Shown: positions 1 to 64,000 of the stretch, in pieces | Position numbering within the stretch: the first letter of the stretch is position 1 | How the letters are laid out: each line of letters starts with the position of its first letter | DNA from: Fundidesulfovibrio agrisoli | Lineage (GTDB): Bacteria; Desulfobacterota; Desulfovibrionia; Desulfovibrionales; Desulfovibrionaceae | Direction of reading: 5' to 3' | DNA length: 64,000 nucleotides | Assembly (NCBI RefSeq): GCF_022808715.1 | Contig: NZ_JAKZKX010000010.1 | Coordinates: 1-64,000 of the forward strand | Position numbers and translations under genes: made by a program | Notes under the pieces: model-generated | Database searches by the model: none | What the model saw: only the letters and a program-made list of their open reading frames with translations | Told to the model about the DNA's origin: nothing

Positions 1-56
1 TCGGCTTGCTTCAGGATGCTCAGGATCTGACTGTCGGAGTAGCGGGACGTCTTCAT
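1..56 (-). CDS. IS3-family transposase OrfA, N-terminal fragment (cut by window edge)
   Basis: The first 18 residues on the minus strand read MKTSRYSDSQILSILKQA, the usual opening of IS3-family OrfA proteins (compare the MKKSRFTESQIIAILKEAE type). These carry an N-terminal helix-turn-helix that binds the IS ends; OrfA is normally fused to the DDE-bearing OrfB by a -1 frameshift. A ribosome site (GAGGAG) sits about seven bases before the ATG at 56. Only the start is visible, so it is unknown whether the element is intact. Confidence 0.75.
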   Translation of the reverse strand, partial: MKTSRYSDSQILSILKQA

Positions 57-129
57 GTAAAATCTCCTCGCCTGGGTTTACGAGAAAATTCTACTTTTCA
101 GAACAACCTTTTATTGGGGGGATTACCAA
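1..129 (-). mobile_element. Edge of an IS3-family insertion sequence
   Basis: The left edge of the window holds the 5' end of an IS3-type transposase OrfA on the minus strand, followed upstream by about 70 bases without coding. IS3-family ends read TG...CA. A plausible outer end is the C-rich stretch at 106-128 (minus strand TGGTAATCCCCCCAATAAAA), so the element probably ends near 128-131. The other end and any target-site duplication lie outside the window. Confidence 0.6.
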
Positions 130-156
130 CACGGCAAGAGTGGCGGCCCTCGCCAG

Positions 157-498
157 TTGAGCTTGTGGGGTGCGACGGCCAGGTCGGTCTCCAAGGCCGC
201 CAAGGCCTTGGAAGAGCACTCCCTCAAAGAGGTCGCCGTACTTTGGACGCCCGCCGCGAAGAAGCTGGACTTGCCTGCCGTCCAGGAATTGGAAGCCAGG
301 TGCCGGGCTCTGGCCGATTCGGTGACGAGCGGCGCTGCCGCCACCCACAGCACAATCAGAAACGCCGGGCTGACCCACCCGTCGGATGTGGCCGCCTACC
401 TGACGCTCCGGGAGCTGGACGACAAGGGGCGGAGCGAAGTTCCGCAGCACAGGCTGCAGGTGATAGACTTCGGCGTGAAGGCCTTGGTCGGCAAGTAG
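157..498 (+). CDS. Hypothetical protein, possibly 5'-truncated by the IS
   Basis: A 113-residue frame with protein-like composition, rich in Ala, Leu and charged residues. It is not a family I recognise. The only start is a TTG at 157 without a convincing ribosome site, and the frame stays open upstream into the IS end near 130. This suggests the visible part is the C-terminal portion of a longer gene interrupted by the insertion. The stop at 496-498 is followed 11 bases later by a hairpin, as expected at a real gene end. The opposite strand is also open here, so the call is tentative. Confidence 0.4.
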   Translation: MSLWGATARSVSKAAKALEEHSLKEVAVLWTPAAKKLDLPAVQELEARCRALADSVTSGAAATHSTIRNAGLTHPSDVAAYLTLRELDDKGRSEVPQHRLQVIDFGVKALVGK

Positions 499-509
499 AG
501 GCAAAACCG

Positions 510-528
510 AAGCCCTCGCTCGGGGCTT
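510..528 (+). terminator. Hairpin after the possible truncated gene
   Basis: Inverted repeat AAGCCC / GGGCTT with a seven-base loop, just downstream of the stop at 498. There is no clear T tract, so termination strength is uncertain. Confidence 0.45.
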
Positions 529-1101
529 GCTTCTGGCTCTTCGTTGCGCGGGGCAGTAGAGCCAGTTGGCTGGACACCATGATCCATGTGGCCGGCCAAT
601 GTCTCGGCGCCCGTCGTCCCTGGAAACGCTTGAGGGTGGACTTCCGTCGCCGGAAGGGGCCTGTCAACGGGCGTCGGGGGCTTTCCTTGCCGAACGGACG
701 CCTTGCGACATCACCAAGGCTGCCGAACCCTGTCCGGGGGCTTGCCGGAACGTCCGGCACGGGCGCGGTTTGCCCGCCCTCCTCGAAATTCGGGCATCAT
801 GTGTGCTATGCTACGCCGGCCCTGGTCCGGCGGTTGCGGCTATTGCTGCCATGCGGAACGTCACAGAGGCAATGCTGGGGGAAAAGACCGCGTCTGGACT
901 GATTGCGACATGACTGGTGAACTTGACGCGGTATGTGTTTGCATATATTCAACTGCAAGAATTGTTGCGACAGCTGGCGGACGGTTGATGTCTGCATGGA
1001 ATGCCTGCCAGGCCGAGTCAGTTTGATCGTAGATGGTAACGGCGCCTGCCGACGCACACGTTGCATTGGTAACAGGGTGTTTGACGTCAAAGGATCTTGG
1101 C
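529..1101. other. Non-coding stretch upstream of the LuxR gene
   Basis: About 570 bases with several overlapping open frames on both strands but none with convincing codon use or start signals. It probably holds the promoter of the LuxR-type gene: TTGACG (923-928) and TATATT (944-949) with a short 15-base spacer. No lux-box-like 20-base palindrome was recognised. Confidence 0.5.
923..949 (+). promoter_or_regulatory. Candidate sigma-70 promoter for the luxR-type gene
   Basis: TTGACG and TATATT hexamers match consensus well but are separated by only 15 bases. The site would give a leader of about 150 bases before the ATG at 1102. Confidence 0.35.
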
Positions 1102-1860
1102 ATGCCGTATCCGTTGGATTTCCTGCCCGGGCACGAGGCGGCGTTTCTTCTGGAAGTCATTCAAAAGCTCATCACCATCGATTCCAAAGATGACTACATA
1201 GACCTTATCAAATCTCTCAATCATATCATTCCGTTTGATTACGCAACGTCGGGGCTGGTCACGCTGGACAGCGACGGCTGCGTCATCGGCTACGACCTGT
1301 TGAACATAAACTTCTCCGAGGACTGGATCACGTCCTATGCCGAACAGAAGATTTACAGCATCGACGTGACGGTTGCCGAAAACTTCAAATACTACAAGAC
1401 GCAGTGCTGGCGGGAAACATACAAAAAGCACGACAATCCCAAGCGGCTCCTGTCGTTCGCGCACGACTTCAACCTGCTCAACGGCTATTCCTGCGGGGCC
1501 AAGGGGTTCGGGCTCTACAAAAAACCGAGCATGATCTCGTTCGTGTGGAATTTCGAAAAGAACAGCGCCCATATATCCGGGCTGATAGAATACCTTACGC
1601 CGTTCATCCACATCGCGCTCAGCAATGTGCTGTATGCGCAGGTGGCAGAGGCGGCAAACAATCTGTTGACCAGAAGGGAGAAGGAGGTTGTCTCCTGGCT
1701 CAAGGAAGGAAAAAGCTCGTGGGAGATGTCAGAGATATTGAACGTGAGCGAGGCGACCATCAATTACCACGTCAACAACATCATGAAGAAGCTTGATGCT
1801 GTCAACAGGACGCAAATTGTGGCGATTGCCCTACGAAACGGTATTGTCGAGCTTGACTGA
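1102..1860 (+). CDS. LuxR-family regulator with autoinducer-binding domain (LuxR solo)
   Basis: A 252-residue protein with an N-terminal autoinducer-binding domain (about 20-165) and a C-terminal LuxR/GerE helix-turn-helix (about 185-248, beginning LTRREKEVV). Of the residues contacting acyl-homoserine lactones in TraR, W57, Y61, D70 and W85 are kept here as W75, Y79, D88 and W103, but the Pro after the Asp is V89. The start at 1102 is preferred over an upstream GTG at 1033 because AAGGA lies at good distance before it. No luxI-type synthase is in the window, so it is a solo regulator whose ligand is unknown. Its end overlaps the convergent small membrane gene by about 30 bases. Confidence 0.85.
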   Translation: MPYPLDFLPGHEAAFLLEVIQKLITIDSKDDYIDLIKSLNHIIPFDYATSGLVTLDSDGCVIGYDLLNINFSEDWITSYAEQKIYSIDVTVAENFKYYKTQCWRETYKKHDNPKRLLSFAHDFNLLNGYSCGAKGFGLYKKPSMISFVWNFEKNSAHISGLIEYLTPFIHIALSNVLYAQVAEAANNLLTRREKEVVSWLKEGKSSWEMSEILNVSEATINYHVNNIMKKLDAVNRTQIVAIALRNGIVELD

Positions 1861-2142
1861 TTCGAGCGGCTTCAACTCAACGCGCGGGGAGCGGTCTGTG
1901 CTTGCTTTCCTGCCGCGTCCTTCCATCGCGCTGGTTGCGATGATGGCGGAAGTCTCTTTCTGAACCTGCCCGCTTGATCCGTTGCCGACGCGCTTGCTCG
2001 AGAGCAGGTGACGGATCGACTCGATCGTCCTGATCTCGATGATCTTCTGTTCAATGTCGAGTTTCTCCTTCGATACGAGGCTCCCGAGGTGGTACACCGC
2101 GCCGGCGATCAGCAGTACGAACAGGAAAACAAGAACATCCAT
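1831..2142 (-). CDS. Small single-pass membrane protein, hypothetical
   Basis: A 103-residue protein with a hydrophobic N-terminal helix (about residues 2-21), then a charged, probably helical segment (about 24-50, rich in Lys, Glu and Ile) and a polar Ser/Arg-rich tail. It looks like a membrane-anchored protein with a cytoplasmic tail; no family is recognised. The gene converges on the luxR-type gene and overlaps its last codons. The ribosome site before the ATG at 2142 is weak. Confidence 0.6.
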   Translation of the reverse strand: MDVLVFLFVLLIAGAVYHLGSLVSKEKLDIEQKIIEIRTIESIRHLLSSKRVGNGSSGQVQKETSAIIATSAMEGRGRKASTDRSPRVELKPLESVKLDNTVS

Positions 2143-2364
2143 TTTACGCGCTCTTTGTTGCTCAGTGCTCCGGGCCTTTCACAAGACGCCCGGCGGTTCG
2201 CCTCCGGCCGCTCGTGCCCTCTTGTGCGGCGAGGGAGGGGTGGCCCATTCTTTAGGAAAGCCGTGAGGAAGTGTCACCTAGCAGATTTTATAGGTGGCTC
2301 GGGGGGGGCGTTGCAGAGCCTTGGGGAGCGGACACCCGCATCCAGGGCGCTGGCGGCAAAACAA

Positions 2365-2392
2365 AAAGGCCGGGGCTTTCGCCCCGGCCTTT
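2365..2392 (-). terminator. Strong rho-independent terminator of the aminotransferase gene
   Basis: A perfect 12-base stem (AAAGGCCGGGGC / GCCCCGGCCTTT) with a four-base loop. On the minus strand it is followed by a T-rich tract, right downstream of the stop at 2416. Confidence 0.9.
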
Positions 2393-2415
2393 CGCGTTCC
2401 ATCATGGCCGCCCGG

Positions 2416-3639
2416 CTAGATGTCCAGCCCGGCGTCGTTGGCGGGCGCGGCCGCGCCCTTGGAGGATTTGGCCAGCACCTCCTTGAGGCAGCGGCCCATG
2501 CGGGTGATGCCTTCCTCGATGCGCTCCGGCGTGGAGTTGGAGAAGTTGAGCCGGAAAGCGTTGTCCGTGCCGTCCACGTAGAAGGGGCGGCCGGGCACGA
2601 AGGCCACCTTGCTGGCGATGGCCTTGTTGAACACCTCTTCGGAGTCCACGTCCTTGGGGAGTTCGCCCCAGAGGAACATGCCGCCCTCGGGCTCGGTGAA
2701 GCGGACCTCCTCGGGGAATTCGCGTTTCATGGCCGCCACCATCACGTCGCGGCGTTCGCCGTAGGTCTTGCGGATCATGGCGATGTGGGCGTCGAGGTCG
2801 TTGGTCTCCAGGAAGCGGTGCAGCACGCGCTGGGCGAAGATGGAGGTGTGCAGGTCGGAGGCCTGCTTGGCCGTGACCAGCTTGTGCATCAGCTCGCTCC
2901 CCGTGGCGATCCAGCCGATGCGCATGCCGGGGCTGGCGATCTTGGAGAAAGAGCCCATCAGGGCCATGCGCTCGCCGTCCAGGAAGGCCCGCACGGGGGG
3001 CACGTCCTCGCCCTTGAAGCGCAGCTCGCCGTAGGGGTTGTCCTCCACGAGGATGGTGTCGCTGTTCTCCATCAGCCGGGCGACCTCGCGGCGGGTGTGC
3101 GCGTCGTAGGTGGCCCCGGAGGGGTTCTGGAAGCTGGGCACGGCGTAGAAGAGCTTGGGCCGGGCGCGCAGTTGTTCGGCCAGCTCCACCAGGTCGATGC
3201 CGTGGGGTCCGAGCGAGGCCGTGAGGAAGTTGGCCCCGTAGAGCGAGAAGGCCTGGATGGCGCCCAGGTAGCCCGGGCGCTCGATGAGCACGTCGTCGCC
3301 CACGTCGAGCATCACCTTGGCCATCAGGTCCAGCCCCTGCTGGGAGCCGGTGGTGATCAGGATGTTCTCAACCGGTACGTCCATGGACCACTTGTTCTTG
3401 TAGCGCTCCGAAATGAACTCCCGCAGCTGGGGGTAGCCTTCGGTGATGGAGTACTGCAGAGCCTGGGCGCCGCTGTCCTCCAATACTTCGGTGGCGGCGC
3501 GGGCGAAGGCCTTTGCCGGGAAGTGGTCGGGGCTGGGCAGGCCGCCCGCGAAGGAGATGATTTCGGGGTTCTGGGTGACCTTGAGGATCTCTCGGATGTA
3601 GGACCGGCGAACGCCGGCCATTCTGGCGCTGAACCGCAC
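2416..3639 (-). CDS. PLP-dependent class I/II aminotransferase (LysN/2-aminoadipate type)
   Basis: A 407-residue fold-type I aminotransferase. Visible landmarks are the N-terminal FAGGLPSPDHFP motif typical of the 2-aminoadipate/aromatic group, the nucleotide-binding turn TTGSQQGLDL, the DNPYGELRF segment with the PLP-contacting Asp and Tyr, and the Schiff-base lysine in GSFSKIASPGMRIGW (about K233). It lacks the N-terminal GntR domain of MocR regulators, so it is a cytoplasmic enzyme of amino-acid metabolism. The exact amino donor cannot be read from sequence. The gene is monocistronic, with its own strong terminator. Confidence 0.9.
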   Translation of the reverse strand: MRFSARMAGVRRSYIREILKVTQNPEIISFAGGLPSPDHFPAKAFARAATEVLEDSGAQALQYSITEGYPQLREFISERYKNKWSMDVPVENILITTGSQQGLDLMAKVMLDVGDDVLIERPGYLGAIQAFSLYGANFLTASLGPHGIDLVELAEQLRARPKLFYAVPSFQNPSGATYDAHTRREVARLMENSDTILVEDNPYGELRFKGEDVPPVRAFLDGERMALMGSFSKIASPGMRIGWIATGSELMHKLVTAKQASDLHTSIFAQRVLHRFLETNDLDAHIAMIRKTYGERRDVMVAAMKREFPEEVRFTEPEGGMFLWGELPKDVDSEEVFNKAIASKVAFVPGRPFYVDGTDNAFRLNFSNSTPERIEEGITRMGRCLKEVLAKSSKGAAAPANDAGLDI

Positions 3640-3730
3640 GATGGCCTCCGATGGTCGATTGGGTGCAAAGCTTGGACCCTAGCGGATTTGCCCTCCGCCC
3701 ACAACCACGCAATGCTGAAACAGCCGCCCC

Positions 3731-5410
3731 TCAGAGGCCGGAGGCAAGCAGCAGCACCAGCAGTTGGCCCGCCAGGATGCGCAGGATCATCACCAGCGGA
3801 TAGACCGTGGCGTACACCGCGGCCGGGGCGTCGCTGCCGAGCATCTGCCCGGCGAAGGCCAGGGCGGGCGGGTCGGTCATGCTGCCCGCGAAGAGCCCGC
3901 ACATGGAGGCGTAGTTGCACTTGAGGAAGATGCGCCCGATGAGCCCGGCCACGAGCAGCGGGATGAAGGTGATGCAGGCCCCGGCGAACATCCAGTAGAG
4001 GCCGTCGCCGCTGGTCACGGCGCCGATGAAGCGGTCACCGGCCTTGAGCCCCACGCAGGCCAGGAACAGGCAGATGCCCACCTCCCGCAGGATCAGGTTG
4101 GCGCTGGCGGGCATGTACCAGACCATGCCCCCGAAGTGGTGCAGGCGCGACAGCAGGATGGATACCAAAAGCGGCCCGCCCGCCACGCCCAGCTTGATGC
4201 CCGAGGGCAGGCCCGGCAGGGCCACGGGGATGGCCCCCACCACCGTGCCCAGCAGGATGCCCAGGAAGATGGGCAGCACCTGGGGGTGCTCCAGCTCCTT
4301 GGCGGAGTTGCCGAGCACCGCCTCCACGGCGGCCAGCTGCTCAGGCTGGCCCACGCACTGCACCGTGTCGCCCATGTGCAGGGGCAGCTCCGGCCCGGGG
4401 GCCAGCTCCGTGCCCGCACGGGTGACGCGCGTCACGGTGACGCCGTAGCGCTGCGACAGGGCCAGCTCCGGCACGCTGCGGCCCAGCACCGCCTTGCGGG
4501 AGACCACGAAGCGCCCGATGGCCACCGGCCCGGGCACCTGGGGCAGGTCCGTTTCGGAGCGCGGCCCCACGAGCACCCGCAGCTTCTCCAGGTCGGCGGG
4601 GCGGCCAACGGCGTGCAGCAGCATCCCCGCGCGCAGCACCGTGCCGGGGGCGGCCGCGCTCACCTGCCCGGCGAGCATCGTGCGGGATATGGCCACGCCC
4701 ATCTCCGCCAGGCCGGGAACGGAGCCGAGGGTCAGGCCCTCCAGATTGGGGTTGGCCACCTCCAGGGTCATGGTCGCAAGCGGCGGGGAGAGGGCCAGGG
4801 CCTGCTCCTGCATCTGGCGCAGCTCCTCGGCGGGGTCGATGCGGAACAGGGCGCGGATGAGCAGCATCACCAGGATGATGCCGAAAATGCCGAAGGGGTA
4901 GGCCACGGCGTAGCCCAGCCCGGCCTGGCCCACGGCCTGCTCGGCCAGTGCGGGCGACACCTCCTTGAAGGCCTGGGAGGCCGCCGCCAGGGAGGGCGTG
5001 TTGGTGGTGCCTCCGCTGAACAGGCCCACGGCGTAGGGCAGGGGGATGCCCCCGTAAACCGCGAAACAGACGGTGACGGCCACGCCCAGCAGCACGATCA
5101 GGGTGGCCACCGCGTTGAGCCGGAAGCCCCTGCGGCGCAGCGAGTCCGCGAAGCCCGGGCCCACCTGCATGCCGATGGAGTAGACGAAGAGGATCAGCCC
5201 GAATTCCCGGGCGTATTCCAGCACCTCGTGCTCAAGGGACAGGCCGAAGTGGCCCAGGGCCAACCCGCTGAACAGGACGCCGCCCACGCCCAGGCGGATG
5301 CCGCAGACGCGCACCTGGCCCAGGGCCAGGCCCAGCACCACGGCCAAACCGAGCACCACCACGGCCTGGGCCGCGCCGTGGGCGAGAAACAATTGGGTGA
5401 ACCAGCTCAT
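3731..5410 (-). CDS. AspT/YidE-family transporter with two TrkA-C domains
   Basis: A 559-residue inner-membrane protein with two blocks of about five to six hydrophobic helices (about 10-190 and 375-555) flanking a soluble centre (about 200-365). The centre contains two TrkA-C-like regulatory domains, each ending near phrases such as LHMGDTVQCVGQPEQL. This is the architecture of the AspT/YidE/YbjL putative aspartate:alanine antiporter family. Repeated motifs GLFSGGTTNTPSL and GLFAGSMTDPPALAFA mark the pseudo-symmetric halves. Substrate is unknown. It is on the same strand as the aminotransferase but 90 bases apart with no obvious coupling. Confidence 0.88.
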   Translation of the reverse strand: MSWFTQLFLAHGAAQAVVVLGLAVVLGLALGQVRVCGIRLGVGGVLFSGLALGHFGLSLEHEVLEYAREFGLILFVYSIGMQVGPGFADSLRRRGFRLNAVATLIVLLGVAVTVCFAVYGGIPLPYAVGLFSGGTTNTPSLAAASQAFKEVSPALAEQAVGQAGLGYAVAYPFGIFGIILVMLLIRALFRIDPAEELRQMQEQALALSPPLATMTLEVANPNLEGLTLGSVPGLAEMGVAISRTMLAGQVSAAAPGTVLRAGMLLHAVGRPADLEKLRVLVGPRSETDLPQVPGPVAIGRFVVSRKAVLGRSVPELALSQRYGVTVTRVTRAGTELAPGPELPLHMGDTVQCVGQPEQLAAVEAVLGNSAKELEHPQVLPIFLGILLGTVVGAIPVALPGLPSGIKLGVAGGPLLVSILLSRLHHFGGMVWYMPASANLILREVGICLFLACVGLKAGDRFIGAVTSGDGLYWMFAGACITFIPLLVAGLIGRIFLKCNYASMCGLFAGSMTDPPALAFAGQMLGSDAPAAVYATVYPLVMILRILAGQLLVLLLASGL

Positions 5411-5580
5411 GGAGGCTCCGTCGGGAAGTCTGGGCCGGGGCGACCCGCCCCGCGCCTAGGCCGATGGTAGCCCACTTCACCCCGGAACAGGAAGAGAAAC
5501 CGGACGCTTCCGGCGGCCGGGACAGGTCATGAGCTAAGCATGGACAAGCGGGCCGTTGACGCGCCCCAGCGCCGGGCGGT

Positions 5581-5593
5581 ATGTTCAGAACAT
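5581..5593. promoter_or_regulatory. Perfect 13-base palindrome, possible operator
   Basis: ATGTTC-A-GAACAT lies about 50 bases before the start of the gene at 5643, in the region divergent from the transporter gene. It could bind a dimeric regulator, but the match may be chance. Confidence 0.3.
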
Positions 5594-5642
5594 GCGCGGC
5601 GCCAGCCCAGGCGCGGCGCGCCACTCCAGGAGGCACGCCATC

Positions 5643-5993
5643 ATGTGGCTATTCACCCGAGACGGATTCTTCTCCCTGGCGGTCACCCCGTTCTGCGAGC
5701 CCGGGGACGTGGCCGTGCGCGCCCGGCGGCGCGAGCACCTGGAGAACCTCATGGCCCGCCACGGCGTCCAGGCCGAGATCATGGTCTTCCCCGAGGCGGA
5801 CTACCGCTACCGCATCCAGATCCCCAGGGCGCAGTGGGGCAAAATCATGCAGGCCGAGGGCGAAGGGCTGGACTACGAGTCCTTCAAGGACGCCATGGGC
5901 CCCACCGCCGACGACGCGGACTACATGCGGGCCATGTCCGCCACGCGCGCGGCCATCCGCAAGATCCAGATGCGGGCCCTGCCGCCGGAGTAG
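5643..5993 (+). CDS. Conserved-looking small protein of unknown function
   Basis: A 116-residue soluble protein beginning MWLFTRDGFFSLAV. It has an alternating basic/acidic N-terminal half and an alpha-helical, Met- and Ala-rich C-terminal part, with no signal peptide or membrane segment. The start at 5643 is chosen because a strong AGGAGG lies nine bases upstream; the frame could otherwise extend about 30 codons. I recall similar small proteins with a conserved W-x-F-T-x-x-G-F-x-S opening in many bacteria, annotated as hypothetical. Its separation from the downstream receiver gene by 156 bases suggests a separate unit. Confidence 0.75.
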   Translation: MWLFTRDGFFSLAVTPFCEPGDVAVRARRREHLENLMARHGVQAEIMVFPEADYRYRIQIPRAQWGKIMQAEGEGLDYESFKDAMGPTADDADYMRAMSATRAAIRKIQMRALPPE

Positions 5994-6149
5994 CCGCCAG
6001 CCCCGCACCTCGGCTGCCGCCCGGGCCGCCTCCGGGCGGCCGCGCTGGCCCGCACCCCGGCTGTCGCCTGGCCGCTTGCCGCCCGGGGGAATAGCCGCTA
6101 CTGTCCGCCCACGTTTTTCAGGGGGCGGTTTCGCCCGAGGGTGTATCCA

Positions 6150-6512
6150 ATGCCGCAGATTCTCATCGCAGACGACTCCATGTTCCAGCGTTTCGTGCTC
6201 TCCAAGCTCGTGAAGGATCTGGGCTGCGAGCCCCTCGAAGCCTCCAACGGCCAGGAATGCCTGGACATCGGGCTGGACTCCGCGCCGGACCTCATCGTCC
6301 TGGACCTGAACATGCCAGTGCGCAGCGGGCTGGAGGTCCTTGCGGAGTTCCGCAAGGCCGGGCGCACGGCTCCCACCCTGGTGGTCACGGCGGACATCCA
6401 GTCCACCACGCGCCAGCGTTGCGAGGAGCTGGGGGCGGCCCGGCTCCTGAACAAGCCCGTGGAGGAGCACGCCTTCCGCGAGGCCGTGCTCCAGCTGCTC
6501 GAATCGCGCTGA
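6150..6512 (+). CDS. CheY-like single-domain response regulator
   Basis: A 120-residue stand-alone receiver. The acidic pair (D8, D9), the phosphoacceptor D52 in LIVLDLNMP, the switch Thr in VVTADI (T80) and the lysine in NKPV (K102) are all present, so phosphorylation should work. It has no output domain, so it would act by binding a target. It sits 49 bases upstream of a CheA gene and is the probable phosphoacceptor of that kinase. The ATG at 6150 has GAGGGT upstream; a GTG three codons earlier is less likely. Confidence 0.88.
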   Translation: MPQILIADDSMFQRFVLSKLVKDLGCEPLEASNGQECLDIGLDSAPDLIVLDLNMPVRSGLEVLAEFRKAGRTAPTLVVTADIQSTTRQRCEELGAARLLNKPVEEHAFREAVLQLLESR

Positions 6513-6561
6513 GCGCGGGCCTTACGTATCCTCTTTCAGGGGACGCCGGACCCGGGACGCC

Positions 6562-8187
6562 ATGGACGAATCAGCGTTGTTCGAAATCTTCAGGCAGAGC
6601 AGCCTGCAGCAGTTCGCCCAGGCTGAAACGGCCCTGCTCGACCTTGAAGCGAGCCCCTCAGCCCCCGCGGGGCCTGCCCTCGAAGTCCTGTTCAGGGCCG
6701 TGCACACGGTCAAGGGCGACGCGGGGTCGCTCAAGCTCGCCAATCTCTCCCAGCTTTGCCACGGCGTAGAAACCGCCCTCTCCGGCCTGCGCGGCGAGGG
6801 GCGGACCCTCTCGGCCGAGGCCGTCACCAGCCTGCTCGCCGTTCTGGACGCCCTCAAGCAGGCCGTGGAGCTCGACCAGGCCCCGCAGGGGCGCCTGCCG
6901 CTGGAGGGGCTGCTCGCCAAACTGCTGGAGGACGTGGCCACCCATGCCCACGGGCAACCCGACCCGGCGGTGACGGCCGCCTGTGCGCCCGCCCTCCAGG
7001 AGGAGCCGCAGCCCCAGGAGCGCGGCGCCGGCGACTTCAGCGTGCAGGCCGAGCAGCTCGACCAGATGATCGGCCACGCCAACGAGATCATGCTGCTCCA
7101 GACCCGCCTGGCCGCCCTGGCCCAGCGCGACGGCCTGCACGAATACGCCGCCCTGGCCGAGGAGCTGGCCGGGCGCAACGCGGCCATGGGCCGCAGCGTC
7201 CTGGCCATGCGCATGATGCCCTTTTCGCGCGTGGTGCCCAAATACCGGCGCATCGTGCGCGACGTGAGCGTGCGCACGGGCAAGAGCGCGGAGCTGCGCG
7301 TCTCCGGCGAGTTGACGGAGCTGGACAAGACCGTGGTGGAGAAGCTCAACGTGCCCCTGGTGCACCTGCTGCGCAACGCCGTGGGGCACGGGCTGGAGAC
7401 CCCGGAGCGGCGCGCCCGGGCGGGCAAACCGCCCATGGGCCTGGTGTCACTGGACGCCCGGCAGGAGGGCGGGGAGATCGTCATCACCGTCAGCGACGAC
7501 GGCGCGGGTATCGACCCGCTCGCCGTGCTGGAGCGCGCCAAGGGCATGGGGCTTTCGCCCAGTGACCATGAGCCAACGCCCCACGAGGCTCTGGAGATGG
7601 TGTTTCTGCCGGGGCTCACCACCAGCGAAGACGTGGACGACATCTCGGGGCGCGGCGTGGGCCTGGACGCGGTGCGCGCCGCCCTGGCCGCGCTGGGCGG
7701 CTCCGTGTCCGTGGAGAGCGAACCGGGCCGGGGCGCGTGCTTCACCCTGCGCCTGCCCGTGGCCCTCACCCTCATGGAGTGCCTGCGCCTGAACGTGGCG
7801 GACCAGCACTATTTCCTGCCCCTGGAGTGCGTGCTGCACTGCCAGGAGGGCTCCGGCATGGAGCCGGGCGCCGAGGCGCACCTGGGCACCTTCACCCTGT
7901 TCGGGCGCAAATGCCCCTGCCTGGCCCTGGACGTGTATTTCGGCCAGCGGGAGCGCAGCGGGTCGCTCACCATGGTGGCCGCGCGCCAGGGCGGGGAGGT
8001 CTTCGGAATCTGTGTGGACGGCGTGCCCGGGCTCAGCCAGGTGATGGTCAAGCAGCTCGACCGGGCCTTGACGGCGGGAGGATGTTTCCTGGGGGCCGCG
8101 CTCAACGACGAGGGCGGCATGTCCCTCATCGTGGACCCGCGCCACGTCATGCGCCTGCTGCACCCGGTGGCTGAGCGGGCGGGCTGA
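6562..8187 (+). CDS. cheA: CheA-type chemotaxis histidine kinase
   Basis: A 541-residue kinase with an N-terminal HPt domain (phosphoacceptor His48 in AVHTVKGDAGSL), a linker, a dimerisation helix pair (about 165-230), an HATPase domain (N-box HLLRNAVGHGLE, G1 DDGAGID, G2 GRGVGLDAV) and a C-terminal CheW-like domain (about 415-535). No separate P2 CheY-binding domain is obvious, so it is shorter than E. coli CheA (about 650). It pairs with the upstream receiver and the nearby convergent CheC-like and diguanylate cyclase genes. No cheW, cheR or cheB is adjacent, so this may be an alternative cellular function pathway rather than classical flagellar chemotaxis. Confidence 0.9.
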   Translation: MDESALFEIFRQSSLQQFAQAETALLDLEASPSAPAGPALEVLFRAVHTVKGDAGSLKLANLSQLCHGVETALSGLRGEGRTLSAEAVTSLLAVLDALKQAVELDQAPQGRLPLEGLLAKLLEDVATHAHGQPDPAVTAACAPALQEEPQPQERGAGDFSVQAEQLDQMIGHANEIMLLQTRLAALAQRDGLHEYAALAEELAGRNAAMGRSVLAMRMMPFSRVVPKYRRIVRDVSVRTGKSAELRVSGELTELDKTVVEKLNVPLVHLLRNAVGHGLETPERRARAGKPPMGLVSLDARQEGGEIVITVSDDGAGIDPLAVLERAKGMGLSPSDHEPTPHEALEMVFLPGLTTSEDVDDISGRGVGLDAVRAALAALGGSVSVESEPGRGACFTLRLPVALTLMECLRLNVADQHYFLPLECVLHCQEGSGMEPGAEAHLGTFTLFGRKCPCLALDVYFGQRERSGSLTMVAARQGGEVFGICVDGVPGLSQVMVKQLDRALTAGGCFLGAALNDEGGMSLIVDPRHVMRLLHPVAERAG

Positions 8188-8207
8188 GCGGGCGGGGCGC
8201 TTCGGGC

Positions 8208-9227
8208 TCAGGCCTGAAGCGGGGAGGGCTCCGGTTCGCCGGGGTCCACATGGACGCGGTTGCGCCCCCCGGCCTTGGCCGCGTAGAGGGCCTGGTCCGC
8301 CCGGTAGAGCAGGGCGTACATGTCCATGGTCTCCTGCAGGCTGGCCACGCCCAGGCTCACGGTGTAGCGCACCACGTCGCCGTTGTCCGTGATGTGCGTG
8401 CCCGCCTCCACCGTCTTTCTGATGCGTTCGGCCACCCTGGCCGCGTCCTGGCCGCAGGCGGCGGGCAGGATGATGAAGAATTCCTCGCCGCCCGTGCGGG
8501 CCAGCACGTCCGTGCCCCGAAGCCCCTGTGAAGCAGCCTCCGCGAAATTCCTGAGCACCTCGTCGCCCACCTGGTGGCCGAAGCGGTCGTTGATGGACTT
8601 GAACCGGTCCAGGTCCATGGCGACGAGCGCCAGGGGCTGCCCCGTCCTGCGGGAGCGGCGGATCTCGGCGTCCAGGCGGTCGAAGAAGGCCCGGCGGTTG
8701 TCCAGCCTGGTCAGGTGGTCCTTGGTGGCCAGCTCGATGAGCTTGGCCTCCATGGCCTTGCGGGCCTCTATCTCGGTTTCGAGCTCCCGGGTGATGCGCA
8801 GGTTGTCGCTCAGACGGGTGTGCAGCTCCGTGACGTCCTGCAGGGAGAGGATCACCCGCTCCACGCCGCCGTCGCCCCCCTTCACGCCGTAGGCCACCCC
8901 GTGCTGCAGGCGCAGGCCGCCGTCGGGCAGGGGGGAGGGGATCAGGTGGTTGTGCAGATGGTAGGAGAACACGGCCGGGGGCCCGCCCAGGAAAATGTCG
9001 TCCAGTCGGGGCAGCACGGTGCCGCGGGTCAGGTTGGGGAACACCTCCTGCACCTGGCGGCCGAGCACCTTGTCCCTGCGCAGGCCGGACCAGAACTCCA
9101 GGCAGGCGTTGAAGAAGCGGACGCGCATCCCCTGGTCGAGCACCAGGATGCCCAGGGGCAGGAAATCCATGTGGCGGAAGGCCGGCTCCTCGTCGATTTC
9201 CCCGGGGGCGCGAAGCAGTCCGTTCAC
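8208..9227 (-). CDS. PAS-GGDEF diguanylate cyclase
   Basis: A 339-residue cytoplasmic protein with a PAS domain (about 15-140), a short coiled linker and a GGDEF domain (about 170-330). The active-site loop reads GGEEF and an RxxD inhibitory site lies five residues before it, so it should make c-di-GMP with product feedback. It starts with a GTG at 9227 that overlaps the stop of the CheC-like gene (GTGA), so the two are translationally coupled. Longer readings of this frame upstream run through the CheC-like gene and are artefacts. PAS ligand unknown. Confidence 0.88.
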   Translation of the reverse strand: MNGLLRAPGEIDEEPAFRHMDFLPLGILVLDQGMRVRFFNACLEFWSGLRRDKVLGRQVQEVFPNLTRGTVLPRLDDIFLGGPPAVFSYHLHNHLIPSPLPDGGLRLQHGVAYGVKGGDGGVERVILSLQDVTELHTRLSDNLRITRELETEIEARKAMEAKLIELATKDHLTRLDNRRAFFDRLDAEIRRSRRTGQPLALVAMDLDRFKSINDRFGHQVGDEVLRNFAEAASQGLRGTDVLARTGGEEFFIILPAACGQDAARVAERIRKTVEAGTHITDNGDVVRYTVSLGVASLQETMDMYALLYRADQALYAAKAGGRNRVHVDPGEPEPSPLQA

Positions 9228-9841
9228 GCCAGGGCCCCCCGCTGGATGATGGTGTCGATGGCGGTCAGGAGGGTCTCGAAGGTGGCCACCTGGAAGATGA
9301 TGATGATCTCGCCCTCCACCACGCCGGATTCCAGGGCGAGGCGGGTCTTGATGAGGAGCACCATGTTCCGCTGGTCGATCTGGGGCGTGAACAGGCGGCG
9401 CAGGCTGATCTCCTGGTAGTCGGGGGGGAAGTAGTCCACCTGCAGGTTCAGCACGTTGACGATGGCGCCCATGACGCCGTTGAGCACGATGTTGCCCACT
9501 TCCTGGATGGTGCCCACGTAGAGCGAGTCCATGTCCATGGTGCTGGTGTCGAAATCGCCGCCCACGAGCTGGTTCACCAGCCAGTTGGCGCTGGATTTGG
9601 GGAAGAGCAGCCCGGCCCAGCCGCTGAAGCCGCCCTTGAAGCCCAGCCGCACCGAGGAGAGCGGGGTCTCGCCGCGCTGGGCCAGGAAGGCCTCGAAGGC
9701 CTGCGAGTCCCAGGCCAGGATCTCGGGGATGTCCAGCTGCACGTGGGCCTTGACCATCTGGTTGATCAGCCCGGCGGCCTTGCCGATGCCGATGTTGATC
9801 AACTCTCTGAGGACGTCGTGCTGGAGGGGGGTGAGATTCAC
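9224..9841 (-). CDS. CheC-like CheY-phosphate phosphatase
   Basis: A 205-residue protein of the CheC/CheX/FliY fold. Both active-site signatures of the family (E-x2-N-x~20-P) are present, near residues 13-36 (ELINIGIGK ... DIPEI) and about 110-130 (EVGNIVLNG ... YFPPDY), so it resembles the two-site CheC. Known members dephosphorylate CheY-P. Here the natural target would be the receiver encoded at 6150-6512. GTG start at 9841 with GGAG seven bases upstream. It is cotranscribed with the diguanylate cyclase, which ties receiver phosphorylation to c-di-GMP output. Confidence 0.85.
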   Translation of the reverse strand: MNLTPLQHDVLRELINIGIGKAAGLINQMVKAHVQLDIPEILAWDSQAFEAFLAQRGETPLSSVRLGFKGGFSGWAGLLFPKSSANWLVNQLVGGDFDTSTMDMDSLYVGTIQEVGNIVLNGVMGAIVNVLNLQVDYFPPDYQEISLRRLFTPQIDQRNMVLLIKTRLALESGVVEGEIIIIFQVATFETLLTAIDTIIQRGALA

Positions 9842-10093
9842 TGGGCACTCCAAATTCCGGGGCTGGGCGCAAAGCTCTTTTGACGCCGGGGTTTGTAGAA
9901 CTGTTGCCGGGCCGTTGCAACCCCACATTCGCCCCCGTGCCGGGTTTCTGCGTCGAAACGGATTGCTTCGCCTGCCGTAACACTACGGATTTTAAAAACT
10001 TCACTTCACGTCCGGCGTTGTTTGGGGCTATGGTGGGGCCGAAGGCCCGGGCACCCCGCCCTGGGAATAAGCTCAAGACCGCGGGAGCGAACC

Positions 10094-10915
10094 ATGAAGA
10101 CCCATGCGCGCCTCACCACCGACAACGAGCTGTTCACCTCCACCCTGGAAAACGGCGTGCTGGTCGTCAGGAAGAAGCGGCACATGCTGCACGTCGCCAA
10201 GGACATCGCCACCGTCTTCTCGTTCTACGAATACCTCGAGTCCATGCTGGCCAGCCGGGCCTTCAAGGCCCTGGTGGTCTTCGGCCATCCCGACGAGTCA
10301 GGCCAGCTGGCCCACGGCAAGTTCCTGTGCAAGGCGCTCTCCGCCTCGCGGGAGAAGGCCATGGACATGCTCATCAACGTGGTGAACAAGTTCATGCTCA
10401 CCCTCTCGTCCCTCAACTGCATCACCGTTTACGCCGGGCGCGGCACCATGTCGCTGTTCAACCTGAACCTGGGCCTGGCCTACGACTACCGCCTGGTGGC
10501 CGACGACACGCTGATCGAGAACCCCAACGCGGCCCTGGGCATGGTGACCAAGGGCAGCGGCTACTTCATGCCGAGGCTGCTGGGGGTGCGCAAGGCGACC
10601 GAGGTGCTGCAGTGGAAGAGCTTCTCCGCCGAGGAGGCCCTGCAACTGGGGCTCATCGACCGCATCGTGCCGGCGGCCCGGCTGGAGCGGGAGACCATGG
10701 AGTTCGTGGCCCAGAACCTTGCGGGCTCGCCCTCCAACCTGCTGGCCATCCGCAAGCTGCTCAAGTGCGACCTGCAGGAGCTTGAGCGCTCCCTGCAACT
10801 GGAGGACCACCTCATCAAGGAGCGGCTGGAGTCCCCCGAGTTCAGGCAGGCCTTCGCCGAGCACTGCCGCAAGGCCTTCGGCTGCGACATGGAGGCCCTG
10901 CTGGCCCAGGAGTGA
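10094..10915 (+). CDS. Crotonase-fold protein lacking both catalytic Glu residues
   Basis: A 273-residue protein of the enoyl-CoA hydratase/isomerase (crotonase) superfamily, recognisable from the central region (about 60-185). In rat enoyl-CoA hydratase the catalytic acids are E144 and E164, exactly 20 residues apart. The aligned positions here are N125 and N145 (NLGLAYDY; ENPNAALG). The oxyanion-hole segment is also divergent. It may therefore be a binding or regulatory crotonase, or have another activity. It is transcribed divergently from the CheC-cyclase pair, which recalls RpfF-type signalling only by context. GGGAG precedes the ATG. Confidence 0.8.
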   Translation: MKTHARLTTDNELFTSTLENGVLVVRKKRHMLHVAKDIATVFSFYEYLESMLASRAFKALVVFGHPDESGQLAHGKFLCKALSASREKAMDMLINVVNKFMLTLSSLNCITVYAGRGTMSLFNLNLGLAYDYRLVADDTLIENPNAALGMVTKGSGYFMPRLLGVRKATEVLQWKSFSAEEALQLGLIDRIVPAARLERETMEFVAQNLAGSPSNLLAIRKLLKCDLQELERSLQLEDHLIKERLESPEFRQAFAEHCRKAFGCDMEALLAQE

Positions 10916-10969
10916 TCGCGGGGGAAGGGATACGGGGCCGGATGAAGCGGGCAAGCTGGCGCGTCGCGC

Positions 10970-11719
10970 CTACTCCTCCTCCCCTTGCAGGCCCCGGAGC
11001 AGGCAGGGGAAATTGCCTTCGTACACGCGCCCGCCGGAGTGGGTGAAGCGGCTCATCACGTCGCCGTGGACCACGCCGCCGATGTCCGTCCAGCGCTTGC
11101 AGAAGGCGTAGTCCTCCGGGAGGTAGTCCCTGGTGTCGGGGTGGATCATGGTGTCGAAGAAGGCGTAGTTGTCGTACTGCTCGTCTTCGGAGTTGACGAA
11201 GCAGTTGTGGTAGAGAAGCTGCGGGTAGGCCCCGGCCATTTCCTCCAGCACGTGCCGCCTGATGAGCATGAACCCCGTGGAGCCGTACTCCAGGGGGATC
11301 AGCCCGTGGTCGTCCACGGGGAAACCCTTCCTGAACTTCACGGTGTAGCGCAGGGCCGCGGCCTCGGCCTCCAGGTCGCTCATGTCCGGTGGCATGCGGC
11401 GCAGCTTGGCGATGTCCAGGTGCTTCACCGGGTAGATGCCGCAGATCACGTCCTTGTCAGCCTCCAGGTAGCGCAGCACGGTCTGGGCCTCGAAGCCTAT
11501 GTCGGCGTCGATGAACAGCAGGTGGGTGTACTCCTCCTGGCGCAGGAAGGCGTTGGCGATGGTGTTGCGGGCCCGGGTGATGAGGCTCTCGTAGGAGGGC
11601 GTCTCGAACCCCACGCGCACGCCGTGGGCGCTGAGCGCGTCCAGGGTCTCAAGCACCGAGCGCATGTAGGCGATGGTCACGGTGCCGTCGTAGCTGGGCG
11701 TGCCGATCAGGAGCTGCAC
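10970..11719 (-). CDS. GT-A-type glycosyltransferase-like protein
   Basis: A 249-residue cytoplasmic protein with a GT-A-like N-terminal half: MQLLIGTPSYDG opening, a basic SLITRARNT helix and a DxD-type motif LLFIDADIGF (about 69-73) for nucleotide-sugar/metal binding. There are no membrane helices or signal peptide. It resembles Anp1-like and phage-associated glycosyltransferases of unknown acceptor. It is the last gene of the minus-strand operon that starts with the rhodanese at 16445, seven bases after the cpoB stop. A role in envelope glycan modification is possible but unproven. Confidence 0.75.
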   Translation of the reverse strand: MQLLIGTPSYDGTVTIAYMRSVLETLDALSAHGVRVGFETPSYESLITRARNTIANAFLRQEEYTHLLFIDADIGFEAQTVLRYLEADKDVICGIYPVKHLDIAKLRRMPPDMSDLEAEAAALRYTVKFRKGFPVDDHGLIPLEYGSTGFMLIRRHVLEEMAGAYPQLLYHNCFVNSEDEQYDNYAFFDTMIHPDTRDYLPEDYAFCKRWTDIGGVVHGDVMSRFTHSGGRVYEGNFPCLLRGLQGEEE

Positions 11720-11726
11720 GGCGGGC

Positions 11727-12704
11727 CTACTTGATCTCGCGCAGCTGGATCTGGGCGCTGCGGGCCTCCGGGCTGTTGGGATAGCGCTTGACCACGTCCT
11801 GGAAGAGGATCTTGGCCGCCGGGTTCTTGTTGAGCTTTCTGAAGGCCAGGCCCTGCTTGAGCATGGCCGCCGGGACCATGTTGCTGTTCGGGTACTTCTG
11901 GATCAGATCCTGGCAGAGCAGGGCCGAGCGGGCGAAGTCGCCCTGCTGGAAGTTGATCTCGGCCTGCCAGAACAGCGCCCCCGGGGCCTGCCTGGAGTTG
12001 GGGTAGCTCTTGAGCAGCTCGGAATAGAGGCTGTTGGCCCGATCGTAGTCGCGCTGGTTGAAGCTCTCCATGGCCATGTTGTAGACGGCCTCGGCCGGGT
12101 CCGTGGTGCTGGGTTCCTGGTAGCGGCCCGGGGCGGAGGCCTGCTGAGAGCGGCCGGAAACGGGCGGCAGGTTGGGGGGCCTGTCCTCGTCGTCGGGGTC
12201 GTAGGCCGGGGAGCCGGAACTGTAGCCCTGGTTGCCGGACGGGGCGACGTAGCCGCCCTGGTAGGCGTCGGGATACCTGCCGCCGGAGGGAACCCCGGAA
12301 GGCCCTCCCTGGTACGCGCCAGAAGGTCCGCCCTGATACGCGCCTGAAGGCGGCGTCGAGGAGGGGCCGGAAGGATAGCCGGAAGCGGGATAGCCCCCCT
12401 GGGGCGGGGCGGACGGGGCGCGCGCGCCCGTATCCACGCCCAGGGTGGCGGCGATGCGCGCCACGGTCTCCTCCAGGCGGGAGACGCGGGCGTTCAGGTC
12501 CTGCAGGGAGTTGGCGTCGCCCCGGTCGCCCAGGCGGCCCTCCAACTCCTCCAGGCGCATCCTGGTTTCCTGTTGTTTGGACTTGATGGCGTTTATGTCG
12601 GCGGCGGCGTTGGCCTGGGCCATCTGCTGGTCGTCCACGGACCGCGCCGGGGCGCAGGCGGCCAGGGCGCACAGCAGCAGGACGGCGGGAATGCTCCGGT
12701 TCAT
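11727..12704 (-). CDS. cpoB: CpoB/YbgF-like lipoprotein with TPR repeats
   Basis: A 325-residue protein. It begins with a lipoprotein signal (lipobox LAAC, Cys16), then a coiled-coil trimerisation segment (about 25-90) typical of CpoB (YbgF). Next comes a long Gly/Pro/Ser/Tyr-rich linker (about 95-205) with AYQGGPSG repeats, and three TPR motifs (about 208-320). CpoB coordinates peptidoglycan synthesis with Tol-Pal constriction in E. coli. No tol or pal genes are adjacent, and an outer-membrane lipoprotein form is unusual for enteric CpoB. The ATG at 12704 overlaps the stop of the upstream gene (ATGA). The repeat-rich linker may vary in length between strains. Confidence 0.82.
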   Translation of the reverse strand: MNRSIPAVLLLCALAACAPARSVDDQQMAQANAAADINAIKSKQQETRMRLEELEGRLGDRGDANSLQDLNARVSRLEETVARIAATLGVDTGARAPSAPPQGGYPASGYPSGPSSTPPSGAYQGGPSGAYQGGPSGVPSGGRYPDAYQGGYVAPSGNQGYSSGSPAYDPDDEDRPPNLPPVSGRSQQASAPGRYQEPSTTDPAEAVYNMAMESFNQRDYDRANSLYSELLKSYPNSRQAPGALFWQAEINFQQGDFARSALLCQDLIQKYPNSNMVPAAMLKQGLAFRKLNKNPAAKILFQDVVKRYPNSPEARSAQIQLREIK

Positions 12705-13009
12705 GTGTCGCTCCGCAAGTGGGTTGCGACGGCCTCGGTCTTGGATGCGAGGCCGCCTTGGCGGCCTTTGCGCCAATCGGCCTTGATCGTCAAATAAATC
12801 CTTTCGTGTCCGTTCTGCCTGAGGGCCTCGAAGCAGCGGTTCACCACGCTCATGACCTCCTCGAACTCACCCTCGATGCACGTGCCCATGGGGCCGAGCT
12901 GGTAGGGCAGCCCGGAGTCCCGGATGACGGCCACGGCCTTGGCCACGGCCGGGGAGAGGCCCCCGGCCTGGCCCATGGGGAAGATGGAGAGCTCCGCGAT
13001 GACGCTCAC
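12701..13009 (-). CDS. MTH1187/YkoF-family thiamine-binding-like protein
   Basis: A 102-residue cytoplasmic protein of the MTH1187 family (DUF77), recognised by the opening SVIAELSIFPMG, the central LGPMGTCIEGEFEEVM and the C-terminal RIYLTIKADWRKG. Members form ferredoxin-like tetramers and some bind thiamine or related ligands. Starts with GTG (13009) inside the stop of the transporter-rhodanese gene (GTGA) and ends inside the start of cpoB (ATGA), so it is translationally coupled on both sides. Its link to the sulfur genes may reflect sulfur supply for thiamine, but that is inference. Confidence 0.82.
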   Translation of the reverse strand: MSVIAELSIFPMGQAGGLSPAVAKAVAVIRDSGLPYQLGPMGTCIEGEFEEVMSVVNRCFEALRQNGHERIYLTIKADWRKGRQGGLASKTEAVATHLRSDT

Positions 13010-15165
13010 TGCTTTTTCTCCTGGCCCTGGCTCTGGGCAGGAGCCTGATGCTCCTGGACCTGCTGCGGGCTGGCGGTCTGGGGCTTGGGCGAGCTCACTG
13101 CGGGCCATTCCGGCCTGGCGGACCACTCGGTCCAGCCCGCGTCGTAGTACTTCACGTTGGTGTAGCCCAGCAGGCGCGTGAGCACCCACCAGGTCTGGGA
13201 GGCCTGGTGCCCGGTGCGGCAGTGCACGATCACGGCCTGGTCCTTGGAGGGGATGATGGCCGCGTAGGCCTTCTCCAGCTCCTCCCGGGGCTTGATGACG
13301 GTGGCCTCGCCGGACTTGGCCTGATCCTCGGTGAAGGGGCGGTTGATGGCGCCGGGGATGTGCCCGGGCCGGGCCTCGTCGCTCTTGGCGCCGGAGAAGT
13401 AGTCGGCCGGGCGCACGTCCAGGATGATGGTCTTGCCGCCGGCCATGGCCGCCTGCACCTCGCGCCCGGTGACGGTGAAGCCGTCGGGGCCGTCGGGGGC
13501 GTGGGGGCGGATTGCGGCGGCCGCCGGGAGCTGGGTGTCCTTCGGGAGCCCTGCGGCGTTCCAGGCCTTCATCCCGCCCTGCAGGATGACGTAGCGCTTG
13601 TGTCCCAGGCGCTCCAGGGCCATGGCCACCAGGGTGGCGTCGATGGGGGCCTCGCCGCTGACGATGGCCACCAGGTCGCGCGCCCCGATGCCCATCTGCG
13701 CGAAGTGCTGGGCCAGCATGGGCGCGGGCAGCAGCATGGAGGGCAGCCCGGCCAGGTTGCCGCGCAGGCTCTCCACGTTGAGCGAGAAGCTGCCCGGAAT
13801 GTGCCCGCCGTTGTACTGGGGCTGGGGCCGCAGGTCGATGACCTTGAGCCCGGGCTTGCCCAGGTTGGCCGCCAGCCAGGCGGGCTCCACCAGGGCGGGC
13901 AGGGCCGAGGGGGCCTGGAGCACGCCTGCCGTGGCGGTTCCGGCGGGAGCCGCAAGCTCGGCGGGCAGGAAGAAGCCCCTGGCCTCGGCGATGGCCTTGG
14001 CCTGCTCGGCGCTCATCGGGGCCTCGCGCAGGCTGGCGGGCTTGAGCACGCGCTCGAAGAAGCCGCGCAGCCCGTCGGTGAGCATGTACACGTTGGTGAA
14101 GCCAAGGCGCGCCAGCGAGTCGCGGGCCTGGGCAGGGTGGGTCATCCCGTTGGAGTAGAGCACGATGATCCCGTGGCCGCGCTTGGAGGCCAGCTCCTCG
14201 GGGAGCTGCTGCACGGGGATGTTCACAGCGCCCTTGAGGTGGAAGGCGTCGAACTCCGCCTTGGAGCGGATGTCCACCAGGGTCAGGGCCTTGTCGCCGC
14301 TCATGATGCGCCGCGCCAGCTCCTCGGGTTCGATGTGGTCCTTGCCGGTGGCCATGGCCGCCAGCATCTGGGCCTCGGGCGAGGCGGCCTGGCCGTTCAT
14401 GCTCTGGGCCTGACCCTGGGCCTGGGTAGCCGCGGCGGGCGCGGGCTGCGCGGGCGCGCGCGAGGCCGTGAGCGCCTGGCCCGGTGCCAGATTGAGCCTT
14501 GGGAGGTTCAGGGCCACCACGGCGGCCAGGCAGAGCAGGATGCTGAACACGGCCAGGAACACGCGGCTCACGCCGGGACGGGCGATGGCCGGGCCGCGCT
14601 CGATGACCTCGCTGATCCAGAACATGACCACCGCGCCCACGGTCAGGGCCAGCACAAGCTGGTCGCGGGTGATGTCCAGCGACTGATGCAGGAAGACCAC
14701 CCCGCGCGAGCCGTAGCCCGCCAGGGGGGCCACCCAGGGGTAGGCCTCGTTGTAGCCGATGGAGCCCAGCACGATGCCCGCCAGGAACACCAGGGCGTCC
14801 ATCCTGCCGGAGCCCAGGCCCACGGCGGCCGTGCCCGGGCACCATCCGCCCATGGCGAAGCCCAGGCCGAACAGCGCGCCCCCGGCGGCGTGCGCCCCGA
14901 GGATGGTGGGCATGAGGAAGAGGTCGTCCTGGGCCACGATGCCCAGCTTCTGCGCGGCCACCAGGCCCAGCGCGGCGGTGACCAGGGCCGAGAACATGAC
15001 CTTCACCACTGACATGTCCGTGAAGTAGAACACCCCGGCCAGCCTGCGGGAGCTGCCGAACCCGGCCTTCTCCAGGCACAGGCCGAAACAGAAGCCGATG
15101 GCCAGGGCGGCGGCGAAGCCCAGGGGGGCATTGAGCTGCCCGGTGGAGTAGAGGGTGGCGATCAT
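13006..15165 (-). CDS. YeeE/YedE transporter half fused to three rhodanese domains
   Basis: A 719-residue protein. Residues 1-220 form a YeeE/YedE (TsuA/PmpAB-like) sulfur transporter half with several helices and the conserved Cys109 in GGWCPGT. Three rhodanese domains follow (about 260-370, 400-530 and 555-690). Only the third has a catalytic Cys (C649 in VHCRTGHQ); the first has Ser (YSNGMT) and the second no Cys (VSGEAP). TsuA-type proteins carry thiosulfate through the inner membrane, and rhodaneses move sulfane sulfur. ATG at 15165 is preferred to GTG at 15171 because AGGAGG sits eight bases upstream and the ATG overlaps the preceding stop (ATGA). Confidence 0.88.
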   Translation of the reverse strand: MIATLYSTGQLNAPLGFAAALAIGFCFGLCLEKAGFGSSRRLAGVFYFTDMSVVKVMFSALVTAALGLVAAQKLGIVAQDDLFLMPTILGAHAAGGALFGLGFAMGGWCPGTAAVGLGSGRMDALVFLAGIVLGSIGYNEAYPWVAPLAGYGSRGVVFLHQSLDITRDQLVLALTVGAVVMFWISEVIERGPAIARPGVSRVFLAVFSILLCLAAVVALNLPRLNLAPGQALTASRAPAQPAPAAATQAQGQAQSMNGQAASPEAQMLAAMATGKDHIEPEELARRIMSGDKALTLVDIRSKAEFDAFHLKGAVNIPVQQLPEELASKRGHGIIVLYSNGMTHPAQARDSLARLGFTNVYMLTDGLRGFFERVLKPASLREAPMSAEQAKAIAEARGFFLPAELAAPAGTATAGVLQAPSALPALVEPAWLAANLGKPGLKVIDLRPQPQYNGGHIPGSFSLNVESLRGNLAGLPSMLLPAPMLAQHFAQMGIGARDLVAIVSGEAPIDATLVAMALERLGHKRYVILQGGMKAWNAAGLPKDTQLPAAAAIRPHAPDGPDGFTVTGREVQAAMAGGKTIILDVRPADYFSGAKSDEARPGHIPGAINRPFTEDQAKSGEATVIKPREELEKAYAAIIPSKDQAVIVHCRTGHQASQTWWVLTRLLGYTNVKYYDAGWTEWSARPEWPAVSSPKPQTASPQQVQEHQAPAQSQGQEKKQ

Positions 15166-15824
15166 GTCCACTGCCTCCTGAAGATCCAGGCCGTCAGGTA
15201 GCCCGTGGCGAACAGGCAGCCCATGAACAGGAAGCTGCCCGTGAGCAGCACGGCCCCGCCGGAGAGGCCCTGCCCGGAGGTGCAGCCCTGGGCCAGGCGC
15301 GAGGCGAAGCCCGCGATAACGCCGCCGATCAGGGCCAGGGCCAGGCGGCGGACGCGCGAGGCCGTGGGGCCGCGCTCGATCATCAGGCGCATCCGCCCGC
15401 CCGAGGCGGCGGAGACCAGCCCGCCCGCGAACACGCCCGCGAGCATGAACACCAGATAGTAGGAGAGCGGGTTGGGGAACCAGGGCCCGAAGTAGGCCGA
15501 AGCCTCGGCGCGCGCGGGCAGCAGGGCGTGCTCAAGCACGGCCCCCAGGCGGGCCAGGGCTCCGGAGGCCCCGAGCCCCGCGCCCAGGATCAGGTACGAG
15601 GTCATCAGGGTCAGGCCCAGCAGCACGCCCGCCAGGTAGGGGTTCATGGGGGCCTTGTCCTGCGGGGGGGCGACCTGGAGCCGGGGGGCCGCAGGGCGGG
15701 GCGTCTCGGGCTGCTGTTCGGGCGCCACCTGCTCAGGCTGCCGCTCGGGCGCGGCCTGCTCCGCAGGGGCGGCCTGGGCCTCGGCCTGCGGGGAAACGTC
15801 TTTTTCTTTATCGGTATCGCTCAT
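15162..15824 (-). CDS. YeeE/YedE-family sulfur transporter half with Pro/Ala-rich tail
   Basis: A 220-residue protein with an acidic, Gln/Pro/Ala-rich cytoplasmic N-terminus (about 1-60) and four to five membrane helices. It carries the family motif around Cys181 (AQGCTSGQGLSGGA), a cysteine known in TsuA-type transporters to relay thiosulfate. It complements the half encoded downstream, so transport is split between two genes as in PmpA/PmpB, with the second fused to rhodaneses. It starts three bases after the upstream rhodanese stop. Confidence 0.85.
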   Translation of the reverse strand: MSDTDKEKDVSPQAEAQAAPAEQAAPERQPEQVAPEQQPETPRPAAPRLQVAPPQDKAPMNPYLAGVLLGLTLMTSYLILGAGLGASGALARLGAVLEHALLPARAEASAYFGPWFPNPLSYYLVFMLAGVFAGGLVSAASGGRMRLMIERGPTASRVRRLALALIGGVIAGFASRLAQGCTSGQGLSGGAVLLTGSFLFMGCLFATGYLTAWIFRRQWT

Positions 15825-15827
15825 GGT

Positions 15828-16445
15828 CTAGCATCCTGCGCTTTTGGAGGCCGGAGGTTGGGGAGTGTCGCCGGGCTGGCCCGGGGCGGCCGGTGCCGGT
15901 GCCGGAACTGGGGCCGGGGGCGCGGGCTGCGCGGGAGGAGCCTGCTTGGCGGGGGCTGCCGGGGCCGGGGATGCAGCAGGGGTCGCAGCGGGGGCGGGAG
16001 CGGAAGACGGGGCCGCCTGGTTCAGGGGCACCTCCTTCACGGCCAGGCCGACCTCGCGGGCCTCCCACCAGCCCGCCATGCCGCCGCGCAGCACCAGCAC
16101 GGGGCGCGCGGTCTTCTGGGCCAGGGCTCCGGCCAGGGCCATGGCCGTGGTGCCGTCCTTGTCCACCAGGAGCAGCGGGCCCGCGGCGGAGAGGAAGCTC
16201 TCGTCGCCGAGCACGGCCGAGGCCTCGATGTTCATGCTGCCGGGCAGGGCGTAGTCGGCGAATTCGCCCTGGGGGCGTATGTCCACGATTTCGAGCCCGG
16301 CGGGGGGCTTGGCGAGCATGGCCGCCACTTCGTCAGGCGCGGCGGCGCGGGGCAGGTCCTGCTCCTTGGCCAGGGCCGGGGCGGAGGCCAGAGGGGCGAG
16401 CCCCAGCGCGGCCGCCAGGACCAGCGGCAAAAGCGGGCGTTTCAT
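15828..16445 (-). CDS. Secreted rhodanese-like protein without catalytic Cys
   Basis: A 205-residue protein with an N-terminal signal peptide (about 1-26, cleavage after APALA), one rhodanese-like domain (about 35-140) and a low-complexity Ala/Pro tail (about 150-200) ending in KSAGC. The position of the rhodanese nucleophile reads VDKDGTT, with no Cys, so classical sulfur transfer is unlikely. The lone C-terminal Cys might serve instead. The expected place is the periplasm, where it could hand substrate to the YeeE pair encoded next. AAGGAG lies before the ATG at 16445. First gene of the six-gene operon. Confidence 0.8.
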   Translation of the reverse strand: MKRPLLPLVLAAALGLAPLASAPALAKEQDLPRAAAPDEVAAMLAKPPAGLEIVDIRPQGEFADYALPGSMNIEASAVLGDESFLSAAGPLLLVDKDGTTAMALAGALAQKTARPVLVLRGGMAGWWEAREVGLAVKEVPLNQAAPSSAPAPAATPAASPAPAAPAKQAPPAQPAPPAPVPAPAPAAPGQPGDTPQPPASKSAGC

Positions 16446-16635
16446 GGGTGTTCTCCTTGGCGCATTGGTACCACCGTGCCGTTTTTTTGCAACCTGGGCG
16501 GCCCGGCATGCGGCGCGGGCCGGGGGGAAAGCCCCTTTTGGGCGCGACAGGCGTGCCGGATTGTGCGAAGCTCCAATTGACCTTCCCCCCGCCATCTTTT
16601 AGAGGGCGTTTGCACATACGCCAACAGGTGAGTTC

Positions 16636-18438
16636 ATGGTAGACAAGTCGCGCATAAGAAATTTCAGCATCATCGCACACATCGACCACGGGAAGTCCAC
16701 CCTGGCCGACCGCATCCTGGAGGTCACCAAGGTGATCACCCAGAGGGAGATGCGCGAGCAATATCTGGACAAGATGGATCTCGAGCGCGAGCGCGGCATC
16801 ACCATCAAGGCGCAGACGGTGCGCATCCCCTACCGCGACCCCGAACACGGGGACTTCGTGCTCAACCTCATCGACACTCCGGGCCACGTGGACTTCTCCT
16901 ACGAGGTCTCGCGCTCCCTGGCCGCCTGCGAGGGCGCGCTGCTGGTGGTGGACGCCACCCAGGGCGTGGAGGCCCAGACCCTGGCCAACGTCTTCCTGGC
17001 CCTGGACAACGACCTGGAGATCATCCCGGTCCTGAACAAGATCGACCTGCCCTCCGCCGACGCGGACCGCGTGAAGTCCGAAATCGAGGAGGCCATCGGC
17101 CTCGACGCCAAGGACGCCGTGGCCGTCTCCGCCAAGACCGGGCTCCACGTGGACCAGGTGCTCAAGGCCATCGTGGAGCGCCTCCCCGCGCCCAAGGGCG
17201 AGGTGGACGCGCCCTTGCAGGCCCTGATCTTCGACTCCTGGTACGACGCCTACCAGGGCGTGGTGGTGCTCTTCCGGGTCATGGAAGGCTCCCTCAAGGT
17301 GGGCCAGAAGATCAAGATGTTCTCCACCGGCGCGGTGTTCGAGGTGCTGCGCCTGGGCGTGTTCTCCCCCGGCCCCGTGGACGTGGCCGAGTTCGGCCCC
17401 GGCGAGGTCGGCTTCATGAGCGGTTCCATCAAGAACCTGCAGGAAGCCCGCGTGGGCGACACCATCACCCTGGCGGAGAACCCCTGCGCCGCGCCGCTGC
17501 CCGGCTTCAAGGAAGTGAAGCCCATGGTCTTCTGCGGGCTCTACCCCGTGGACGCGGGCGACTACGAGCAGCTCAAGAACGCCCTGGAGAAGCTCCAGCT
17601 CAACGACGCGGCCCTGACCTACGAGCCAGAGACCTCGCAGGCCCTGGGCTTCGGCTACCGCTGCGGCTTCCTGGGCCTTCTGCACATGGAGATCGTGCAG
17701 GAGCGCCTGGAGCGCGAGTTCCAGGTGGAGCTCATCGCCACGGCCCCCTCGGTCATCTACAAGGTGGAGCGCACCGACGGCACCGTGATCTCCATCGACA
17801 ACCCCTCCAAGCTGCCCAAGACGCAGGAGACGGCCACCCTCTACGAGCCCTACGCCCGGGTGGAGATCCACGTTCCCAACGAGTACGTGGGCAACGTCTT
17901 CAAGCTCTGCGAGGAAAAGCGCGGCATCCAGAAGGACATCCGCTACCTCACGGCCACCAGGGTCATCATCACCTACGAGCTGCCCTTCGCCGAGATCGTC
18001 TACGACTTCTTCGACCGCCTCAAGTCCGGCACGCGCGGCTACGCCTCGCTGGATTACGAGCTCATCGACTACCGCGCCTCCGACCTGGTGAAGCTCGACA
18101 TCCTGATCAACGGCGACCCCGTGGACGCCCTGGCCGTGATCGTGCACCGCGAGAAGGCCTACTACCTGGGCCGCGACGTGGCGCTCAAGCTCAAGAAGGT
18201 CATCCCGCGCCAGATGTTCGAGGTGGTGATCCAGGCGGCCATCGGGGCCAAGATCATCGCCCGCGAGCGCATCGCGCCCCTGCGCAAGGACGTCATCGCC
18301 AAGTGCTACGGCGGCGACATCACCCGTAAGCGCAAGCTCCTGGAAAAACAGAAGGAAGGCAAGCGCCGCATGAAGCGCATGGGCAACGTGGAGTTGCCCC
18401 AGGAGGCATTCCTGGCCGCCCTCAAGGCCGGGGACTAG
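16636..18438 (+). CDS. lepA: Elongation factor 4 (LepA)
   Basis: A 600-residue translational GTPase. The G1 motif [10 protein letters not shown]3 DTPGHVDF and G4 NKID, the EF-G-like domains II and V and the LepA-specific C-terminal domain (about 485-600, ending in a Lys/Arg-rich KRRMKRMGN stretch) are all in place. Length is the family norm. LepA back-translocates or remodels stalled ribosomes. AGGTGAG precedes the ATG at 16636. lepB follows after 37 bases, the classical lepA-lepB arrangement. Confidence 0.98.
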
Positions 18439-18475
18439 CCCCCGCATCAGAAGCCAAACAAAAGGACGCTACCGA

Positions 18476-19078
18476 ATGAATCCCCGTTGGCAGAAAGTGC
18501 TCAAGGAATACGTCGAAGCCCTGGCCGTGGCCCTGGTGCTGGCCCTGTTCATCCGCACCTTCGTTGTCCAGGCGTTCAAGATACCTTCCGAATCCATGGT
18601 GAACACCCTGCTGGTGGGCGACCACCTGCTGGTGAGCAAGTTCGCCTACGGCATCAAGCTGCCCTTCGTGGACAAGCCCGTCATCGACACGGGCAACCCG
18701 GACCGCGGGGACGTGATCGTGTTCGAGTACCCCAAGAACCGCGAGCTGGACTACATCAAGCGCATCATCGGCCTGCCCGGCGACGTGATCGAGCTCAAGA
18801 ACAACGTGGTCTACCGCAACGGCCAGGCCCTGGACGAGCCCTACAAGCGCCTGGACGCCACGCCCATGGGCGGGGGCATCAAGGCCAACTACGGCCCCAT
18901 CACCGTCCCGGCGGACCAGTACTTCGTCATGGGCGACAACCGCGACCACTCCGAGGACTCCCGCTACTGGGGCTTCGTGCCCCGCGAGTACATCCGGGGC
19001 AAGGCCTGGGTGATCTACTGGTCCTGGGGCGGTGGCGCCGAGATCCGCTGGGACCGCATCGGCAAGACGATCCACTAA
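18476..19078 (+). CDS. lepB: Signal peptidase I
   Basis: A 200-residue type I signal peptidase with one N-terminal membrane helix (about 12-30), the catalytic Ser in IPSESMVNTLL (about S39), the lysine in YIKRIIGLPGD and the box D/E motif GDNRDHSEDSR. It removes signal peptides of exported proteins at the periplasmic face of the inner membrane. It is cotranscribed with lepA and probably with comM, whose start follows after 14 bases. AAAGGACG serves as ribosome site. Confidence 0.96.
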   Translation: MNPRWQKVLKEYVEALAVALVLALFIRTFVVQAFKIPSESMVNTLLVGDHLLVSKFAYGIKLPFVDKPVIDTGNPDRGDVIVFEYPKNRELDYIKRIIGLPGDVIELKNNVVYRNGQALDEPYKRLDATPMGGGIKANYGPITVPADQYFVMGDNRDHSEDSRYWGFVPREYIRGKAWVIYWSWGGGAEIRWDRIGKTIH

Positions 19079-19092
19079 ACTTAGGAGGCGCG

Positions 19093-20634
19093 GTGGCGCT
19101 GTCTCGGGTGCTTTCCGCCGCCCTGGCGGGGGTGGAGGCCCACACCATCGTCCTGGAGTGCGACCTGGCCCGCCAGGGCATGCCGTCCTTCACCATGGTG
19201 GGGCTGGCCGAAGGCGCCGTGCGCGAGAGCAAGGAGCGCGTGTTCGCCGCGCTCAAGAACCGGGGCTTCAAGCTGCCGCCCTCGCGCATCACCGTGAACC
19301 TGGCGCCCGCCGACATCCGCAAGGAGGGCAGCGCCTACGACCTGCCCTTGGCCTTGGCCCTGCTTTCCGCCGCCGAAATCCTTCCCGCATCGACCCTCAC
19401 CGGCTACTTCCTGGCTGGGGAGCTCTCCCTCACCGGCGAACTCAAGCCCGTCTCGGGCATCCTGCCCCTGGCCATCCGCGCCCGGCAGGAGGGCGCGCGC
19501 GGCCTGCTGCTGCCCGCGGAGAACGCCCAGGAGGCCAGCGTGGTCAAGGGGCTGGACGTTTTCGCCATCTCCAGCCTGGACGAGGCCGTGCGCTTCCTGG
19601 CCGGGGAGCAGAGCCTCGCCCCCGTGGCCTTCGACGACTCCGTGCTGGCCCCGCCCGCCGAGGCATTCCCCCTGGACTTCGCCGAGGTCAAGGGCCAGGA
19701 GCACGCCAAGCGCGCCATCGAGATAGCCGCCGCCGGGGGCCACAACCTGCTGTTCATGGGGCCGCCGGGCTCGGGCAAGACCATGCTGGCCAAGCGCATC
19801 CCCACGGTGCTGCCGCCGCTGACCTTCGACGAGGCCCTGGAGGTCACGCGGGTCTATTCCGTGGCCGGGGAGCTGGCCCGGGGCGGCAGGCTCATCACCA
19901 CGCGGCCCTTCCGCTCGCCGCACCACACCATCTCGGACGCCGGGCTCATCGGCGGGGGCGGGGTGCCCCGGCCCGGGGAGGTCTCCCTGGCGCACCGGGG
20001 CGTATTGTTCCTGGACGAACTGCCCGAGTTCAAGAAGAGCGTGCTGGAGGTGCTGCGCCAGCCCATCGAGGACGGCCGCGTGACCATCGCCCGCGCCGCC
20101 GTGAGCCTGACCTACCCGGCGGACTTCATGCTGGTTGCGGCCATGAACCCCTGCCCCTGCGGCTACCACGGCGACGAGCGCCACCCCTGCACCTGCACCG
20201 GCGCGAAAGTGCGGGCCTACCGCTCGCGCCTCTCCGGGCCGCTGCTTGACCGCATCGACCTCCAGGTGGAGGTGCCCGCCGTGCCCTACAAGGACTTGAA
20301 GGCCGACTCCGGCCGGGTGGACTCCGCCACCATGCGCCAACGGGTGCTGGCGGCCAGGGACGTGCAGGCCACGCGCTTCGCCGGAACCAGAATACTCACC
20401 AACAGCCAGCTCTCGGGCAAGGCCCTGGGAACCTTCTGCCCCATCGGGGAGGAGGGACACCGCTTCCTGGAGATGGCCAACTCCCGCCTTGGGCTCTCCG
20501 CCCGGGCCCATACGCGCATCCTGCGCCTGGGCCGCACAATAGCCGACCTGGACTCCAGCGCGGACATCCGCGTGGAGCACCTGGCCGAAGCCATCAATTA
20601 CCGGAATCTGGACAGGGGCGCGGGCGCGTCCTGA
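19093..20634 (+). CDS. comM: ComM/YifB-family Mg-chelatase-like AAA+ ATPase
   Basis: A 513-residue protein with an N-terminal Lon-like ChlI domain (about 20-140), an AAA+ domain with Walker A GPPGSGKT (about 218-226) and Walker B LFLDELPEF, a cysteine-rich NPCPCGYHGDERHPCTC zinc-like cluster and a C-terminal Mg-chelatase helical domain. In naturally transformable bacteria ComM is a hexameric helicase that promotes branch migration. GTG start at 19093 with AGGAGG just upstream; the frame is open much further upstream through lepB, but that part is a shadow. Confidence 0.93.
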   Translation: MALSRVLSAALAGVEAHTIVLECDLARQGMPSFTMVGLAEGAVRESKERVFAALKNRGFKLPPSRITVNLAPADIRKEGSAYDLPLALALLSAAEILPASTLTGYFLAGELSLTGELKPVSGILPLAIRARQEGARGLLLPAENAQEASVVKGLDVFAISSLDEAVRFLAGEQSLAPVAFDDSVLAPPAEAFPLDFAEVKGQEHAKRAIEIAAAGGHNLLFMGPPGSGKTMLAKRIPTVLPPLTFDEALEVTRVYSVAGELARGGRLITTRPFRSPHHTISDAGLIGGGGVPRPGEVSLAHRGVLFLDELPEFKKSVLEVLRQPIEDGRVTIARAAVSLTYPADFMLVAAMNPCPCGYHGDERHPCTCTGAKVRAYRSRLSGPLLDRIDLQVEVPAVPYKDLKADSGRVDSATMRQRVLAARDVQATRFAGTRILTNSQLSGKALGTFCPIGEEGHRFLEMANSRLGLSARAHTRILRLGRTIADLDSSADIRVEHLAEAINYRNLDRGAGAS

Positions 20635-20811
20635 GGCTGGGCATTGCCCGGAGCCGGTTGCCTCGGCTTGTTGACCATCAAGAGCGTACGCAATCAAGAA
20701 GGTTGCATATCGCAGCGTTTATACTTGCCTCACTATAACCGGTTTGGTATTCGTTCATTATCGCGGGCAGGCGGCGCATAAGCACGCTCCCGTGGGTTCA
20801 TGGAGGCAGGT

Positions 20812-20946
20812 ATGCCGAGCGAGGAACTGGACAGAACCAAATGGCCCCTGATGTCGCGAATATTCTATGAGATTGGAATTATCGCGGTGGGATTCGTGAT
20901 TTCTGCGGTGCTTATATGGATTATTAATCGGATGCTGGGACTGTAG
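20812..20946 (+). CDS. 44-residue small membrane protein (unknown)
   Basis: ATG at 20812 with GGAGG five bases upstream encodes a 44-residue peptide: a short charged head (MPSEELDRTKW) and one hydrophobic helix (about 16-40, many Ile, Val and Ala) ending RMLGL. It is the first of three consecutive tiny ORFs in an AT-richer patch, each with its own ribosome site. No family is recognised. Confidence 0.55.
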   Translation: MPSEELDRTKWPLMSRIFYEIGIIAVGFVISAVLIWIINRMLGL

Positions 20947-20956
20947 CGAGGGAGAC

Positions 20957-21082
20957 ATGGAAAACGGGAAAATGGATCGCGTGCAGAATCTGATTTATTC
21001 CCTCTATTTTTCCATTTTGATTCTTGCTGGGGCGTTCATCACAAGGCTAGACACGTGTGTATTTTGTTATTTTAGGTGGTAA
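20957..21082 (+). CDS. 41-residue small membrane protein with C-terminal CxxC (unknown)
   Basis: ATG at 20957 preceded by GAGGGAGA encodes 41 residues: a polar head, one hydrophobic helix (about 13-29) and a short tail with a CVFC pair. It begins ten bases after the previous small ORF. The repeated plan of polar head, single helix and paired cysteines in the tail also occurs in the next ORF. Confidence 0.5.
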   Translation: MENGKMDRVQNLIYSLYFSILILAGAFITRLDTCVFCYFRW

Positions 21083-21083
21083 C

Positions 21084-21206
21084 ATGTTTGCGAGTTATGA
21101 TCTGCGGAGATTGCTTGGCGTCGTTGCGTTTAATATTGTTATTTATTATGTGTACATGTATGACAATTTTAAACTCTGCAAGCTGATGTGCTATTTGCCG
21201 AAATGA
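21084..21206 (+). CDS. 40-residue small membrane protein with C-terminal Cys pair (unknown)
   Basis: ATG at 21084, one base after the previous stop, with AGGTGG upstream, encodes 40 residues: a basic head, one aromatic/hydrophobic helix (about 10-26) and a tail with CKLMC. The tight spacing suggests translational coupling with the preceding ORF. Function unknown. Confidence 0.5.
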   Translation: MFASYDLRRLLGVVAFNIVIYYVYMYDNFKLCKLMCYLPK

Positions 21207-21267
21207 GGTTGGCACATTGACGCTGATTGACTCCAAATATATCAAGGCGGGGCATTGCCAATAGAAT

Positions 21268-21316
21268 AAAGGCAGGCCGGGCGCGGAGTGAATTCGATTG
21301 GCCCTAGCCTGCCTTT
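21268..21316. terminator. Bidirectional terminator between small ORFs and the 21337 gene
   Basis: Perfect 10-base outer stem AAAGGCAGGC / GCCTGCCTTT enclosing about 29 bases with further GC pairing. T-rich tails on both strands can end the small-ORF transcript (plus) and the 21337-21858 gene (minus). Confidence 0.7.
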
Positions 21317-21336
21317 TCTGCTGTCAGCCCCCTGTG

Positions 21337-21858
21337 TTAGTCCTGCCTATCGCAGGTGATACCATCGCAAGTACCAGGAATCGACCTGGTGCCTTCGACG
21401 ATCTCATCCCAGTGATCATAAATCGGGGGAACCAATGCCGTGGCTAGGCCAGCCCAACCAGGCGTTGTGCCTGTTCCTCCGAGCATTTTGGAAATTGCCA
21501 TCCCGGCTGAACCTGAAACGATGGATTTCCCCATTGATGTGGTCGCATCCTGCACAATGGAAGGCTTCTGTGGCGGCGTCGGCTTCCAAATGTCCGCTCC
21601 GATCCGCTGGGCTTCCTCGGGCACGGCCACCTTTGGGAAGTCGTCCCGCATGTCCTTTATTGTCGCCCTGCTGGCCGGGGTGAGGCCTTCCGCATTGCCA
21701 GGATCACCCGTGTTGTTCGCCACCTGGCGCGTGGGCGCGTTGAAATCCTCCATTGGCACAAGGTCAACGCCTCCGTTGAAGCCGTAGCCGTAGGGGTCAC
21801 CGTCCCTTTCCTGCTGCCTGATGTAGCTCTCCGCAATCGGGTCGAAAGTCGATTCCAT
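21337..21858 (-). CDS. Hypothetical protein with C-terminal Cys pair
   Basis: A 173-residue protein starting at the ATG preceded by AAGGAG. The N-terminal half is polar and acidic, rich in Gly, Asp, Asn and Tyr (for example DGDPYGYGFNGG). A short hydrophobic Gly/Ala segment lies at about 125-150, and the end carries CDGITC. There is no signal peptide and no family is recognised. The lower GC, its own terminator and the neighbouring tiny ORFs suggest recent acquisition. Its composition recalls phage-encoded or secreted-effector proteins, which is only an impression. Confidence 0.65.
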   Translation of the reverse strand: MESTFDPIAESYIRQQERDGDPYGYGFNGGVDLVPMEDFNAPTRQVANNTGDPGNAEGLTPASRATIKDMRDDFPKVAVPEEAQRIGADIWKPTPPQKPSIVQDATTSMGKSIVSGSAGMAISKMLGGTGTTPGWAGLATALVPPIYDHWDEIVEGTRSIPGTCDGITCDRQD

Positions 21859-21931
21859 GTGTGTTCTCCTTGTGGGTTCCGGGTTTTCGCCGGATTGAAG
21901 AACACACATCATACCCAGGACGGGCGGCGTG

Positions 21932-21959
21932 TCTCCCCATATAGGGCTATGTGGGGAGA
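21932..21959. repeat. Inverted repeat upstream of the 21337 gene
   Basis: TCTCCCCA / TGGGGAGA arms with a 12-base centre, between the start of the 21337-21858 gene and the 3' end of the histidine kinase gene. It could be the kinase terminator or an operator; it lacks a T tract. Confidence 0.45.
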
Positions 21960-21982
21960 AAGTTGAAATTATCCGCTGCGCC

Positions 21983-24142
21983 TCACTCCCCCCCGAGCGG
22001 CAGCCTGATGATGAACGTGGTCCCCTCCCCGGGGGTCGAGCGCACCTGGAACGTGCCGTGGTGGTTGCCGGTGACGATGAAGTAGCTCACCGAGAGCCCG
22101 AGCCCCGTGCCTTCCCCCACGTCCTTGGTGGTGAAGAAGGGCTCGAACACCTTCTTGCGCACGTCCTCCTCCATGCCGGGCCCGTTGTCCTCCACCTCCA
22201 GCGCGGCGTAGTCGCTCCCGGCGCGCAGGCGCAGCGTGATGCGCAGGGGCTCGTCCTTGACGGGGCGGTCCACCCCGGCCTGGGCGGCGTTGTCCAGCAG
22301 GTTGAAGACCACCTGCTGGATCTCCTGGGGCGAGCAGGGCACCTTGGGCATGCCGGGCTGATAGTCCCTGACGATCTCGATGCGCCGGAAATCGTACTTC
22401 TTCTTCAGGTCGTAGTGGGTGGCCGCGATCTCCAGGGTGTTCTCCAGCAGTTCGGCCATATCCGTGGGCACATGCCGGGAGGAGCTCTTGCGCGTGAAGC
22501 TGAGCATGTTCTGCACGATCCTGGCGGCGCGCTCCCCCGAGTGCCTGATGGCCTCCAGGAAGCCGAGGATCTCCCTGTTCTCCAGGTAGCGGCGCATGGC
22601 CGCCAGGTCGAGCCCGGCCTCCTGTGCGGCCCTGGCGTTGGCGGGCAGCTCCGGCTCTATCCTGCGCAGGATGTTCTGCACGGACTGCAGTATCCCGGCC
22701 AGCGGGTTGTTGATCTCGTGGGCCACGCCCGCCGCCAGCCCGCCCACGCTGAGCATCTTCTCGGTCTGCACCATGAGCTCGCGCAGGCGGACGCGCTCGG
22801 AGATCTCCGTGAAACTGACCACCAGCATGTTTTCCCCGGTCCTGAAGGCGTGCACCTCGAAGGTCCCGGAGATGACGCCGTCCTTGTAGGTGGTCTCGAA
22901 TGACTGCGGGGGAAGCTCCCCCAGGGCGACACGCAGGTATGTCTCCGGGATGTGGGTTTTTTGCAGGGCCGGGAAGGCCTGCAGCAGCGTCTTGCCGTAG
23001 AGCTCCTCGTGCGTGATGCCCAATAAGCGGTCCGCCGTGGGGTTGGCCAGGGTGAAGCGGAGCTCTCCGCTTTGTTCCAGCGTGTAGAGGTGCATGGCCG
23101 AAGGGGAGCTCTCCACGATGCTGCGGAACCGCTCCTCCGAGCCGCGCAGGGCCTCCTCGGAGCGGATGCGCTCCGAAAGGTCCACGAGCATGGCCACAAC
23201 CAGCCTGCCGATGCGGGCCACGTGGAATCCGATGGTGTGGACCTTACCCGTCTTGTCGGTCACTTCCCGTTCGGTCGGGGGCAGCGTCTCGCCGGACGGC
23301 TCGGGGCTGCTGAAGCGATTGTCCCAGTCGCGCCGGACCCTCTCGCGCATGTCCGGGTCGGGGTAGGCCTGCGTCCACCAGGAATCGATCATGGGCACGT
23401 CCTGCGGCATGTAGCCGAGCAGCCTGGTGAAGGCGGGGTTGATGCTGAGCGAGCCAGTCGAGAGGTCCGTCACGGCAATTGGCAGGGGGGAGGCTTCGAT
23501 GAGCCTGCGGGAGTATTCCTCCTGCTCGCGCAGCAGGAGCTCGGCGTGCTTGCGCGTGGAGATGTCCACGGTGAACCCGTGGATTGACTGTTCGCCGGTG
23601 AGCGGATCGGCCACCATGCTGGCGCTGGTGGATACCCATACCGTGCCCCCGTCGGAGCGCTTTCGCAGGCTCTCGAAGTTGTACACGGAGCCGTGTTCGC
23701 GCAGCCTCTCCAACAATTGGATGCGGCGCTGCGGGTCGGCGTAGAGGTCCTCGCCGATCTTCGTGACGGCGTGCAGGAAGGCAGCGGCGTCGGCGTAACC
23801 GTGGATGCGGGCCAGGGCGGGGTTGGCGAAGAGGAAACGGCCTTCCGGCGTGGAACGGAAAATGCCGATGGGCGCGGTCTCGACGAGGTGGCTCAGCCGT
23901 TCCTCCGCCATGCGCACGGCGGAGCCCTGTGATTCGGCTTGGCGCTTGACGCGCACCAGGGCCATATAGAGCAGGATCGCCGTGACCACCACGAAGATCC
24001 AACCTTTGAGCGTGCTCGCCAGGATGAGCAGCCTGGGGGCGTTGGCGAAGAGCGCCCCCATCAGCTTGTCGGACGTGAATATCCACAACGCGCTCAGCAC
24101 GGCATAGGTGACGGCGACCCTTACAGGGGTCGGGTTGAACAT
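21983..24142 (-). CDS. Membrane histidine kinase with three PAS domains
   Basis: A 719-residue sensor kinase. Two hydrophobic helices lie at about 8-25 and 37-60 with very little periplasmic loop, so sensing is likely cytoplasmic or intramembrane. Three PAS domains follow (about 80-200, 210-340, 350-465). The HisKA domain has phosphoacceptor His475 in GVAHEINNPLAG and the HATPase domain has N, G1 (DNGPGM) and G2 (GEGTGLGLS) boxes. This is the NtrB/ThrG-like class common in deltaproteobacteria. No response regulator gene is adjacent, so the partner is elsewhere. ATG 24142 has GGGAGG upstream; the longer open frame upstream overlaps another gene. Confidence 0.9.
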   Translation of the reverse strand: MFNPTPVRVAVTYAVLSALWIFTSDKLMGALFANAPRLLILASTLKGWIFVVVTAILLYMALVRVKRQAESQGSAVRMAEERLSHLVETAPIGIFRSTPEGRFLFANPALARIHGYADAAAFLHAVTKIGEDLYADPQRRIQLLERLREHGSVYNFESLRKRSDGGTVWVSTSASMVADPLTGEQSIHGFTVDISTRKHAELLLREQEEYSRRLIEASPLPIAVTDLSTGSLSINPAFTRLLGYMPQDVPMIDSWWTQAYPDPDMRERVRRDWDNRFSSPEPSGETLPPTEREVTDKTGKVHTIGFHVARIGRLVVAMLVDLSERIRSEEALRGSEERFRSIVESSPSAMHLYTLEQSGELRFTLANPTADRLLGITHEELYGKTLLQAFPALQKTHIPETYLRVALGELPPQSFETTYKDGVISGTFEVHAFRTGENMLVVSFTEISERVRLRELMVQTEKMLSVGGLAAGVAHEINNPLAGILQSVQNILRRIEPELPANARAAQEAGLDLAAMRRYLENREILGFLEAIRHSGERAARIVQNMLSFTRKSSSRHVPTDMAELLENTLEIAATHYDLKKKYDFRRIEIVRDYQPGMPKVPCSPQEIQQVVFNLLDNAAQAGVDRPVKDEPLRITLRLRAGSDYAALEVEDNGPGMEEDVRKKVFEPFFTTKDVGEGTGLGLSVSYFIVTGNHHGTFQVRSTPGEGTTFIIRLPLGGE

Positions 24143-24266
24143 GCTGCGCGCCTCCCGAAAAGCTGGTCGAAGACTTGGGGGGCCCAAGGCGAAAGCCCGG
24201 GTCGGGGGACAAGTTATACCATGGGGGGGAGGTGGTCCAGCCTCAAACCCCGATCCGGCATGAAGA

Positions 24267-24659
24267 TCAGGCCACGGCCAGATAGGTCCTGCCGCGCGCG
24301 GCGTCGGCGCGCAGCAGGTCGCGGGCCTTGGCGTAGGCACGCAGGCCCTTGCGCCAGGCCGGGTCGGGATGATCGGGGGGCGGATCCGCCAGGGCGGGCC
24401 CGGCTTCGCTCCAGGATGCCTCGAACACGCGTTCGGAGGCCTTCTGGGCGTCGCTCCCGGCCTGCGCGGCCAATGCGGCCCGGGCCAACGCCCCGCCCAG
24501 GCCCGCGCCGCCCCGGCTGTCGGGGTCCACGAGCACCTCGCGGGAGCTGTAGTCCAGCCCGAAGCCGCCGATGCGCACGCCGAAAGCCCGCGTGACCACG
24601 CGCGCGGAGAGGGCGTCAAAGGGGGGATTGGCGGAGTTGCCGGTGCGTGAAACTTCCAT
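24267..24659 (-). CDS. Hypothetical protein, Ala-rich
   Basis: A 130-residue Ala/Asp/Arg-rich soluble protein with no signal peptide or membrane segment; not a family I recognise. The start at 24659 is chosen for the AGGAG seven bases upstream. The N-terminal part (TRAFGVRIGGFGLDYSSREVLVD) recalls small FlgN- or FlaG-region hypotheticals only vaguely. It is 124 bases upstream of the histidine kinase gene on the same strand. Confidence 0.6.
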   Translation of the reverse strand: MEVSRTGNSANPPFDALSARVVTRAFGVRIGGFGLDYSSREVLVDPDSRGGAGLGGALARAALAAQAGSDAQKASERVFEASWSEAGPALADPPPDHPDPAWRKGLRAYAKARDLLRADAARGRTYLAVA

Positions 24660-24888
24660 GGACGGTCTCCTGGGGCGGCGGCCCCGAACAGTATGCGCCA
24701 CGAGATGAGGGCGCGGTTCCCGTCCATGGAAACCGAGTGAGGCGAAGAAAAGATAGGATGGAGTCGGAAGTTTGGCAAGAGGTGGGAAAAATCTTCATCT
24801 CAAGCGAAATCCGTGCCATGGTGGTGCGGAATCCGGCAGGCGGGCGGACTGAACCCAGGCGATGGGCGACCGCCCAAAGGGATAAGCA

Positions 24889-24928
24889 GCGTCCGTAACA
24901 TTCCGCTCGCCCGGCCGGCGTCCGTAAC
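24889..24928 (+). repeat. Two GCGTCCGTAAC direct repeats upstream of pstS
   Basis: The 11-base unit GCGTCCGTAAC occurs at 24889-24899 and 24918-24928, a 29-base period; both are followed by GCTCGCC. It may be a second regulator site or a chance duplication. Confidence 0.5.
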
Positions 24929-24990
24929 CGCTCGCCATTTCAGGGTTCCGGGTTTCCTTGGCGACAATGTCACGCATTCTCCCGGGGGGC

Positions 24991-25008
24991 GTAACAGAAT
25001 CGTCACAT
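24991..25008 (+). promoter_or_regulatory. Candidate Pho box upstream of pstS
   Basis: GTAACAG-AATC-GTCACAT: two 7-base half-sites with 11-base phasing, as in PhoB operators. A further GTCACGC half-site lies at 24969, two helical repeats upstream. A TAGCTT hexamer starts eight bases after the box. Similar sites precede phoH, the GAK cluster, the chemoreceptor and the EAL-GGDEF gene. Confidence 0.6.
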
Positions 25009-25083
25009 GCGGTTCCTAGCTTCCGTGCGCCGCCGGGGGGCTTCTCCGGCCGTAACCCAACCAACCACAGGGAGGCTTATCCG

Positions 25084-25893
25084 ATGAAGAAACTCTCCGC
25101 ATTCCTCTTCGCCATGCTGCTCATGGCGGGTGTCGCCCAGGCCCAGTCCATCCGCGTCGACGGCTCCACCACCGTGCTGCCCGCCATGCAGAAGATGGTC
25201 GAGGCCTACATGAAGGCCAACCCCGGCGTGAACATCACCGTCTCCGGCGGCGGCTCCGGCAACGGCATCAAGGCCATCATCGACGGCACCACCGACATCG
25301 CCATGTCCTCGCGCGAGATGAAGCCCAAGGAATTCGACGCCGCCAAGGAAAAGGGCCGCGTGGTCAAGCCGGTGGAGATCGCCATGGACGCCCTGGCCCC
25401 CATCGTCAACCCGGCCAACCCCCTCACCGACCTGAAGGCCGAGCAGCTGCAGGGCATCTTCTCCGGCAAGATCAAGAACTGGAAGGAAGTGGGCGGCGAC
25501 GACAAGGAGATCGTGGTCATCTCCCGCGACACCTCCTCCGGCACCTACGAGGCCTGGCAGGAGCTCATCATGAAGGACCAGAAGGTCTCCCCGGCGGCCC
25601 TGCTGCAGGCCTCCTCCGGCGCGGTGCTCCAGGTGGTGAGCAAGAACAAGTACGCCATCGCCTACGACGGCTACGCCTACGTGAACAACACCGTGAAGGC
25701 CCTGAAGGTCAACGGCGTGCAGGGCGGCGAGAAGTCCGTGGCCGACAAGAGCTACCCGGTCTCCCGCCCGCTGTTCATCATCGTGCCCGAGTCCGCCTCC
25801 GCCGACGTGAAGAAGTTCGTGGACTTCATCATGGACCCGGCCAAGGGCCAGAAGATCATCGCCGAAGTGGGCTACTTCCCGGTCAAGAAATAG
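25084..25893 (+). CDS. pstS: Phosphate-binding periplasmic protein
   Basis: A 269-residue substrate-binding protein with a signal peptide (about 1-21, ending AQAQ). Phosphate-contacting loops are GSTTVLP (about 28-34), GGGSGNGIKA (about 56-65) and SRDTSSGTYE (about 142-151). It belongs to the shorter PstS cluster found in many non-enteric bacteria. It captures phosphate for the PstC-PstA channel encoded downstream. A terminator between pstS and pstC should make pstS the more abundant product. Confidence 0.96.
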   Translation: MKKLSAFLFAMLLMAGVAQAQSIRVDGSTTVLPAMQKMVEAYMKANPGVNITVSGGGSGNGIKAIIDGTTDIAMSSREMKPKEFDAAKEKGRVVKPVEIAMDALAPIVNPANPLTDLKAEQLQGIFSGKIKNWKEVGGDDKEIVVISRDTSSGTYEAWQELIMKDQKVSPAALLQASSGAVLQVVSKNKYAIAYDGYAYVNNTVKALKVNGVQGGEKSVADKSYPVSRPLFIIVPESASADVKKFVDFIMDPAKGQKIIAEVGYFPVKK

Positions 25894-25909
25894 GTTCGCA
25901 ACCTGAAGC

Positions 25910-25943
25910 GGCCCTCCCCCGCGAACCGGGGGAGGGCCTTTTT
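25910..25943 (+). terminator. Partial terminator between pstS and pstC
   Basis: An 11-base perfect stem (GGCCCTCCCCC / GGGGGAGGGCC), seven-base loop and five T residues. Placed 16 bases after pstS and before the pstC start, it probably attenuates transcription of the permease genes. Confidence 0.85.
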
Positions 25944-25953
25944 CGGAGCTTAC

Positions 25954-26847
25954 GTGGCAATCAGCAGAAAGCTCAAGGACGACCTGATCCGCTACTTCTT
26001 CCTGGTAACGGCCATGATCTCGATCATCGCCCTGGGGCTGATCATGGTCTACCTCTTCCTGGAAGGCCTGCCCCTGTTCAAGACGGTCTCCGTGAGCGAC
26101 TTCCTTTTCGGGCGGTTCTGGTACCCCACGGCGGACCCCGGCGAATTCGGGATCATGCCGCTCATCGTGGCCTCGCTGGCCGTCACCCTGCTGTCGTCCT
26201 GCATCGCCATCCCGCTTGGCGTGATGACCGCCGTGTATCTGGCGGAGATCGCCGGGCCGAGGACGCGCAGCATGTTCAAGCCCATGGTGGAGCTGCTGGC
26301 CGCGCTGCCCTCGGTGGTCATCGGCTTCTTCGGCATGGTGGTGGTCGCGCCCTTCCTGCAGGACACCTTCGACCTGGCCACGGGCCTGAACATGTTCAAC
26401 GCGGCCATGATGCTGGCCTTCATGTCCGTGCCGACCATCTGCTCCGTCTCGGAGGACGCCATCTACGCCGTGCCCCGCGAACTCAAGGAGGCCTCCCTGG
26501 CCCTGGGCGCCACCCACTGGGAGACCATCCGCCGGGTGGTGCTGCCCGCCTCGCTCTCGGGCGTGTCCACGGCGATCATCCTGGGCATGTCGCGGGCCAT
26601 CGGCGAGACCATGGTGGTGCTCATGGTGGCGGGCGGCGCGGCGATCGTGCCCACATCCATCTTTTCGGCCATCAGGCCCATGCCTTCCTCCATCGCCGCC
26701 GAAATGGCCGAGGCCCCCTTCCGCTCGGACCACTACCACGCCCTGTTCGCCATCGGCGTGGTGCTGTTCCTGTTCACGCTGGTCTTCAACATCATCGCCA
26801 GCCACATCGCCGAGAAGCACAAGCAGGTCGGCGCGGCGACACTCTAA
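25954..26847 (+). CDS. pstC: Phosphate ABC transporter permease PstC
   Basis: A 297-residue inner-membrane permease with about six helices and the EAA-type coupling loop around ELKEASLALGATHWETI. It forms the phosphate channel with PstA. Starts with GTG at 25954 (GGAG upstream), right after the attenuating terminator. pstA follows after 13 bases. Confidence 0.95.
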   Translation: MAISRKLKDDLIRYFFLVTAMISIIALGLIMVYLFLEGLPLFKTVSVSDFLFGRFWYPTADPGEFGIMPLIVASLAVTLLSSCIAIPLGVMTAVYLAEIAGPRTRSMFKPMVELLAALPSVVIGFFGMVVVAPFLQDTFDLATGLNMFNAAMMLAFMSVPTICSVSEDAIYAVPRELKEASLALGATHWETIRRVVLPASLSGVSTAIILGMSRAIGETMVVLMVAGGAAIVPTSIFSAIRPMPSSIAAEMAEAPFRSDHYHALFAIGVVLFLFTLVFNIIASHIAEKHKQVGAATL

Positions 26848-26860
26848 GGCGGAGGCGGAA

Positions 26861-27730
26861 ATGGAAATAAGCTCCACGCTCGTGCGCAGAAGAAAGTTCG
26901 CGCAGTGGTCCATGTGGAACGTGTTCCGGGGGGCCTCCCTGGTGAACGCGGCCGCCCTGGGCCTGATCTGCGCGTTCCTGGTGGTCAACGGCCTGCCGGC
27001 CATCTCCTGGGAGTTCCTGACCCAGCCCCCGCGCGACTCCATGACCGCGGGCGGCATCATGCCCTGCATCGTGGGCACGGTGATCCTCTCGGTGGGGGCC
27101 ATGCTGGTGGCCTTCCCGCTGGGGGTCTGCGCGGCCATCTACCTCAACGAGTACGCCCGCCCCGGCCTGACCGTGCGCATCATCCGCCTGGGCATCGCCA
27201 ACCTGGCGGGCGTGCCCTCGGTGGTGTTCGGCCTGTTCGGCCTGGCCTTCTTCGTCACCTTCTTCGGCATGGGGGTGAGCATCCTCTCGGGCGTGCTGAC
27301 CCTGACCATCCTGGTGCTGCCGGTCATCATCGGCACCGCCGAGGAGGCCCTCAAATCCGTGCCCAACACCTACCGGGAGGCCTCCCTTGGCCTGGGGGCC
27401 ACCAAGTGGCAGACCATCCGCCTGGTGGTGCTGCCCGCGGCCCTGCCGGGCATGCTCACCGGGGCCATCCTGGGGCTCTCGCGCGCGGCGGGCGAGACAG
27501 CGGCCATCATGTTCACGGCGGCCGTGTACTTCGCGCCCAAGCTGCCCAAGTCCGTCTTTTCCGACGTGATGGCGCTGCCCTACCACATCTACGTGCTGGC
27601 CACGGCGGGCACGGAGATCGAAAAGACCCGCCCCCTGCAATACGGCACCGCACTGGTGCTCATCGCCCTGGTGCTGGGCATGAACCTGATCGCCATCGTC
27701 TACCGGGCCAAGCTGCAGAAGAAGCGCTGA
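26861..27730 (+). CDS. pstA: Phosphate ABC transporter permease PstA
   Basis: A 289-residue permease with about six helices and the coupling loop YREASLGLGATKWQTI. Partner of PstC. A GGAGG ribosome site precedes the ATG. Unusually, the 549 bases after it contain no pstB ATPase or phoU gene; these must be encoded elsewhere for the transporter to work. Confidence 0.95.
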   Translation: MEISSTLVRRRKFAQWSMWNVFRGASLVNAAALGLICAFLVVNGLPAISWEFLTQPPRDSMTAGGIMPCIVGTVILSVGAMLVAFPLGVCAAIYLNEYARPGLTVRIIRLGIANLAGVPSVVFGLFGLAFFVTFFGMGVSILSGVLTLTILVLPVIIGTAEEALKSVPNTYREASLGLGATKWQTIRLVVLPAALPGMLTGAILGLSRAAGETAAIMFTAAVYFAPKLPKSVFSDVMALPYHIYVLATAGTEIEKTRPLQYGTALVLIALVLGMNLIAIVYRAKLQKKR

Positions 27731-27769
27731 TCCGCACGCCTGTTCTCCTGTCCTCCTGCCTGCGTGACA

Positions 27770-27793
27770 GCCCCCGGTTCCAGGACCGGGGGC
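27770..27793 (+). terminator. Hairpin after pstA
   Basis: Perfect 9-base stem GCCCCCGGT / ACCGGGGGC with a six-base loop, 40 bases downstream of the pstA stop. The T tract is absent, so it may protect the 3' end rather than terminate on its own. Confidence 0.5.
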
Positions 27794-27853
27794 CGTCGCC
27801 GTTTGGGGGCCTCGCACTTCTCGTCAGCTACTTGGGAGAACGCGAACCCACTT

Positions 27854-27893
27854 GGGATTCCAAAGGGGGGAACCCCCTTTGGCCGCCGGAGGC
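27854..27893. repeat. REP-like palindromic element, copy A
   Basis: GGGATTCCAAAGG...CCTTTGG followed by CCGCCGGAGGC. The same unit recurs at 49555-49590, 49626-49665 (inverted) and 50903-50939, always between genes. The centre is a hairpin with variable loop. Confidence 0.75.
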
Positions 27894-28163
27894 GATTACC
27901 GGTATTTGTCCCCGCCCTGGCTCCTGCCGAGCAGCGGTTGGCGATATTTCGCCCCTCGTCTTGTGATCTGGCGTTCCAAAGTGGATACGTCCCGGGCGGC
28001 AATAGAGCCAGCGACCAGATATCCCCTTCCGGCGGAATCGTGCGGGGCCGCAGCCGGAGTGGGAGCCGGTACGGACAGGACCGAAGCTTGGCCGAGTTGG
28101 GCGTGGGCTCTGATTGTAGCACCCGTAAGAGCCAAATCGCTGGCGCACAAATCTGCAAACGTG

Positions 28164-28186
28164 AAAAGCCCCAACCCGGGGCCTTT
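28164..28186. terminator. Terminator downstream of the chemoreceptor gene
   Basis: AAAAGCCCC / GGGGCCTTT stem with a short loop; on the minus strand it ends in TTTT. It lies about 95 bases after the chemoreceptor stop and can act in both directions. Confidence 0.6.
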
Positions 28187-28279
28187 CGTGGCGCTCCAGG
28201 TGGGGCAGGGTGGGGGCGGGGTGGCCAGGCCTCCCCGGGGATCATGCGGCAGCGGGAAATCCGGCCGCCAGCGTGCGCG

Positions 28280-30928
28280 TTACATGCGCACGCTGGGCAG
28301 GGCGGCTGTCACGCGCGTGGGGCGGTCCAGCAGGGCCTTGGCGGGCCTGGGCTGACGCTCGGCAGCTTTTAGAGCCGGTGCGGGGAGTCCGGCCGGGCCG
28401 CCGGGCAGGGCGGGTGACCCCGACTCCTCCGGCGCGGCGTCGGGGTTGACCATGGAGTCGATGAGCGCCTTCAGCCCTCCAGCCTGGGAGGCCAGGTAGA
28501 CCACGGCCTCGGCGGTCTGGACCATGCCCTCGCTGGTCTCCTGGGCGATGGCGCTCACGTCGGCAACGGCCGCGTTGACCTGCTCGTGCGCGGAGGACTG
28601 CTGCTCGGCGGCCTGGGCGATGTGGCGCACCTCCCTGGCCGTTGCCGAGGTCAGCTCCACGATGCGCGCCAGGGATTCCCCGGAGCGCTGCACCTGCTCG
28701 TTGGCCTGCTGGATCGCCTTGAAGGAGCGCTCGCTGCCCTCGATGTTGAGCCTGGTGAGGCCCTGGATGGAGCTGATGGCCTGGTCCACCTCGCGGGTGG
28801 CGGCCATGGTCTTTTCGGCCAGCTTGCGCACCTCCTGGGCCACCACGGCGAAGCCGCGACCGGCCTCGCCCGCGCGGGCGGCCTCGATGGCGGCGTTGAG
28901 CGCCAGGAGGTTGGTCTGGTCCGCGATGTCGTCGATGACGCCGATGATCCTGCCGATGGCCCCGGCCTGTCCGCCCAACTCGTGCATGCTCGTGAGCTGC
29001 TGCTGCGAGAGGCGGAACACGCTGTCGATGGAGCCGATGCACTCCGACACCACCTCGGAGCCCTCGCGGGCCTGCTCCTGCGCGGCGTCGGAGCTGGCGG
29101 CGGCGTCGGACGCCCCGCCCGCCACCTCGACCAGGGAGGCGTTGACCTCCTCCATGGCGGCGCTGGTCTCGGCCAGGCGCGCGGTCTGGTGGAGCGCGCC
29201 AGTCTGGATGCTCTCCACCTGGCCGGAGAGCTCCTCAGCCCCCTGGGAGACGTGCAGGGCGATCAGGTTGGCCTGCTCGGCCACGCGGGTGATCTTGCGG
29301 TTCTGGGCGGCGATCAGGTCCTGCTGGCGGCGGATCTCGGTGAGGTCTGTGAACAGGGTGAACACGCCCAGGGGCGCGCCGTCCAGGTCGTGCAGGGGGG
29401 CGCAGTCCTGGCGGACGAAGAAGGCGCGGCCGTTCGCCCCCGCGCCCGGGGTCTGGGCGTCCAGCACGGGCTCGCCGCGTTCACGGCTGCGCCTGGGCGC
29501 TTCGGACAGGGCGGTGCAGGCGGCGAAGAATGCGTCCAGCTCGCGCCCGGCGTACTCCTCGGGCTCGCCGTCCAGTTCCATGAGTTCAAGCAGGGCGGGG
29601 TTGACGAAGCTCACCTGGCCCCGGGTGTCCGTGACCAGGCAGGGCACGGTCATGGCTTCGAGGATGCCCTGGGAGAAGCCGAGCTTGTTCTTGAGCTCGC
29701 CCACCATGCGGGTCAGGCCGCCGGCCAGAGTGGCAAGCTCCGCCTTGAAGCGGCCGGAGAGCTCGGCATGCAGGTCGCCCTCCGCGATGCGCTCCAGGAA
29801 GACCCGCAGGGACTCGAACGGCTGGCGGATCTCCCGGTTGACGAAGCCCAGGGTGGCGAAGAGCACGATGACGGCCGTCACCAGCCCGAGCACCAGGCTG
29901 GCCTTGGTCAGGCGGCTCACGGCGGCGAAGGCCTCGGCCTCGTCCACCACGGTCACCAGGGCCCAGGTCACGTCGCCGGCCTTCACGGGGGCGTAGGCGG
30001 CCAGGACGTTGCGCCCGGTGACGTCGGCCATCAGGCCGCCGCCGGTGGCCCCGGCCAGGGCCTGGGTCACGGCGGGCATGTCCATGCGCCCCTTGGCGGG
30101 GGCCGCGAAGGAGGCCGCCACGGAGTGGGTCTCGGGCCGGGCGGCGAAGTCGGAGCGCATGAGCAGGTCCGCCCCCACCAGGAAGCTCTCGCCGGAGCCG
30201 GACTCGCGCTGGCCCGAGGCCAAGGCCGGGGCCATGCCCGAAGTCATGCCCGCCGTCATGCCCGTGGACATGACGGCGGCAAGATCCCTGGGGGTGAGGC
30301 GCAGCAGGGCCACGCCGTCGACGCCGCCCACGTGGTTGCGCACCGGGCAGGCCACGAAAGCCGTGGGCGCGCCGTCCAGGGGGGCGTAGGGGGCGAAGTC
30401 CTCGAACACGGCCTCGCCCTTGAGGGCGCGCCGCCAGGCCTTGCCCAGGGGGGAATCCTTGAGGGGGCCCTTGTCCAGATCCTCCCCGAGTTCGCGCCCG
30501 TTCTTGGCGGAGAAGAGCACGCGGCCGTAATCGTCGGCGAGCAGGGCGTCCTCGTAGCCGAGCACCGTGACGAAGGGGGTGAAGGCAGGGGTCACGAACT
30601 GGAGCAGGTCGACGTATTCGGGGTCGGTCACGTCGGCGCGCACCCCGGGCTTGACCTTGCCGGTGAAGCTGTCGCGCAGCATGCCGATGGCGTTGTAGAC
30701 CTCCTTCACGGAGGCGTAGATGCGCACCTCGGCCATCCAGCGGGCCACGAGCTGCGCCAGGGCCTGCCCACGGGAATCACGAACGGACTCGACCTGGCTG
30801 AATGCCTGCTGGGCGAGGCTGTCCGAGGCCTGACGAACGCTGTAGACCCCCATGAACAAAAGGGGCACAATGCCGATGAGCAGACAGAAACCCACCAGTT
30901 TGGAGCGCAGGGTGAGGCGTGTTTTCAC
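28280..30928 (-). CDS. Methyl-accepting chemotaxis protein with Cache, HAMP and PAS domains
   Basis: An 882-residue chemoreceptor. It has membrane helix 1 (about 10-30), a large periplasmic Cache-type sensor (about 35-340) with a Gly/Met/Thr-rich insertion near 230-245, and helix 2 (about 346-366). HAMP (about 367-420), a cytoplasmic PAS domain (about 425-550) and the signalling domain follow; the hairpin tip is highly conserved ([21 protein letters not shown], about 660-690). No CheR-tethering pentapeptide is at the C-terminus. GTG start at 30928 with AAGGAG. A Pho-box-like site lies 66 bases upstream, hinting that it is made under phosphate limitation; the ligand is unknown. Confidence 0.93.
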
Positions 30929-30993
30929 GGGATACTCCTTCAAGAATGACGGCCGCGAAACTAGCCCCGGAGGGTGATGACTTGAAGGAATCA

Positions 30994-31011
30994 AGGTGAC
31001 GCTTGTGTGAC
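30994..31011 (-). promoter_or_regulatory. Candidate Pho box upstream of the chemoreceptor gene
   Basis: Read on the minus strand: GTCACAC-AAGC-GTCACCT, two half-sites 11 bases apart. It sits in the region shared with the divergent phoH gene, about 40 bases from the phoH site. Confidence 0.5.
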
Positions 31012-31052
31012 GAACCGTACGATCCCGTGCTGCCGCGCGCCGGAGGGCGCGG

Positions 31053-31070
31053 GTCATGGTTTCGTCACAT
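31053..31070 (+). promoter_or_regulatory. Candidate Pho box upstream of phoH
   Basis: GTCATGG-TTTC-GTCACAT, two half-sites with 11-base phasing; the second half-site is identical to the one before pstS. A GATACT hexamer follows within ten bases as a possible -10. PhoH is phosphate-starvation-induced in E. coli. Confidence 0.6.
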
Positions 31071-31132
31071 GGCGGGGATACTCTGCAACTGCCGCGTGAA
31101 CGCGGTCATACCGTCCGTACAAGGAAGGCCCT

Positions 31133-32341
31133 ATGACCCCAGATGGCAGCGTCAAGCGCAAGAATTACGTCATCGACACCAACGTCCTCATCGAAAACCC
31201 CAATTCGGTCATGGCGTTGCGCAACGGCAACGAAAACAACATCTTCATCCCCTACCACGTGCTCATGGAGCTGGAGACGCTCAAAAACACTCCCAAGCTC
31301 CGCCACATCGTCTCCAAGGTCATCGCCAACCTCATCGAAAACCGCGAGCACATCACCTTCATCCGCAACGGCGAGTCAGAATCCCCCTTCACCAACATCG
31401 TCGACAACTACATCCTGCGCGAGATCGAGTCCGCCCAGGACATCCCGGACCCCATCCTCGTCACCAACGACCGGCTGCTCCAGCTCCAGGCCTCCCTGCG
31501 CAACATCCGCAGCGAGGAGCTGCGGGACTCCAAGCCCTTCGAGTCCGAGTCGCAGCTGTACACGGGCATCGTGGACGACCCCAAGGACGCCCCGCCCAAC
31601 TCCTTCTTCTGGCGCGACGGCAAGGCCGTGCTCCTGGGCCCGGACGGGGAGAAGACCATCAGCTACGTCAACGACGTCTGGAACCTCAAGCCGCGTACCG
31701 CCTACCAGAACCTGGCCCTGGAGCTGATCGTGGCCGAGCATGTGGACCTGGTCTCCATCCAGAGCGAGGCCGGGTTCGGCAAGACCTACCTGGCCCTGGC
31801 CGCCGCGCTCTATCTGACGCTGGAGCGCAAGCTCTACGACAAGATCTTCGTGGTGAAGCCCACCATCGAGATCGGGGCGAAGATGGGCTTCCTGCCGGGC
31901 GACGTCTCCGAGAAGATGGAGCCCTACATGAAGTACGTGTTCGACCTGCTGCTCAAACTGCACAGGCTGCGCCCGGCCAACAAGCTCTTCCACAACCCCA
32001 ACGAGGAGGTGCTGCGCTTCAACGCCAAGAAGTTCGAGGTGCTGCCCCTGGCCTTCGTGCGGGGCATGAACATAGAGAACGCCGTGGTCATCATCGACGA
32101 GGCCCAGAACCTCTCCCGGACGGAAGTGCGGGCGGTGCTCACCCGCATGGGCGAGGGCGTGAAGTGCGTGTGCCTGGGCGACACCTCCCAGGTGGACAAC
32201 CCCTACCTGAACGAGGCAAACAACGGGCTCAACTGGATCGTGCGCAAGTTCAAGGGCTTCGCCAACTACGGGCACATCGTGCTCAAGGGAGACCGCTCGC
32301 GCGGGCCCATCACGGACATGGTGCTCAAGAGCAAGCTGTAG
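31133..32341 (+). CDS. PhoH-family ATPase with N-terminal PIN domain (PhoH2/YlaK type)
   Basis: A 402-residue cytoplasmic protein. The N-terminal PIN ribonuclease domain (about 10-150) opens YVIDTNVLIENP, with the acidic residues of the active site. The C-terminal PhoH ATPase (about 190-400) has Walker A EAGFGKTYLAL and Walker B VVIIDEAQNLSR. PIN-PhoH fusions unwind and cut RNA in characterised relatives. AAGGAAGG precedes the ATG. It is divergent from the chemoreceptor gene, with a candidate Pho box in its promoter and a hairpin after it. Confidence 0.93.
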   Translation: MTPDGSVKRKNYVIDTNVLIENPNSVMALRNGNENNIFIPYHVLMELETLKNTPKLRHIVSKVIANLIENREHITFIRNGESESPFTNIVDNYILREIESAQDIPDPILVTNDRLLQLQASLRNIRSEELRDSKPFESESQLYTGIVDDPKDAPPNSFFWRDGKAVLLGPDGEKTISYVNDVWNLKPRTAYQNLALELIVAEHVDLVSIQSEAGFGKTYLALAAALYLTLERKLYDKIFVVKPTIEIGAKMGFLPGDVSEKMEPYMKYVFDLLLKLHRLRPANKLFHNPNEEVLRFNAKKFEVLPLAFVRGMNIENAVVIIDEAQNLSRTEVRAVLTRMGEGVKCVCLGDTSQVDNPYLNEANNGLNWIVRKFKGFANYGHIVLKGDRSRGPITDMVLKSKL

Positions 32342-32363
32342 ACGCTCGCAGGATATGAATCAG

Positions 32364-32391
32364 CCGCCAGCCGGTGCGGACCGGCTGGCGG
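32364..32391 (+). terminator. Hairpin after phoH
   Basis: Perfect 12-base stem CCGCCAGCCGGT / ACCGGCTGGCGG with a four-base loop, 22 bases past the phoH stop; only a weak T-rich tail follows. Confidence 0.65.
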
Positions 32392-32428
32392 CGTTGGTTT
32401 CCGGCTGGCCCGGCTGGTTGCGTTGCGT

Positions 32429-32511
32429 CCCGAAGGCGGTAGCGCCGGCCGCGCGGCGGGGCTGTTATTCAAATACAGCACCGCCGCGCGGCCGGCGCTA
32501 CCACCTTCGGG
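32429..32511. repeat. Large 31-base inverted repeat (cruciform-prone)
   Basis: Arms 32429-32459 and 32481-32511 match over 31 bases with one mismatch and enclose a 21-base AT-rich centre containing a CTGT/ACAG mini-stem. It lies between the convergent phoH and TauE-like genes, and its second arm ends ten bases before the TauE stop. It may be a terminator for that gene, a REP/BIME-like or MITE-like element. Confidence 0.85.
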
Positions 32512-32520
32512 GCGCGCAGT

Positions 32521-33270
32521 TCACTGCGCCAGCAGCAGCGCAACCCCGCCCTGCCAGAGCATGGCAAGGCCCGAGGCGGCCAGCAGGGCCAGCAGCACGC
32601 GCCGGAACGCCTTGTCGCCCACGCGGCCGCAGAGCGCCGCGCCGGAATACAGCCCCAAAGCCAGTGCGGGCATGGACCAGGCGTACATGGCCAGCACCGG
32701 CGGCGTCACCAGCCCCTGCAGGCCCTGCACGCCCACCGCGCCGATGCCCGCCAGCAGGAAATAGGTGGTCAGAGTGGCGCGCGCGGCGTCGCGGCCCCAG
32801 GGCTGACAGGCCACCCAGGCCACTATGGGCGGCCCGTTGACCCCGATGCTCACCCCCATGCAGCCCGAAACCAGCCCCGCCACGGTGGCCCAGCCTTTGC
32901 GCGGCGGCCCGTCGCACCTGGGCGGACGCAGCGACTGCGCAGTCAGCGCCAGGATCGTCGCCCCAAGAAGCGCCTTCAGAGCCGAGTCCGGGGCGTCGCG
33001 CAACATGAGCCCTCCCACCGCCATGCCGGGCACGGCCCCCAGCAGCAGCCTGCGCACGGCGCCGCCCTGGATGTGGTGGCGCAGCCGCTGCGTGAGCATC
33101 ACGTTGATGGTCACGGCCATGAGGCAGCCCACGGGCACCGCCGTACGGACGCCGAGCATCGCCACCAGCAGGGGCATGGCCACCAGGGTGGAGCCGAACC
33201 CGGCGAAGCCCTGGGTGAACCCGGCCAGGGCGGCGATGCCCGCCAGGGCCGCAATGAGGGATGCGTCCAC
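32521..33270 (-). CDS. TauE/SafE-family sulfite/sulfonate-type exporter
   Basis: A 249-residue inner-membrane protein with about eight short hydrophobic helices in two pseudo-repeats, each starting with a G-F-x-Q/G-x-G-x-x-G-x loop (GFTQGFAGFGSTL; VSGCMGVSIGVNGP). This is the TauE/SafE (DUF81) pattern. Members move small organic anions such as sulfoacetate; the substrate here is unknown. It starts nine bases after the AhpD-like gene, so the two form an operon. Confidence 0.88.
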   Translation of the reverse strand: MDASLIAALAGIAALAGFTQGFAGFGSTLVAMPLLVAMLGVRTAVPVGCLMAVTINVMLTQRLRHHIQGGAVRRLLLGAVPGMAVGGLMLRDAPDSALKALLGATILALTAQSLRPPRCDGPPRKGWATVAGLVSGCMGVSIGVNGPPIVAWVACQPWGRDAARATLTTYFLLAGIGAVGVQGLQGLVTPPVLAMYAWSMPALALGLYSGAALCGRVGDKAFRRVLLALLAASGLAMLWQGGVALLLAQ

Positions 33271-33279
33271 GGCCGATTC

Positions 33280-33654
33280 CTATCGTTCGCCGCCAGCGCG
33301 CAGCGCCTCGGGGCCGAACACGTCGGCCATGACGTCCAGGGCGAAGCGGGCCGACACCGTGGCCGGGCCGCCGCCCATCTCTATGCCCACCTCCACGGCC
33401 TCCAGCACCTGCCGTGGCCCGGCCCCGGCGGCGGCCGCCTGCTCGATGTGCCACTGCATGCAGGAGCGGCAGTCGATGACCACCGAAATCCCCACGGCGA
33501 TGAGCTCCTTGACCTGTTTGGGCAGCGCGCCGTCGGAATAGGCGGCCTTTTCCATGTCCAGGAAGGCCTTGTACACCGGGCTGCCCATGGCCAGCAGCCG
33601 GGCGTGGGCCTTCTTGCGCTCCCTGGTGAGCCGGGAAAGTTCCTCGTCGGGCAT
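33280..33654 (-). CDS. AhpD/carboxymuconolactone decarboxylase-like protein
   Basis: A 124-residue protein of the AhpD-like fold with the CxxC redox pair in CRSCMQWHIEQA (about 68-79) followed by a helix with the expected His. Small members of this kind act as peroxidase or disulfide-relay proteins. ATG at 33654 with GGGAGG upstream; a longer frame upstream runs into the divergent LysR promoter. It is cotranscribed with the TauE-like transporter and divergent from the LysR gene, which is the usual layout for a LysR-controlled pair. Confidence 0.85.
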   Translation of the reverse strand: MPDEELSRLTRERKKAHARLLAMGSPVYKAFLDMEKAAYSDGALPKQVKELIAVGISVVIDCRSCMQWHIEQAAAAGAGPRQVLEAVEVGIEMGGGPATVSARFALDVMADVFGPEALRAGGER

Positions 33655-33782
33655 GGCCGTCCTCCCTGTTCGCAGATTCAGAACAATCAGGCATGATGAA
33701 AGCCGTTGCCTTGAGGGGTAATCCCGGGATAGGCCGTTGGCAAACGAATAGTCTCGAACGCTTGGTTCAAGGAAATCGAACA

Positions 33783-34706
33783 ATGCTGGATCTGCACCTG
33801 TTGCGCACATTCCTGGCCGTGGCGGCCGGGCTCTCCTTCCGGCAGGCGGCGGCGCGGCTTCATTACGCCCCCTCCACCGTCACGGCGCAGATCAAGGCCC
33901 TGGAGGAGCAGGCGGGCCAGCCCCTGTTCGTGCGCTCGGGCCGGACGGTGCTGCTCACGGAGCACGGGGCGCGTCTGGTGCCCCAGGCCCGCAGGCTCCT
34001 GGACGTGGAGCGCGAGGCCCGGGCCGCGCTCACCGGCGGGGAAGGGGAGTCTGGTGAATTGGCGGTGCGCGTCTCGGAGAGCCTGGGCATCCGGCTGATG
34101 CCGCGCGTGCTGCCCATGCTGCGCGCCCGCTTCCCGCACGTGCGGGTGTCGCTCTCCACGCGCTCGCTGCACGGCCTGGCGCGCGACGTGCTCCACGGGG
34201 TCACGGAGCTGGCCGTGATCCTCTCGGAGCCCTTCGCGGCGGAGGGCGTGGAGGTGGAGGCGCTGCGCAGGGTGCCGCTGGTGGTCATCGCCGCGCCCGG
34301 GACCGCCCCCGGCGGGGGCGGGAGGGTCTGCGCCCGTGATCTGGACGGGGTGCCCCTGGTGCTCACGCCCCATGTCTGGAGCGCGCGCGGCCTGCTGGAC
34401 CGCTCCCTGGCCAGGGCCCACGCCAGCACGCCGGGCGTGGTGGAGTGCGCCAGCGTGGAGATGGTCAAGGGCTGCGTGGCGGCGGGGCTTGGCATCTCCC
34501 TGGTGCCGGGATTCACGGTGGAGCGCGAGGCAGCGCGCGGTGAGCTGGAGGTGCTGGGCTGGGCCGGGGAGGAGCTTTCGGTGCCCGTGCTGCTGGTCAA
34601 GGCCGGGGGAAGGAGCCTGTCCGGGGCGGCGGCGGCCTTCGAGGCGGCCGTGCGCCGCTGCGTGGGGGACGACCCCGGGCTGGGCGGGATGTCGCCCGGC
34701 TTTTAG
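33783..34706 (+). CDS. LysR-family transcriptional regulator
   Basis: A 307-residue regulator with an N-terminal winged helix-turn-helix (about 1-60: LRTFLAVAAGLSFRQAAARLHY) and a C-terminal periplasmic-binding-like effector domain (about 90-290). AAGGA lies nine bases before the ATG at 33783. It is divergent from the AhpD-TauE pair and probably controls it; the short gap (33655-33782) would hold the operator. The gene ends overlapping the convergent diguanylate cyclase by four bases. Effector unknown. Confidence 0.9.
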   Translation: MLDLHLLRTFLAVAAGLSFRQAAARLHYAPSTVTAQIKALEEQAGQPLFVRSGRTVLLTEHGARLVPQARRLLDVEREARAALTGGEGESGELAVRVSESLGIRLMPRVLPMLRARFPHVRVSLSTRSLHGLARDVLHGVTELAVILSEPFAAEGVEVEALRRVPLVVIAAPGTAPGGGGRVCARDLDGVPLVLTPHVWSARGLLDRSLARAHASTPGVVECASVEMVKGCVAAGLGISLVPGFTVEREAARGELEVLGWAGEELSVPVLLVKAGGRSLSGAAAAFEAAVRRCVGDDPGLGGMSPGF

Positions 34707-36196
34707 CCGGCCATGCGGCGGGGTTCGGCCGCGGCGTTGGCGGCGCGCTGGTCCTCGCGGGCCGGGGCCACGCCCACGCGGTCGCGCCCGGCGTTCTTGG
34801 CCGCGTAGAGGGCCTGGTCCGCCTGGGAGAGCAGGCTTGCGGTGGTGGCGGGCTGGCCGGGAACGAAGGAGGCCAGCCCGATGGAGACGGTCACGGGGAT
34901 GGCGCGCCCGGCGTAGCGGGTGGCGGCGTCCGCCACGCGGCGGCGCAGCCTTTCGGCCAGCATCCAGGCGTGCGCCCTGCCGGTGTGCGGCAGGATCAGG
35001 GCGAACTCCTCGCCGCCGAAGCGGGCCACGAAGTCGGTCTCGCGCAGACCGGACTCCAGGGCCTGGGCGGCGTTGCGCAGCACGGCGTCGCCCGCCAGGT
35101 GGCCGTGGGTGTCGTTGACCTGCTTGAAGTGGTCCAGGTCCGCCATCATGAGCACGAAGCCTTCCTTGTGGCGCATGTGGCGCTTGAGTTCGTGGTCGAG
35201 GCGGGTGTCAAAGCTCCGGCGGTTGTGGAGGCCGGTGAGCCCGTCGCGGTCCGCACGGCGCTTGAGGCGCAGGAAGTCCAGCACGTTGCGCAGCCAGGGC
35301 GAGAGCTGGAGCACGGCCTGGCGGGCCAGCTCCTGCTCGTTGCGGTCCAGGTCGCGCTCCAGGAGCACGGAGACGCAGCCGAAGGGCTTCTCCCCGCTGT
35401 GCAGGGGCACCAGCAGGGCCAGGCCGGGCTCGGTGCGCGCGGCAGGGTCACCCCCGGGAATTTCATGCACGCTGTAGGCGCTGGGGGGCAGGCCGCCCAC
35501 GCGGGTGGCCAGGTCCTGCAGGTAGTCCAGGCGGGCGGCCTTGGCCGTGGCGGGCGCCTCCGCAGGCAGGAACAGCTCCATCTCCGGGGCGTCGTCCCAG
35601 AATACGGCCAGAACCTCGCTGACGGGGAAGAGCTTGGTCAGGCCGTCCCCCAGGGCGGCCAGGATCTCGGGCATCTCCAGGCTGGAGACAGCCCTGGAGA
35701 GCAATCCCTGGCGGAAGGCCAGCAGGGAGTTCTCGTGGGCCATCTGGTCGCGCTCGCGCTGGGCGTCGGCCAGGAGCGCGGCCATCTCGTCGAAGAGTTG
35801 CGCGGCCTGGCGGGCGTTCTCCAGCGCGGAGACGATGCGCGCCTTGGGCATTGGCGCCTTGAGGCAGGCCACGAAGCCCTGGGCCAGCACCTCCTCGCGC
35901 GAGGGCGGGGGCGTGTCCCCGGCCACCAGCACCTTGCGGGCCCCGGCCAGCCATGCGGGCGGGTTCTGGCGCAGGGTGCGCCAGAGGTCCAGGTCCACGA
36001 ACACGGCCAGGGGCGCGGCGCGGTCGAAGTCGGCCTGGCTGGGCAGGTCGCGGGCCTCGAAGCGCTGCAGCGGTTCGCTCTCGCCGACCGCCAGGCGGAT
36101 CTTCCGGGCGGGCTGGCCGGATACCCCCAGCAGCCAGACGGGGCGGGTTCGCTTGCCGGTGACGCGCTTGCGAGGAGTGCGTGGTGCGGTGCTCAT
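34703..36196 (-). CDS. GGDEF diguanylate cyclase with degenerate receiver and GAF-like domains
   Basis: A 497-residue cytoplasmic protein. The N-terminal part (about 15-125) resembles a receiver-like fold without a clear phosphoacceptor Asp. A helical linker (about 125-165) and a GAF-like domain (about 165-310) follow, then a GGDEF domain (about 320-475) with loop GGEEF and an RxxD inhibitory site (RETD) five residues before it. It should make c-di-GMP. It is divergent from the GAK cluster, with a 155-base shared promoter region. Confidence 0.87.
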   Translation of the reverse strand: MSTAPRTPRKRVTGKRTRPVWLLGVSGQPARKIRLAVGESEPLQRFEARDLPSQADFDRAAPLAVFVDLDLWRTLRQNPPAWLAGARKVLVAGDTPPPSREEVLAQGFVACLKAPMPKARIVSALENARQAAQLFDEMAALLADAQRERDQMAHENSLLAFRQGLLSRAVSSLEMPEILAALGDGLTKLFPVSEVLAVFWDDAPEMELFLPAEAPATAKAARLDYLQDLATRVGGLPPSAYSVHEIPGGDPAARTEPGLALLVPLHSGEKPFGCVSVLLERDLDRNEQELARQAVLQLSPWLRNVLDFLRLKRRADRDGLTGLHNRRSFDTRLDHELKRHMRHKEGFVLMMADLDHFKQVNDTHGHLAGDAVLRNAAQALESGLRETDFVARFGGEEFALILPHTGRAHAWMLAERLRRRVADAATRYAGRAIPVTVSIGLASFVPGQPATTASLLSQADQALYAAKNAGRDRVGVAPAREDQRAANAAAEPRRMAG

Positions 36197-36258
36197 GCCT
36201 TAGGGCAAGCAAGTTTGGTGCCGGAAAATCTTGCCCGGCGGGCCGCTCGGGGGGGGCG

Positions 36259-36276
36259 GTAACACGTTCGTCATGA
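36259..36276 (+). promoter_or_regulatory. Candidate Pho box upstream of the GAK cluster
   Basis: GTAACAC-GTTC-GTCATGA with 11-base phasing, close to the pstS site in both half-sites. A TAGAGA hexamer starts eight bases downstream, the same distance as the TAGCTT at pstS. It lies 75 bases before the first gene. Confidence 0.55.
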
Positions 36277-36351
36277 TGACGGGATAGAGAATAGTTGGAC
36301 ATCGGCGCGCCGGGTGCTAGAAAAGGAGCCTGGAACATCGGGAGGATCACC

Positions 36352-36948
36352 ATGAGCATGACAGGAAAACACAAGATCGAATTCGCGATCCCCGAGAGCG
36401 GGCTGGCCGACTGGCTGCGCGCCCTGGCCGCGCAGATAGACGCGGGCGAGCTTGGCTCCGGCGAGGCGCCCGTGAGCCTGGAAGGCTACCGCGGGATGAA
36501 GATCTCCGTGAAGCCCGCCTTCGGGGGCGACCTGAGGGCCAAGCTCTCCATCAAGTTCCCCAAGCCCGTGCGGAGCGCGGCCTCCGTGCTGGAGCCGGGC
36601 GTTCCGGAGCCGGGGATCGTCGAGGGCGAAGACGAGGACGAGGACGAGGGTGAGGGCGAAATGCCCAGGTACAAGTCCCTCAAGAAGCATATGAAGTCCA
36701 CCTTCAAGACCATCGGCGCGGCCCTCGCCGCCGGGCAGACGCCCCCGGCGGCCGAGTTCGCCAGCTTCATAGCAGACTCCAAACTGATGGTGGCCTACCC
36801 AGGCAAGGGCGATGAGTTCTACCCCGAATACCTGGAGAAGACCCAGGCCCTGGAAGCGGCTTTCGCCGCGGGCGACCTGGAGGGCATGAAGGCCATGCAC
36901 CAGGAGCTGGCGCGGCTCAAGCGGGAGTGCCACTCCCGCCACGCCTAG
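36352..36948 (+). CDS. GAK system XXXCH-type protein
   Basis: A 198-residue soluble protein. The N-terminal domain (about 1-80) is followed by a very acidic Glu/Asp linker (about 88-103) and a helical C-terminal domain ending LKRECHSRHA, the C-H signature after which the XXXCH family was named. It is the first gene of the cluster, with GGAGG before the ATG at 36352. The family is known only from genome context next to ATP-grasp, HprK-like and CofD-like genes; its biochemical role is unknown. The CH could bind metal or be a modification site. Confidence 0.75.
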   Translation: MSMTGKHKIEFAIPESGLADWLRALAAQIDAGELGSGEAPVSLEGYRGMKISVKPAFGGDLRAKLSIKFPKPVRSAASVLEPGVPEPGIVEGEDEDEDEGEGEMPRYKSLKKHMKSTFKTIGAALAAGQTPPAAEFASFIADSKLMVAYPGKGDEFYPEYLEKTQALEAAFAAGDLEGMKAMHQELARLKRECHSRHA

Positions 36949-37040
36949 GGCCCGCGCGCGAACCGCCACGGCGCATCAACCCTTCCGCCCCGGGGCCGGC
37001 CGGTCTTGCCGCGCCCGGGGCGACAGCATAGAGGCTTCGC

Positions 37041-38216
37041 ATGTCCACACCATCCATCGAACTGGTGAAGCCGGGCTCCCCGGCCTGCGCCAGCATTGAC
37101 CTGGCCGCCATCCCCCGCGAGGTCACCGACTGGGACCTGGAGACCTATCTCGGCCTCACCTGCGCCGGGGTCACGCCCGAGCAGGCCGAATCGATCAGAA
37201 ACCCCAAATCGCGTTTCCCGCGCCAGGAATACGTGCTCGCCGTGCACTGGCACCCCGAGCAGGTGCCCATGCCCATCATCAGGGAGCGCATCGGGGCCAT
37301 GTTCCCCTCCAGCCGCGACGAGCTTATCATCCCCACCCAGCACAACCAGCTGCTCACCTGGGGCGACTACGCGGGCGTGGAGGTGGACTGCTTCTCCCAC
37401 GGGTTCAACCGCAAGGTGCAGCTGCTCATCCACCTGCGCGCCGACAGGCTGGAGCGCGCGGGCGTGCTCGCCAACATGCTGCGCCACACCTTCAAGTACC
37501 GCTCGTCGCAGCTCTACGAATACCTCGACGCCATGTGCGAGCCCGAATGGGCCGAGCGCCGCCAGCAGGCCGCCGGGATCGCCGGCTCCGACGAGGACGT
37601 GGTGGAGTTCGTCTCCATCTACGCCCGCAGGCTCAAGGAGCTCGTCATCTTGAACGAGTCCCGCACGCCCGAGGACGCCTTCAAGAACAAGCTGGTGCGC
37701 AACTATTTCGACTGCCTGCGCCAGATCCACGACCCGCGCCTGGTGAACAAGGCCCAGGTGTACGCCAAGGCCGTGAAGGAGGTCGTGAAGGAGAACTTCT
37801 CCCTGGCCTACTTCTACCGCGCCTCCGAGGTGGTGGAGGAGGCCCGCTCCATCGGCGCGGGCATCGTCATCCCCCACCCGGAGCAGTTCTGGCCCATCCT
37901 GCTGCGCAACTACGACGTGGACGGCATCGAGGTCTGGAACCCGCAGTCCCAGCAGTACACCGAGTTCCTCATTAACGTGGTCATCGACCAGAACAGGCGC
38001 GGCTACCACAAGGACAGGCCCATGCTCATCTTCATGGGCGACGACTGCCACCTGAGCGAGAAGCTCAAGGCACCCGAGGAGCAGGACAAGGACAAGGTCG
38101 CCCGCGAGGTGGGCCTGCAGCCCGCCTGGGACGACCTGGGCATCGCCAAGGGGCTCATCATGTCCGGCGTGAGCCGCAAGACCGTCATGGACGAATACCG
38201 CGCCCGGCTCGGCTAG
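37041..38216 (+). CDS. PHP-like metal-dependent hydrolase of the GAK cluster
   Basis: A 391-residue cytoplasmic protein with scattered histidines arranged as in PHP phosphoesterases: HWHPEQ (about 69-74), THNQ, CFSHGF (about 118), PHPEQFW (about 280), an acidic GIEVWNPQSQ (about 300) and GDDCHLSE (about 338). PHP enzymes hydrolyse phosphoesters with a trinuclear metal site, so phosphoesterase activity is likely, but the substrate is unknown. It sits between the XXXCH and amphi-Trp genes. Confidence 0.65.
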   Translation: MSTPSIELVKPGSPACASIDLAAIPREVTDWDLETYLGLTCAGVTPEQAESIRNPKSRFPRQEYVLAVHWHPEQVPMPIIRERIGAMFPSSRDELIIPTQHNQLLTWGDYAGVEVDCFSHGFNRKVQLLIHLRADRLERAGVLANMLRHTFKYRSSQLYEYLDAMCEPEWAERRQQAAGIAGSDEDVVEFVSIYARRLKELVILNESRTPEDAFKNKLVRNYFDCLRQIHDPRLVNKAQVYAKAVKEVVKENFSLAYFYRASEVVEEARSIGAGIVIPHPEQFWPILLRNYDVDGIEVWNPQSQQYTEFLINVVIDQNRRGYHKDRPMLIFMGDDCHLSEKLKAPEEQDKDKVAREVGLQPAWDDLGIAKGLIMSGVSRKTVMDEYRARLG

Positions 38217-38286
38217 CCCGCGCGGGCGCAGCAACCCCTCCGCCGGTGCGCGCCGCCGCACCCGGCCGGATCAGGAGAATATCGTC

Positions 38287-38604
38287 ATGCAGTGCGACGA
38301 CAACGACAAGGCGGCCAGCCCCGCCACGGAAGGCAAGTTCACCTTCGAATCGGCTCAGGACGTCGAGACCCTGGTGGGCTACCTCAGGGCCATCACCGAC
38401 GGCTTCGAGGCGGGCTCCATGCGCTTCACCCGCAAGGACCTTGATCTGGTGCTCTCCCCCAAGGGGCTTGTCGGCTTCGCGGTGGAGGCCAAGGGCAAGG
38501 AAGGCCGCATGAAGCTCACGCTCAAGTTCCACTGGCGCGAGAACGTGGAGGCCAAGGAACCCGAGGAGGACACCCTCACTATCACTCCCGGGGACGCGAG
38601 GTAG
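38287..38604 (+). CDS. Amphi-Trp domain protein
   Basis: A 105-residue protein with the single amphipathic beta-rich amphi-Trp domain, including the conserved Trp in LKFHWRENVE. These domains accompany GAK genes and their role is unknown. AGGAG precedes the ATG. The stop is three bases before the next start, so translation is coupled to the PhoU-kinase gene. Confidence 0.75.
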   Translation: MQCDDNDKAASPATEGKFTFESAQDVETLVGYLRAITDGFEAGSMRFTRKDLDLVLSPKGLVGFAVEAKGKEGRMKLTLKFHWRENVEAKEPEEDTLTITPGDAR

Positions 38605-38607
38605 GCG

Positions 38608-40263
38608 ATGAAGTTTCTGGACGGCGTGGAGGAGAACTTCCGCTTCATGGTCCTGGAAGTGACCAAGCAGGTGGAGAACGCCCTCAAGGTCCTCGAACAC
38701 CCGGACCCCGGCCTCGTGGTCAAGATCGAGAGCCGGGACGACTACATAGACAACCTCAAGAGCGTCATCGAGAACAAGTGCTTCTCGCGCATCCACACGG
38801 GCTTCGGGGGCGACAAGCGCGCCATCGACCAGGCCCGGGCCGTGAACATCATCACCGCCAACCTGGAGCGCATGGCGGACCACGCCGTGAACATCGTGAT
38901 GCAGCAGCAGTACCTGCGCGATCCGGCGTTCATCAAACGCTACGACTACCAGGCCTTCTTCGCCGAGATCATGAAGGCCCTGCACCTGGTGATCCGGGCG
39001 CTCTACAACCAGGACATCGCCCTGGCCTTCAAGATCTGCCGCGTGGAAGTGACACTGGACACCCTGTTCAAGACCAACTTCGACGCCATCCTGGCGGACC
39101 TGCGCAAGGGCGAATCCCCCGAGAACTGCATCACCTGCCACAACATCTTCCGCTATCTGGAGCGCATGGGGGACACCATCCTCAACATCGGCGAGGCCAT
39201 CATCTTCGCCGCCGTGGGCGAGAAGTTCAAGATCCACCAGTACGAGGCCCTGAAGCAGACCCTGACCCAGCTTGGGCAGGAGGTGCCCATCTCCGACGGC
39301 GAGTTCCACTCCATCTGGGGCACGCGCTCGGGCTGCCGCATCGGCAAGGTGGAGGGCACGGGCGGCAGGCAGCGCGGCTCCCGGGCCAGCGGCGTGCTCT
39401 TCAAGGAGGGCAACGCGGCCAAGCTGCGCAACGAGGCCCAGAACATCAACCGCTGGAAGTCCATCATGCCGGGGCTGCCGCCCACCATCCAGGCCTTCCA
39501 GGAGGACGGCGACTCGGCCTCCATGCTCATGGAGTACCTGGGCGGCTGCACCTACCAGGAGGTCGTGCTCACGGGCGCGCCGGACATCGCCGCCAACGCC
39601 ACCTTCATCCTGCTGCAGACCGTGCACCAGCTCTGGAGCGACACCATCAGGAAGGAGCCGGTGCGGGGCGGGTACATCAAGCAGTTGCAGAGCCGCCTGG
39701 AGGACGTCTACCGCATGCACCCCTCCTTCAAGACCCCGCGCATGGGTCTTGAAGGCCTGGATATCCCCGCATTCGAGGAGCTGCTGGCCAGCGCCGCCGA
39801 GCTGGAGCAGGGGCTCGAGGCCCCGTTCTCGGTGTTCATCCACGGCGACTTCAACATCAACAACATCGTCTACAACCACGAGGAGCAGCGCATCCACTAC
39901 ATCGACCTGCACCGCTCCAAGGACCAGGACTACGTGCAGGACGTCTCCGTGTTCCTCATCTCCAACTTCCGCCTGCCCGTGCTGGACCTCCGCCTGCGCG
40001 AACGGCTGGACCGCGTGATGCGCGAATTCCTGCACTTCACCCGCGCCTTCGCGGCGGAGTTCTCCGACGACACCTTCGAGGCCCGCCTTGCTTTGGGGCT
40101 GGTGCGCTCCTTCGTCACCTCCAGCAGGTTCGAGTTCAACCAGCGCTTCGCCAAGGAGATGTACCACCGGGGCGTGTTCCTGATGCAGAACCTGCTCGCG
40201 CACAGCCGCTCCAGCTGCCCCTGGCGCGGCTACCGCCTGCCCGAGGCAGTGCTCATCTACTGA
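38608..40263 (+). CDS. PhoU domain fused to aminoglycoside-phosphotransferase-like kinase
   Basis: A 551-residue fusion. Residues 1-215 form a PhoU-like helical bundle with its two metal-binding signatures (LERMADHAVNI, about 87-97; LERMGDTILNI, about 184-194). Residues 240-530 are an APH/choline-kinase-like domain with catalytic loop HGDFNINN (H412, D414, N419) and metal-binding Asp433 in YIDLHRS. PhoU normally restrains the Pst transporter and PhoR; fusing it to a small-molecule kinase suggests phosphate status gates phosphorylation of a metabolite. I know no characterised protein of this architecture. A candidate Pho box precedes the operon. Confidence 0.85.
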   Translation: MKFLDGVEENFRFMVLEVTKQVENALKVLEHPDPGLVVKIESRDDYIDNLKSVIENKCFSRIHTGFGGDKRAIDQARAVNIITANLERMADHAVNIVMQQQYLRDPAFIKRYDYQAFFAEIMKALHLVIRALYNQDIALAFKICRVEVTLDTLFKTNFDAILADLRKGESPENCITCHNIFRYLERMGDTILNIGEAIIFAAVGEKFKIHQYEALKQTLTQLGQEVPISDGEFHSIWGTRSGCRIGKVEGTGGRQRGSRASGVLFKEGNAAKLRNEAQNINRWKSIMPGLPPTIQAFQEDGDSASMLMEYLGGCTYQEVVLTGAPDIAANATFILLQTVHQLWSDTIRKEPVRGGYIKQLQSRLEDVYRMHPSFKTPRMGLEGLDIPAFEELLASAAELEQGLEAPFSVFIHGDFNINNIVYNHEEQRIHYIDLHRSKDQDYVQDVSVFLISNFRLPVLDLRLRERLDRVMREFLHFTRAFAAEFSDDTFEARLALGLVRSFVTSSRFEFNQRFAKEMYHRGVFLMQNLLAHSRSSCPWRGYRLPEAVLIY

Positions 40264-40283
40264 TCGGATTTCCGGAGAGAGAC

Positions 40284-41159
40284 ATGAAAAAGATTGGCGT
40301 TGTGGGCATTACGGACGGCTGGTCCTCCGAAGTTCTGGCGGACGCCTGCCGCAAGCACACGGGCTTCCGCCTGCTCATCGACATGGACAAGGCCGTGCTG
40401 GACTTGGAGCGCGGCACGGTGCGCTACAACGGGCAGGACCTGCTGGAGCTGGACGCGCTCATCGTGAAGAAGATCGCGCCCCAGTACTCACCGGACGTGC
40501 TCGACCGCCTGGAGATGCTGCGCTTCCTGGAGCTCAAGGGCTTGCCGGTGTTCTCCAAGCCAACCTCCATCATCAGGCTCATCGACCGCCTGAGCTGCAC
40601 CGTGACCCTGCGCGCGGGCGGCCTGCCCATGCCCGCCACAATCATCACCGAGGACGTGGACGAGGCCCTGGACGCCGTGGAGCGTTTCGGCAAGGCCGTG
40701 TTCAAGCCGCTGTACTCCACCAAGGCCCGGGGCATGGAGGTGATTTCCGCCGGGGAATCGGCAAGGGCGCGCATCGAGGCCTTCCAGCAGGCGGGCAACG
40801 CGGTCATGTACCTGCAGAAGATGCTGCCCCCCCTGGAGAAGGACCTGGGCGTCACCTTCCTGGGCGGGCAGTACCTGGCCACCTACGCCCGCAAGTCCGG
40901 CGGCTCCAGCTGGAACACCACCACCAACGCCGGGGGCAAGTACGTGGCCGTGGAGCCCTCCCCGGAGATCGTTGCGCTGGCGCAAAAGGCCCAGTCGCTG
41001 TTCGACATGGCCTTCACCTGCGTGGACATCGCGGAAACGGCCGACGGCCCCATCGTGTTTGAAGTGTCGGCCTTCGGCGGGTTCCGGGGCCTCCTCGACG
41101 CCTGCGGCATCGACGCCGCGGACGCTTACGTCAAATTTGTTCTGGAGAGCCTCGCATGA
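40284..41159 (+). CDS. GAK system ATP-grasp enzyme
   Basis: A 291-residue RimK-like ATP-grasp ligase: N-terminal Rossmann-like domain (about 1-95), central lid with the ATP-binding lysine in AVFKPLYSTKARGMEVI (about 140-157) and C-terminal acidic metal site (TCVDIAE; IVFEVSAFGGF, about 245-272). Such enzymes join a carboxylate to an amine through an acylphosphate. Substrates are unknown. The stop overlaps the start of the HprK-related kinase (ATGA). Confidence 0.85.
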   Translation: MKKIGVVGITDGWSSEVLADACRKHTGFRLLIDMDKAVLDLERGTVRYNGQDLLELDALIVKKIAPQYSPDVLDRLEMLRFLELKGLPVFSKPTSIIRLIDRLSCTVTLRAGGLPMPATIITEDVDEALDAVERFGKAVFKPLYSTKARGMEVISAGESARARIEAFQQAGNAVMYLQKMLPPLEKDLGVTFLGGQYLATYARKSGGSSWNTTTNAGGKYVAVEPSPEIVALAQKAQSLFDMAFTCVDIAETADGPIVFEVSAFGGFRGLLDACGIDAADAYVKFVLESLA

Positions 41160-42226
41160 ACCTCACGTTGCAAGGGGTCCTGGCCCCCATCCTCGCCGCC
41201 AACCCCTGCCCGCACACCCTGGGCCTGCACTTCGGGAGCTACGCCCTGGACGTGCGCTCCAACGAGCCCGCGCTCGTCGCCTGGCTGGCGGACTACTACC
41301 GCGACTTCCTGCGCCAGGGCGGCCCGGCCGTGTGCGAGGTGCTGGCCATCGAGGGCAAGCCCCCGAGGCTGCATCTGGACTACCAGCTCAAGGAGCCCGA
41401 GCCGGGCAAGACCAAGATCAAGGAGGAGTGGGCGGCCCTCGATGGCGGCCGGGCCGTGCACAAGCGCCTCACTGGCATGGCCTTTCTCTTCGGCGAGGGC
41501 CTCAACGTGGCCGTTGGCCCCTGCCTGGAGAACCCCAACCAGGTGGTCAACTTCATCAACAACCGCTTCATCGAGCACAGGCTTAACGAGGGCTGCCTGC
41601 TGGGCCACGCGGCGGGCGTGTCGCACGAGGGCCAGGGCCTGAGCCTGGCCGGGTTCTCGGGCATGGGCAAGTCCACCCTGGCCTTGCACATGATGAACCA
41701 CGGCCTGCACTTCGTCTCCAACGACAGGGTGATGATCGGGCGCAACAACGGCGACCTCATGATGTACGGCGTGGCCAAGATGCCCCGCGTGAACCCCGGC
41801 ACCGTGCTCAACAACCCGAGCCTGGCCTCGGTGATGCCGGATTCCGACAGGGCCGCCTTCAAGAACCTTCCCCTGGAGGAGCTCTGGAGCCTGGAGCACA
41901 AGTACGACGCCTTCATCGATACCTGCTACGGCCCCGGCCGCTTCGACCTGGAGGCCCGCATGAAGGGCCTGGCCATCCTGAACTGGACGCGCGGCGGGGG
42001 CGAGCTGAACGTGGCCCGGGTGGACATCGCCCGGCGGCGCGAGCTGCTCCCGGCCTTCATGAAGAGCACGGGGCTCTTCTTCGAAACGACCGGCGACCTC
42101 ACCGTGCCGGACTTCTCGGAGGAGGCCTACGTGGAGATGCTCTCGGGCTGCACCGTGCTGGAGGTGACCGGCAGCATCGACTTCGAGAAGGCGGCCGCCG
42201 AGCTGGCGGCGTTCCTGAAAGGCTGA
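41156..42226 (+). CDS. HprK-related kinase B (GAK system)
   Basis: A 356-residue protein related to the C-terminal domain of HPr kinase/phosphorylase. The P-loop GFSGMGKSTLALHMM lies at about 165-180, followed by VSNDRVMIG as in HprK. The N-terminal part (about 1-140) is unique to the family. HprK phosphorylates a Ser in HPr; the target here is unknown, and the small XXXCH or amphi-Trp proteins of the cluster are natural candidates (inference). Confidence 0.83.
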   Translation: MNLTLQGVLAPILAANPCPHTLGLHFGSYALDVRSNEPALVAWLADYYRDFLRQGGPAVCEVLAIEGKPPRLHLDYQLKEPEPGKTKIKEEWAALDGGRAVHKRLTGMAFLFGEGLNVAVGPCLENPNQVVNFINNRFIEHRLNEGCLLGHAAGVSHEGQGLSLAGFSGMGKSTLALHMMNHGLHFVSNDRVMIGRNNGDLMMYGVAKMPRVNPGTVLNNPSLASVMPDSDRAAFKNLPLEELWSLEHKYDAFIDTCYGPGRFDLEARMKGLAILNWTRGGGELNVARVDIARRRELLPAFMKSTGLFFETTGDLTVPDFSEEAYVEMLSGCTVLEVTGSIDFEKAAAELAAFLKG

Positions 42227-42302
42227 ACACATAGCGGGCGTCCGGCCGCCCGACACCGGCGGAGGCGTTCTGTAAGACCGCCGCGACGCCCGGGGCCAAA
42301 GC

Positions 42303-43499
42303 ATGACCAAAGTATCCGTCACTCACACCGTCACCCTGCCGGACCCGGTGCGCATCGCGCGCTACCTCAAGGCCCCGGAGCTTGGGCCCAAGGCGCTCTT
42401 CTTCAGCGGGGGCACGGCCCTGCGCGACCTCTCGCGGGAGCTGGTGCGCTACACGCACAACTCCGTGCACCTGATAACGCCCTTCGATTCCGGCGGCTCC
42501 TCGGCCAAGCTGCGCAAGAGCTTCCACATGCTGGCCGTGGGCGACCTGCGCAACCGGCTCATGGCCCTGGCGGACCGCACTCTGCACGGCAACCCGCAGA
42601 TCTACCGCCTCTTCGCCCACCGCCTCCCCAAGGACCAGTGCCAGGACGATCTCGCCGCCATCCTCGACGAAATGATCTCCGGCAAGGCCCCCCTGGTGGC
42701 CGACGTGCCGGACCCCATGCGCAAGATCATCCGCACCCACCTGGGCTTCTTCCGCCACGCCATGCGCGACCACAAGTTCGACCTGCGCGGCGCGAGCATC
42801 GGCAACCTGATCCTGGCCGGGGGCTTCTTCAACTACAACCGCCAGATCGACCCGGTGATCTACATGTTCGCCATGATGGTCAAGGCGCGCGGCACCGTGC
42901 GGCCCATCGTCAACCGGGACCTCACCCTGGCCGCCGAGCTGGCCGACGGCACCGTGCTGGCCGGGCAGCACCTGCTCACCGGCAAGGAGGAGGGGCCCAT
43001 CAAGAGCCCGGTGAAGCGGGTCTACCTCTGCGCCAGCCAGAAGGACACGACGCCGGTGGAGGTGGAGATCCGCCGCAAGATCAAGGACTCCATCCGCTCC
43101 TCCGAGCTGATCTGCTACCCCATGGGCAGCTTCTATTCGAGCCTGGTGGCCAACCTTCTGCCCAGGGGCGTGGGCGACGCCGTGGCCAAGGCCCAATGCC
43201 CCAAGGTGTTCGTGCCCAACCCCGCGGGCGACCCGGAACAGCTCGGCCTGGGCCTGGGCGAGAGCGTGCGGCGGCTGGTGGAGTACCTGCGGGCCAGCTG
43301 CTCCAAGCCGCGCCCCACGAGCGCGCTGCTCAACTTCGTGATGCTGGACAAGAGGCTTGAGATCTACCAGCACCCGCTGGCGCTCAAGCAACTGGAAGGA
43401 ATGGGGATAGGGATCATCGAGTGCGACCTCGCCAGCGAGGAGAACGCCCCCCTGTTCGACGAGCGCAAGGTCATCGAGCATTTGCTGTCGTTGGCGTAG
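42303..43499 (+). CDS. CofD/YvcK-like protein of the GAK system
   Basis: A 398-residue Rossmann-like protein with the CofD/YvcK signatures: FFSGGTALRDLSREL (about 34-48), LITPFDSGGSSAKLRKSF (about 58-75) and VGDLRNRL (about 80-87). CofD transfers a phospholactyl group in coenzyme F420 synthesis; YvcK-type relatives bind UDP-sugars. No other F420 gene is present. It starts 76 bases after the kinase with a poor ribosome site, the only loose joint in the cluster. Confidence 0.85.
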   Translation: MTKVSVTHTVTLPDPVRIARYLKAPELGPKALFFSGGTALRDLSRELVRYTHNSVHLITPFDSGGSSAKLRKSFHMLAVGDLRNRLMALADRTLHGNPQIYRLFAHRLPKDQCQDDLAAILDEMISGKAPLVADVPDPMRKIIRTHLGFFRHAMRDHKFDLRGASIGNLILAGGFFNYNRQIDPVIYMFAMMVKARGTVRPIVNRDLTLAAELADGTVLAGQHLLTGKEEGPIKSPVKRVYLCASQKDTTPVEVEIRRKIKDSIRSSELICYPMGSFYSSLVANLLPRGVGDAVAKAQCPKVFVPNPAGDPEQLGLGLGESVRRLVEYLRASCSKPRPTSALLNFVMLDKRLEIYQHPLALKQLEGMGIGIIECDLASEENAPLFDERKVIEHLLSLA

Positions 43500-43575
43500 G
43501 AGAACACCCGGCTTTGCAGCCGTGCTGTAGGTCTACTTTAAGCCCCGTATCTTGGTCGTGACGGACTTCAGCAGG

Positions 43576-44016
43576 CTATTCGGTCCGTGCCTTTGTGACG
43601 TGCCAGGCGAAACAGTCGGCGAGAGACTCCGGGATGCCGGGAGCATTCTCAAGAACCCACCGTTTGATTTCATCCTCTTCGTATATTGTGGCGGCTCCGC
43701 TCCAAATGGTGACAAAATCACTTTGGAGCGGGTTGCCTGAATAGAACAAGAAGGGATTGTCGGATATTTGTGTTTCGACGTAGACGATACTCCAATCTCC
43801 AAAGTAAAAGTATTGGAGTATCTTGATGGATGGTGCGTTTAGCTGCTTCTTGATTATGGGGGGCAGTTTTGTTTTGAGCTCGTTGTCGATTTCTCTGATT
43901 ATTCCATCACATGGGGCGGCAAGGGCAGCCGCATCAGGGCACAGTGATGTAAGGCAGAAAGCCAATGTAAATGACACGATTGCATTGGTTAAAATTGTTG
44001 TGCTGCGAATACGCAT
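43576..44016 (-). CDS. Small secreted protein of unknown function
   Basis: A 146-residue protein with an N-terminal signal peptide (about 1-34, ending AALAAP), then a mature domain with aromatic-rich strands (FYFGDWSIVYVET) and three cysteines. Base composition is clearly less GC-rich than neighbours. It starts three bases after the stop of a 74-residue membrane protein, so the two are translationally coupled. No family is recognised. Confidence 0.65.
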   Translation of the reverse strand: MRIRSTTILTNAIVSFTLAFCLTSLCPDAAALAAPCDGIIREIDNELKTKLPPIIKKQLNAPSIKILQYFYFGDWSIVYVETQISDNPFLFYSGNPLQSDFVTIWSGAATIYEEDEIKRWVLENAPGIPESLADCFAWHVTKARTE

Positions 44017-44019
44017 GGT

Positions 44020-44244
44020 TCACATTTTATTTTGTTGCTTGTTCTCGACCACCCAGCCCAGAATGGCACCAACAAATCCAAAAAGAACGCAGAGAACACC
44101 ACCACCCACGCCGATCGCCGCGACCCCATAGCCGAGCATAGCGAGCCAACGTTGCTCGAAATGCCATCCTCCAAAATCGATAGCAGCCCCCAGCAAAGCG
44201 ACTGCAAAACAAATCAGTCCATATTTCAGGTGCTTTGTTAGCAT
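44020..44244 (-). CDS. Small two-helix membrane protein
   Basis: A 74-residue protein with two hydrophobic helices (about 8-25 and 34-66, Gly-rich) and a polar NKQQNKM end. The ATG at 44244 is the best start in a frame that is open far upstream through the neighbouring gene. AT-richer than surroundings. Coupled to the secreted protein gene, suggesting a two-gene unit acquired together. Confidence 0.6.
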   Translation of the reverse strand: MLTKHLKYGLICFAVALLGAAIDFGGWHFEQRWLAMLGYGVAAIGVGGGVLCVLFGFVGAILGWVVENKQQNKM

Positions 44245-44366
44245 AATGGAGTCATCTATCCCAATTGGGGCACTGGTCGGCGCAAAGACATCGGGGTTGG
44301 AGGGTGCCAGCCAAGCAGGCTTCCTGGGTGGATCGCCACGCGCACTCCCGGGCAATCCATGGCCGC

Positions 44367-45143
44367 TTACTCCGCCTTCAACCACTTCATGGCCCTGCGG
44401 GCCTCCTCGTTGCGCAGCTTGCTGATGGCGCTGCTCAGCGCGTCCAGCTGCGTCTCCACGTCGTCCAGGGCGGGTATGTCCGGCAGGTCGGGCAGGCCCA
44501 GCGCGTCCAGGTCGATGGCCTGGAAGGCCAGCTCCCTGTCCAGCTTCCTCACGTCCTCCCAGCCCATGCCGCCCACCACGGCTTCCTTCTCCACCTCCGC
44601 CGGGTCCATGGACTTGGCGAAGTTCAGCACCGTGCTGGGCGATTGCCCGGTGTTCACCCCCTCCACCTCGGCGTTGATGGTCGCGGCCAGGGCCTTGAGG
44701 CTGTCCAGGTTGGGCAGCAGGATTTTGCGCGCCGGGTTGTGCGGGTCCGAGCCGTAGGCGCCGTGCAGGTAGTCCTGCGTGGCGGCGCGCACGGCCATGT
44801 AAACGTAACGCACGCTCTTGGCGTAGCGCCCGGCAAAGGTCAGGCCGAAGGGCGGGGTGAAGCGCCACGGCTCGCCCACGGCTGCGGCCTGGGCGGGCAG
44901 GGCGGCGACGTCCACGCCGCACTCCCGGAAGAAGCCGACGGCCAACTCCTCGTCCACCAGCAGGGCGAACAGCGCGGCCCAGTGCCGCAGGGCTCGCAGC
45001 CCCATCTCGCGCACGTCGCCAGCCAACGCCTTGAACCCCTCCAGCCGCGCCTCCACCCTGCGGCGGCGCGCGAAGAAGTTCTCCGCCATCTCGCTCATGG
45101 TCTCGTTGTAGAAATCTTCCAGGAACGATTTGTTCTTGGGCAT
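44367..45143 (-). CDS. Hypothetical helical protein
   Basis: A 258-residue, largely helical soluble protein without signal peptide. Start at 45143 with GGGAGAGG upstream. Segments such as FLEDFYNETMSEMAENFFARRRR (near the N-terminus) suggest a coiled or helical-bundle protein; the end (about 225-258) is predicted as a coiled coil. No family is recognised. It is divergent from the EAL-GGDEF gene, and the 149-base gap contains the triple 11-base repeat, so both genes could share control. Confidence 0.7.
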   Translation of the reverse strand: MPKNKSFLEDFYNETMSEMAENFFARRRRVEARLEGFKALAGDVREMGLRALRHWAALFALLVDEELAVGFFRECGVDVAALPAQAAAVGEPWRFTPPFGLTFAGRYAKSVRYVYMAVRAATQDYLHGAYGSDPHNPARKILLPNLDSLKALAATINAEVEGVNTGQSPSTVLNFAKSMDPAEVEKEAVVGGMGWEDVRKLDRELAFQAIDLDALGLPDLPDIPALDDVETQLDALSSAISKLRNEEARRAMKWLKAE

Positions 45144-45222
45144 GCGTGCCTCTCCCAGTGATCCACACCTACGGGGCGGGGGCGTTCTTGGCAAGGCCCG
45201 GCGCAGGGATGTAACAATGCCC

Positions 45223-45251
45223 GTCACGCGTTCTTCACATTCCTTTCACGT
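45223..45251 (+). promoter_or_regulatory. Triple 11-base-phased TCAC repeat (Pho-box-like) before the EAL-GGDEF gene
   Basis: GTCACGC-GTTC-TTCACAT-TCCT-TTCACGT: three half-sites starting at 45223, 45234 and 45245, exactly 11 bases apart. A GTAACAA lies 12 bases before the first. The array fits PhoB-type binding as one-and-a-half boxes. Confidence 0.5.
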
Positions 45252-45292
45252 CTCCGCCAAGCTGCGGGTGCATTTGGGTATACCAAGACAGC

Positions 45293-47629
45293 ATGGCAGT
45301 GAGCATCATGGACTTCAAGCCGCGTCTGGAACAGCGCTTCTTGCGCACCGGCAAGCCCACCCCTCCCCTGGGGCGGACGCTGACCCTTTTCGACCCCCCG
45401 CATCGCGACATCCTGGAAAACATGCTCTCCCTGGGGCAGCCCGTGGGCATCATGCTCTTCGAGATTCAGGACTTCTACATGTTCTCCCGCATCTACGGGC
45501 AGGATGTGTCCGACGCCCTGGCCGCGGCAATGGAGGGCGAGCTGGCCTCCCTGGCCAGGGAGCAGGTGCAGGGCCTGCCCCTGGTGCTCCTGGAGCGCCT
45601 GGAGGGCGACAAGCACCTGCTGGTGCTGGGCGGCGTGGGGCTTCGGCGGGAGGCCCTGACCCACACGGCCTCCATCATGCGCCTGAACCTGCGCGCGCGC
45701 CTGAAGCGCGAGGCCCTCAACCTCACCGGGCAGGACCTGGAGCTGGCCGTTGGGGTGGCCCGGCTGCAGAAAGGCTCCGGCCGCCGCGGCCTGGAGCAGG
45801 CCATGCACACCGCCCTGGCCGACGCCCACGGCATGATCCGGGGCACGGCCAACCCCACGGCGGGGGGGCTGCTGGGCGAGTTCCGCGCCGTGCTGGAGAC
45901 CGGCGGGGTCCGCGCCGTGTACCAGCCCGTGGTGGACCTGCGCGGCGGGGGCATCTTCGCCTGGGAGGCCCTGGCCCGCGGGCCCGTGGGCAGCACCTTC
46001 GAGAACCCGGCCATGCTCTTCGGCTTCGCCGAGGAGAACAACCTGGTCTTCCCCCTGGAGCGGGCCTGCCGCGCCGCCGCGCTGACAGGCTTCGGCAACC
46101 CCGGCTCGGGGCGCAAGCTCTTCCTCAACGTGCACCCGCGCACCCTGGTGGACCCGCAGTTCAACCCCGGCGAAACGGTCCGGCTGCTGGATTCGCTCGG
46201 CCTGGAGCCCCACGACGTGGTGCTCGAGATCACCGAGCGCCACTCCACCAAGGATTTCTCGCTCTTCCACCGCACCCTGGACCACTACCGGGGCGAGGGC
46301 TACAAGGTGGCCGTGGACGACGTGGGCACGGGCTATTCCGGCCTGTGGTCCATCGCGGAGATCCGCCCGGATTTCATCAAGCTGGACATGTCCCTGGTGC
46401 GCGGCATCGACTCCAACCCGGTGAAGCGCGCCCTCATCGAGACCTTCCTGACCTTCTCCGACAAGGTGGGCTGCAAGGTGGTGGCCGAGGGCATCGAGAC
46501 GCCCACCGAGCTCACCTCCCTGGTGGCCATGGGCGTTCATTACGGCCAGGGCTACTTCCTGGCCCGGCCGGGCGCGCCGCGCCCGGAGCTGAGCCCCGAG
46601 GCCGCGCGCCTGATCGTCACGGGCAACCGCCGCTCCATGGCCGAGTTCAAGTGCTCCGCGCCCATCGGCGGCCACGCGGACCAGGCCGTGCAGGTGCAGG
46701 CCACGGCCAACGTGGGCGAGGTGAAGCGCTTCCTGGAGCAGCACCCCCAGGTGAGCTCCGTGGCCGTGATATCCGGCAGGCGGCCGGTGGGCCTGGTGAC
46801 GCGCCACCAGATGGACAGGGTGCTCTCCTCCCAGTACGGGCTGGCCCTCTATACCAACCGGCCCGTGACCCGCATCATGGACAGCCAGCCCCTCATAGTG
46901 GACTGGAACACTCCCGTGGAGGTGGTGGCTCAGGCCGCCATGAACCGCGAGGGCTACAAGGTCTACGACCACGTGCTGGTCACGCGGGAGGGCAAGCTCT
47001 CCGGGCTGGCCTCCGTGCAGAAGATCCTGGACGCCCTGGCCCAGGTGCAGATGGAGCTGGCCAAGGGGGCCAACCCGCTCTCGGGCCTGCCCGGCAACGT
47101 GGCCATCGAGCGGGAGATGGAATCCAGGGTGGGCAGCGGCGAGCCGGTGAGCTTCATCTACGCCGACCTGGACAACTTCAAGGTCTACAACGATTCCTAT
47201 GGGTTCAAGGCGGGGGACGAGATCATCCTCATGGCCTCGCGCATCATGGCCTGGGCCCTGCGCCGCCACGGCTCCCCCAAGGACTTCCTGGGCCACGTGG
47301 GCGGGGACGACTTCGTGCTGGTGACCACCCCGGACAGGGCGGACAGAATATGCAGGGGGATCACCCGCTGCTTCAAGCGGCTGGCCCCCTCCTGCTACGG
47401 CGACGAGGACAGGGCGGCGGGCTACATCACGGGCAAGGACCGCTCCGGCAAGGAGGGGCGCTTCGGCTTCGTGAGCGTCTCCTTGGCCATCGTGGACTGC
47501 CAGGGCAACTGCACGCTCGATTCCATCTCGCACCGCTCGGCCGAGATGAAGAAATATGCCAAGAGCCGGCCGGGCAACGTCTGGGTGCGCGACAGGCGCG
47601 GCCCCTCAGGCCTCATCGCGGCCGTCTGA
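45293..47629 (+). CDS. EAL-CBS-GGDEF c-di-GMP turnover protein
   Basis: A 778-residue cytoplasmic protein: a degenerate GGDEF-like N-terminus (about 45-195), an EAL phosphodiesterase domain (about 205-440), two CBS motifs (about 465-595) and a C-terminal GGDEF domain (about 605-765). The EAL residues needed for catalysis are visible (EALARG, LNVHP, LEITE, DDVGTG, KLDMS, EGIET). The GGDEF loop reads GGDDF (about 669), a conservative change, so it may be active, inactive or a GTP-sensing regulator. CBS pairs bind adenine nucleotides, so it may tie c-di-GMP to energy state. The preceding repeat suggests phosphate control. The start codon lacks a strong ribosome site; an ATG five codons later is an alternative. 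Confidence 0.88.
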   Translation: MAVSIMDFKPRLEQRFLRTGKPTPPLGRTLTLFDPPHRDILENMLSLGQPVGIMLFEIQDFYMFSRIYGQDVSDALAAAMEGELASLAREQVQGLPLVLLERLEGDKHLLVLGGVGLRREALTHTASIMRLNLRARLKREALNLTGQDLELAVGVARLQKGSGRRGLEQAMHTALADAHGMIRGTANPTAGGLLGEFRAVLETGGVRAVYQPVVDLRGGGIFAWEALARGPVGSTFENPAMLFGFAEENNLVFPLERACRAAALTGFGNPGSGRKLFLNVHPRTLVDPQFNPGETVRLLDSLGLEPHDVVLEITERHSTKDFSLFHRTLDHYRGEGYKVAVDDVGTGYSGLWSIAEIRPDFIKLDMSLVRGIDSNPVKRALIETFLTFSDKVGCKVVAEGIETPTELTSLVAMGVHYGQGYFLARPGAPRPELSPEAARLIVTGNRRSMAEFKCSAPIGGHADQAVQVQATANVGEVKRFLEQHPQVSSVAVISGRRPVGLVTRHQMDRVLSSQYGLALYTNRPVTRIMDSQPLIVDWNTPVEVVAQAAMNREGYKVYDHVLVTREGKLSGLASVQKILDALAQVQMELAKGANPLSGLPGNVAIEREMESRVGSGEPVSFIYADLDNFKVYNDSYGFKAGDEIILMASRIMAWALRRHGSPKDFLGHVGGDDFVLVTTPDRADRICRGITRCFKRLAPSCYGDEDRAAGYITGKDRSGKEGRFGFVSVSLAIVDCQGNCTLDSISHRSAEMKKYAKSRPGNVWVRDRRGPSGLIAAV

Positions 47630-47633
47630 GCCC

Positions 47634-49529
47634 TCAGGCAGCATCGAAGCGGCGCAGCCACAGTTCCAGCGCGGCCAGGGCCCACAGCCGCTTGCCGTGA
47701 TCCGCCCGGCCCCCGGCGTGCTCCTCCAGGATGCGCGCCAGGGCCTCGGGCCGCAGCCAGCGCCGCGCCGCCACACCCCCCAGCAGCAGCTCCCGGCACC
47801 AGCCGGAGAGATCCTCCCGCAGCCACTTGCCCACCGGGATGCCGAAGCCCCGCTTGCCCCCGGCCAGCACCTCTGGCGGCAGCAGGTCCGCGAAGGCCCC
47901 GCGCAGCAGGTGTTTGCCCGTGCGCCCGCGCAGTTTCATGTTTCCGGGCAGGCGCGCGGCCCAGTCGGCCAGGTCGGCGTCCAGCAGGGGGGAGCGGCCC
48001 TCCAGCCCGTGGGCCATGCACATGCGGTCGGCCTTCACCAGCAGGTCGCCGGGCAGGTAGGCGGCCATGTCCACGGCCAGGGTGCGGTCCAGGAAGTTTT
48101 CGGCGCGGGCCCGGTCGAAGTATCCGGCCAGCAGGGCCTCGGCGCCGTCCCCGGCCAGGGCCTGCCCGCGCGGCTCGTCCCGCCAGAGCGCCGCGGCCTC
48201 CTCGGGCGCGAAGTAGGAGCCCCAGCGCACGATGCTGGCCTTTGGGCTGATCCGGGCCACCTGGGCCAGGCGCTTGAGCCCGGCCACCCAGTCGGCCTCG
48301 ATGGGCTTGTCGCCGCGCTGGGGCAGGCGGGCCAGCAGGGCGGGCAGCAGGCGCTGCGTGAGCGCGGCGGGCAGCGCCGCGTAGAGGTTGGCCAGCGGGT
48401 CCAGCCAGTAGCGCTGGTAGCCCGCGAACAGCTCGTCCCCGCCGTCGCCGTTGAGCGCCACGGTGACGTGCTCGCGGGTCATGCGCGCCAAAAACCAGGA
48501 GGGCAGTGCCGAGGGGTCGGCGAAGGGCTCGCCCGCGTGGGCCACCACCTGCTCCAGGGTGTCGGGCACGTGCCCGTACTCCAACTGGAACTCGTGGTGC
48601 TCGGTGCCGTAGCGTTCGGCCACGGCCCGGGCCTTGGGCAGCTCGGAGAAGGCCTGCTCCCTGAAGCCGATGGAGAAGGTCTTCACCGGCTCGGCGCACA
48701 GCCCGGCCATGATGGCGGTGATGATGCTCGAATCGATCCCGCCGGAGAGGTGCGCTCCCAGCGGCACCTCGGACATCAGCCTGATGCACGTGGCCTCGGT
48801 GAGGCGCTCGCGCAGCTCCTCGGCCAGCTCCTCCTCGGTGCCGCCCCACTTGGGCTCGAACTCGGGTTGCCAGTAGCGCGTGAGGCGCAGCCCGGAGGCG
48901 TCCCAGGTCAAATGATGCGCCGGGGGCAGCTTGGCCGCGCCCTTGAAGGCGCAGAGCGGGTCCGGCACGTATTGCAGGGTGAGATACAGGTTCAGGGCGT
49001 GCAGGTCCGGCTCGCGGGAGACGCCGGGGTGGGCCAGCAGCCCGCCCGGCTCCGAGGCGAACAGGAAGCCGTCCTGCCCGGCGGCGTAGAAGAAAGGCTT
49101 CTTGCCCAGCTTGTCCCGCGCGGCGAACAGGGTCTGGCTCCGTTCGTCCCAGATGGCGAAGGCGAACATGCCGCGCAGGCGGCGGGCGCAGTCCGGCCCG
49201 TACTCCTCGTAAGCGTGGACGATGGCCTCGGTGTCGGAGCGGGTGGCGAAGGCGTGGCCCTTGGCCTCGAGCTCCCGCCTGAGATCGAGGTGGTTGTAGA
49301 TCTCGCCGTTGAACACGATCCAGACCGAGCCGTCCTCGTTGCACATGGGCTGGTCGCCCGTGGCCAGGTCGATGATGGCCAGGCGGCAGTGGGCCAGGCC
49401 CGCGCGCTCCCGCAGGTGGAAACCGTGGCCGTCCGGCCCACGGTGCCCGATACCGGCGGCCATGCGCGCCAGAACGGCCCTGTCCGGCGACTGGCCTCGG
49501 GGAGCGATGATGCCCGCTATGCCGCACAT
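47634..49529 (-). CDS. Asparagine-synthase-type amidotransferase (AsnB family) 1
   Basis: A 631-residue protein with a class II glutaminase domain (catalytic Cys2 after Met removal, MCGIAG; FNGEIYNH) and a C-terminal synthetase domain with PPi loop LSGGIDSS (about 265) and ALNGDGGDELFAGYQ. Sugar-linked AsnB relatives in exopolysaccharide loci amidate uronic acids rather than make asparagine. ATG at 49529 with GGAG upstream. It converges with the EAL-GGDEF gene, leaving four bases between stops. Two REP-like repeats separate it from the glycosyltransferase upstream. Confidence 0.9.
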   Translation of the reverse strand: MCGIAGIIAPRGQSPDRAVLARMAAGIGHRGPDGHGFHLRERAGLAHCRLAIIDLATGDQPMCNEDGSVWIVFNGEIYNHLDLRRELEAKGHAFATRSDTEAIVHAYEEYGPDCARRLRGMFAFAIWDERSQTLFAARDKLGKKPFFYAAGQDGFLFASEPGGLLAHPGVSREPDLHALNLYLTLQYVPDPLCAFKGAAKLPPAHHLTWDASGLRLTRYWQPEFEPKWGGTEEELAEELRERLTEATCIRLMSEVPLGAHLSGGIDSSIITAIMAGLCAEPVKTFSIGFREQAFSELPKARAVAERYGTEHHEFQLEYGHVPDTLEQVVAHAGEPFADPSALPSWFLARMTREHVTVALNGDGGDELFAGYQRYWLDPLANLYAALPAALTQRLLPALLARLPQRGDKPIEADWVAGLKRLAQVARISPKASIVRWGSYFAPEEAAALWRDEPRGQALAGDGAEALLAGYFDRARAENFLDRTLAVDMAAYLPGDLLVKADRMCMAHGLEGRSPLLDADLADWAARLPGNMKLRGRTGKHLLRGAFADLLPPEVLAGGKRGFGIPVGKWLREDLSGWCRELLLGGVAARRWLRPEALARILEEHAGGRADHGKRLWALAALELWLRRFDAA

Positions 49530-49554
49530 ACGGCCGTCTCCATACCCGGACAGG

Positions 49555-49590
49555 GGTTCCAAGGGGCGCAGCCCTTTGGCCGCCGGAGGC
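49555..49590. repeat. REP-like palindromic element, copy B
   Basis: GGTTCCAAGGGGC...GCCCTTTGGCCGCCGGAGGC, the same unit as at 27854-27893, in the gap before the first amidotransferase. Confidence 0.75.
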
Positions 49591-49625
49591 TTCTTCCGGC
49601 AAGTATGAACGCCGGAGGAGAAGAT

Positions 49626-49665
49626 GCCTCCGGCGGGCAAAGGGAGTTCCTCCCTTTGCAATCCC
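49626..49665. repeat. REP-like palindromic element, copy C (inverted)
   Basis: Reverse-complement orientation of the same unit (GCCTCCGGCGGGCAAAGGGAG...CCCTTTGCAATCCC), 35 bases from copy B. The pair forms a BIME-like inverted doublet in the 172-base gap. Confidence 0.7.
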
Positions 49666-49701
49666 ATATCGCTTCGCGTTCAGGGCGGTGGAGGCGTCGC
49701 A

Positions 49702-50847
49702 TCAGCGATGCCCTCCGGCCAGACGGGCGCACAGTTCCAGATAACGCGAGGCGGCCGAAGCCCAGGAATAATGGCGCTCAACGCGCTCGCGGCCAGCCGC
49801 GCCCATGGTTTCGAGCAGGGGGATGTCTGTCAGCAGGGGAGCCAGGGCTGCGGCCAGGGCCGGGGCGTCCTCGGGGGGGACGAGCCGGCCGGTGAGGCCC
49901 GGCAGCACCAGCTCCTCGCTGCCCGCGATGGCGCTGGCCACCACCGGAAGGCCAGAGGCCATGGCCTCCAGCACGGCGTTGGGCATGCCCTCGTCCCGCG
50001 AAGGGAACACGAAGAGGTCCGCCCCGCGCAGGGCGCGCGCCAGCTCCGGGCGGCGCATCCAGCCGTGGAAGAAGATCTTGTCGCGGATGCCCAGGGAGGA
50101 TGCCTGCTGCTCCAACTCGGGGCGCATGGGGCCGTCGCCCGCCAGGTGCAGTTCGAAGGGTGCCGCGGCCATGTCGCCCAGGGCAGCGAGAAGGATGTCC
50201 AGCCCTTTCTGGTAGACCAGTCTGCCGTGGAAGAACAGTCGCACCGGGCCGGGCGCACGCTCGCCGCTGCGGGGGTGGAAGAGCGCCGTGTCCGCCCCGT
50301 TGGGGATCACCGGGTATTCCAGGCCGGGCTCGAAGCGCCGGGCCAGGGCGGCCAGACCGCCGCTGTTGGCAACAACCGCGCCAGCCTTGCGCCACAGGAG
50401 GCGGATCAACGGGCCGGTGAGCCTGTGCATGGCGGCCAGGTCGTAGGGCTGGAACCCTGGCACGTCGCCGCCGCGCAGCGAGACCACGTAGGGCGTGCCA
50501 CCAAACGCCTTGACCAGCCAGGCGGGCGGGCCGCAGGGGATGCCGAAGTAGGCCAGCACGGCATCTGGACGGAAGCGCCGGGCCATGAGCGGGGCGTGGA
50601 GGCAGGCGCTGGCCATGAAGGCGGCCATCTCCCAGGGGGCGCATTTCTCCTCGTGGCGGCGGATGGTGGGGATGCGGCGGATCTCGAAGCCGTCCGCGCG
50701 CTCGCGGGCCGGAAAGCCCCTGAATGCCGAGGTGAGCACCAGCACCTCTGCGCCCTGGCGGGCCATCTCGCGGGAGATGTTGGCCGTGGCGTTGCCCGCG
50801 CCCCCGCCCAGAGGGGGGTATTCGTAATTGATGGCCAGAATGCGCAT
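49702..50847 (-). CDS. GT4-family glycosyltransferase
   Basis: A 381-residue GT-B-fold glycosyltransferase with the glycine-rich N-terminal loop NYEYPPLGGGAG (about 7-18), donor-site motifs VIPNGADTALFHP and FPSRDEGMPNAVLEAMASGLP (the E-x7-E signature, about 275-295). These enzymes add hexoses to a lipid or growing glycan at the cytoplasmic face. The acceptor is unknown. Flanked on both sides by REP-like elements and separated by 303 bases from the methyltransferase gene, so it may be its own unit with the first amidotransferase. Confidence 0.9.
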   Translation of the reverse strand: MRILAINYEYPPLGGGAGNATANISREMARQGAEVLVLTSAFRGFPARERADGFEIRRIPTIRRHEEKCAPWEMAAFMASACLHAPLMARRFRPDAVLAYFGIPCGPPAWLVKAFGGTPYVVSLRGGDVPGFQPYDLAAMHRLTGPLIRLLWRKAGAVVANSGGLAALARRFEPGLEYPVIPNGADTALFHPRSGERAPGPVRLFFHGRLVYQKGLDILLAALGDMAAAPFELHLAGDGPMRPELEQQASSLGIRDKIFFHGWMRRPELARALRGADLFVFPSRDEGMPNAVLEAMASGLPVVASAIAGSEELVLPGLTGRLVPPEDAPALAAALAPLLTDIPLLETMGAAGRERVERHYSWASAASRYLELCARLAGGHR

Positions 50848-51150
50848 CGCGTCCGGAGTCCTCAGAAGCCCGTCAAAGCGTTGAATAAAATCAAATTAAT
50901 ACGGGATTCCAAAGGGCGAAGCCCTTTGGCCGCCGGAGGTCTTTCCTGGCCCATCATGGCGCCAGCCCTGGCCTCCCCGCGCCGAACCGTCGGCTGTATT
51001 TGAACAACATCCGCCAGTTCGGCGCGCAGAGGCCAAGGCCGGACCCGGCGCGGCTCATCCCGGCAGGGCGCCATGGCGGCAGTTGGACACCTGTCCAGGT
51101 CAAGCCGCGTTCGCGCCTGTGTCGCTGTCGCGTTCCTTTGGAACATCACC
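50848..51150. other. Gene-free gap with REP-like copy D
   Basis: About 300 bases between the GT4 and methyltransferase genes. It contains one REP-like element and an AT-rich stretch around 50880-50902. No gene is supported. Confidence 0.5.
50903..50939. repeat. REP-like palindromic element, copy D
   Basis: GGGATTCCAAAGGGC / GCCCTTTGGCCGCCGGAGG, nearly identical to copy A, downstream of the methyltransferase gene (minus strand). Confidence 0.75.
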
Positions 51151-51954
51151 TCAGACCACGGCCTCGCAGAAGATCGACGCCACGGTGGTGGCCAGCATGT
51201 CCGGGTCGCGCCCTGCGAACTCCCTGTCCAGGAAGGGCTCCACGGCCCTGAAGGCGCGTTTGTCCGTCTCGCGCCGCAGCACCTTGGCGGCGAACCCGGC
51301 GTCCCCAAGCGCCTGAAGATGGTCGTCCAGGCGGTTGCGGGGCAGGTCCCCGGGGTCCAGGAGGTTCTCCCAGATAGCGCGCGGGAACGTGAGGAACTGG
51401 AAGGGATATTTGAAGAAGTGGTCGCGGTAGTCCACCTTGTGCAGCATGAATCCGCCCGGGGCCAGCACGCGCCTGCACTGGCGCATCAGGCCCAGGGGAT
51501 CGCGCACGTGCTCCAGCACGGAGTTGGAGACGATCACGTCCGCGCTGGCCTCAGGCAGCAGGCTGAAGTCGCGCAGGCGGCGCACGTTCTGCGGCCCGGC
51601 CTGGGGGAAATGCACGCGCACACGCTCCAGCAGGGCCGCGTCGCGCCCTGGGTCGAACAGGGCGTAGGGCTCCACCCCGGTCCAGGAGCCGCCGAAGAGG
51701 GCGGTCCAGGCGTAGCCGGTGGCGTTGGTGGCCCCGCAGCCCAGCTCCACGGCGCGCAGGCCCTCCAGGGGCTTCCAGGCCTCGGCGGCCAGCTCGGCGT
51801 AGCCTTTGACCACGGCCTCGGGGTCGCCCAGGGCGGCATTGACCCGCCAATAGGGCAGGATGCCGCCCAGCTTGTCCAGCGCGGCCCCGGAGAGCAGGAA
51901 GCGCCGGATGAGCCGCAGCGGGACGTACTCCATGTTGGACCAGATCATGCTCAT
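51151..51954 (-). CDS. SAM-dependent methyltransferase
   Basis: A 267-residue class I methyltransferase with SAM motif AVELGCGATNATG (about 66-78), acidic VEP (about 92) and the later SNSVLEHVRDP (about 140-150). Methylates a small molecule, sugar or glycan in this context. Its ATG overlaps the stop of the second amidotransferase (ATGA), so they are coupled. Confidence 0.88.
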   Translation of the reverse strand: MSMIWSNMEYVPLRLIRRFLLSGAALDKLGGILPYWRVNAALGDPEAVVKGYAELAAEAWKPLEGLRAVELGCGATNATGYAWTALFGGSWTGVEPYALFDPGRDAALLERVRVHFPQAGPQNVRRLRDFSLLPEASADVIVSNSVLEHVRDPLGLMRQCRRVLAPGGFMLHKVDYRDHFFKYPFQFLTFPRAIWENLLDPGDLPRNRLDDHLQALGDAGFAAKVLRRETDKRAFRAVEPFLDREFAGRDPDMLATTVASIFCEAVV

Positions 51955-53828
51955 GCCGCGCCTCCTGCGGGTTGCGGATTGCGCCCCCGGTGCCTGCCCA
52001 GCACCCAGAGGTTCCAGAGCATGAGCCTGTGGTCGGCTTGGCCCCGGCGGTGCTCCTCCAGGCGGGCGGCGGCCCAGGCCCGGTTGACGCCGTTAGGCAG
52101 GGCAGCGAGGTCCGGGGCGAGCCTGCCCTGGTGGAACCACAGGCCCACGGGCGCGCCGAAGCCCTTCTTCTTGCGGTCCAGGATGTCGGCCGGGACCAGG
52201 GGCTCCAGGGCCTTGCGCAGGATGTACTTGCCACGCCCGCCCCGGAACTTGAAGCGGTGCGGGATGCGCCGCACAAGCTCCACCAGGTCCGCGTCCAGGT
52301 AGGGGGCGCGCACCTCCAGGGAGCAGAGCATGCTGGCGCGGTCCACCTTGGTCAGGATGGCGTCCTGCAGGTAGAAGCGGGCGTAGAACTCCAGGGTCTT
52401 GTCCACCAGGTCCTTGGGGCCGGTCTCCTCCCAGGCGGCGATGGCCTCGGAGTAGACCTCCTCCGGGTCGCACGGCCCGGCCAGCAGCTCGGGCAGGTCG
52501 CGCGGCTCCACGGGGCCGAGCCACACCGGGTTCCACAGCGGCTTGGGGTAGCCCAGGGCGCTCAGAAAGCGGTTGACCTTGAAGGAGACGTGCATGTTGG
52601 AGTGCCCCACGGGCAGCCGCGCGGCCAGCATGCGCAGGGCCATGTGCACGGGCTTGGGGCAGAGCGCCGAGTATGCTTCGGCGGCGGCCAGGGCCTTGAA
52701 GGGGTCGTAGCCCGCGAACAGCTCGTCCGCGCCGTCGCCGCCCAGGGCCACGGTGACGTGGGGGCGCGTCTCGCGGCAGAGCAGGTAGGTGGGCAAAAGC
52801 GAGCTGTCGCCCATGGGCTCGTCCAGGCGGGCGGCCAGGTCCGGCAGCAGGTCCAGGGCGCGGTCCAGCCCCAGGGTGTCCTGGTTGTGCAGGGTGCCGT
52901 AGAGTTTGGCCGCGCGCAGGCTGTGGGCGGACTCGTCGAAGCTGGCCTCCTCGAAGCCGATGGAGAAGGTGCGCAGGCCCTCCACGCGCCGGGCGGCCAG
53001 GGCCGTCACCGAGGAGGAGTCCACCCCGCCGGAGAGGAACACGCCCAGGGGCACGTCGCTCATCAGGCGGCGGGCCACGGCCTTGTCCAAGAGCTCCCTG
53101 AGTTGCTCGGCCCACTGGGCCTCGGGGTCGCGGGGCAGGGCCTCCATGGGCTCCACGCGGTAGGCCCAGTAGCGCGACACGCGCCCGGAGAAATCGGAGA
53201 GGTCGATGGCGAGGTTGTGCCCGCCGGGCAGCTTGACAACACCCTCGTAGAGGCTGTTGGGGGCCGGGATGAAGCCGTGGGCGAAATACTTGCGCAGGGC
53301 GAGGGCGCTCACGGTGGCGGGTACGCCGGGGTGGGCGAGCAGGGCCGTGAGTTCGGAGGCGAAGGCGAACAGGCCCGGGCGCAGGTGGTAGTAGAGGGGC
53401 TTCTTGCCGAAACGGTCGCGGGAGAGGAAGAGCCTGTCGGCCCCGGCGTCGTGGATGCAGAAGGCCCACATGCCGCTGAGGCGCTCGGGCATGGCCTCGC
53501 CCCACTCGCGGTAGCCGTGCAGCAGCACCTCGGTGTCGCAGTGGTGGGTCTGGAAGCGGTGGCCCTTGGCTTCGAGCTCGGCGCGCAGCTCGGCGTGGTT
53601 GTAGATCTCGCCGTTGAAGGTGACGGTGAGCCCGCCGTCAACGGTGCTCATGGGCTGCGCGCCCGATGCCACGTCGATGATGGCCAGCCTGCGGTGCCCG
53701 AAGCCCACGTTGCGCCGGGCGTGCAGCCAGAAGCCCGCGCCGTCCGGGCCCCGGTGGGCCTGGCGGGCGTTCATGGCCTCCAGCGCGGCCCTGTCGCCCT
53801 GGCCCGCGAAGCCGCAGATGCCGCACAT
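51951..53828 (-). CDS. Asparagine-synthase-type amidotransferase (AsnB family) 2
   Basis: A 625-residue homologue of the first amidotransferase with Cys2 (MCGICG), FNGEIYNHAELR, PPi loop LSGGVDSSSV and ALGGDGADELFAGYD. Like exopolysaccharide-linked AsnB proteins it likely transfers glutamine nitrogen onto a sugar or lipid acid, rather than aspartate. Five bases separate it from the GT2 gene upstream. Having two paralogues in one 6-kb stretch suggests two amidated positions or substrates. Confidence 0.9.
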   Translation of the reverse strand: MCGICGFAGQGDRAALEAMNARQAHRGPDGAGFWLHARRNVGFGHRRLAIIDVASGAQPMSTVDGGLTVTFNGEIYNHAELRAELEAKGHRFQTHHCDTEVLLHGYREWGEAMPERLSGMWAFCIHDAGADRLFLSRDRFGKKPLYYHLRPGLFAFASELTALLAHPGVPATVSALALRKYFAHGFIPAPNSLYEGVVKLPGGHNLAIDLSDFSGRVSRYWAYRVEPMEALPRDPEAQWAEQLRELLDKAVARRLMSDVPLGVFLSGGVDSSSVTALAARRVEGLRTFSIGFEEASFDESAHSLRAAKLYGTLHNQDTLGLDRALDLLPDLAARLDEPMGDSSLLPTYLLCRETRPHVTVALGGDGADELFAGYDPFKALAAAEAYSALCPKPVHMALRMLAARLPVGHSNMHVSFKVNRFLSALGYPKPLWNPVWLGPVEPRDLPELLAGPCDPEEVYSEAIAAWEETGPKDLVDKTLEFYARFYLQDAILTKVDRASMLCSLEVRAPYLDADLVELVRRIPHRFKFRGGRGKYILRKALEPLVPADILDRKKKGFGAPVGLWFHQGRLAPDLAALPNGVNRAWAAARLEEHRRGQADHRLMLWNLWVLGRHRGRNPQPAGGAA

Positions 53829-53833
53829 GGGCG

Positions 53834-54796
53834 TCAGTCCTTGCAGGAGCAGTTGCGCGTCTTGTCCACGATGTAGGTCGGCTTGTTTTGCGACTCGTGG
53901 TAGGTGCGCATGAGTATCTCCGCGATGAGGCCCATGAAGATGGACATGAAGCCCATGAGGAAGAACAACGTGACCACCAGGGGCAGGGGGGTGGCGATGA
54001 AGCTCTTGTCCGCGAAGATCTTAAGATAGAGCATGAGCAGGAACATCAGGAAGGCGATGAACACCGAGACCAGCCCGAACCCGCCGAAGAGGTGCATGGG
54101 CTTCTGGGCGAAGGTGTCCAGGAACTTGACCACGATCAGGTCCAGGATGACCTTGATGGTGCGGTCGATGCCGTATTTCGAGACCCCGTGCACGCGCGGG
54201 TGGTGGGTGACGCCCACCTCCGTGACCTTGGCCCCCTGCCAGGTGGCGTAGATGGGGATGAAGCGGTGCATCTCGCCGTAGAGTTTCACGTCCTTGATGA
54301 TCTGCTTGCGGTAGGCCTTGAGCGAGCAGCCGTAGTCGTGCAGGTGCACGCCGGAAATCTTTGAGATGACGAAGTTGGCCACCTTGCTGGGCAGGTTGCG
54401 CTTCAGAGGGTGGTCCTGCCGGTCCTTGCGCCAGCCGGAGACCACGTCGTAGCCCTCGGCCAGCTTGGCCAGCAGGCGGGGGATGTCCGCCGGGTCGTTC
54501 TGGAGGTCGCCGTCCATGGGGATGAGGATGTCGCCCTCGGCGGCGTCGATGCCCGCCATCATGGCCGGGGTCTGCCCGAAGTTGCGGCGCAGGTGGATCA
54601 CCTTGACCCGCGGGTCGCGCTGGGCCAGCTCCCGCAGGCGGTCGGCGGTGCCGTCCCTGGAGCCGTCGTCCACCATGATGATCTCGTAGGGGGTGTCCAT
54701 CGCGCCGAGCACTTCCTGCAGGCGGGTGTGCAGGGGGGCGATGTTGTCCTCTTCGTTGTACAGGGGAATGATGATCGAGAGAGAGTTTTCGCGCAT
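53834..54796 (-). CDS. GT2 glycosyltransferase with two C-terminal helices (dolichol-phosphate mannosyltransferase-like)
   Basis: A 320-residue GT-A enzyme: SIIIPLYNEEDNI (about 7-19), DDGSRDGT (about 44-51), DxD motif MDGDLQNDP (about 94-102) and two C-terminal membrane helices (about 230-255 and 264-290). This plan matches undecaprenyl-phosphate or dolichol-phosphate sugar transferases such as ArnC and DPM. They load a sugar on a lipid carrier for use outside the membrane by GT-C enzymes; the next gene upstream is a polytopic GT-C-like candidate. Ends NCSCKD. ATG at 54796 is the likely start. Confidence 0.88.
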   Translation of the reverse strand: MRENSLSIIIPLYNEEDNIAPLHTRLQEVLGAMDTPYEIIMVDDGSRDGTADRLRELAQRDPRVKVIHLRRNFGQTPAMMAGIDAAEGDILIPMDGDLQNDPADIPRLLAKLAEGYDVVSGWRKDRQDHPLKRNLPSKVANFVISKISGVHLHDYGCSLKAYRKQIIKDVKLYGEMHRFIPIYATWQGAKVTEVGVTHHPRVHGVSKYGIDRTIKVILDLIVVKFLDTFAQKPMHLFGGFGLVSVFIAFLMFLLMLYLKIFADKSFIATPLPLVVTLFFLMGFMSIFMGLIAEILMRTYHESQNKPTYIVDKTRNCSCKD

Positions 54797-54854
54797 AGTT
54801 GGGTAGCCGATTACACCCAAGCGGCCCGCGCATCAAGGGCGGCGGGGGAACAGG

Positions 54855-56537
54855 TCAGGAGGCGGGGCGCAGGGCGCGCACGTCCACCAGGAAGCGGCCC
54901 CCGCCCGCCGGGATGCGGGGGAAGGCGGACTCGTCCAGCAGGGCGAAGCGCGTGCGGCCTCGGGTCATGTCCTTGATGGCCGCGCCGAAGGGCTGGAAAT
55001 AGGGGCTGGCGGCCAGGAAGTGGGCGCTGAAGTGTTCCGGGTCCACCAGGATGTAGTCCACCTTCCAGGCCTTGGCGAAGGCGGCCACGTCGGCCGGGTC
55101 CTGGGAGTAGTAGGCGGTGAAGAAGCCCTCCAGGCGGGGCAGCAGTTGGTCCCACAGGCCGCGGCTCCAGACGTGGGAGAGCTCGAAGGTGGCCAGGGCG
55201 TTGCGCCGGGAGAAGGTCATGACCACGTCCATGAGCTCGGGGTGCCCGGCGATCATGGCGCTCTTGGGCGTGGAGGCCTCCACGGCGGCGCAGGTCTCGG
55301 CCAGGTCGGAGTAGTCGTAGAGGGCCACGTTGTGCAGCCTGGCCCCGCCCGCAAGCGCCGCCAGCAGGATCAGGGCCGCCGTGGCCTTGCGCCCATGCGG
55401 CCGCACCCAGCGGCTCCAGGCTCCCGCCAGGCAGATGCCCAGCAGCAGGGCGTAGAGCAGGTTGAGCGGATACTGCACGTAGCGGTCCGGCAGGAAGAGC
55501 GTGAAGGCCACCATGCGCGCGGCCACGTAGAACAGCAGGAAGGCGGCCCCCACGCACCACAGCGGGCGCAGCCGCTTCAGGAGCAGCCTGTGGTTGACGG
55601 CGCGCAGCCCGAACCAGAGCGCGGGCGCCAGCAGCACCAGGGTGACGATGCCCGCGGCCAGCCCGAACTCCTTGAACAGGCCCACGCCCTCGAAGGGGTA
55701 GTAGACGAAATCCAGGAAGGGGTTGGGCAGGGGGGCGATTTCCAGGCGGCCCTTGGGGCCGAACTCGGGCCTGCCGATGGTCTCGGCCAGGCTGACCAGG
55801 GGGCCGAATCCCAGCTCCTGCACGTGGGCGTTGGCCCACCAGGCCGCCGCGACCCCGGCGAGGGCCGCCAGCCACCCCGACACCCACAAACGGGTGGGCT
55901 TGAGCCTCCCCTTGAAGAGCTTCTCCCCGTCGCACAGGCCCCCGGCCAGGAAGCAGGGCAGCCCGATGTAAGGGATGAAAAGACCCTGGAGCAGCACCGC
56001 GAACATGGCCCAGCCGCCTGAAAGCAGCAGCAGCACGTAAAGCGCCAGCAGCGGGCTGGCGAAGGCCCGGGCCAGGCCGCCGGAGATGTTGTCGATGAAG
56101 AAGGGCATCAGCCAGACCATGCCCATGCAGGCCCAGGACACGGCCCGCCCGCCCAGGCGCAGGCCGATGCCGCGCACCAGCAGGCACTGGGCAACGAACA
56201 GAATGCCCGTGAGAATCTTGGAGAAGGCGATGGGGCCGACGAGCGGCGCGACGAGCCTGTAGAGCGCCTTGACCCCGGGGCTCACGTAGGCCTGGGCGTA
56301 GTCGTTCAGCAGGGAGGGCGGATAGAGCTGCGGGTCGAGCCAGCGCTGCATCCAGTAGAGCTGCTGGCGCACGTCGTCGTTGATGGCGAACGGGTTGAAG
56401 AGCCGCTCGCCGTGGGCCAGCAGGAACACCAGCGCGCTCAGGCCCAGGGCCCAGAGCGCGTCGGTCGCGGGCGGCGGCGGCTCCGCCTGACCCGTGAGCA
56501 GGCTGATGTGCGCGCAGCGCGGCTCGTGCGTGGTCAT
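54855..56537 (-). CDS. Polytopic membrane protein, GT-C-like
   Basis: A 560-residue protein with about ten hydrophobic helices between 25 and 410 and a soluble C-terminal domain (about 410-560). An acidic NDDVRQQ (about 53) lies in the first extracytoplasmic loop, where GT-C glycosyltransferases carry a catalytic Asp. It would use the lipid-linked sugar made by the GT2 gene to glycosylate a lipid or protein on the periplasmic side. The family is not securely identified. It starts seven bases after the GNAT gene stop. Confidence 0.7.
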   Translation of the reverse strand: MTTHEPRCAHISLLTGQAEPPPPATDALWALGLSALVFLLAHGERLFNPFAINDDVRQQLYWMQRWLDPQLYPPSLLNDYAQAYVSPGVKALYRLVAPLVGPIAFSKILTGILFVAQCLLVRGIGLRLGGRAVSWACMGMVWLMPFFIDNISGGLARAFASPLLALYVLLLLSGGWAMFAVLLQGLFIPYIGLPCFLAGGLCDGEKLFKGRLKPTRLWVSGWLAALAGVAAAWWANAHVQELGFGPLVSLAETIGRPEFGPKGRLEIAPLPNPFLDFVYYPFEGVGLFKEFGLAAGIVTLVLLAPALWFGLRAVNHRLLLKRLRPLWCVGAAFLLFYVAARMVAFTLFLPDRYVQYPLNLLYALLLGICLAGAWSRWVRPHGRKATAALILLAALAGGARLHNVALYDYSDLAETCAAVEASTPKSAMIAGHPELMDVVMTFSRRNALATFELSHVWSRGLWDQLLPRLEGFFTAYYSQDPADVAAFAKAWKVDYILVDPEHFSAHFLAASPYFQPFGAAIKDMTRGRTRFALLDESAFPRIPAGGGRFLVDVRALRPAS

Positions 56538-56544
56538 GGAGGGG

Positions 56545-57672
56545 CTAGATGTCGCGGTCGTAGAGGCGGAAGGTGCGCCAGATGCGCCCGCCGAACATGA
56601 CCAGCGTCTTGTTCCACTTCACCAGCGATTCCGGGATCAGGGAGCAGTCGCAGTAGCTGTAGCCTGTGCGCCATTTGCTCTGCACGATCATGGTGTGCAG
56701 GATCAGCGCGTGGTGCAGCTTGCGCCACTGGTGGGATTTCTTCACGCCCATGATGACGTCGCGGGTGGCCGTGAGCGGGAACACGCGGCAATCCAGCAAC
56801 AGGCGGATCATGCCCCACCAGTTCAGGTTGCTGCGGATCTTGTGCAGGGTCACGTTGATGTCGGGCACCACCACGTTGAAGGCCAGCAGCTCGTCGTTCT
56901 CGATGATGAAGTTGATGAGCTCCGGGCGGATGATGGGCTTCATCTGCAGGAAGATGTCGTCGAACTGGCGCTCGGTCAGGGGCACGTGGCCCCAGTTCTT
57001 CTGCCAGAGGGTGTTGAACATCTCCAGCACTTCGGGCCCGCGCTTGAGGAACTCGCTGGTTTTGCCCTCGGTGATGGTCACGTTGGCGGCGGTGAGGATC
57101 TCGTCGCGGCGGGCCGTGAGCTGCTCGATGGTGCCTGGAAGCTTGTCGATGTTGTAGGCGAACCAGTCGAAAGCCTTTTTGAAGCCCCAATTCTCGACCA
57201 GCTTCTCGTAGTAGGGCGGGTTGTAGACGTGGAACATCACCGGACGCTCGTGGTAGCCCTGCACCAGCAGGCCCACCTCGTCGTAGATGCCGAAGGAGAG
57301 GGGGCCGTGCAGCTTGCTCTTGCCGCGGGCCTTCACCCAGTCGGCCGCTGCCTGGAACAGGGCGTCGGCGGTGTCCTGGTCGTCGATGCACTCGAAGAAG
57401 CCGAAGAACCCGGTGCTGGCGTCGTGGTGCTTCTCGTAGGCGAAGTTCAGGTGCGCGCTGATGCGCCCGATGACGCGCTCGCCGTCCTTGGCCAGGAAGT
57501 ACTGGGCCTCGCCCACCTCGAAGAAGGGGCCGGTCTTGGGGTCAAGGAACTTGCGCTGGTGCGACAAAACGGGGGGGACCCAGTGCGGGTCCCCTTCGTA
57601 GATGGAAAACGGGAGCTGGAGGAAATCCTCCATGTCCTGCTTGGTGGTTACTGCGACGATGCGTGCGGACAT
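56545..57672 (-). CDS. GNAT-like N-acyltransferase
   Basis: A 375-residue cytoplasmic protein with GNAT-like features in its first 200 residues (LPFSIYEGDPHWVPP, opening; ERVIGRISAHLN; GFFGFFECIDDQDTADALFQAA), the plan of double-GNAT proteins often called hypothetical. In Caulobacter the bacterial ceramide synthase is, as I recall, a GNAT-like acyltransferase, so this gene in a serine palmitoyltransferase operon is a good candidate to acylate the sphingoid base. That is inference. Confidence 0.75.
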   Translation of the reverse strand: MSARIVAVTTKQDMEDFLQLPFSIYEGDPHWVPPVLSHQRKFLDPKTGPFFEVGEAQYFLAKDGERVIGRISAHLNFAYEKHHDASTGFFGFFECIDDQDTADALFQAAADWVKARGKSKLHGPLSFGIYDEVGLLVQGYHERPVMFHVYNPPYYEKLVENWGFKKAFDWFAYNIDKLPGTIEQLTARRDEILTAANVTITEGKTSEFLKRGPEVLEMFNTLWQKNWGHVPLTERQFDDIFLQMKPIIRPELINFIIENDELLAFNVVVPDINVTLHKIRSNLNWWGMIRLLLDCRVFPLTATRDVIMGVKKSHQWRKLHHALILHTMIVQSKWRTGYSYCDCSLIPESLVKWNKTLVMFGGRIWRTFRLYDRDI

Positions 57673-57681
57673 AATTCTGGA

Positions 57682-58641
57682 TTATTTTTTCGGTATGATG
57701 GTCACAAGGCCCTTGAGGCCTTCCTTGAGCGTGTAATCCGCGTTGGGCAGGGTCAGCTCGATCTCATAGTAGGACGGCTGCTGGAGCGAGCTGGGCAGCG
57801 GAGCCCAGGGGATGCGGCTCACGGTGGCGGTGAACTCCTTGCCGGGCAGGGAGTCGAAGGTCACCTTGGCCTGGTCGCCCAGCTTGAGGCGCAGGGCCTC
57901 AATCTCGTGCACCTGGGCCCGGATGAGGATGGGGTCCAGCGTGCCCACCTGGAACACCTCGGCGTCGCGGCTGAGCTTCACGCCCGCGCGCAGCTCGGGG
58001 TTGATCCAGAGGATGTAGCCGTCGATGGGGGCCTTGACGATGCCCTCGGGCGGAAGCTGGCCGTAGTTGGCCTTGGGGCCGAAGCGTTCGCGGGCCTGCT
58101 CCAGGCGCTGCTGGGCCATGTCGCGCTCGAGGTTGAGCTTTTCCTGCAAGGCCACGCGCTGCTTTTCGGCCACTTCGATGTCCTGGGCGTTCTGCGCCAG
58201 GGCCTGGGAGGTGGCCATGTTCTGCTTCTCCATGACCTCCAGTTCCTTGCGGCGCACGCGCAACCGGTCGATATCCTTGCCGGTGGTGGCGAGCTGGTGC
58301 TCCAGGTCCTTGACGGTGGCCAGGGACAGGGCGCGCTTCTCGGCCATGCGGGTGTCCAGCGGGGTGTCGAAGGTCAGCAGCACCTCGTCCTTCTTGACCT
58401 TCTGGCCGATGCTGGCGTTCATGGTCATTATCTTGGAGGTGTAGGGCAGGGTCACCGTGAGCTTGACCGGGCTGTAGAGCTTGCCGGAGAAGATGATCTC
58501 CTGCGCCGCCGGGGACGGATCGGGCTTGGCCATGGTCTGAGCGGGGGCCTGGGGCTGCCCCGCGTTCTGGGGGGCCTGGGCCAGGGCTTCGCCGCCCGCG
58601 AGCATAAGGGCCAGGGCGAGGGCGGTCAGTCGCTTGTTCAT
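57682..58641 (-). CDS. HlyD/MacA-like membrane fusion protein
   Basis: A 319-residue periplasmic adaptor with signal peptide (about 1-22), a lipoyl-type beta domain split around a long coiled-coil hairpin (about 100-190) and a beta-barrel region (about 210-315). It should bridge the ABC permease and the TolC-like protein. The start abuts the stop of the outer-membrane gene with no gap. Somewhat short for MacA. Confidence 0.87.
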   Translation of the reverse strand: MNKRLTALALALMLAGGEALAQAPQNAGQPQAPAQTMAKPDPSPAAQEIIFSGKLYSPVKLTVTLPYTSKIMTMNASIGQKVKKDEVLLTFDTPLDTRMAEKRALSLATVKDLEHQLATTGKDIDRLRVRRKELEVMEKQNMATSQALAQNAQDIEVAEKQRVALQEKLNLERDMAQQRLEQARERFGPKANYGQLPPEGIVKAPIDGYILWINPELRAGVKLSRDAEVFQVGTLDPILIRAQVHEIEALRLKLGDQAKVTFDSLPGKEFTATVSRIPWAPLPSSLQQPSYYEIELTLPNADYTLKEGLKGLVTIIPKK

Positions 58642-60237
58642 CTATTTCTCCCAGGAGGTCACGTCGACGTACTGCGACTGCAGGTCGCCGGAGAGGTGCT
58701 TGAGCGTCAGCAGGGCGATGTCGCGCTGGGTCTTGACCAGGATCATCTTCTGGTAGTCGTCGTAATAGGCGAGGCGGTCGGTCATGAAGCGGTCGAAGTC
58801 GATCTGCCCGGTCTTGTGGCGGTATTCGGTCTGCTCGTCCTGGAGTTTGGCCAGGTCGGACTTGGCCGTGGCCAGGGTCAGGTCGCTGTTGGCGCCCATA
58901 TACTCTGAGAGGGCCTTCTGCACGGTGACCATGAGCTCGAAATCCTTGGCGCGGGTGGTGGCCTGAACCTGATCGAGCTTCTTGTACTGGCGGGCAACGT
59001 CGCGGCCCTTGGTCCAATAGTCCAGGGGCATGGAGATGTTCAGGCCGGGGTAGAAGGGGATGCCTTTCTCCAGCTTGCGCTGTTCGCTGGAGAGGGCGTC
59101 CTGCGTCTGGAAGGTGAAGCCGAAGCTGGGCATCATCTTCACGTAGGAGAGCCCGATGTTTTTCTTCTGCAGGCGCTTCTCGTACTCGGCCATGCGCAGG
59201 TCGAAGCTGGCGGCGCGGACCTTGTCGTCCGTCACGTCGGCAGGGGCGAACTTGCCCAGGATCTGCTGCTTGGCGTTCTCGGGCTTGAGTTCGAGCTTCT
59301 GGCTGAAGGGCACGCCCAGGATGAACTTGATGTCGTCGAGCACCATCTGGCGGGAGGTGAAGAGCTTGTCCTCTTCGGCCTTGGTCATCTGGACGCGGGT
59401 CTCGGCGATGCGCAGATCGAGCTGCGTGGCCTGGCCCATGCTCTGCCTGGTCTTGAAGAAGTTCAGGTTCATGGTGGCCAAATCCTGCTTCTTGCGGATG
59501 ACTTCGCGCTGCTCGGCCATGGCCTGGAGCTGCAGGAAGTCCATGGCCAGGCGGCGGATGCCCTCGCCGATGACCTTGAGGTGGGACAGGATGGCCATGT
59601 TGGTCATCTCGTTGCGGGCGTGGACCTCGAATCCGGAGAGGACGGGGTTCCACTGGCCGGTGGAGAAGCCGATGGTGTAGGGCTTGGAGTTGGTGGAGCT
59701 GTCGGTCTGCGGCGGGAGCTTGAACCAGTAGGTCGTGTTGATGCTCACCGTGGGGATGAAGGTGGACCAGGCGTCCTGCACGTCCAGCCGCCGGGACTCG
59801 ATCTCCAGGGCGGATTTGACCAGCATGGGCGACTGCACCAGGGCCACGCGCACGCACTCGTTGAAGTCGGCAGGGCTCTTGATGCTGGTGGACCCGTGCA
59901 CGGCGTCGCCCGCGAGCACCGCCCCGGCCGGGATGGGGCCGGCGGTGGTGGCGGTGGCCTTGTCGGCGGGCATCTCCTTGGAGAGCGGGGCCTCCTTGGA
60001 GGCGGTCGCATCCTTGGAGGCGGACGTATCCTTGCCCGGCTGCGCCAGGGGCTGCGCGGGCCTGTCCGCCCCGGCGGGGGGCGAATCCGGCAGGGATTCG
60101 TACTGCTGGGGCTTGCCGGAGGAGGCCTTGGGCGCCGCCAGGGCCTGGCCCAGGGGCGCGAGCGCGAAGCACAGGCACAGGGCGAGAATGCGCCACATGG
60201 GGCGGGCCGCAGTGGAGGCAGTGGTGCGATGCGTCAT
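58642..60237 (-). CDS. TolC-like outer-membrane efflux protein
   Basis: A 531-residue TolC-family protein with a signal peptide (about 1-35), a Lys/Ala/Ser-rich linker (about 40-105, with KDATASKEAPLSKE-type repeats) and two long helical halves (about 120-525), each rich in coiled-coil heptads. It forms the outer-membrane exit duct. The long N-terminal linker is unusual for the family. ATG at 60237, ten bases after the ATPase gene. Confidence 0.87.
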   Translation of the reverse strand: MTHRTTASTAARPMWRILALCLCFALAPLGQALAAPKASSGKPQQYESLPDSPPAGADRPAQPLAQPGKDTSASKDATASKEAPLSKEMPADKATATTAGPIPAGAVLAGDAVHGSTSIKSPADFNECVRVALVQSPMLVKSALEIESRRLDVQDAWSTFIPTVSINTTYWFKLPPQTDSSTNSKPYTIGFSTGQWNPVLSGFEVHARNEMTNMAILSHLKVIGEGIRRLAMDFLQLQAMAEQREVIRKKQDLATMNLNFFKTRQSMGQATQLDLRIAETRVQMTKAEEDKLFTSRQMVLDDIKFILGVPFSQKLELKPENAKQQILGKFAPADVTDDKVRAASFDLRMAEYEKRLQKKNIGLSYVKMMPSFGFTFQTQDALSSEQRKLEKGIPFYPGLNISMPLDYWTKGRDVARQYKKLDQVQATTRAKDFELMVTVQKALSEYMGANSDLTLATAKSDLAKLQDEQTEYRHKTGQIDFDRFMTDRLAYYDDYQKMILVKTQRDIALLTLKHLSGDLQSQYVDVTSWEK

Positions 60238-60247
60238 GTGTTTCCCG

Positions 60248-60940
60248 TCAGTAGGGCTTGAGCACGCCGTCGGAGAGCAGGCATTTGCGCGTGCAGCGTT
60301 CAGCGGTGGCGGCATCGTGGGTGACGATGACCATGGCCACGCGCGCCTCTTCGGTGATCTTCACGAAATAATCCATCACGCGCTCGGAGTTGTCCTTGTC
60401 CAACTGGCCGGTGGGTTCGTCGGCCAGAATGAACTCGGGCTCGTTGACCAGGGCCCGCGCGATGGACACGCGCTGCCGCTCGCCGCCGGAGAGGCGGTTG
60501 GAGGGCTGGCGCACGCGGTGTTCCAGGTTGACCCTTTGCAGGGCCTCCATGATTTTGTGTTCCCTCTCGTGGCGTTTAACCCCGGTATAGATCAGGGGCA
60601 ACTCCAAATTCTCGTAGACCGTGGAATTTTCGAGCAAATCGCAGCTCTGGAACACGAAGCCCATCTTCTCGCGGCGAAAGACCGCCTGGGCGTCGCGGTT
60701 CAGGTTGAGCACGTCCACCCCGGCGATGGTGTAGCTGCCCGAGGTGGGCGGCTGGAAGATGCCCAGGATGAACAGCATGGTGGACTTGCCCGAACCCGAG
60801 GGGCCCATGATGGCGAGCATCTCGCCCCGGTTCACCTCGAGGTTGATGTCCTTGAGTACCTTGATCTGCTCCGAGCCCGACGCGTAGGTCTTGCTCAGGT
60901 GGCGGATGTCGATGACGCGGTCGGAATGTCCGTTATTCAT
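60248..60940 (-). CDS. MacB/LolD-like ABC transporter ATPase
   Basis: A 230-residue ATPase with Walker [10 protein letters not shown] (about 44-52), signature LSGGERQR (about 148-155), Walker [10 protein letters not shown] and the H-loop VTHD. This is the MacB/LolD subfamily of mechanotransmission ABC systems. The ATG at 60940 overlaps the end of the permease gene by eight bases. Confidence 0.93.
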
Positions 60941-62183
60941 AGCGCATGGCGTCCACAACCTGCATCCGGCTGGCCCGGATGGAGGGATACAGGCCCGAGC
61001 CCACGCCCAGGACAGCCGCGAAGATCAGGCCCGCCAGCAGGCAGATCGCGAACAGGCCCTCGGGCGGCTGCGTGCCCAGGGAGCGGCACATGTACTGCAC
61101 GCCCACCATGCCCAGGGCCACGCCCAGAAGGGCCGAGGAGAACGTGACGCACAGGGCCTCGAACAGGAACTGCCAGAGGATGTCGGAATCCTCGGCGCCC
61201 ATGGCCTTCTTCAGGCCGATCTCGCGGGTGCGCGCGGTGACCGCGGCCATCATGATGTTCCAGATGCCGAAGCCGCCCAGGACCAGCGTGGCCCCGATGG
61301 AGGCGTAGATGAACAGGCTGACCCACCAGAACACGCGCTGCACCTGCTTGAGCGGCTCCCAGCCCACCTGGATGCGCAGGCCCTTGCTGGGCTGGTAGGT
61401 GGTGATGGTCTTCTCCAGGGCGGCGGCCACGGGGGCCACGTCGTCCCAGGTGTTGCAGCGCACGTAGAGGCTCGAAAGCTCCGAGATGTTGGGCACGCGG
61501 GCCTGGGCCGTGGTGATGGGCAGGAAGGCCATGAGGGTCTTGTCGGCCGCGCGCACGCCGCCGATGATGCCCACCACGGTGTAAAGGTTGTTGTCCAGGT
61601 TGAGCATCTGGCCCACGGCGCCCTCGGGGGAGCCGAAGATCATCTTGGCCAGATCCTGCCCGAGCACGCAGACCTTGCGGCCCTCGCTTATGTCGGCGTC
61701 GTTGAACAGCCTGCCGTAGCGCGGCGTGAAGGAGAACAGCGACCAGTAGTTGGTGTCCACGCCCAGGAGGTTGAAGCCGTAGACCTTCTCCTGGAAGGTG
61801 GTGGTGGCCGCCGAGCGGAAGCGGCTCTTGGTGACTTCCTTGACCCCGGGGATCTTCTCGATGGCGTCGATGGTGCCTGTGCGGAACCACTCCTGCCGGT
61901 CGCCCATCTGGAGGTCGAAGTGGGCGGCGATGATGGTTGCGCCGCCCAGGAGGTCGAGGTCGTTGTTGAGGTTGGCCTTGAGGTCGCGGCCCATGGTCAC
62001 GATGGTGATGAGCCCGGCCGTGCCCAGGGCGATGGCCGCCATGACGCCGATATAGCGGCGGCGTTTGCGCACCACCTCGCGGAAGCTGATGCGCAGCAGG
62101 TCGCTGAAGCGCAGAAGGCGGGTGCCCCTGTCCTTGGGGAGGAAACCTTCTGCCCTCAGGCTTTGCAGTGTCTTGTTGGCCAT
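60933..62183 (-). CDS. MacB/FtsX-like ABC transporter permease
   Basis: A 416-residue permease with one N-terminal helix (about 45-65), a large periplasmic MacB-PCD domain (about 70-280) and three C-terminal helices (about 290-315, 340-365, 375-395), the FtsX/MacB topology. It works with the separate ATPase downstream; substrates of this class are taken from the outer leaflet or periplasm. It lies 60 bases after the serine palmitoyltransferase stop. Confidence 0.92.
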   Translation of the reverse strand: MANKTLQSLRAEGFLPKDRGTRLLRFSDLLRISFREVVRKRRRYIGVMAAIALGTAGLITIVTMGRDLKANLNNDLDLLGGATIIAAHFDLQMGDRQEWFRTGTIDAIEKIPGVKEVTKSRFRSAATTTFQEKVYGFNLLGVDTNYWSLFSFTPRYGRLFNDADISEGRKVCVLGQDLAKMIFGSPEGAVGQMLNLDNNLYTVVGIIGGVRAADKTLMAFLPITTAQARVPNISELSSLYVRCNTWDDVAPVAAALEKTITTYQPSKGLRIQVGWEPLKQVQRVFWWVSLFIYASIGATLVLGGFGIWNIMMAAVTARTREIGLKKAMGAEDSDILWQFLFEALCVTFSSALLGVALGMVGVQYMCRSLGTQPPEGLFAICLLAGLIFAAVLGVGSGLYPSIRASRMQVVDAMRYE

Positions 62184-62243
62184 GCTCTCTTGTGGGCGGG
62201 CTGGGCGCCCGTCCCTTATTGGACCCGTTTCACCGGGCTCCGG

Positions 62244-63533
62244 TTACAACAGGGACTGGCTGGAGCGCGCCCCGGCGATGTTGGACGCTCCGGCGGACTC
62301 GTCCTCGCCCTGGACCTCTTCGTCCTGGTCCTGCACGCGGATGCGGTATTTCTTGGCCATGTCGTCCATGACCTCCAGCACGTAGTCGAGCTGGCGGTCC
62401 TGGTGGGTGGACATGCACGCGGTGCGGATCAGGGCCTCGCCGCGGGGCACCGCCGGGTAGATGGCGGGCAGGGCGAAGATGCCGCGCTCGAACAGCTCGC
62501 GGGCGAACATGAAGGCCTTCTCGTCCGTGCCGATGGTGATCGGGATGATCGGGGAGATGGAGTCCGTGATGCGCAGGCCCATCTCGCGGTAGGCGTTGCG
62601 CATCTTGCTCGTCACGGCGCGCAGGCGCTCAACGCGCTCCGGCTCCTTCTCCATGATGTCGATGCAGGTCATGGCCGCCACGGTGGAGGCGGCGGGCAGC
62701 GCGGCGGAGAATATCTGCGTGCGGGACTGATGCTGGATGTACTCGAGCACGTCGTCGTGGTCCGAGGCGATGAAGCCGCCGATGGAGGCGAAAGCCTTGG
62801 AGAACGTGCCCATGATGAAGTCGGCGCGGTCGGTGATGCCGAAATGGTTGGCGGTGCCGCGCCCGTTCTCGCCCAGCACGCCCAGGCCGTGGGCGTCGTC
62901 CAGGTAGATCAGGATGTCGGGGAACTGGTCCTTCAGGGCGGCCAGCTCGTCCATGCAGGCCACGTCGCCGGACATGGAGAAGATGCCCTCGGTGATGAGC
63001 AGCACCTGGCCGTCGAAATCGGATTTGCCCAGCTCGTTGGCGATCTTCTTGGCGGCCGAGGCGGCGTCGTTGTGGGCGAAGGTGCCAAGCTTCCGGGTGC
63101 TGGTGGTGCCGGCGAAGATGGAGGCGTGGTTCTCGCGGTCGCAGAGCACGTAGTCGCCGGGGGTGAGCAGGCAGCCCAGGGCGCCCAGATTGGTGGAGAA
63201 GCCCGTGACGTGAAGCACGGCGCGCTTCTTGCCCACGAAGGCGGCCAGGCGCTCCTCCAACTGCTGGTGCAGCACCATGTTGCCGGAGAGGAAGCGCGAG
63301 CCGCCGGGGCCGGTGCCCATGCGGTAGAGGGCCTGGGCCGCGGCTTCCTTCACGCGGGCGTCATGGGACAGGCCGAGATAGTCGTTGGAGCCGATCATCA
63401 CCAGGCGTTTGCCGGCCACCTCCACCTCGGTGCCCCAGGAGCGTTCGATGGGGCGGAAGTAAGGGTAGATGCCCGCTTCCCTGAGGTGGCGGGTGATGCC
63501 GGAAACTTTCTGGCAGCGTTCATGCAATTTCAT
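62244..63533 (-). CDS. spt: Serine palmitoyltransferase-like alpha-oxoamine synthase
   Basis: A 429-residue PLP enzyme. The opening GIYPYFRPIE...GTEVEVAG, the GSNDYLGLS and GSRFLSGN motifs, the LDDAHGLGVLG segment and the Schiff-base lysine in MGTFSKAFASIGG (K246) follow the Bacteroides serine palmitoyltransferase pattern closely. It should condense serine with an acyl thioester to 3-ketosphinganine, the first step of sphingolipid synthesis. A 30-residue Gln/Glu/Ser-rich tail is extra. It heads a minus-strand run that includes an ABC exporter and a GNAT-like acyltransferase. A ketoacyl-type reductase and ACP are not in view. A different amino acid or acyl donor cannot be excluded. Confidence 0.85.
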   Translation of the reverse strand: MKLHERCQKVSGITRHLREAGIYPYFRPIERSWGTEVEVAGKRLVMIGSNDYLGLSHDARVKEAAAQALYRMGTGPGGSRFLSGNMVLHQQLEERLAAFVGKKRAVLHVTGFSTNLGALGCLLTPGDYVLCDRENHASIFAGTTSTRKLGTFAHNDAASAAKKIANELGKSDFDGQVLLITEGIFSMSGDVACMDELAALKDQFPDILIYLDDAHGLGVLGENGRGTANHFGITDRADFIMGTFSKAFASIGGFIASDHDDVLEYIQHQSRTQIFSAALPAASTVAAMTCIDIMEKEPERVERLRAVTSKMRNAYREMGLRITDSISPIIPITIGTDEKAFMFARELFERGIFALPAIYPAVPRGEALIRTACMSTHQDRQLDYVLEVMDDMAKKYRIRVQDQDEEVQGEDESAGASNIAGARSSQSLL

Positions 63534-63644
63534 CGGCAGGTGTTCCTCGCGAATGGATTTGCCGGGCTGGCAAGACGGCGCTTTGCGGCCATTTTAGGAA
63601 CGGGGCTCTACCCCAAATACCCGGCGCGCGCAACCTCTTGCGGG

Positions 63645-64000
63645 TCAGGGGGTCGTACGCCCCATATATTCCCGGACGTGGCGGGCGTTTTCGCCCATGA
63701 TCTTGGACAGGGCGGTGGCCGCTCGCCCCAGTTGTTTCGGGAAGGCCGGGGTATAATAGGCCTCGTCGTCATCGTCGGCCAGCACCAGGGTGTAGCTGCG
63801 GGTCCACAGTTTGCGCTTGGCGGACCACTCCAGGTAGATCCAGGCCAGTCGCTCGCGCCCGTCGGCGGTGCGGCACAGGGCCGTGCCCCAGCAGTAGGCC
63901 TCGTCACCGGTCTCCACGGGGCGGTACTTGATGAAGGTGTCGCCCTGGAACGTAAGCCCGCTGGACTCGCAGAAACCCTTGGCGGCGCGCTCCCAGGCGG
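63645..64000 (-). CDS. Hypothetical protein, C-terminal part (cut by window edge)
   Basis: The last 118 residues of a protein whose start lies beyond the window. It contains a Trp/Tyr-rich region (YCWGTALCRT; WIYLEWSAKRKLW), an acidic LADDDDEAYYTP and a C-terminal helix KIMGENARHVREYMG. There is no membrane segment in the visible part. Family not recognised. It lies 111 bases upstream of the serine palmitoyltransferase start on the same strand. Confidence 0.75.
   Translation of the reverse strand, partial: AWERAAKGFCESSGLTFQGDTFIKYRPVETGDEAYCWGTALCRTADGRERLAWIYLEWSAKRKLWTRSYTLVLADDDDEAYYTPAFPKQLGRAATALSKIMGENARHVREYMGRTTP

What the first reader, a model, noticed from the sequence alone, without database searches (positions are those of the whole stretch)
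49702..63533. Serine palmitoyltransferase operon with MacAB/TolC-like export and glycan genes
From 63.5 to 51.1 kb, ten minus-strand genes are nearly gapless: Spt, permease, ATPase, TolC-like, HlyD-like, GNAT-like acyltransferase, GT-C-like protein, GT2, AsnB-like, methyltransferase. This is consistent with synthesis of a sphingoid lipid, its acylation, sugar decoration and export to the outer membrane by a tripartite pump. Sphingolipid export in Gram-negatives is poorly understood, so a dedicated pump would be of interest.
Basis: partly seen in the sequence, partly recalled or inferred. Interest (0 to 1): 0.75.

Follow-up and report, generated by a model that had tools for sequence, protein, structure and literature searches.

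The report
Ceramide-making operon with its own exporter
A sulfate-reducer-type bacterium carries one operon that seems to make ceramide lipids, add sugars to them and pump them out, and its relatives suggest that an unrelated enzyme has replaced the usual ceramide-finishing reductase.

Summary
In detail: ten tightly packed minus-strand genes (63,533 to 51,151), with GT4 and a second AsnB downstream. The "Spt" is closest to Sphingobacterium serine palmitoyltransferase and keeps its named active-site residues. The unannotated "GNAT" belongs to the bacterial ceramide synthase (bCerS) family by homology and position: it adjoins Spt in many phyla. In 39 of 39 examined loci with Spt at 54% identity or more, MacB permease and ATPase follow Spt directly; TolC and HlyD follow in nearly all. 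In a 370-genome phylum sample, all 29 genomes with this permease subfamily also have the ceramide synthase (105 of 370 overall), but three nearer relatives have the permease without it, and divergent members lie away from Spt. A dedicated exporter for a glycosylated ceramide is the best reading; cargo and product are untested. Beyond the window lies a second finding. No CerR-type ceramide reductase was found in this genome. Instead a zinc alcohol dehydrogenase-family gene 3.7 kb from spt occurs in 19 of 20 relatives with this Spt and in none of 129 other relatives searched; the exception carries CerR. I propose it as the missing ketoreductase. Known kind, new variant.

The parts
62244..63533 (-). 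spt: serine palmitoyltransferase-like alpha-oxoamine synthase, 429 aa
   Evidence: NF047600 416.8 bits, below its 640 cutoff; best PDB hits S. multivorum SPT 8guh and 3a2b, 335.7 bits, versus cysteate acyltransferase 28eh, 208.3 bits; active-site residues invariant in the 19 rows of A1 (window plus 18 relatives)
60933..62183 (-). MacB-type permease without fused ATPase (MacB_PCD + FtsX), 416 aa
   Evidence: Pfam PF12704 and PF02687; directly downstream of spt in the relatives
60248..60958 (-). MacB/LolD-type ABC ATPase, 236 aa
   Evidence: TIGR02211 LolD 227.4 bits, MacB 223.3 bits, both below cutoff
58642..60315 (-). TolC-like outer membrane efflux protein, 557 aa
   Evidence: Pfam OEP 78.3 bits
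57682..58641 (-). HlyD/MacA-like periplasmic adaptor, 319 aa
   Evidence: Pfam HlyD_D23 51.4 bits; RND_mfp 59.2 bits, below cutoff
56545..57672 (-). bacterial ceramide synthase-family (bCerS/CerS) tandem-GNAT acyltransferase, 375 aa
   Evidence: next to Spt in many phyla; present in 33 of 34 named Spt-bearing genomes; tandem GNAT fold
54855..56537 (-). GT-C-fold polytopic glycosyltransferase, 560 aa
   Evidence: AlphaFold model pLDDT 86.4; Foldseek hits OST, PglB and ArnT
53834..54820 (-). GT2, ArnC/PgfS-like polyprenyl-phosphate glycosyltransferase, 328 aa (start codon uncertain)
   Evidence: NF007986 221.1 bits, below its 529 cutoff
51951..53828 (-). AsnB-like glutamine amidotransferase, 625 aa
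   Evidence: TIGR01536 473.1 bits (above cutoff), TIGR03108 493.8 bits (below cutoff)
51151..51954 (-). SAM methyltransferase, 267 aa
   Evidence: Methyltransf_23 48.9 bits
49702..50847 (-). GT4 glycosyltransferase, 381 aa
   Evidence: Glyco_trans_1_4 134 bits; follows the operon in the closest relatives
47634..49667 (-). second AsnB-like amidotransferase, 677 aa (start codon uncertain)
   Evidence: Asn_synthase 327.3 bits; follows GT4 in several relatives

Best explanation
The operon makes a ceramide and prepares it for export. Spt condenses an amino acid, probably serine, with an acyl thioester to a 3-keto long-chain base. The GNAT-fold ceramide synthase N-acylates it. A zinc alcohol dehydrogenase-family (MDR) enzyme encoded just outside the window reduces the 3-keto group in place of CerR. 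GT2 charges a polyprenyl carrier and the GT-C enzyme transfers the sugar on the periplasmic face; GT4, AsnB and the methyltransferase elaborate the glycan. A split MacB-type ABC motor then uses mechanotransmission to lift the lipid from the periplasmic side into HlyD and TolC. Supported by comparison: enzyme families, gene order, co-occurrence. Inferred: amino acid, reductase role, glycan, flipping step, cargo and destination.
For: Spt is nearest to S. multivorum SPT; residues named in PMC10196870 passages (Tyr27, Asn52, Ser81, Phe83, His138, Ser185, Asp210, Ala212, His213, Thr241, Ser243, Lys244) are kept and invariant in 19 rows; Met271 is Ile here. GNAT follows Spt directly in Bacteroidota, KSB1, Calditrichia, Holophagaceae, Planctomycetota and a gammaproteobacterium with a CerR gene just upstream of Spt, and lies about 6 kb downstream of spt in Caulobacteraceae L137. 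Permease and ATPase follow Spt in 39 of 39 examined loci with Spt at 54% or more. Phylum sample: 29 of 29 permease genomes have the ceramide synthase, against 105 of 370 overall; 14 of 14 genera. ADH: 19 of 20 relatives with Spt at 57% or more, 0 of 129 others, although 56 kb or more from spt or on another contig in nine; the one without it, G025, has CerR beside CerS. In 34 named genomes ADH and CerR are largely exclusive: 14 ADH only, 16 CerR only, 2 both, 2 neither.
Against: No lipid data. G033, G081 and G085 have the permease subfamily without ceramide synthase. Spt homologues at about 50% in G064 and G085 come without ceramide synthase. In G282, G488 and G506 the 18 kb fetched round a divergent permease (34-36%) held no Spt, TolC or HlyD match, and in g26, g30 and g40 the permease is not beside an alpha-oxoamine synthase. 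L102 has Spt, GNAT and ADH but no pump within its 21 kb. In the fragmentary G019 an Spt piece is followed by ATPase and TolC without the permease between them. G454 and G512 have Spt and pump, no ADH at the cut used and no CerR within the 10 kb fetched around CerS; CerR elsewhere was not searched. Spt is below the NCBIfam equivalog cutoffs. ADH is at least as close to ketose, sorbitol and inositol-type dehydrogenases as to threonine dehydrogenase. None of the proteins scanned in or just upstream of the operon matched an acyl carrier protein. Sequence does not prove cargo.
Confidence: 0.65

Rival explanations
1. The pump exports something else (a glycan precursor, lipoprotein or small molecule) and is merely co-transcribed with ceramide synthesis genes.
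For: G033, G081 and G085 keep the permease without ceramide synthase; the operon is full of glycan genes; in genera g26, g30 and g40 the permease sits beside GT4b and GT2c, not beside an alpha-oxoamine synthase; G282 and G506 have it beside a Wzx-like gene with no Spt in the fetched stretch.
Against: Permease directly after Spt in 39 of 39 examined loci over several families; 29 of 29 phylum-sample permease genomes have the ceramide synthase; in L224, L226 and L229, which lack this Spt, TolC and HlyD lie within about 6 kb of another alpha-oxoamine synthase.
Confidence: 0.2
2. The enzymes make a related lipid rather than a classical serine-derived ceramide, for example a 1-deoxysphingolipid (alanine) or sulfonolipid (cysteate).
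For: SPT can use alanine and glycine at low efficiency (PMC10196870, start of abstract); Black Sea Desulfobacterota and/or Bacteroidota correlate with 1-deoxyceramides and their sulfono forms (PMC11334938, passage); Spt is below the NCBIfam cutoffs.
Against: Closest solved relatives are true SPTs, 335.7 bits against 208.3 for the cysteate acyltransferase; serine-contact residues are conserved; glycosylation needs a 1-hydroxyl if it occurs there.
Confidence: 0.12
3. The ADH belongs to glycan or sugar-alcohol biosynthesis and its match with Spt is a by-product of a shared gene cluster, so 3-keto reduction is done by an unrecognised SDR.
For: Best family hits are scyllo-inosose and sorbitol/ketose-type dehydrogenases; it neighbours rSAM1 and GT4b in several loci; SDRs other than CerR-like epimerases were not examined.
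Against: Present in 19 of 20 Spt relatives, in nine of them far from spt or on another contig; near-exclusive with CerR in two genome sets; G164 and G025 keep rSAM1 and glycan genes but have CerR and no ADH.
Confidence: 0.3

Closest known systems
Caulobacter crescentus ceramide/phosphosphingolipid cluster CC_1168-CC_1152 (PMC11324152)
   Same: Spt and a GNAT-type ceramide synthase with lipid-decoration and transport genes in one region; transport to the outer membrane proposed.
   Different: Caulobacter has CerR, AcpR and AasR, a ceramide kinase route to phosphosphingolipids, and Lpt-like LptC2/F2/G2 transport candidates; here a MacB-TolC-HlyD pump, glycan genes and, outside the window, ADH instead of CerR.
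DevBCA-HgdD heterocyst glycolipid exporter of Anabaena (PMC6161253)
   Same: Split MacB-type ABC permease and ATPase with an adaptor and TolC, exporting a glycolipid.
   Different: Not the same subfamily: the ATPase scores LolD 227 and MacB 223 against DevA 173 bits, the adaptor RND_mfp 59 against DevB 40 bits; partner genes make ceramide, not heterocyst glycolipid.
MacAB-TolC and LolCDE (type VII ABC, PMC5985334)
   Same: MacB_PCD/FtsX permease, mechanotransmission-type motor; TolC and adaptor encoded together as in tripartite pumps.
   Different: Permease and ATPase are separate genes and the operon holds lipid biosynthesis genes.
Pseudomonas SgaAB polyketide-type sphingolipid locus (PMC12134224)
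   Same: A related lineage with a similar pump family (L229) has an alpha-oxoamine synthase beside an AT+ACP protein.
   Different: The window's operon has a stand-alone Spt and none of its scanned proteins is PKS-like.
ArnC/ArnT lipid A sugar transfer (recalled)
   Same: An ArnC-like GT2 paired with a GT-C-fold transferase.
   Different: Acceptor is presumed to be ceramide or its glycan; no family-level sequence match to ArnT.

Membership tests
Serine palmitoyltransferase (AONS family) | PLP lysine, stacking His and serine-contact residues of S. multivorum SPT | tested here: met
   Lys246, His136, Asp212, His215, Ser79, Asn50 and Thr243 align with Lys244, His138, Asp210, His213, Ser81, Asn52 and Thr241 and are invariant in 19 rows
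Serine palmitoyltransferase (AONS family) | NCBIfam equivalog cutoff | tested here: not met
   NF047600 416.8 bits against a cutoff of 640, still the best of 12 families
Serine palmitoyltransferase (AONS family) | Uses L-serine and an acyl thioester | not testable with these tools
   Needs enzyme assay
Bacterial ceramide synthase (bCerS/CerS) | GNAT-type protein homologous to the one encoded with Spt and CerR in known producers | tested here: met
   Homologues between Spt and a CerR-type epimerase in L108, L114 and L120, and about 6 kb downstream of spt in Caulobacteraceae L137; CC_1154 itself was not compared directly
Bacterial ceramide synthase (bCerS/CerS) | N-acylates a long-chain base | not testable with these tools
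   Needs assay
Canonical bacterial sphingolipid pathway (Spt, bCerS, CerR) | CerR present | tested here: not met
   No hit at E<=1e-35 with A5 in G000 and 7 Spt relatives; top A4 hit in G000 105.6 bits and partial, 14 of 36 candidates scored; in the tree the CerR group holds rows of 201 bits or more
MacAB-TolC-type tripartite exporter | MacB permease, ABC ATPase, HlyD-type adaptor and TolC-type protein encoded together | tested here: met
MacAB-TolC-type tripartite exporter | Export of a substrate through an assembled complex | not testable with these tools
   Needs complex isolation and transport assay
DevBCA glycolipid exporters | DevA and DevB subfamily models | tested here: not met
   DevA 172.8 bits (cutoff 295.8), DevB 40 bits (cutoff 129)
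GT-C glycosyltransferases | GT-C fold | tested here: met
   Foldseek E 4.7e-07 to OST and 4.4e-05 to ArnT, TM about 0.5
Zinc MDR dehydrogenases (gene outside the window) | Conserved catalytic-zinc and structural-zinc ligand residues | tested here: met
   C68, H98, E99 and C127, C135, C138, C146 are the same in at least 31 of 33 rows; their assignment as zinc ligands is recalled

The most novel reading that the evidence does not exclude
A branch of Desulfobacterota-type bacteria runs a rewired sphingolipid system: CerR is replaced by a non-homologous zinc MDR ketoreductase acting in the cytoplasm, and the glycosylated ceramide leaves through its own MacB-type tripartite pump. A divergent version of the same pump serves sister lineages, at least one of which appears to build the long-chain base with a PKS-like/AONS pair.
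Probability: 0.45. Interest if true: 0.78.

Novelty: new variant of a known kind. Interest (0 to 1): 0.66.

Why it matters
How bacteria move sphingolipids to the cell surface is unsolved: the published Caulobacter proposal is Lpt-like and was not tested in that paper (PMC11324152, section 8). This locus offers a self-contained alternative that can be tested by deleting one gene. Published work says the three core enzymes are found in all sphingolipid-making bacteria and debates whether reduction comes before or after acylation, because CerR is periplasmic with no known electron donor (PMC11087976, section 8). A lineage with Spt and ceramide synthase but an MDR dehydrogenase in place of CerR would break that rule and bear on the order of steps. 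It would also let genome surveys that look for CerR recover missed producers.

Tried and rejected
CerR in this genome: several epimerase-like hits, all rejected. The best in G000 is partial and scores 105.6 bits; none passes E<=1e-35 with A5. Of the ADH-bearing genomes, epimerases of twelve were placed in the tree: ten (G011, G036, G152, G156, G157, G159, G161, G162, G163, G166) fall outside the CerR group, and two (G155, G160, with four and two GNAT copies) inside. Weaker hits of other ADH genomes, for example G002 and G019, were not placed.

Sulfonolipid reading of Spt: considered, lowered by PDB scores. DevBCA membership: rejected by scores. Rfam (gathering threshold) and tRNA scans of the window found nothing. 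Profile search of the GNAT alignment against PDB sequences gave no hit.

The gene after CerR in g40 genomes was suspected to be a lipid exporter; Pfam shows a fused two-ABC-domain protein with ABC_tran_Xtn, not evidently a transporter. Early on I called the G064/G085 Spt genes degenerate because of flagged stops (notes). I withdrew that because the G064 ORF is intact at 413 aa; the G085 ORF was not checked further.

A first ADH alignment was spoiled by stop-to-stop extensions and replaced. The ORF picker chose some wrong frames, e.g. in L042 and L049; gene positions were therefore taken from tblastn. One search ran before the loci had reached the Python box and its search was empty; one search repeated it.

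Limits: thresholds were chosen after seeing the score gaps (Spt 54% or 57% identity, permease E<=1e-80, ADH E<=1e-130 in the phylum sample, CerR 200 bits). In some searches only part of the first-look candidates of a genome was scored (up to 14, 4, 5 and 5), so absences there are soft. A5 contains CerR sequences of genomes whose relatives it then scores, which inflates scores; the tree does not use them. The p-values ignore shared ancestry.
Full report
The window is the first 64 kb of contig C2 (133,007 bases) of a 3.94 Mb genome. Named near relatives are Desulfovibrionaceae, including Solidesulfovibrio. Ten minus-strand ORFs from 63,533 to 51,151 are packed with gaps of at most 60 nt; GT4 and a second AsnB follow. 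Families.

Spt. Of 12 NCBIfam families the best is the Bacteroidota-type serine palmitoyltransferase (416.8 bits, below its cutoff). Among solved structures the S. multivorum SPT scores 335.7 bits, the cysteate acyltransferase 208.3. Active-site residues named in passages of PMC10196870 are kept, read off the alignment, and invariant in 19 rows (window plus 18 relatives); only Met271 differs (Ile). The genome's two other AONS hits are a glycine C-acetyltransferase and a BioF-like protein just under its cutoff.

GNAT. No Pfam or NCBIfam match. In the 80 named loci found with Spt, 34 hold a GNAT homologue at E<=1e-15. It lies directly beside Spt in Chitinophagaceae and other Bacteroidota, KSB1, Calditrichia, Holophagaceae, Planctomycetota, two actinomycete genomes and a gammaproteobacterium; in several of these a CerR-type epimerase is next to it or upstream of Spt. 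In Caulobacteraceae L137 it lies about 6 kb downstream of spt, which fits CC_1154 (cerS) relative to spt CC_1162 as described in PMC11324152, section 8, part 1. Of 34 named genomes, 33 have it; most named loci at Spt identity below 40% have none within their stretch and may not be true Spt. The AlphaFold model is a tandem GNAT. I file it as a ceramide synthase family member by homology and position; activity is untested.

Pump. Loci examined with Spt at 54% or more: L034-L051 (18), L085-L099 (15; L083 and L084 dropped as duplicates of L036 and L041), L101, L104, L434, L435, L439 and L440. In 39 of 39 the permease follows Spt within about 560 bp and the ATPase follows the permease. HlyD is found in 38 (L095 ends before it). 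TolC is called by tblastn in 37; L099 shows it only in the ORF comparison, and L095 ends before it. Dropped: L100 (Spt at a contig end) and the fragmentary G019 loci, one of which (L241) has an Spt piece followed by ATPase and TolC with no permease between, the permease and HlyD lying on another contig (L163). Without pump in the stretch: L052 (Spt 52%), L102 (49%), L103 (44%).

Co-occurrence. In 370 genomes drawn across the phylum, the permease (E<=1e-80) is in 29, the ceramide synthase (E<=1e-40) in 105, and all 29 have both; Spt was not searched in that set. In 149 relatives, 28 genomes have the permease at E<=1e-80; 24 have the ceramide synthase and four do not (G019, G033, G081, G085). 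G019 has Spt and a fragmented assembly; the other three are real exceptions as far as these searches show. In G282, G488 and G506 (family f61) the 18 kb round a divergent permease held no Spt, TolC or HlyD match, though these genomes have ceramide synthase elsewhere.

Sister lineages g26, g30 and g40 lack this Spt but have ceramide synthase with CerR beside it and a divergent permease beside GT4b and GT2c. In three loci (L224, L226, L229) TolC and HlyD lie within about 6 kb of another AONS. In L229 that AONS adjoins a 1170-aa AT+ACP protein, reminiscent of SgaAB (PMC12134224, passages).

The missing reductase. CerR homologues were not found here: no hit at E<=1e-35 in G000 and seven Spt relatives. 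A zinc MDR dehydrogenase (L033:7231-8472, contig C2:67231-68472, minus strand), 3.7 kb upstream of spt, is found in 19 of 20 relatives with Spt at 57% or more (own genome included) and in 0 of 129 others, two of which (G064, G085) have Spt homologues near 50%. It is 56 kb or more from spt or on another contig in nine of the 19. The twentieth, G025, lacks it and has CerR next to CerS. Eight further relatives have ceramide synthase but not this Spt; none has ADH and all eight have CerR, in each case with CerS sequence in the flank. In 34 named genomes: 14 ADH only, 16 CerR only, 2 both (G155 and G160, with 4 and 2 ceramide synthases), 2 neither: G175, without ceramide synthase, and G176, whose CerS-flanking epimerase scores only 157 bits and falls outside the CerR group. 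Two of the ADH calls (G151, G161) are fragments, and G149 is the same genome as relative G046. In the phylum sample ADH (E<=1e-130) is in 14 genomes, all with permease and ceramide synthase; 18 others have only 32-38% paralogues. Of the 15 permease genomes without ADH, G045 and G072 have CerR and eight more have CerR beside CerS. Five (G282, G454, G488, G506, G512) do not have it within the 10 kb fetched around CerS, and CerR elsewhere was not searched. The 33 ADH rows (two identical) form one side of a supported branch, apart from 16 paralogues; the tool warns that the place of the long row L287 is unsure. Threonine dehydrogenase is an MDR enzyme acting on a 2-amino-3-keto compound made by an Spt homologue, so the chemistry is plausible (recalled; it is among the family and PDB hits). 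By eye the protein has no signal peptide; localisation was not tested.

Mechanism. MacB-type transporters do not move substrate across the inner membrane but work on the periplasmic side (PMC5985334, passages), which fits a lipid already on that face. GT-C enzymes of the OST/ArnT fold also act there (recalled). A flippase for ceramide is not identified; a Wzx-like gene lies upstream (L033:13219-14667). DevBCA-HgdD is a precedent for a glycolipid going through such a machine (PMC6161253, passages).

Literature. In the listings of searches of the held open-access library (titles and abstract starts of the rows shown) I saw no paper describing a MacB-type pump for sphingolipids or an MDR reductase in a sphingolipid pathway; several of these searches matched more papers than were listed. 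Bacterial ketosphinganine reductase BT_0972 is an SDR (PMC9278070, passages). Desulfobacterota were already inferred to be sphingolipid producers, and replacement of bCerS and CerR by non-homologous proteins was suggested as a possibility for Cloacimonadota (PMC11334938, abstract and passages). Also seen: PMC11324152 (abstract, sections 8 part 1 and 9), PMC11087976 (abstract, section 8). The library lacks most subscription papers, including the one that, from memory, defined bCerS and CerR (its content is recalled).

Noticed in passing
L033:7231-8472 (contig C2:67231-68472, outside the window): Zinc MDR dehydrogenase whose presence tracks Spt and is nearly exclusive with CerR; proposed ketoreductase.
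   Followed up: yes
L229:9764-14897 and L226, L224: Another alpha-oxoamine synthase within about 6 kb of TolC, HlyD and Wzx genes in relatives that lack this Spt; in L229 it adjoins an AT+ACP (PKS-like) protein.
   Followed up: partly
L033:8582-9796 and 14726-16273: Two radical SAM proteins in the upstream glycan region; rSAM1 is found near Spt or ADH in loci of several families, role unknown.
   Followed up: partly
L033:11685-12857: GT2 with weak HpnI (64.5 bits) and Glyco_transf_21 (24.2 bits; ceramide glucosyltransferase family, recalled) matches; its homologue neighbours the divergent permease in g26, g30 and g40 genomes. Possible first sugar transferase.
   Followed up: partly
G155 (genome of L090): Four ceramide synthase copies plus both ADH and CerR in one genome, suggesting two parallel sphingolipid pathways.
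   Followed up: no
L440 (G370:C30:1-18646): The system nearly complete in one 19-kb stretch: GT2c, GT1-like, GT4b, rSAM1, ADH, GT2, Spt, pump and, cut by the contig end, ceramide synthase. A good locus for heterologous expression.
   Followed up: partly
window 45293-47629, plus strand: 778-aa ORF on the opposite strand next to the second AsnB; by eye it looks like an EAL-CBS-GGDEF signalling protein.
   Followed up: no
window 63645-64000, minus strand, continuing in L033 to about 6185: Two small proteins and a larger, by eye polytopic, protein directly upstream of spt with no Pfam or NCBIfam match; homologues in 12 of the compared loci.
   Followed up: partly
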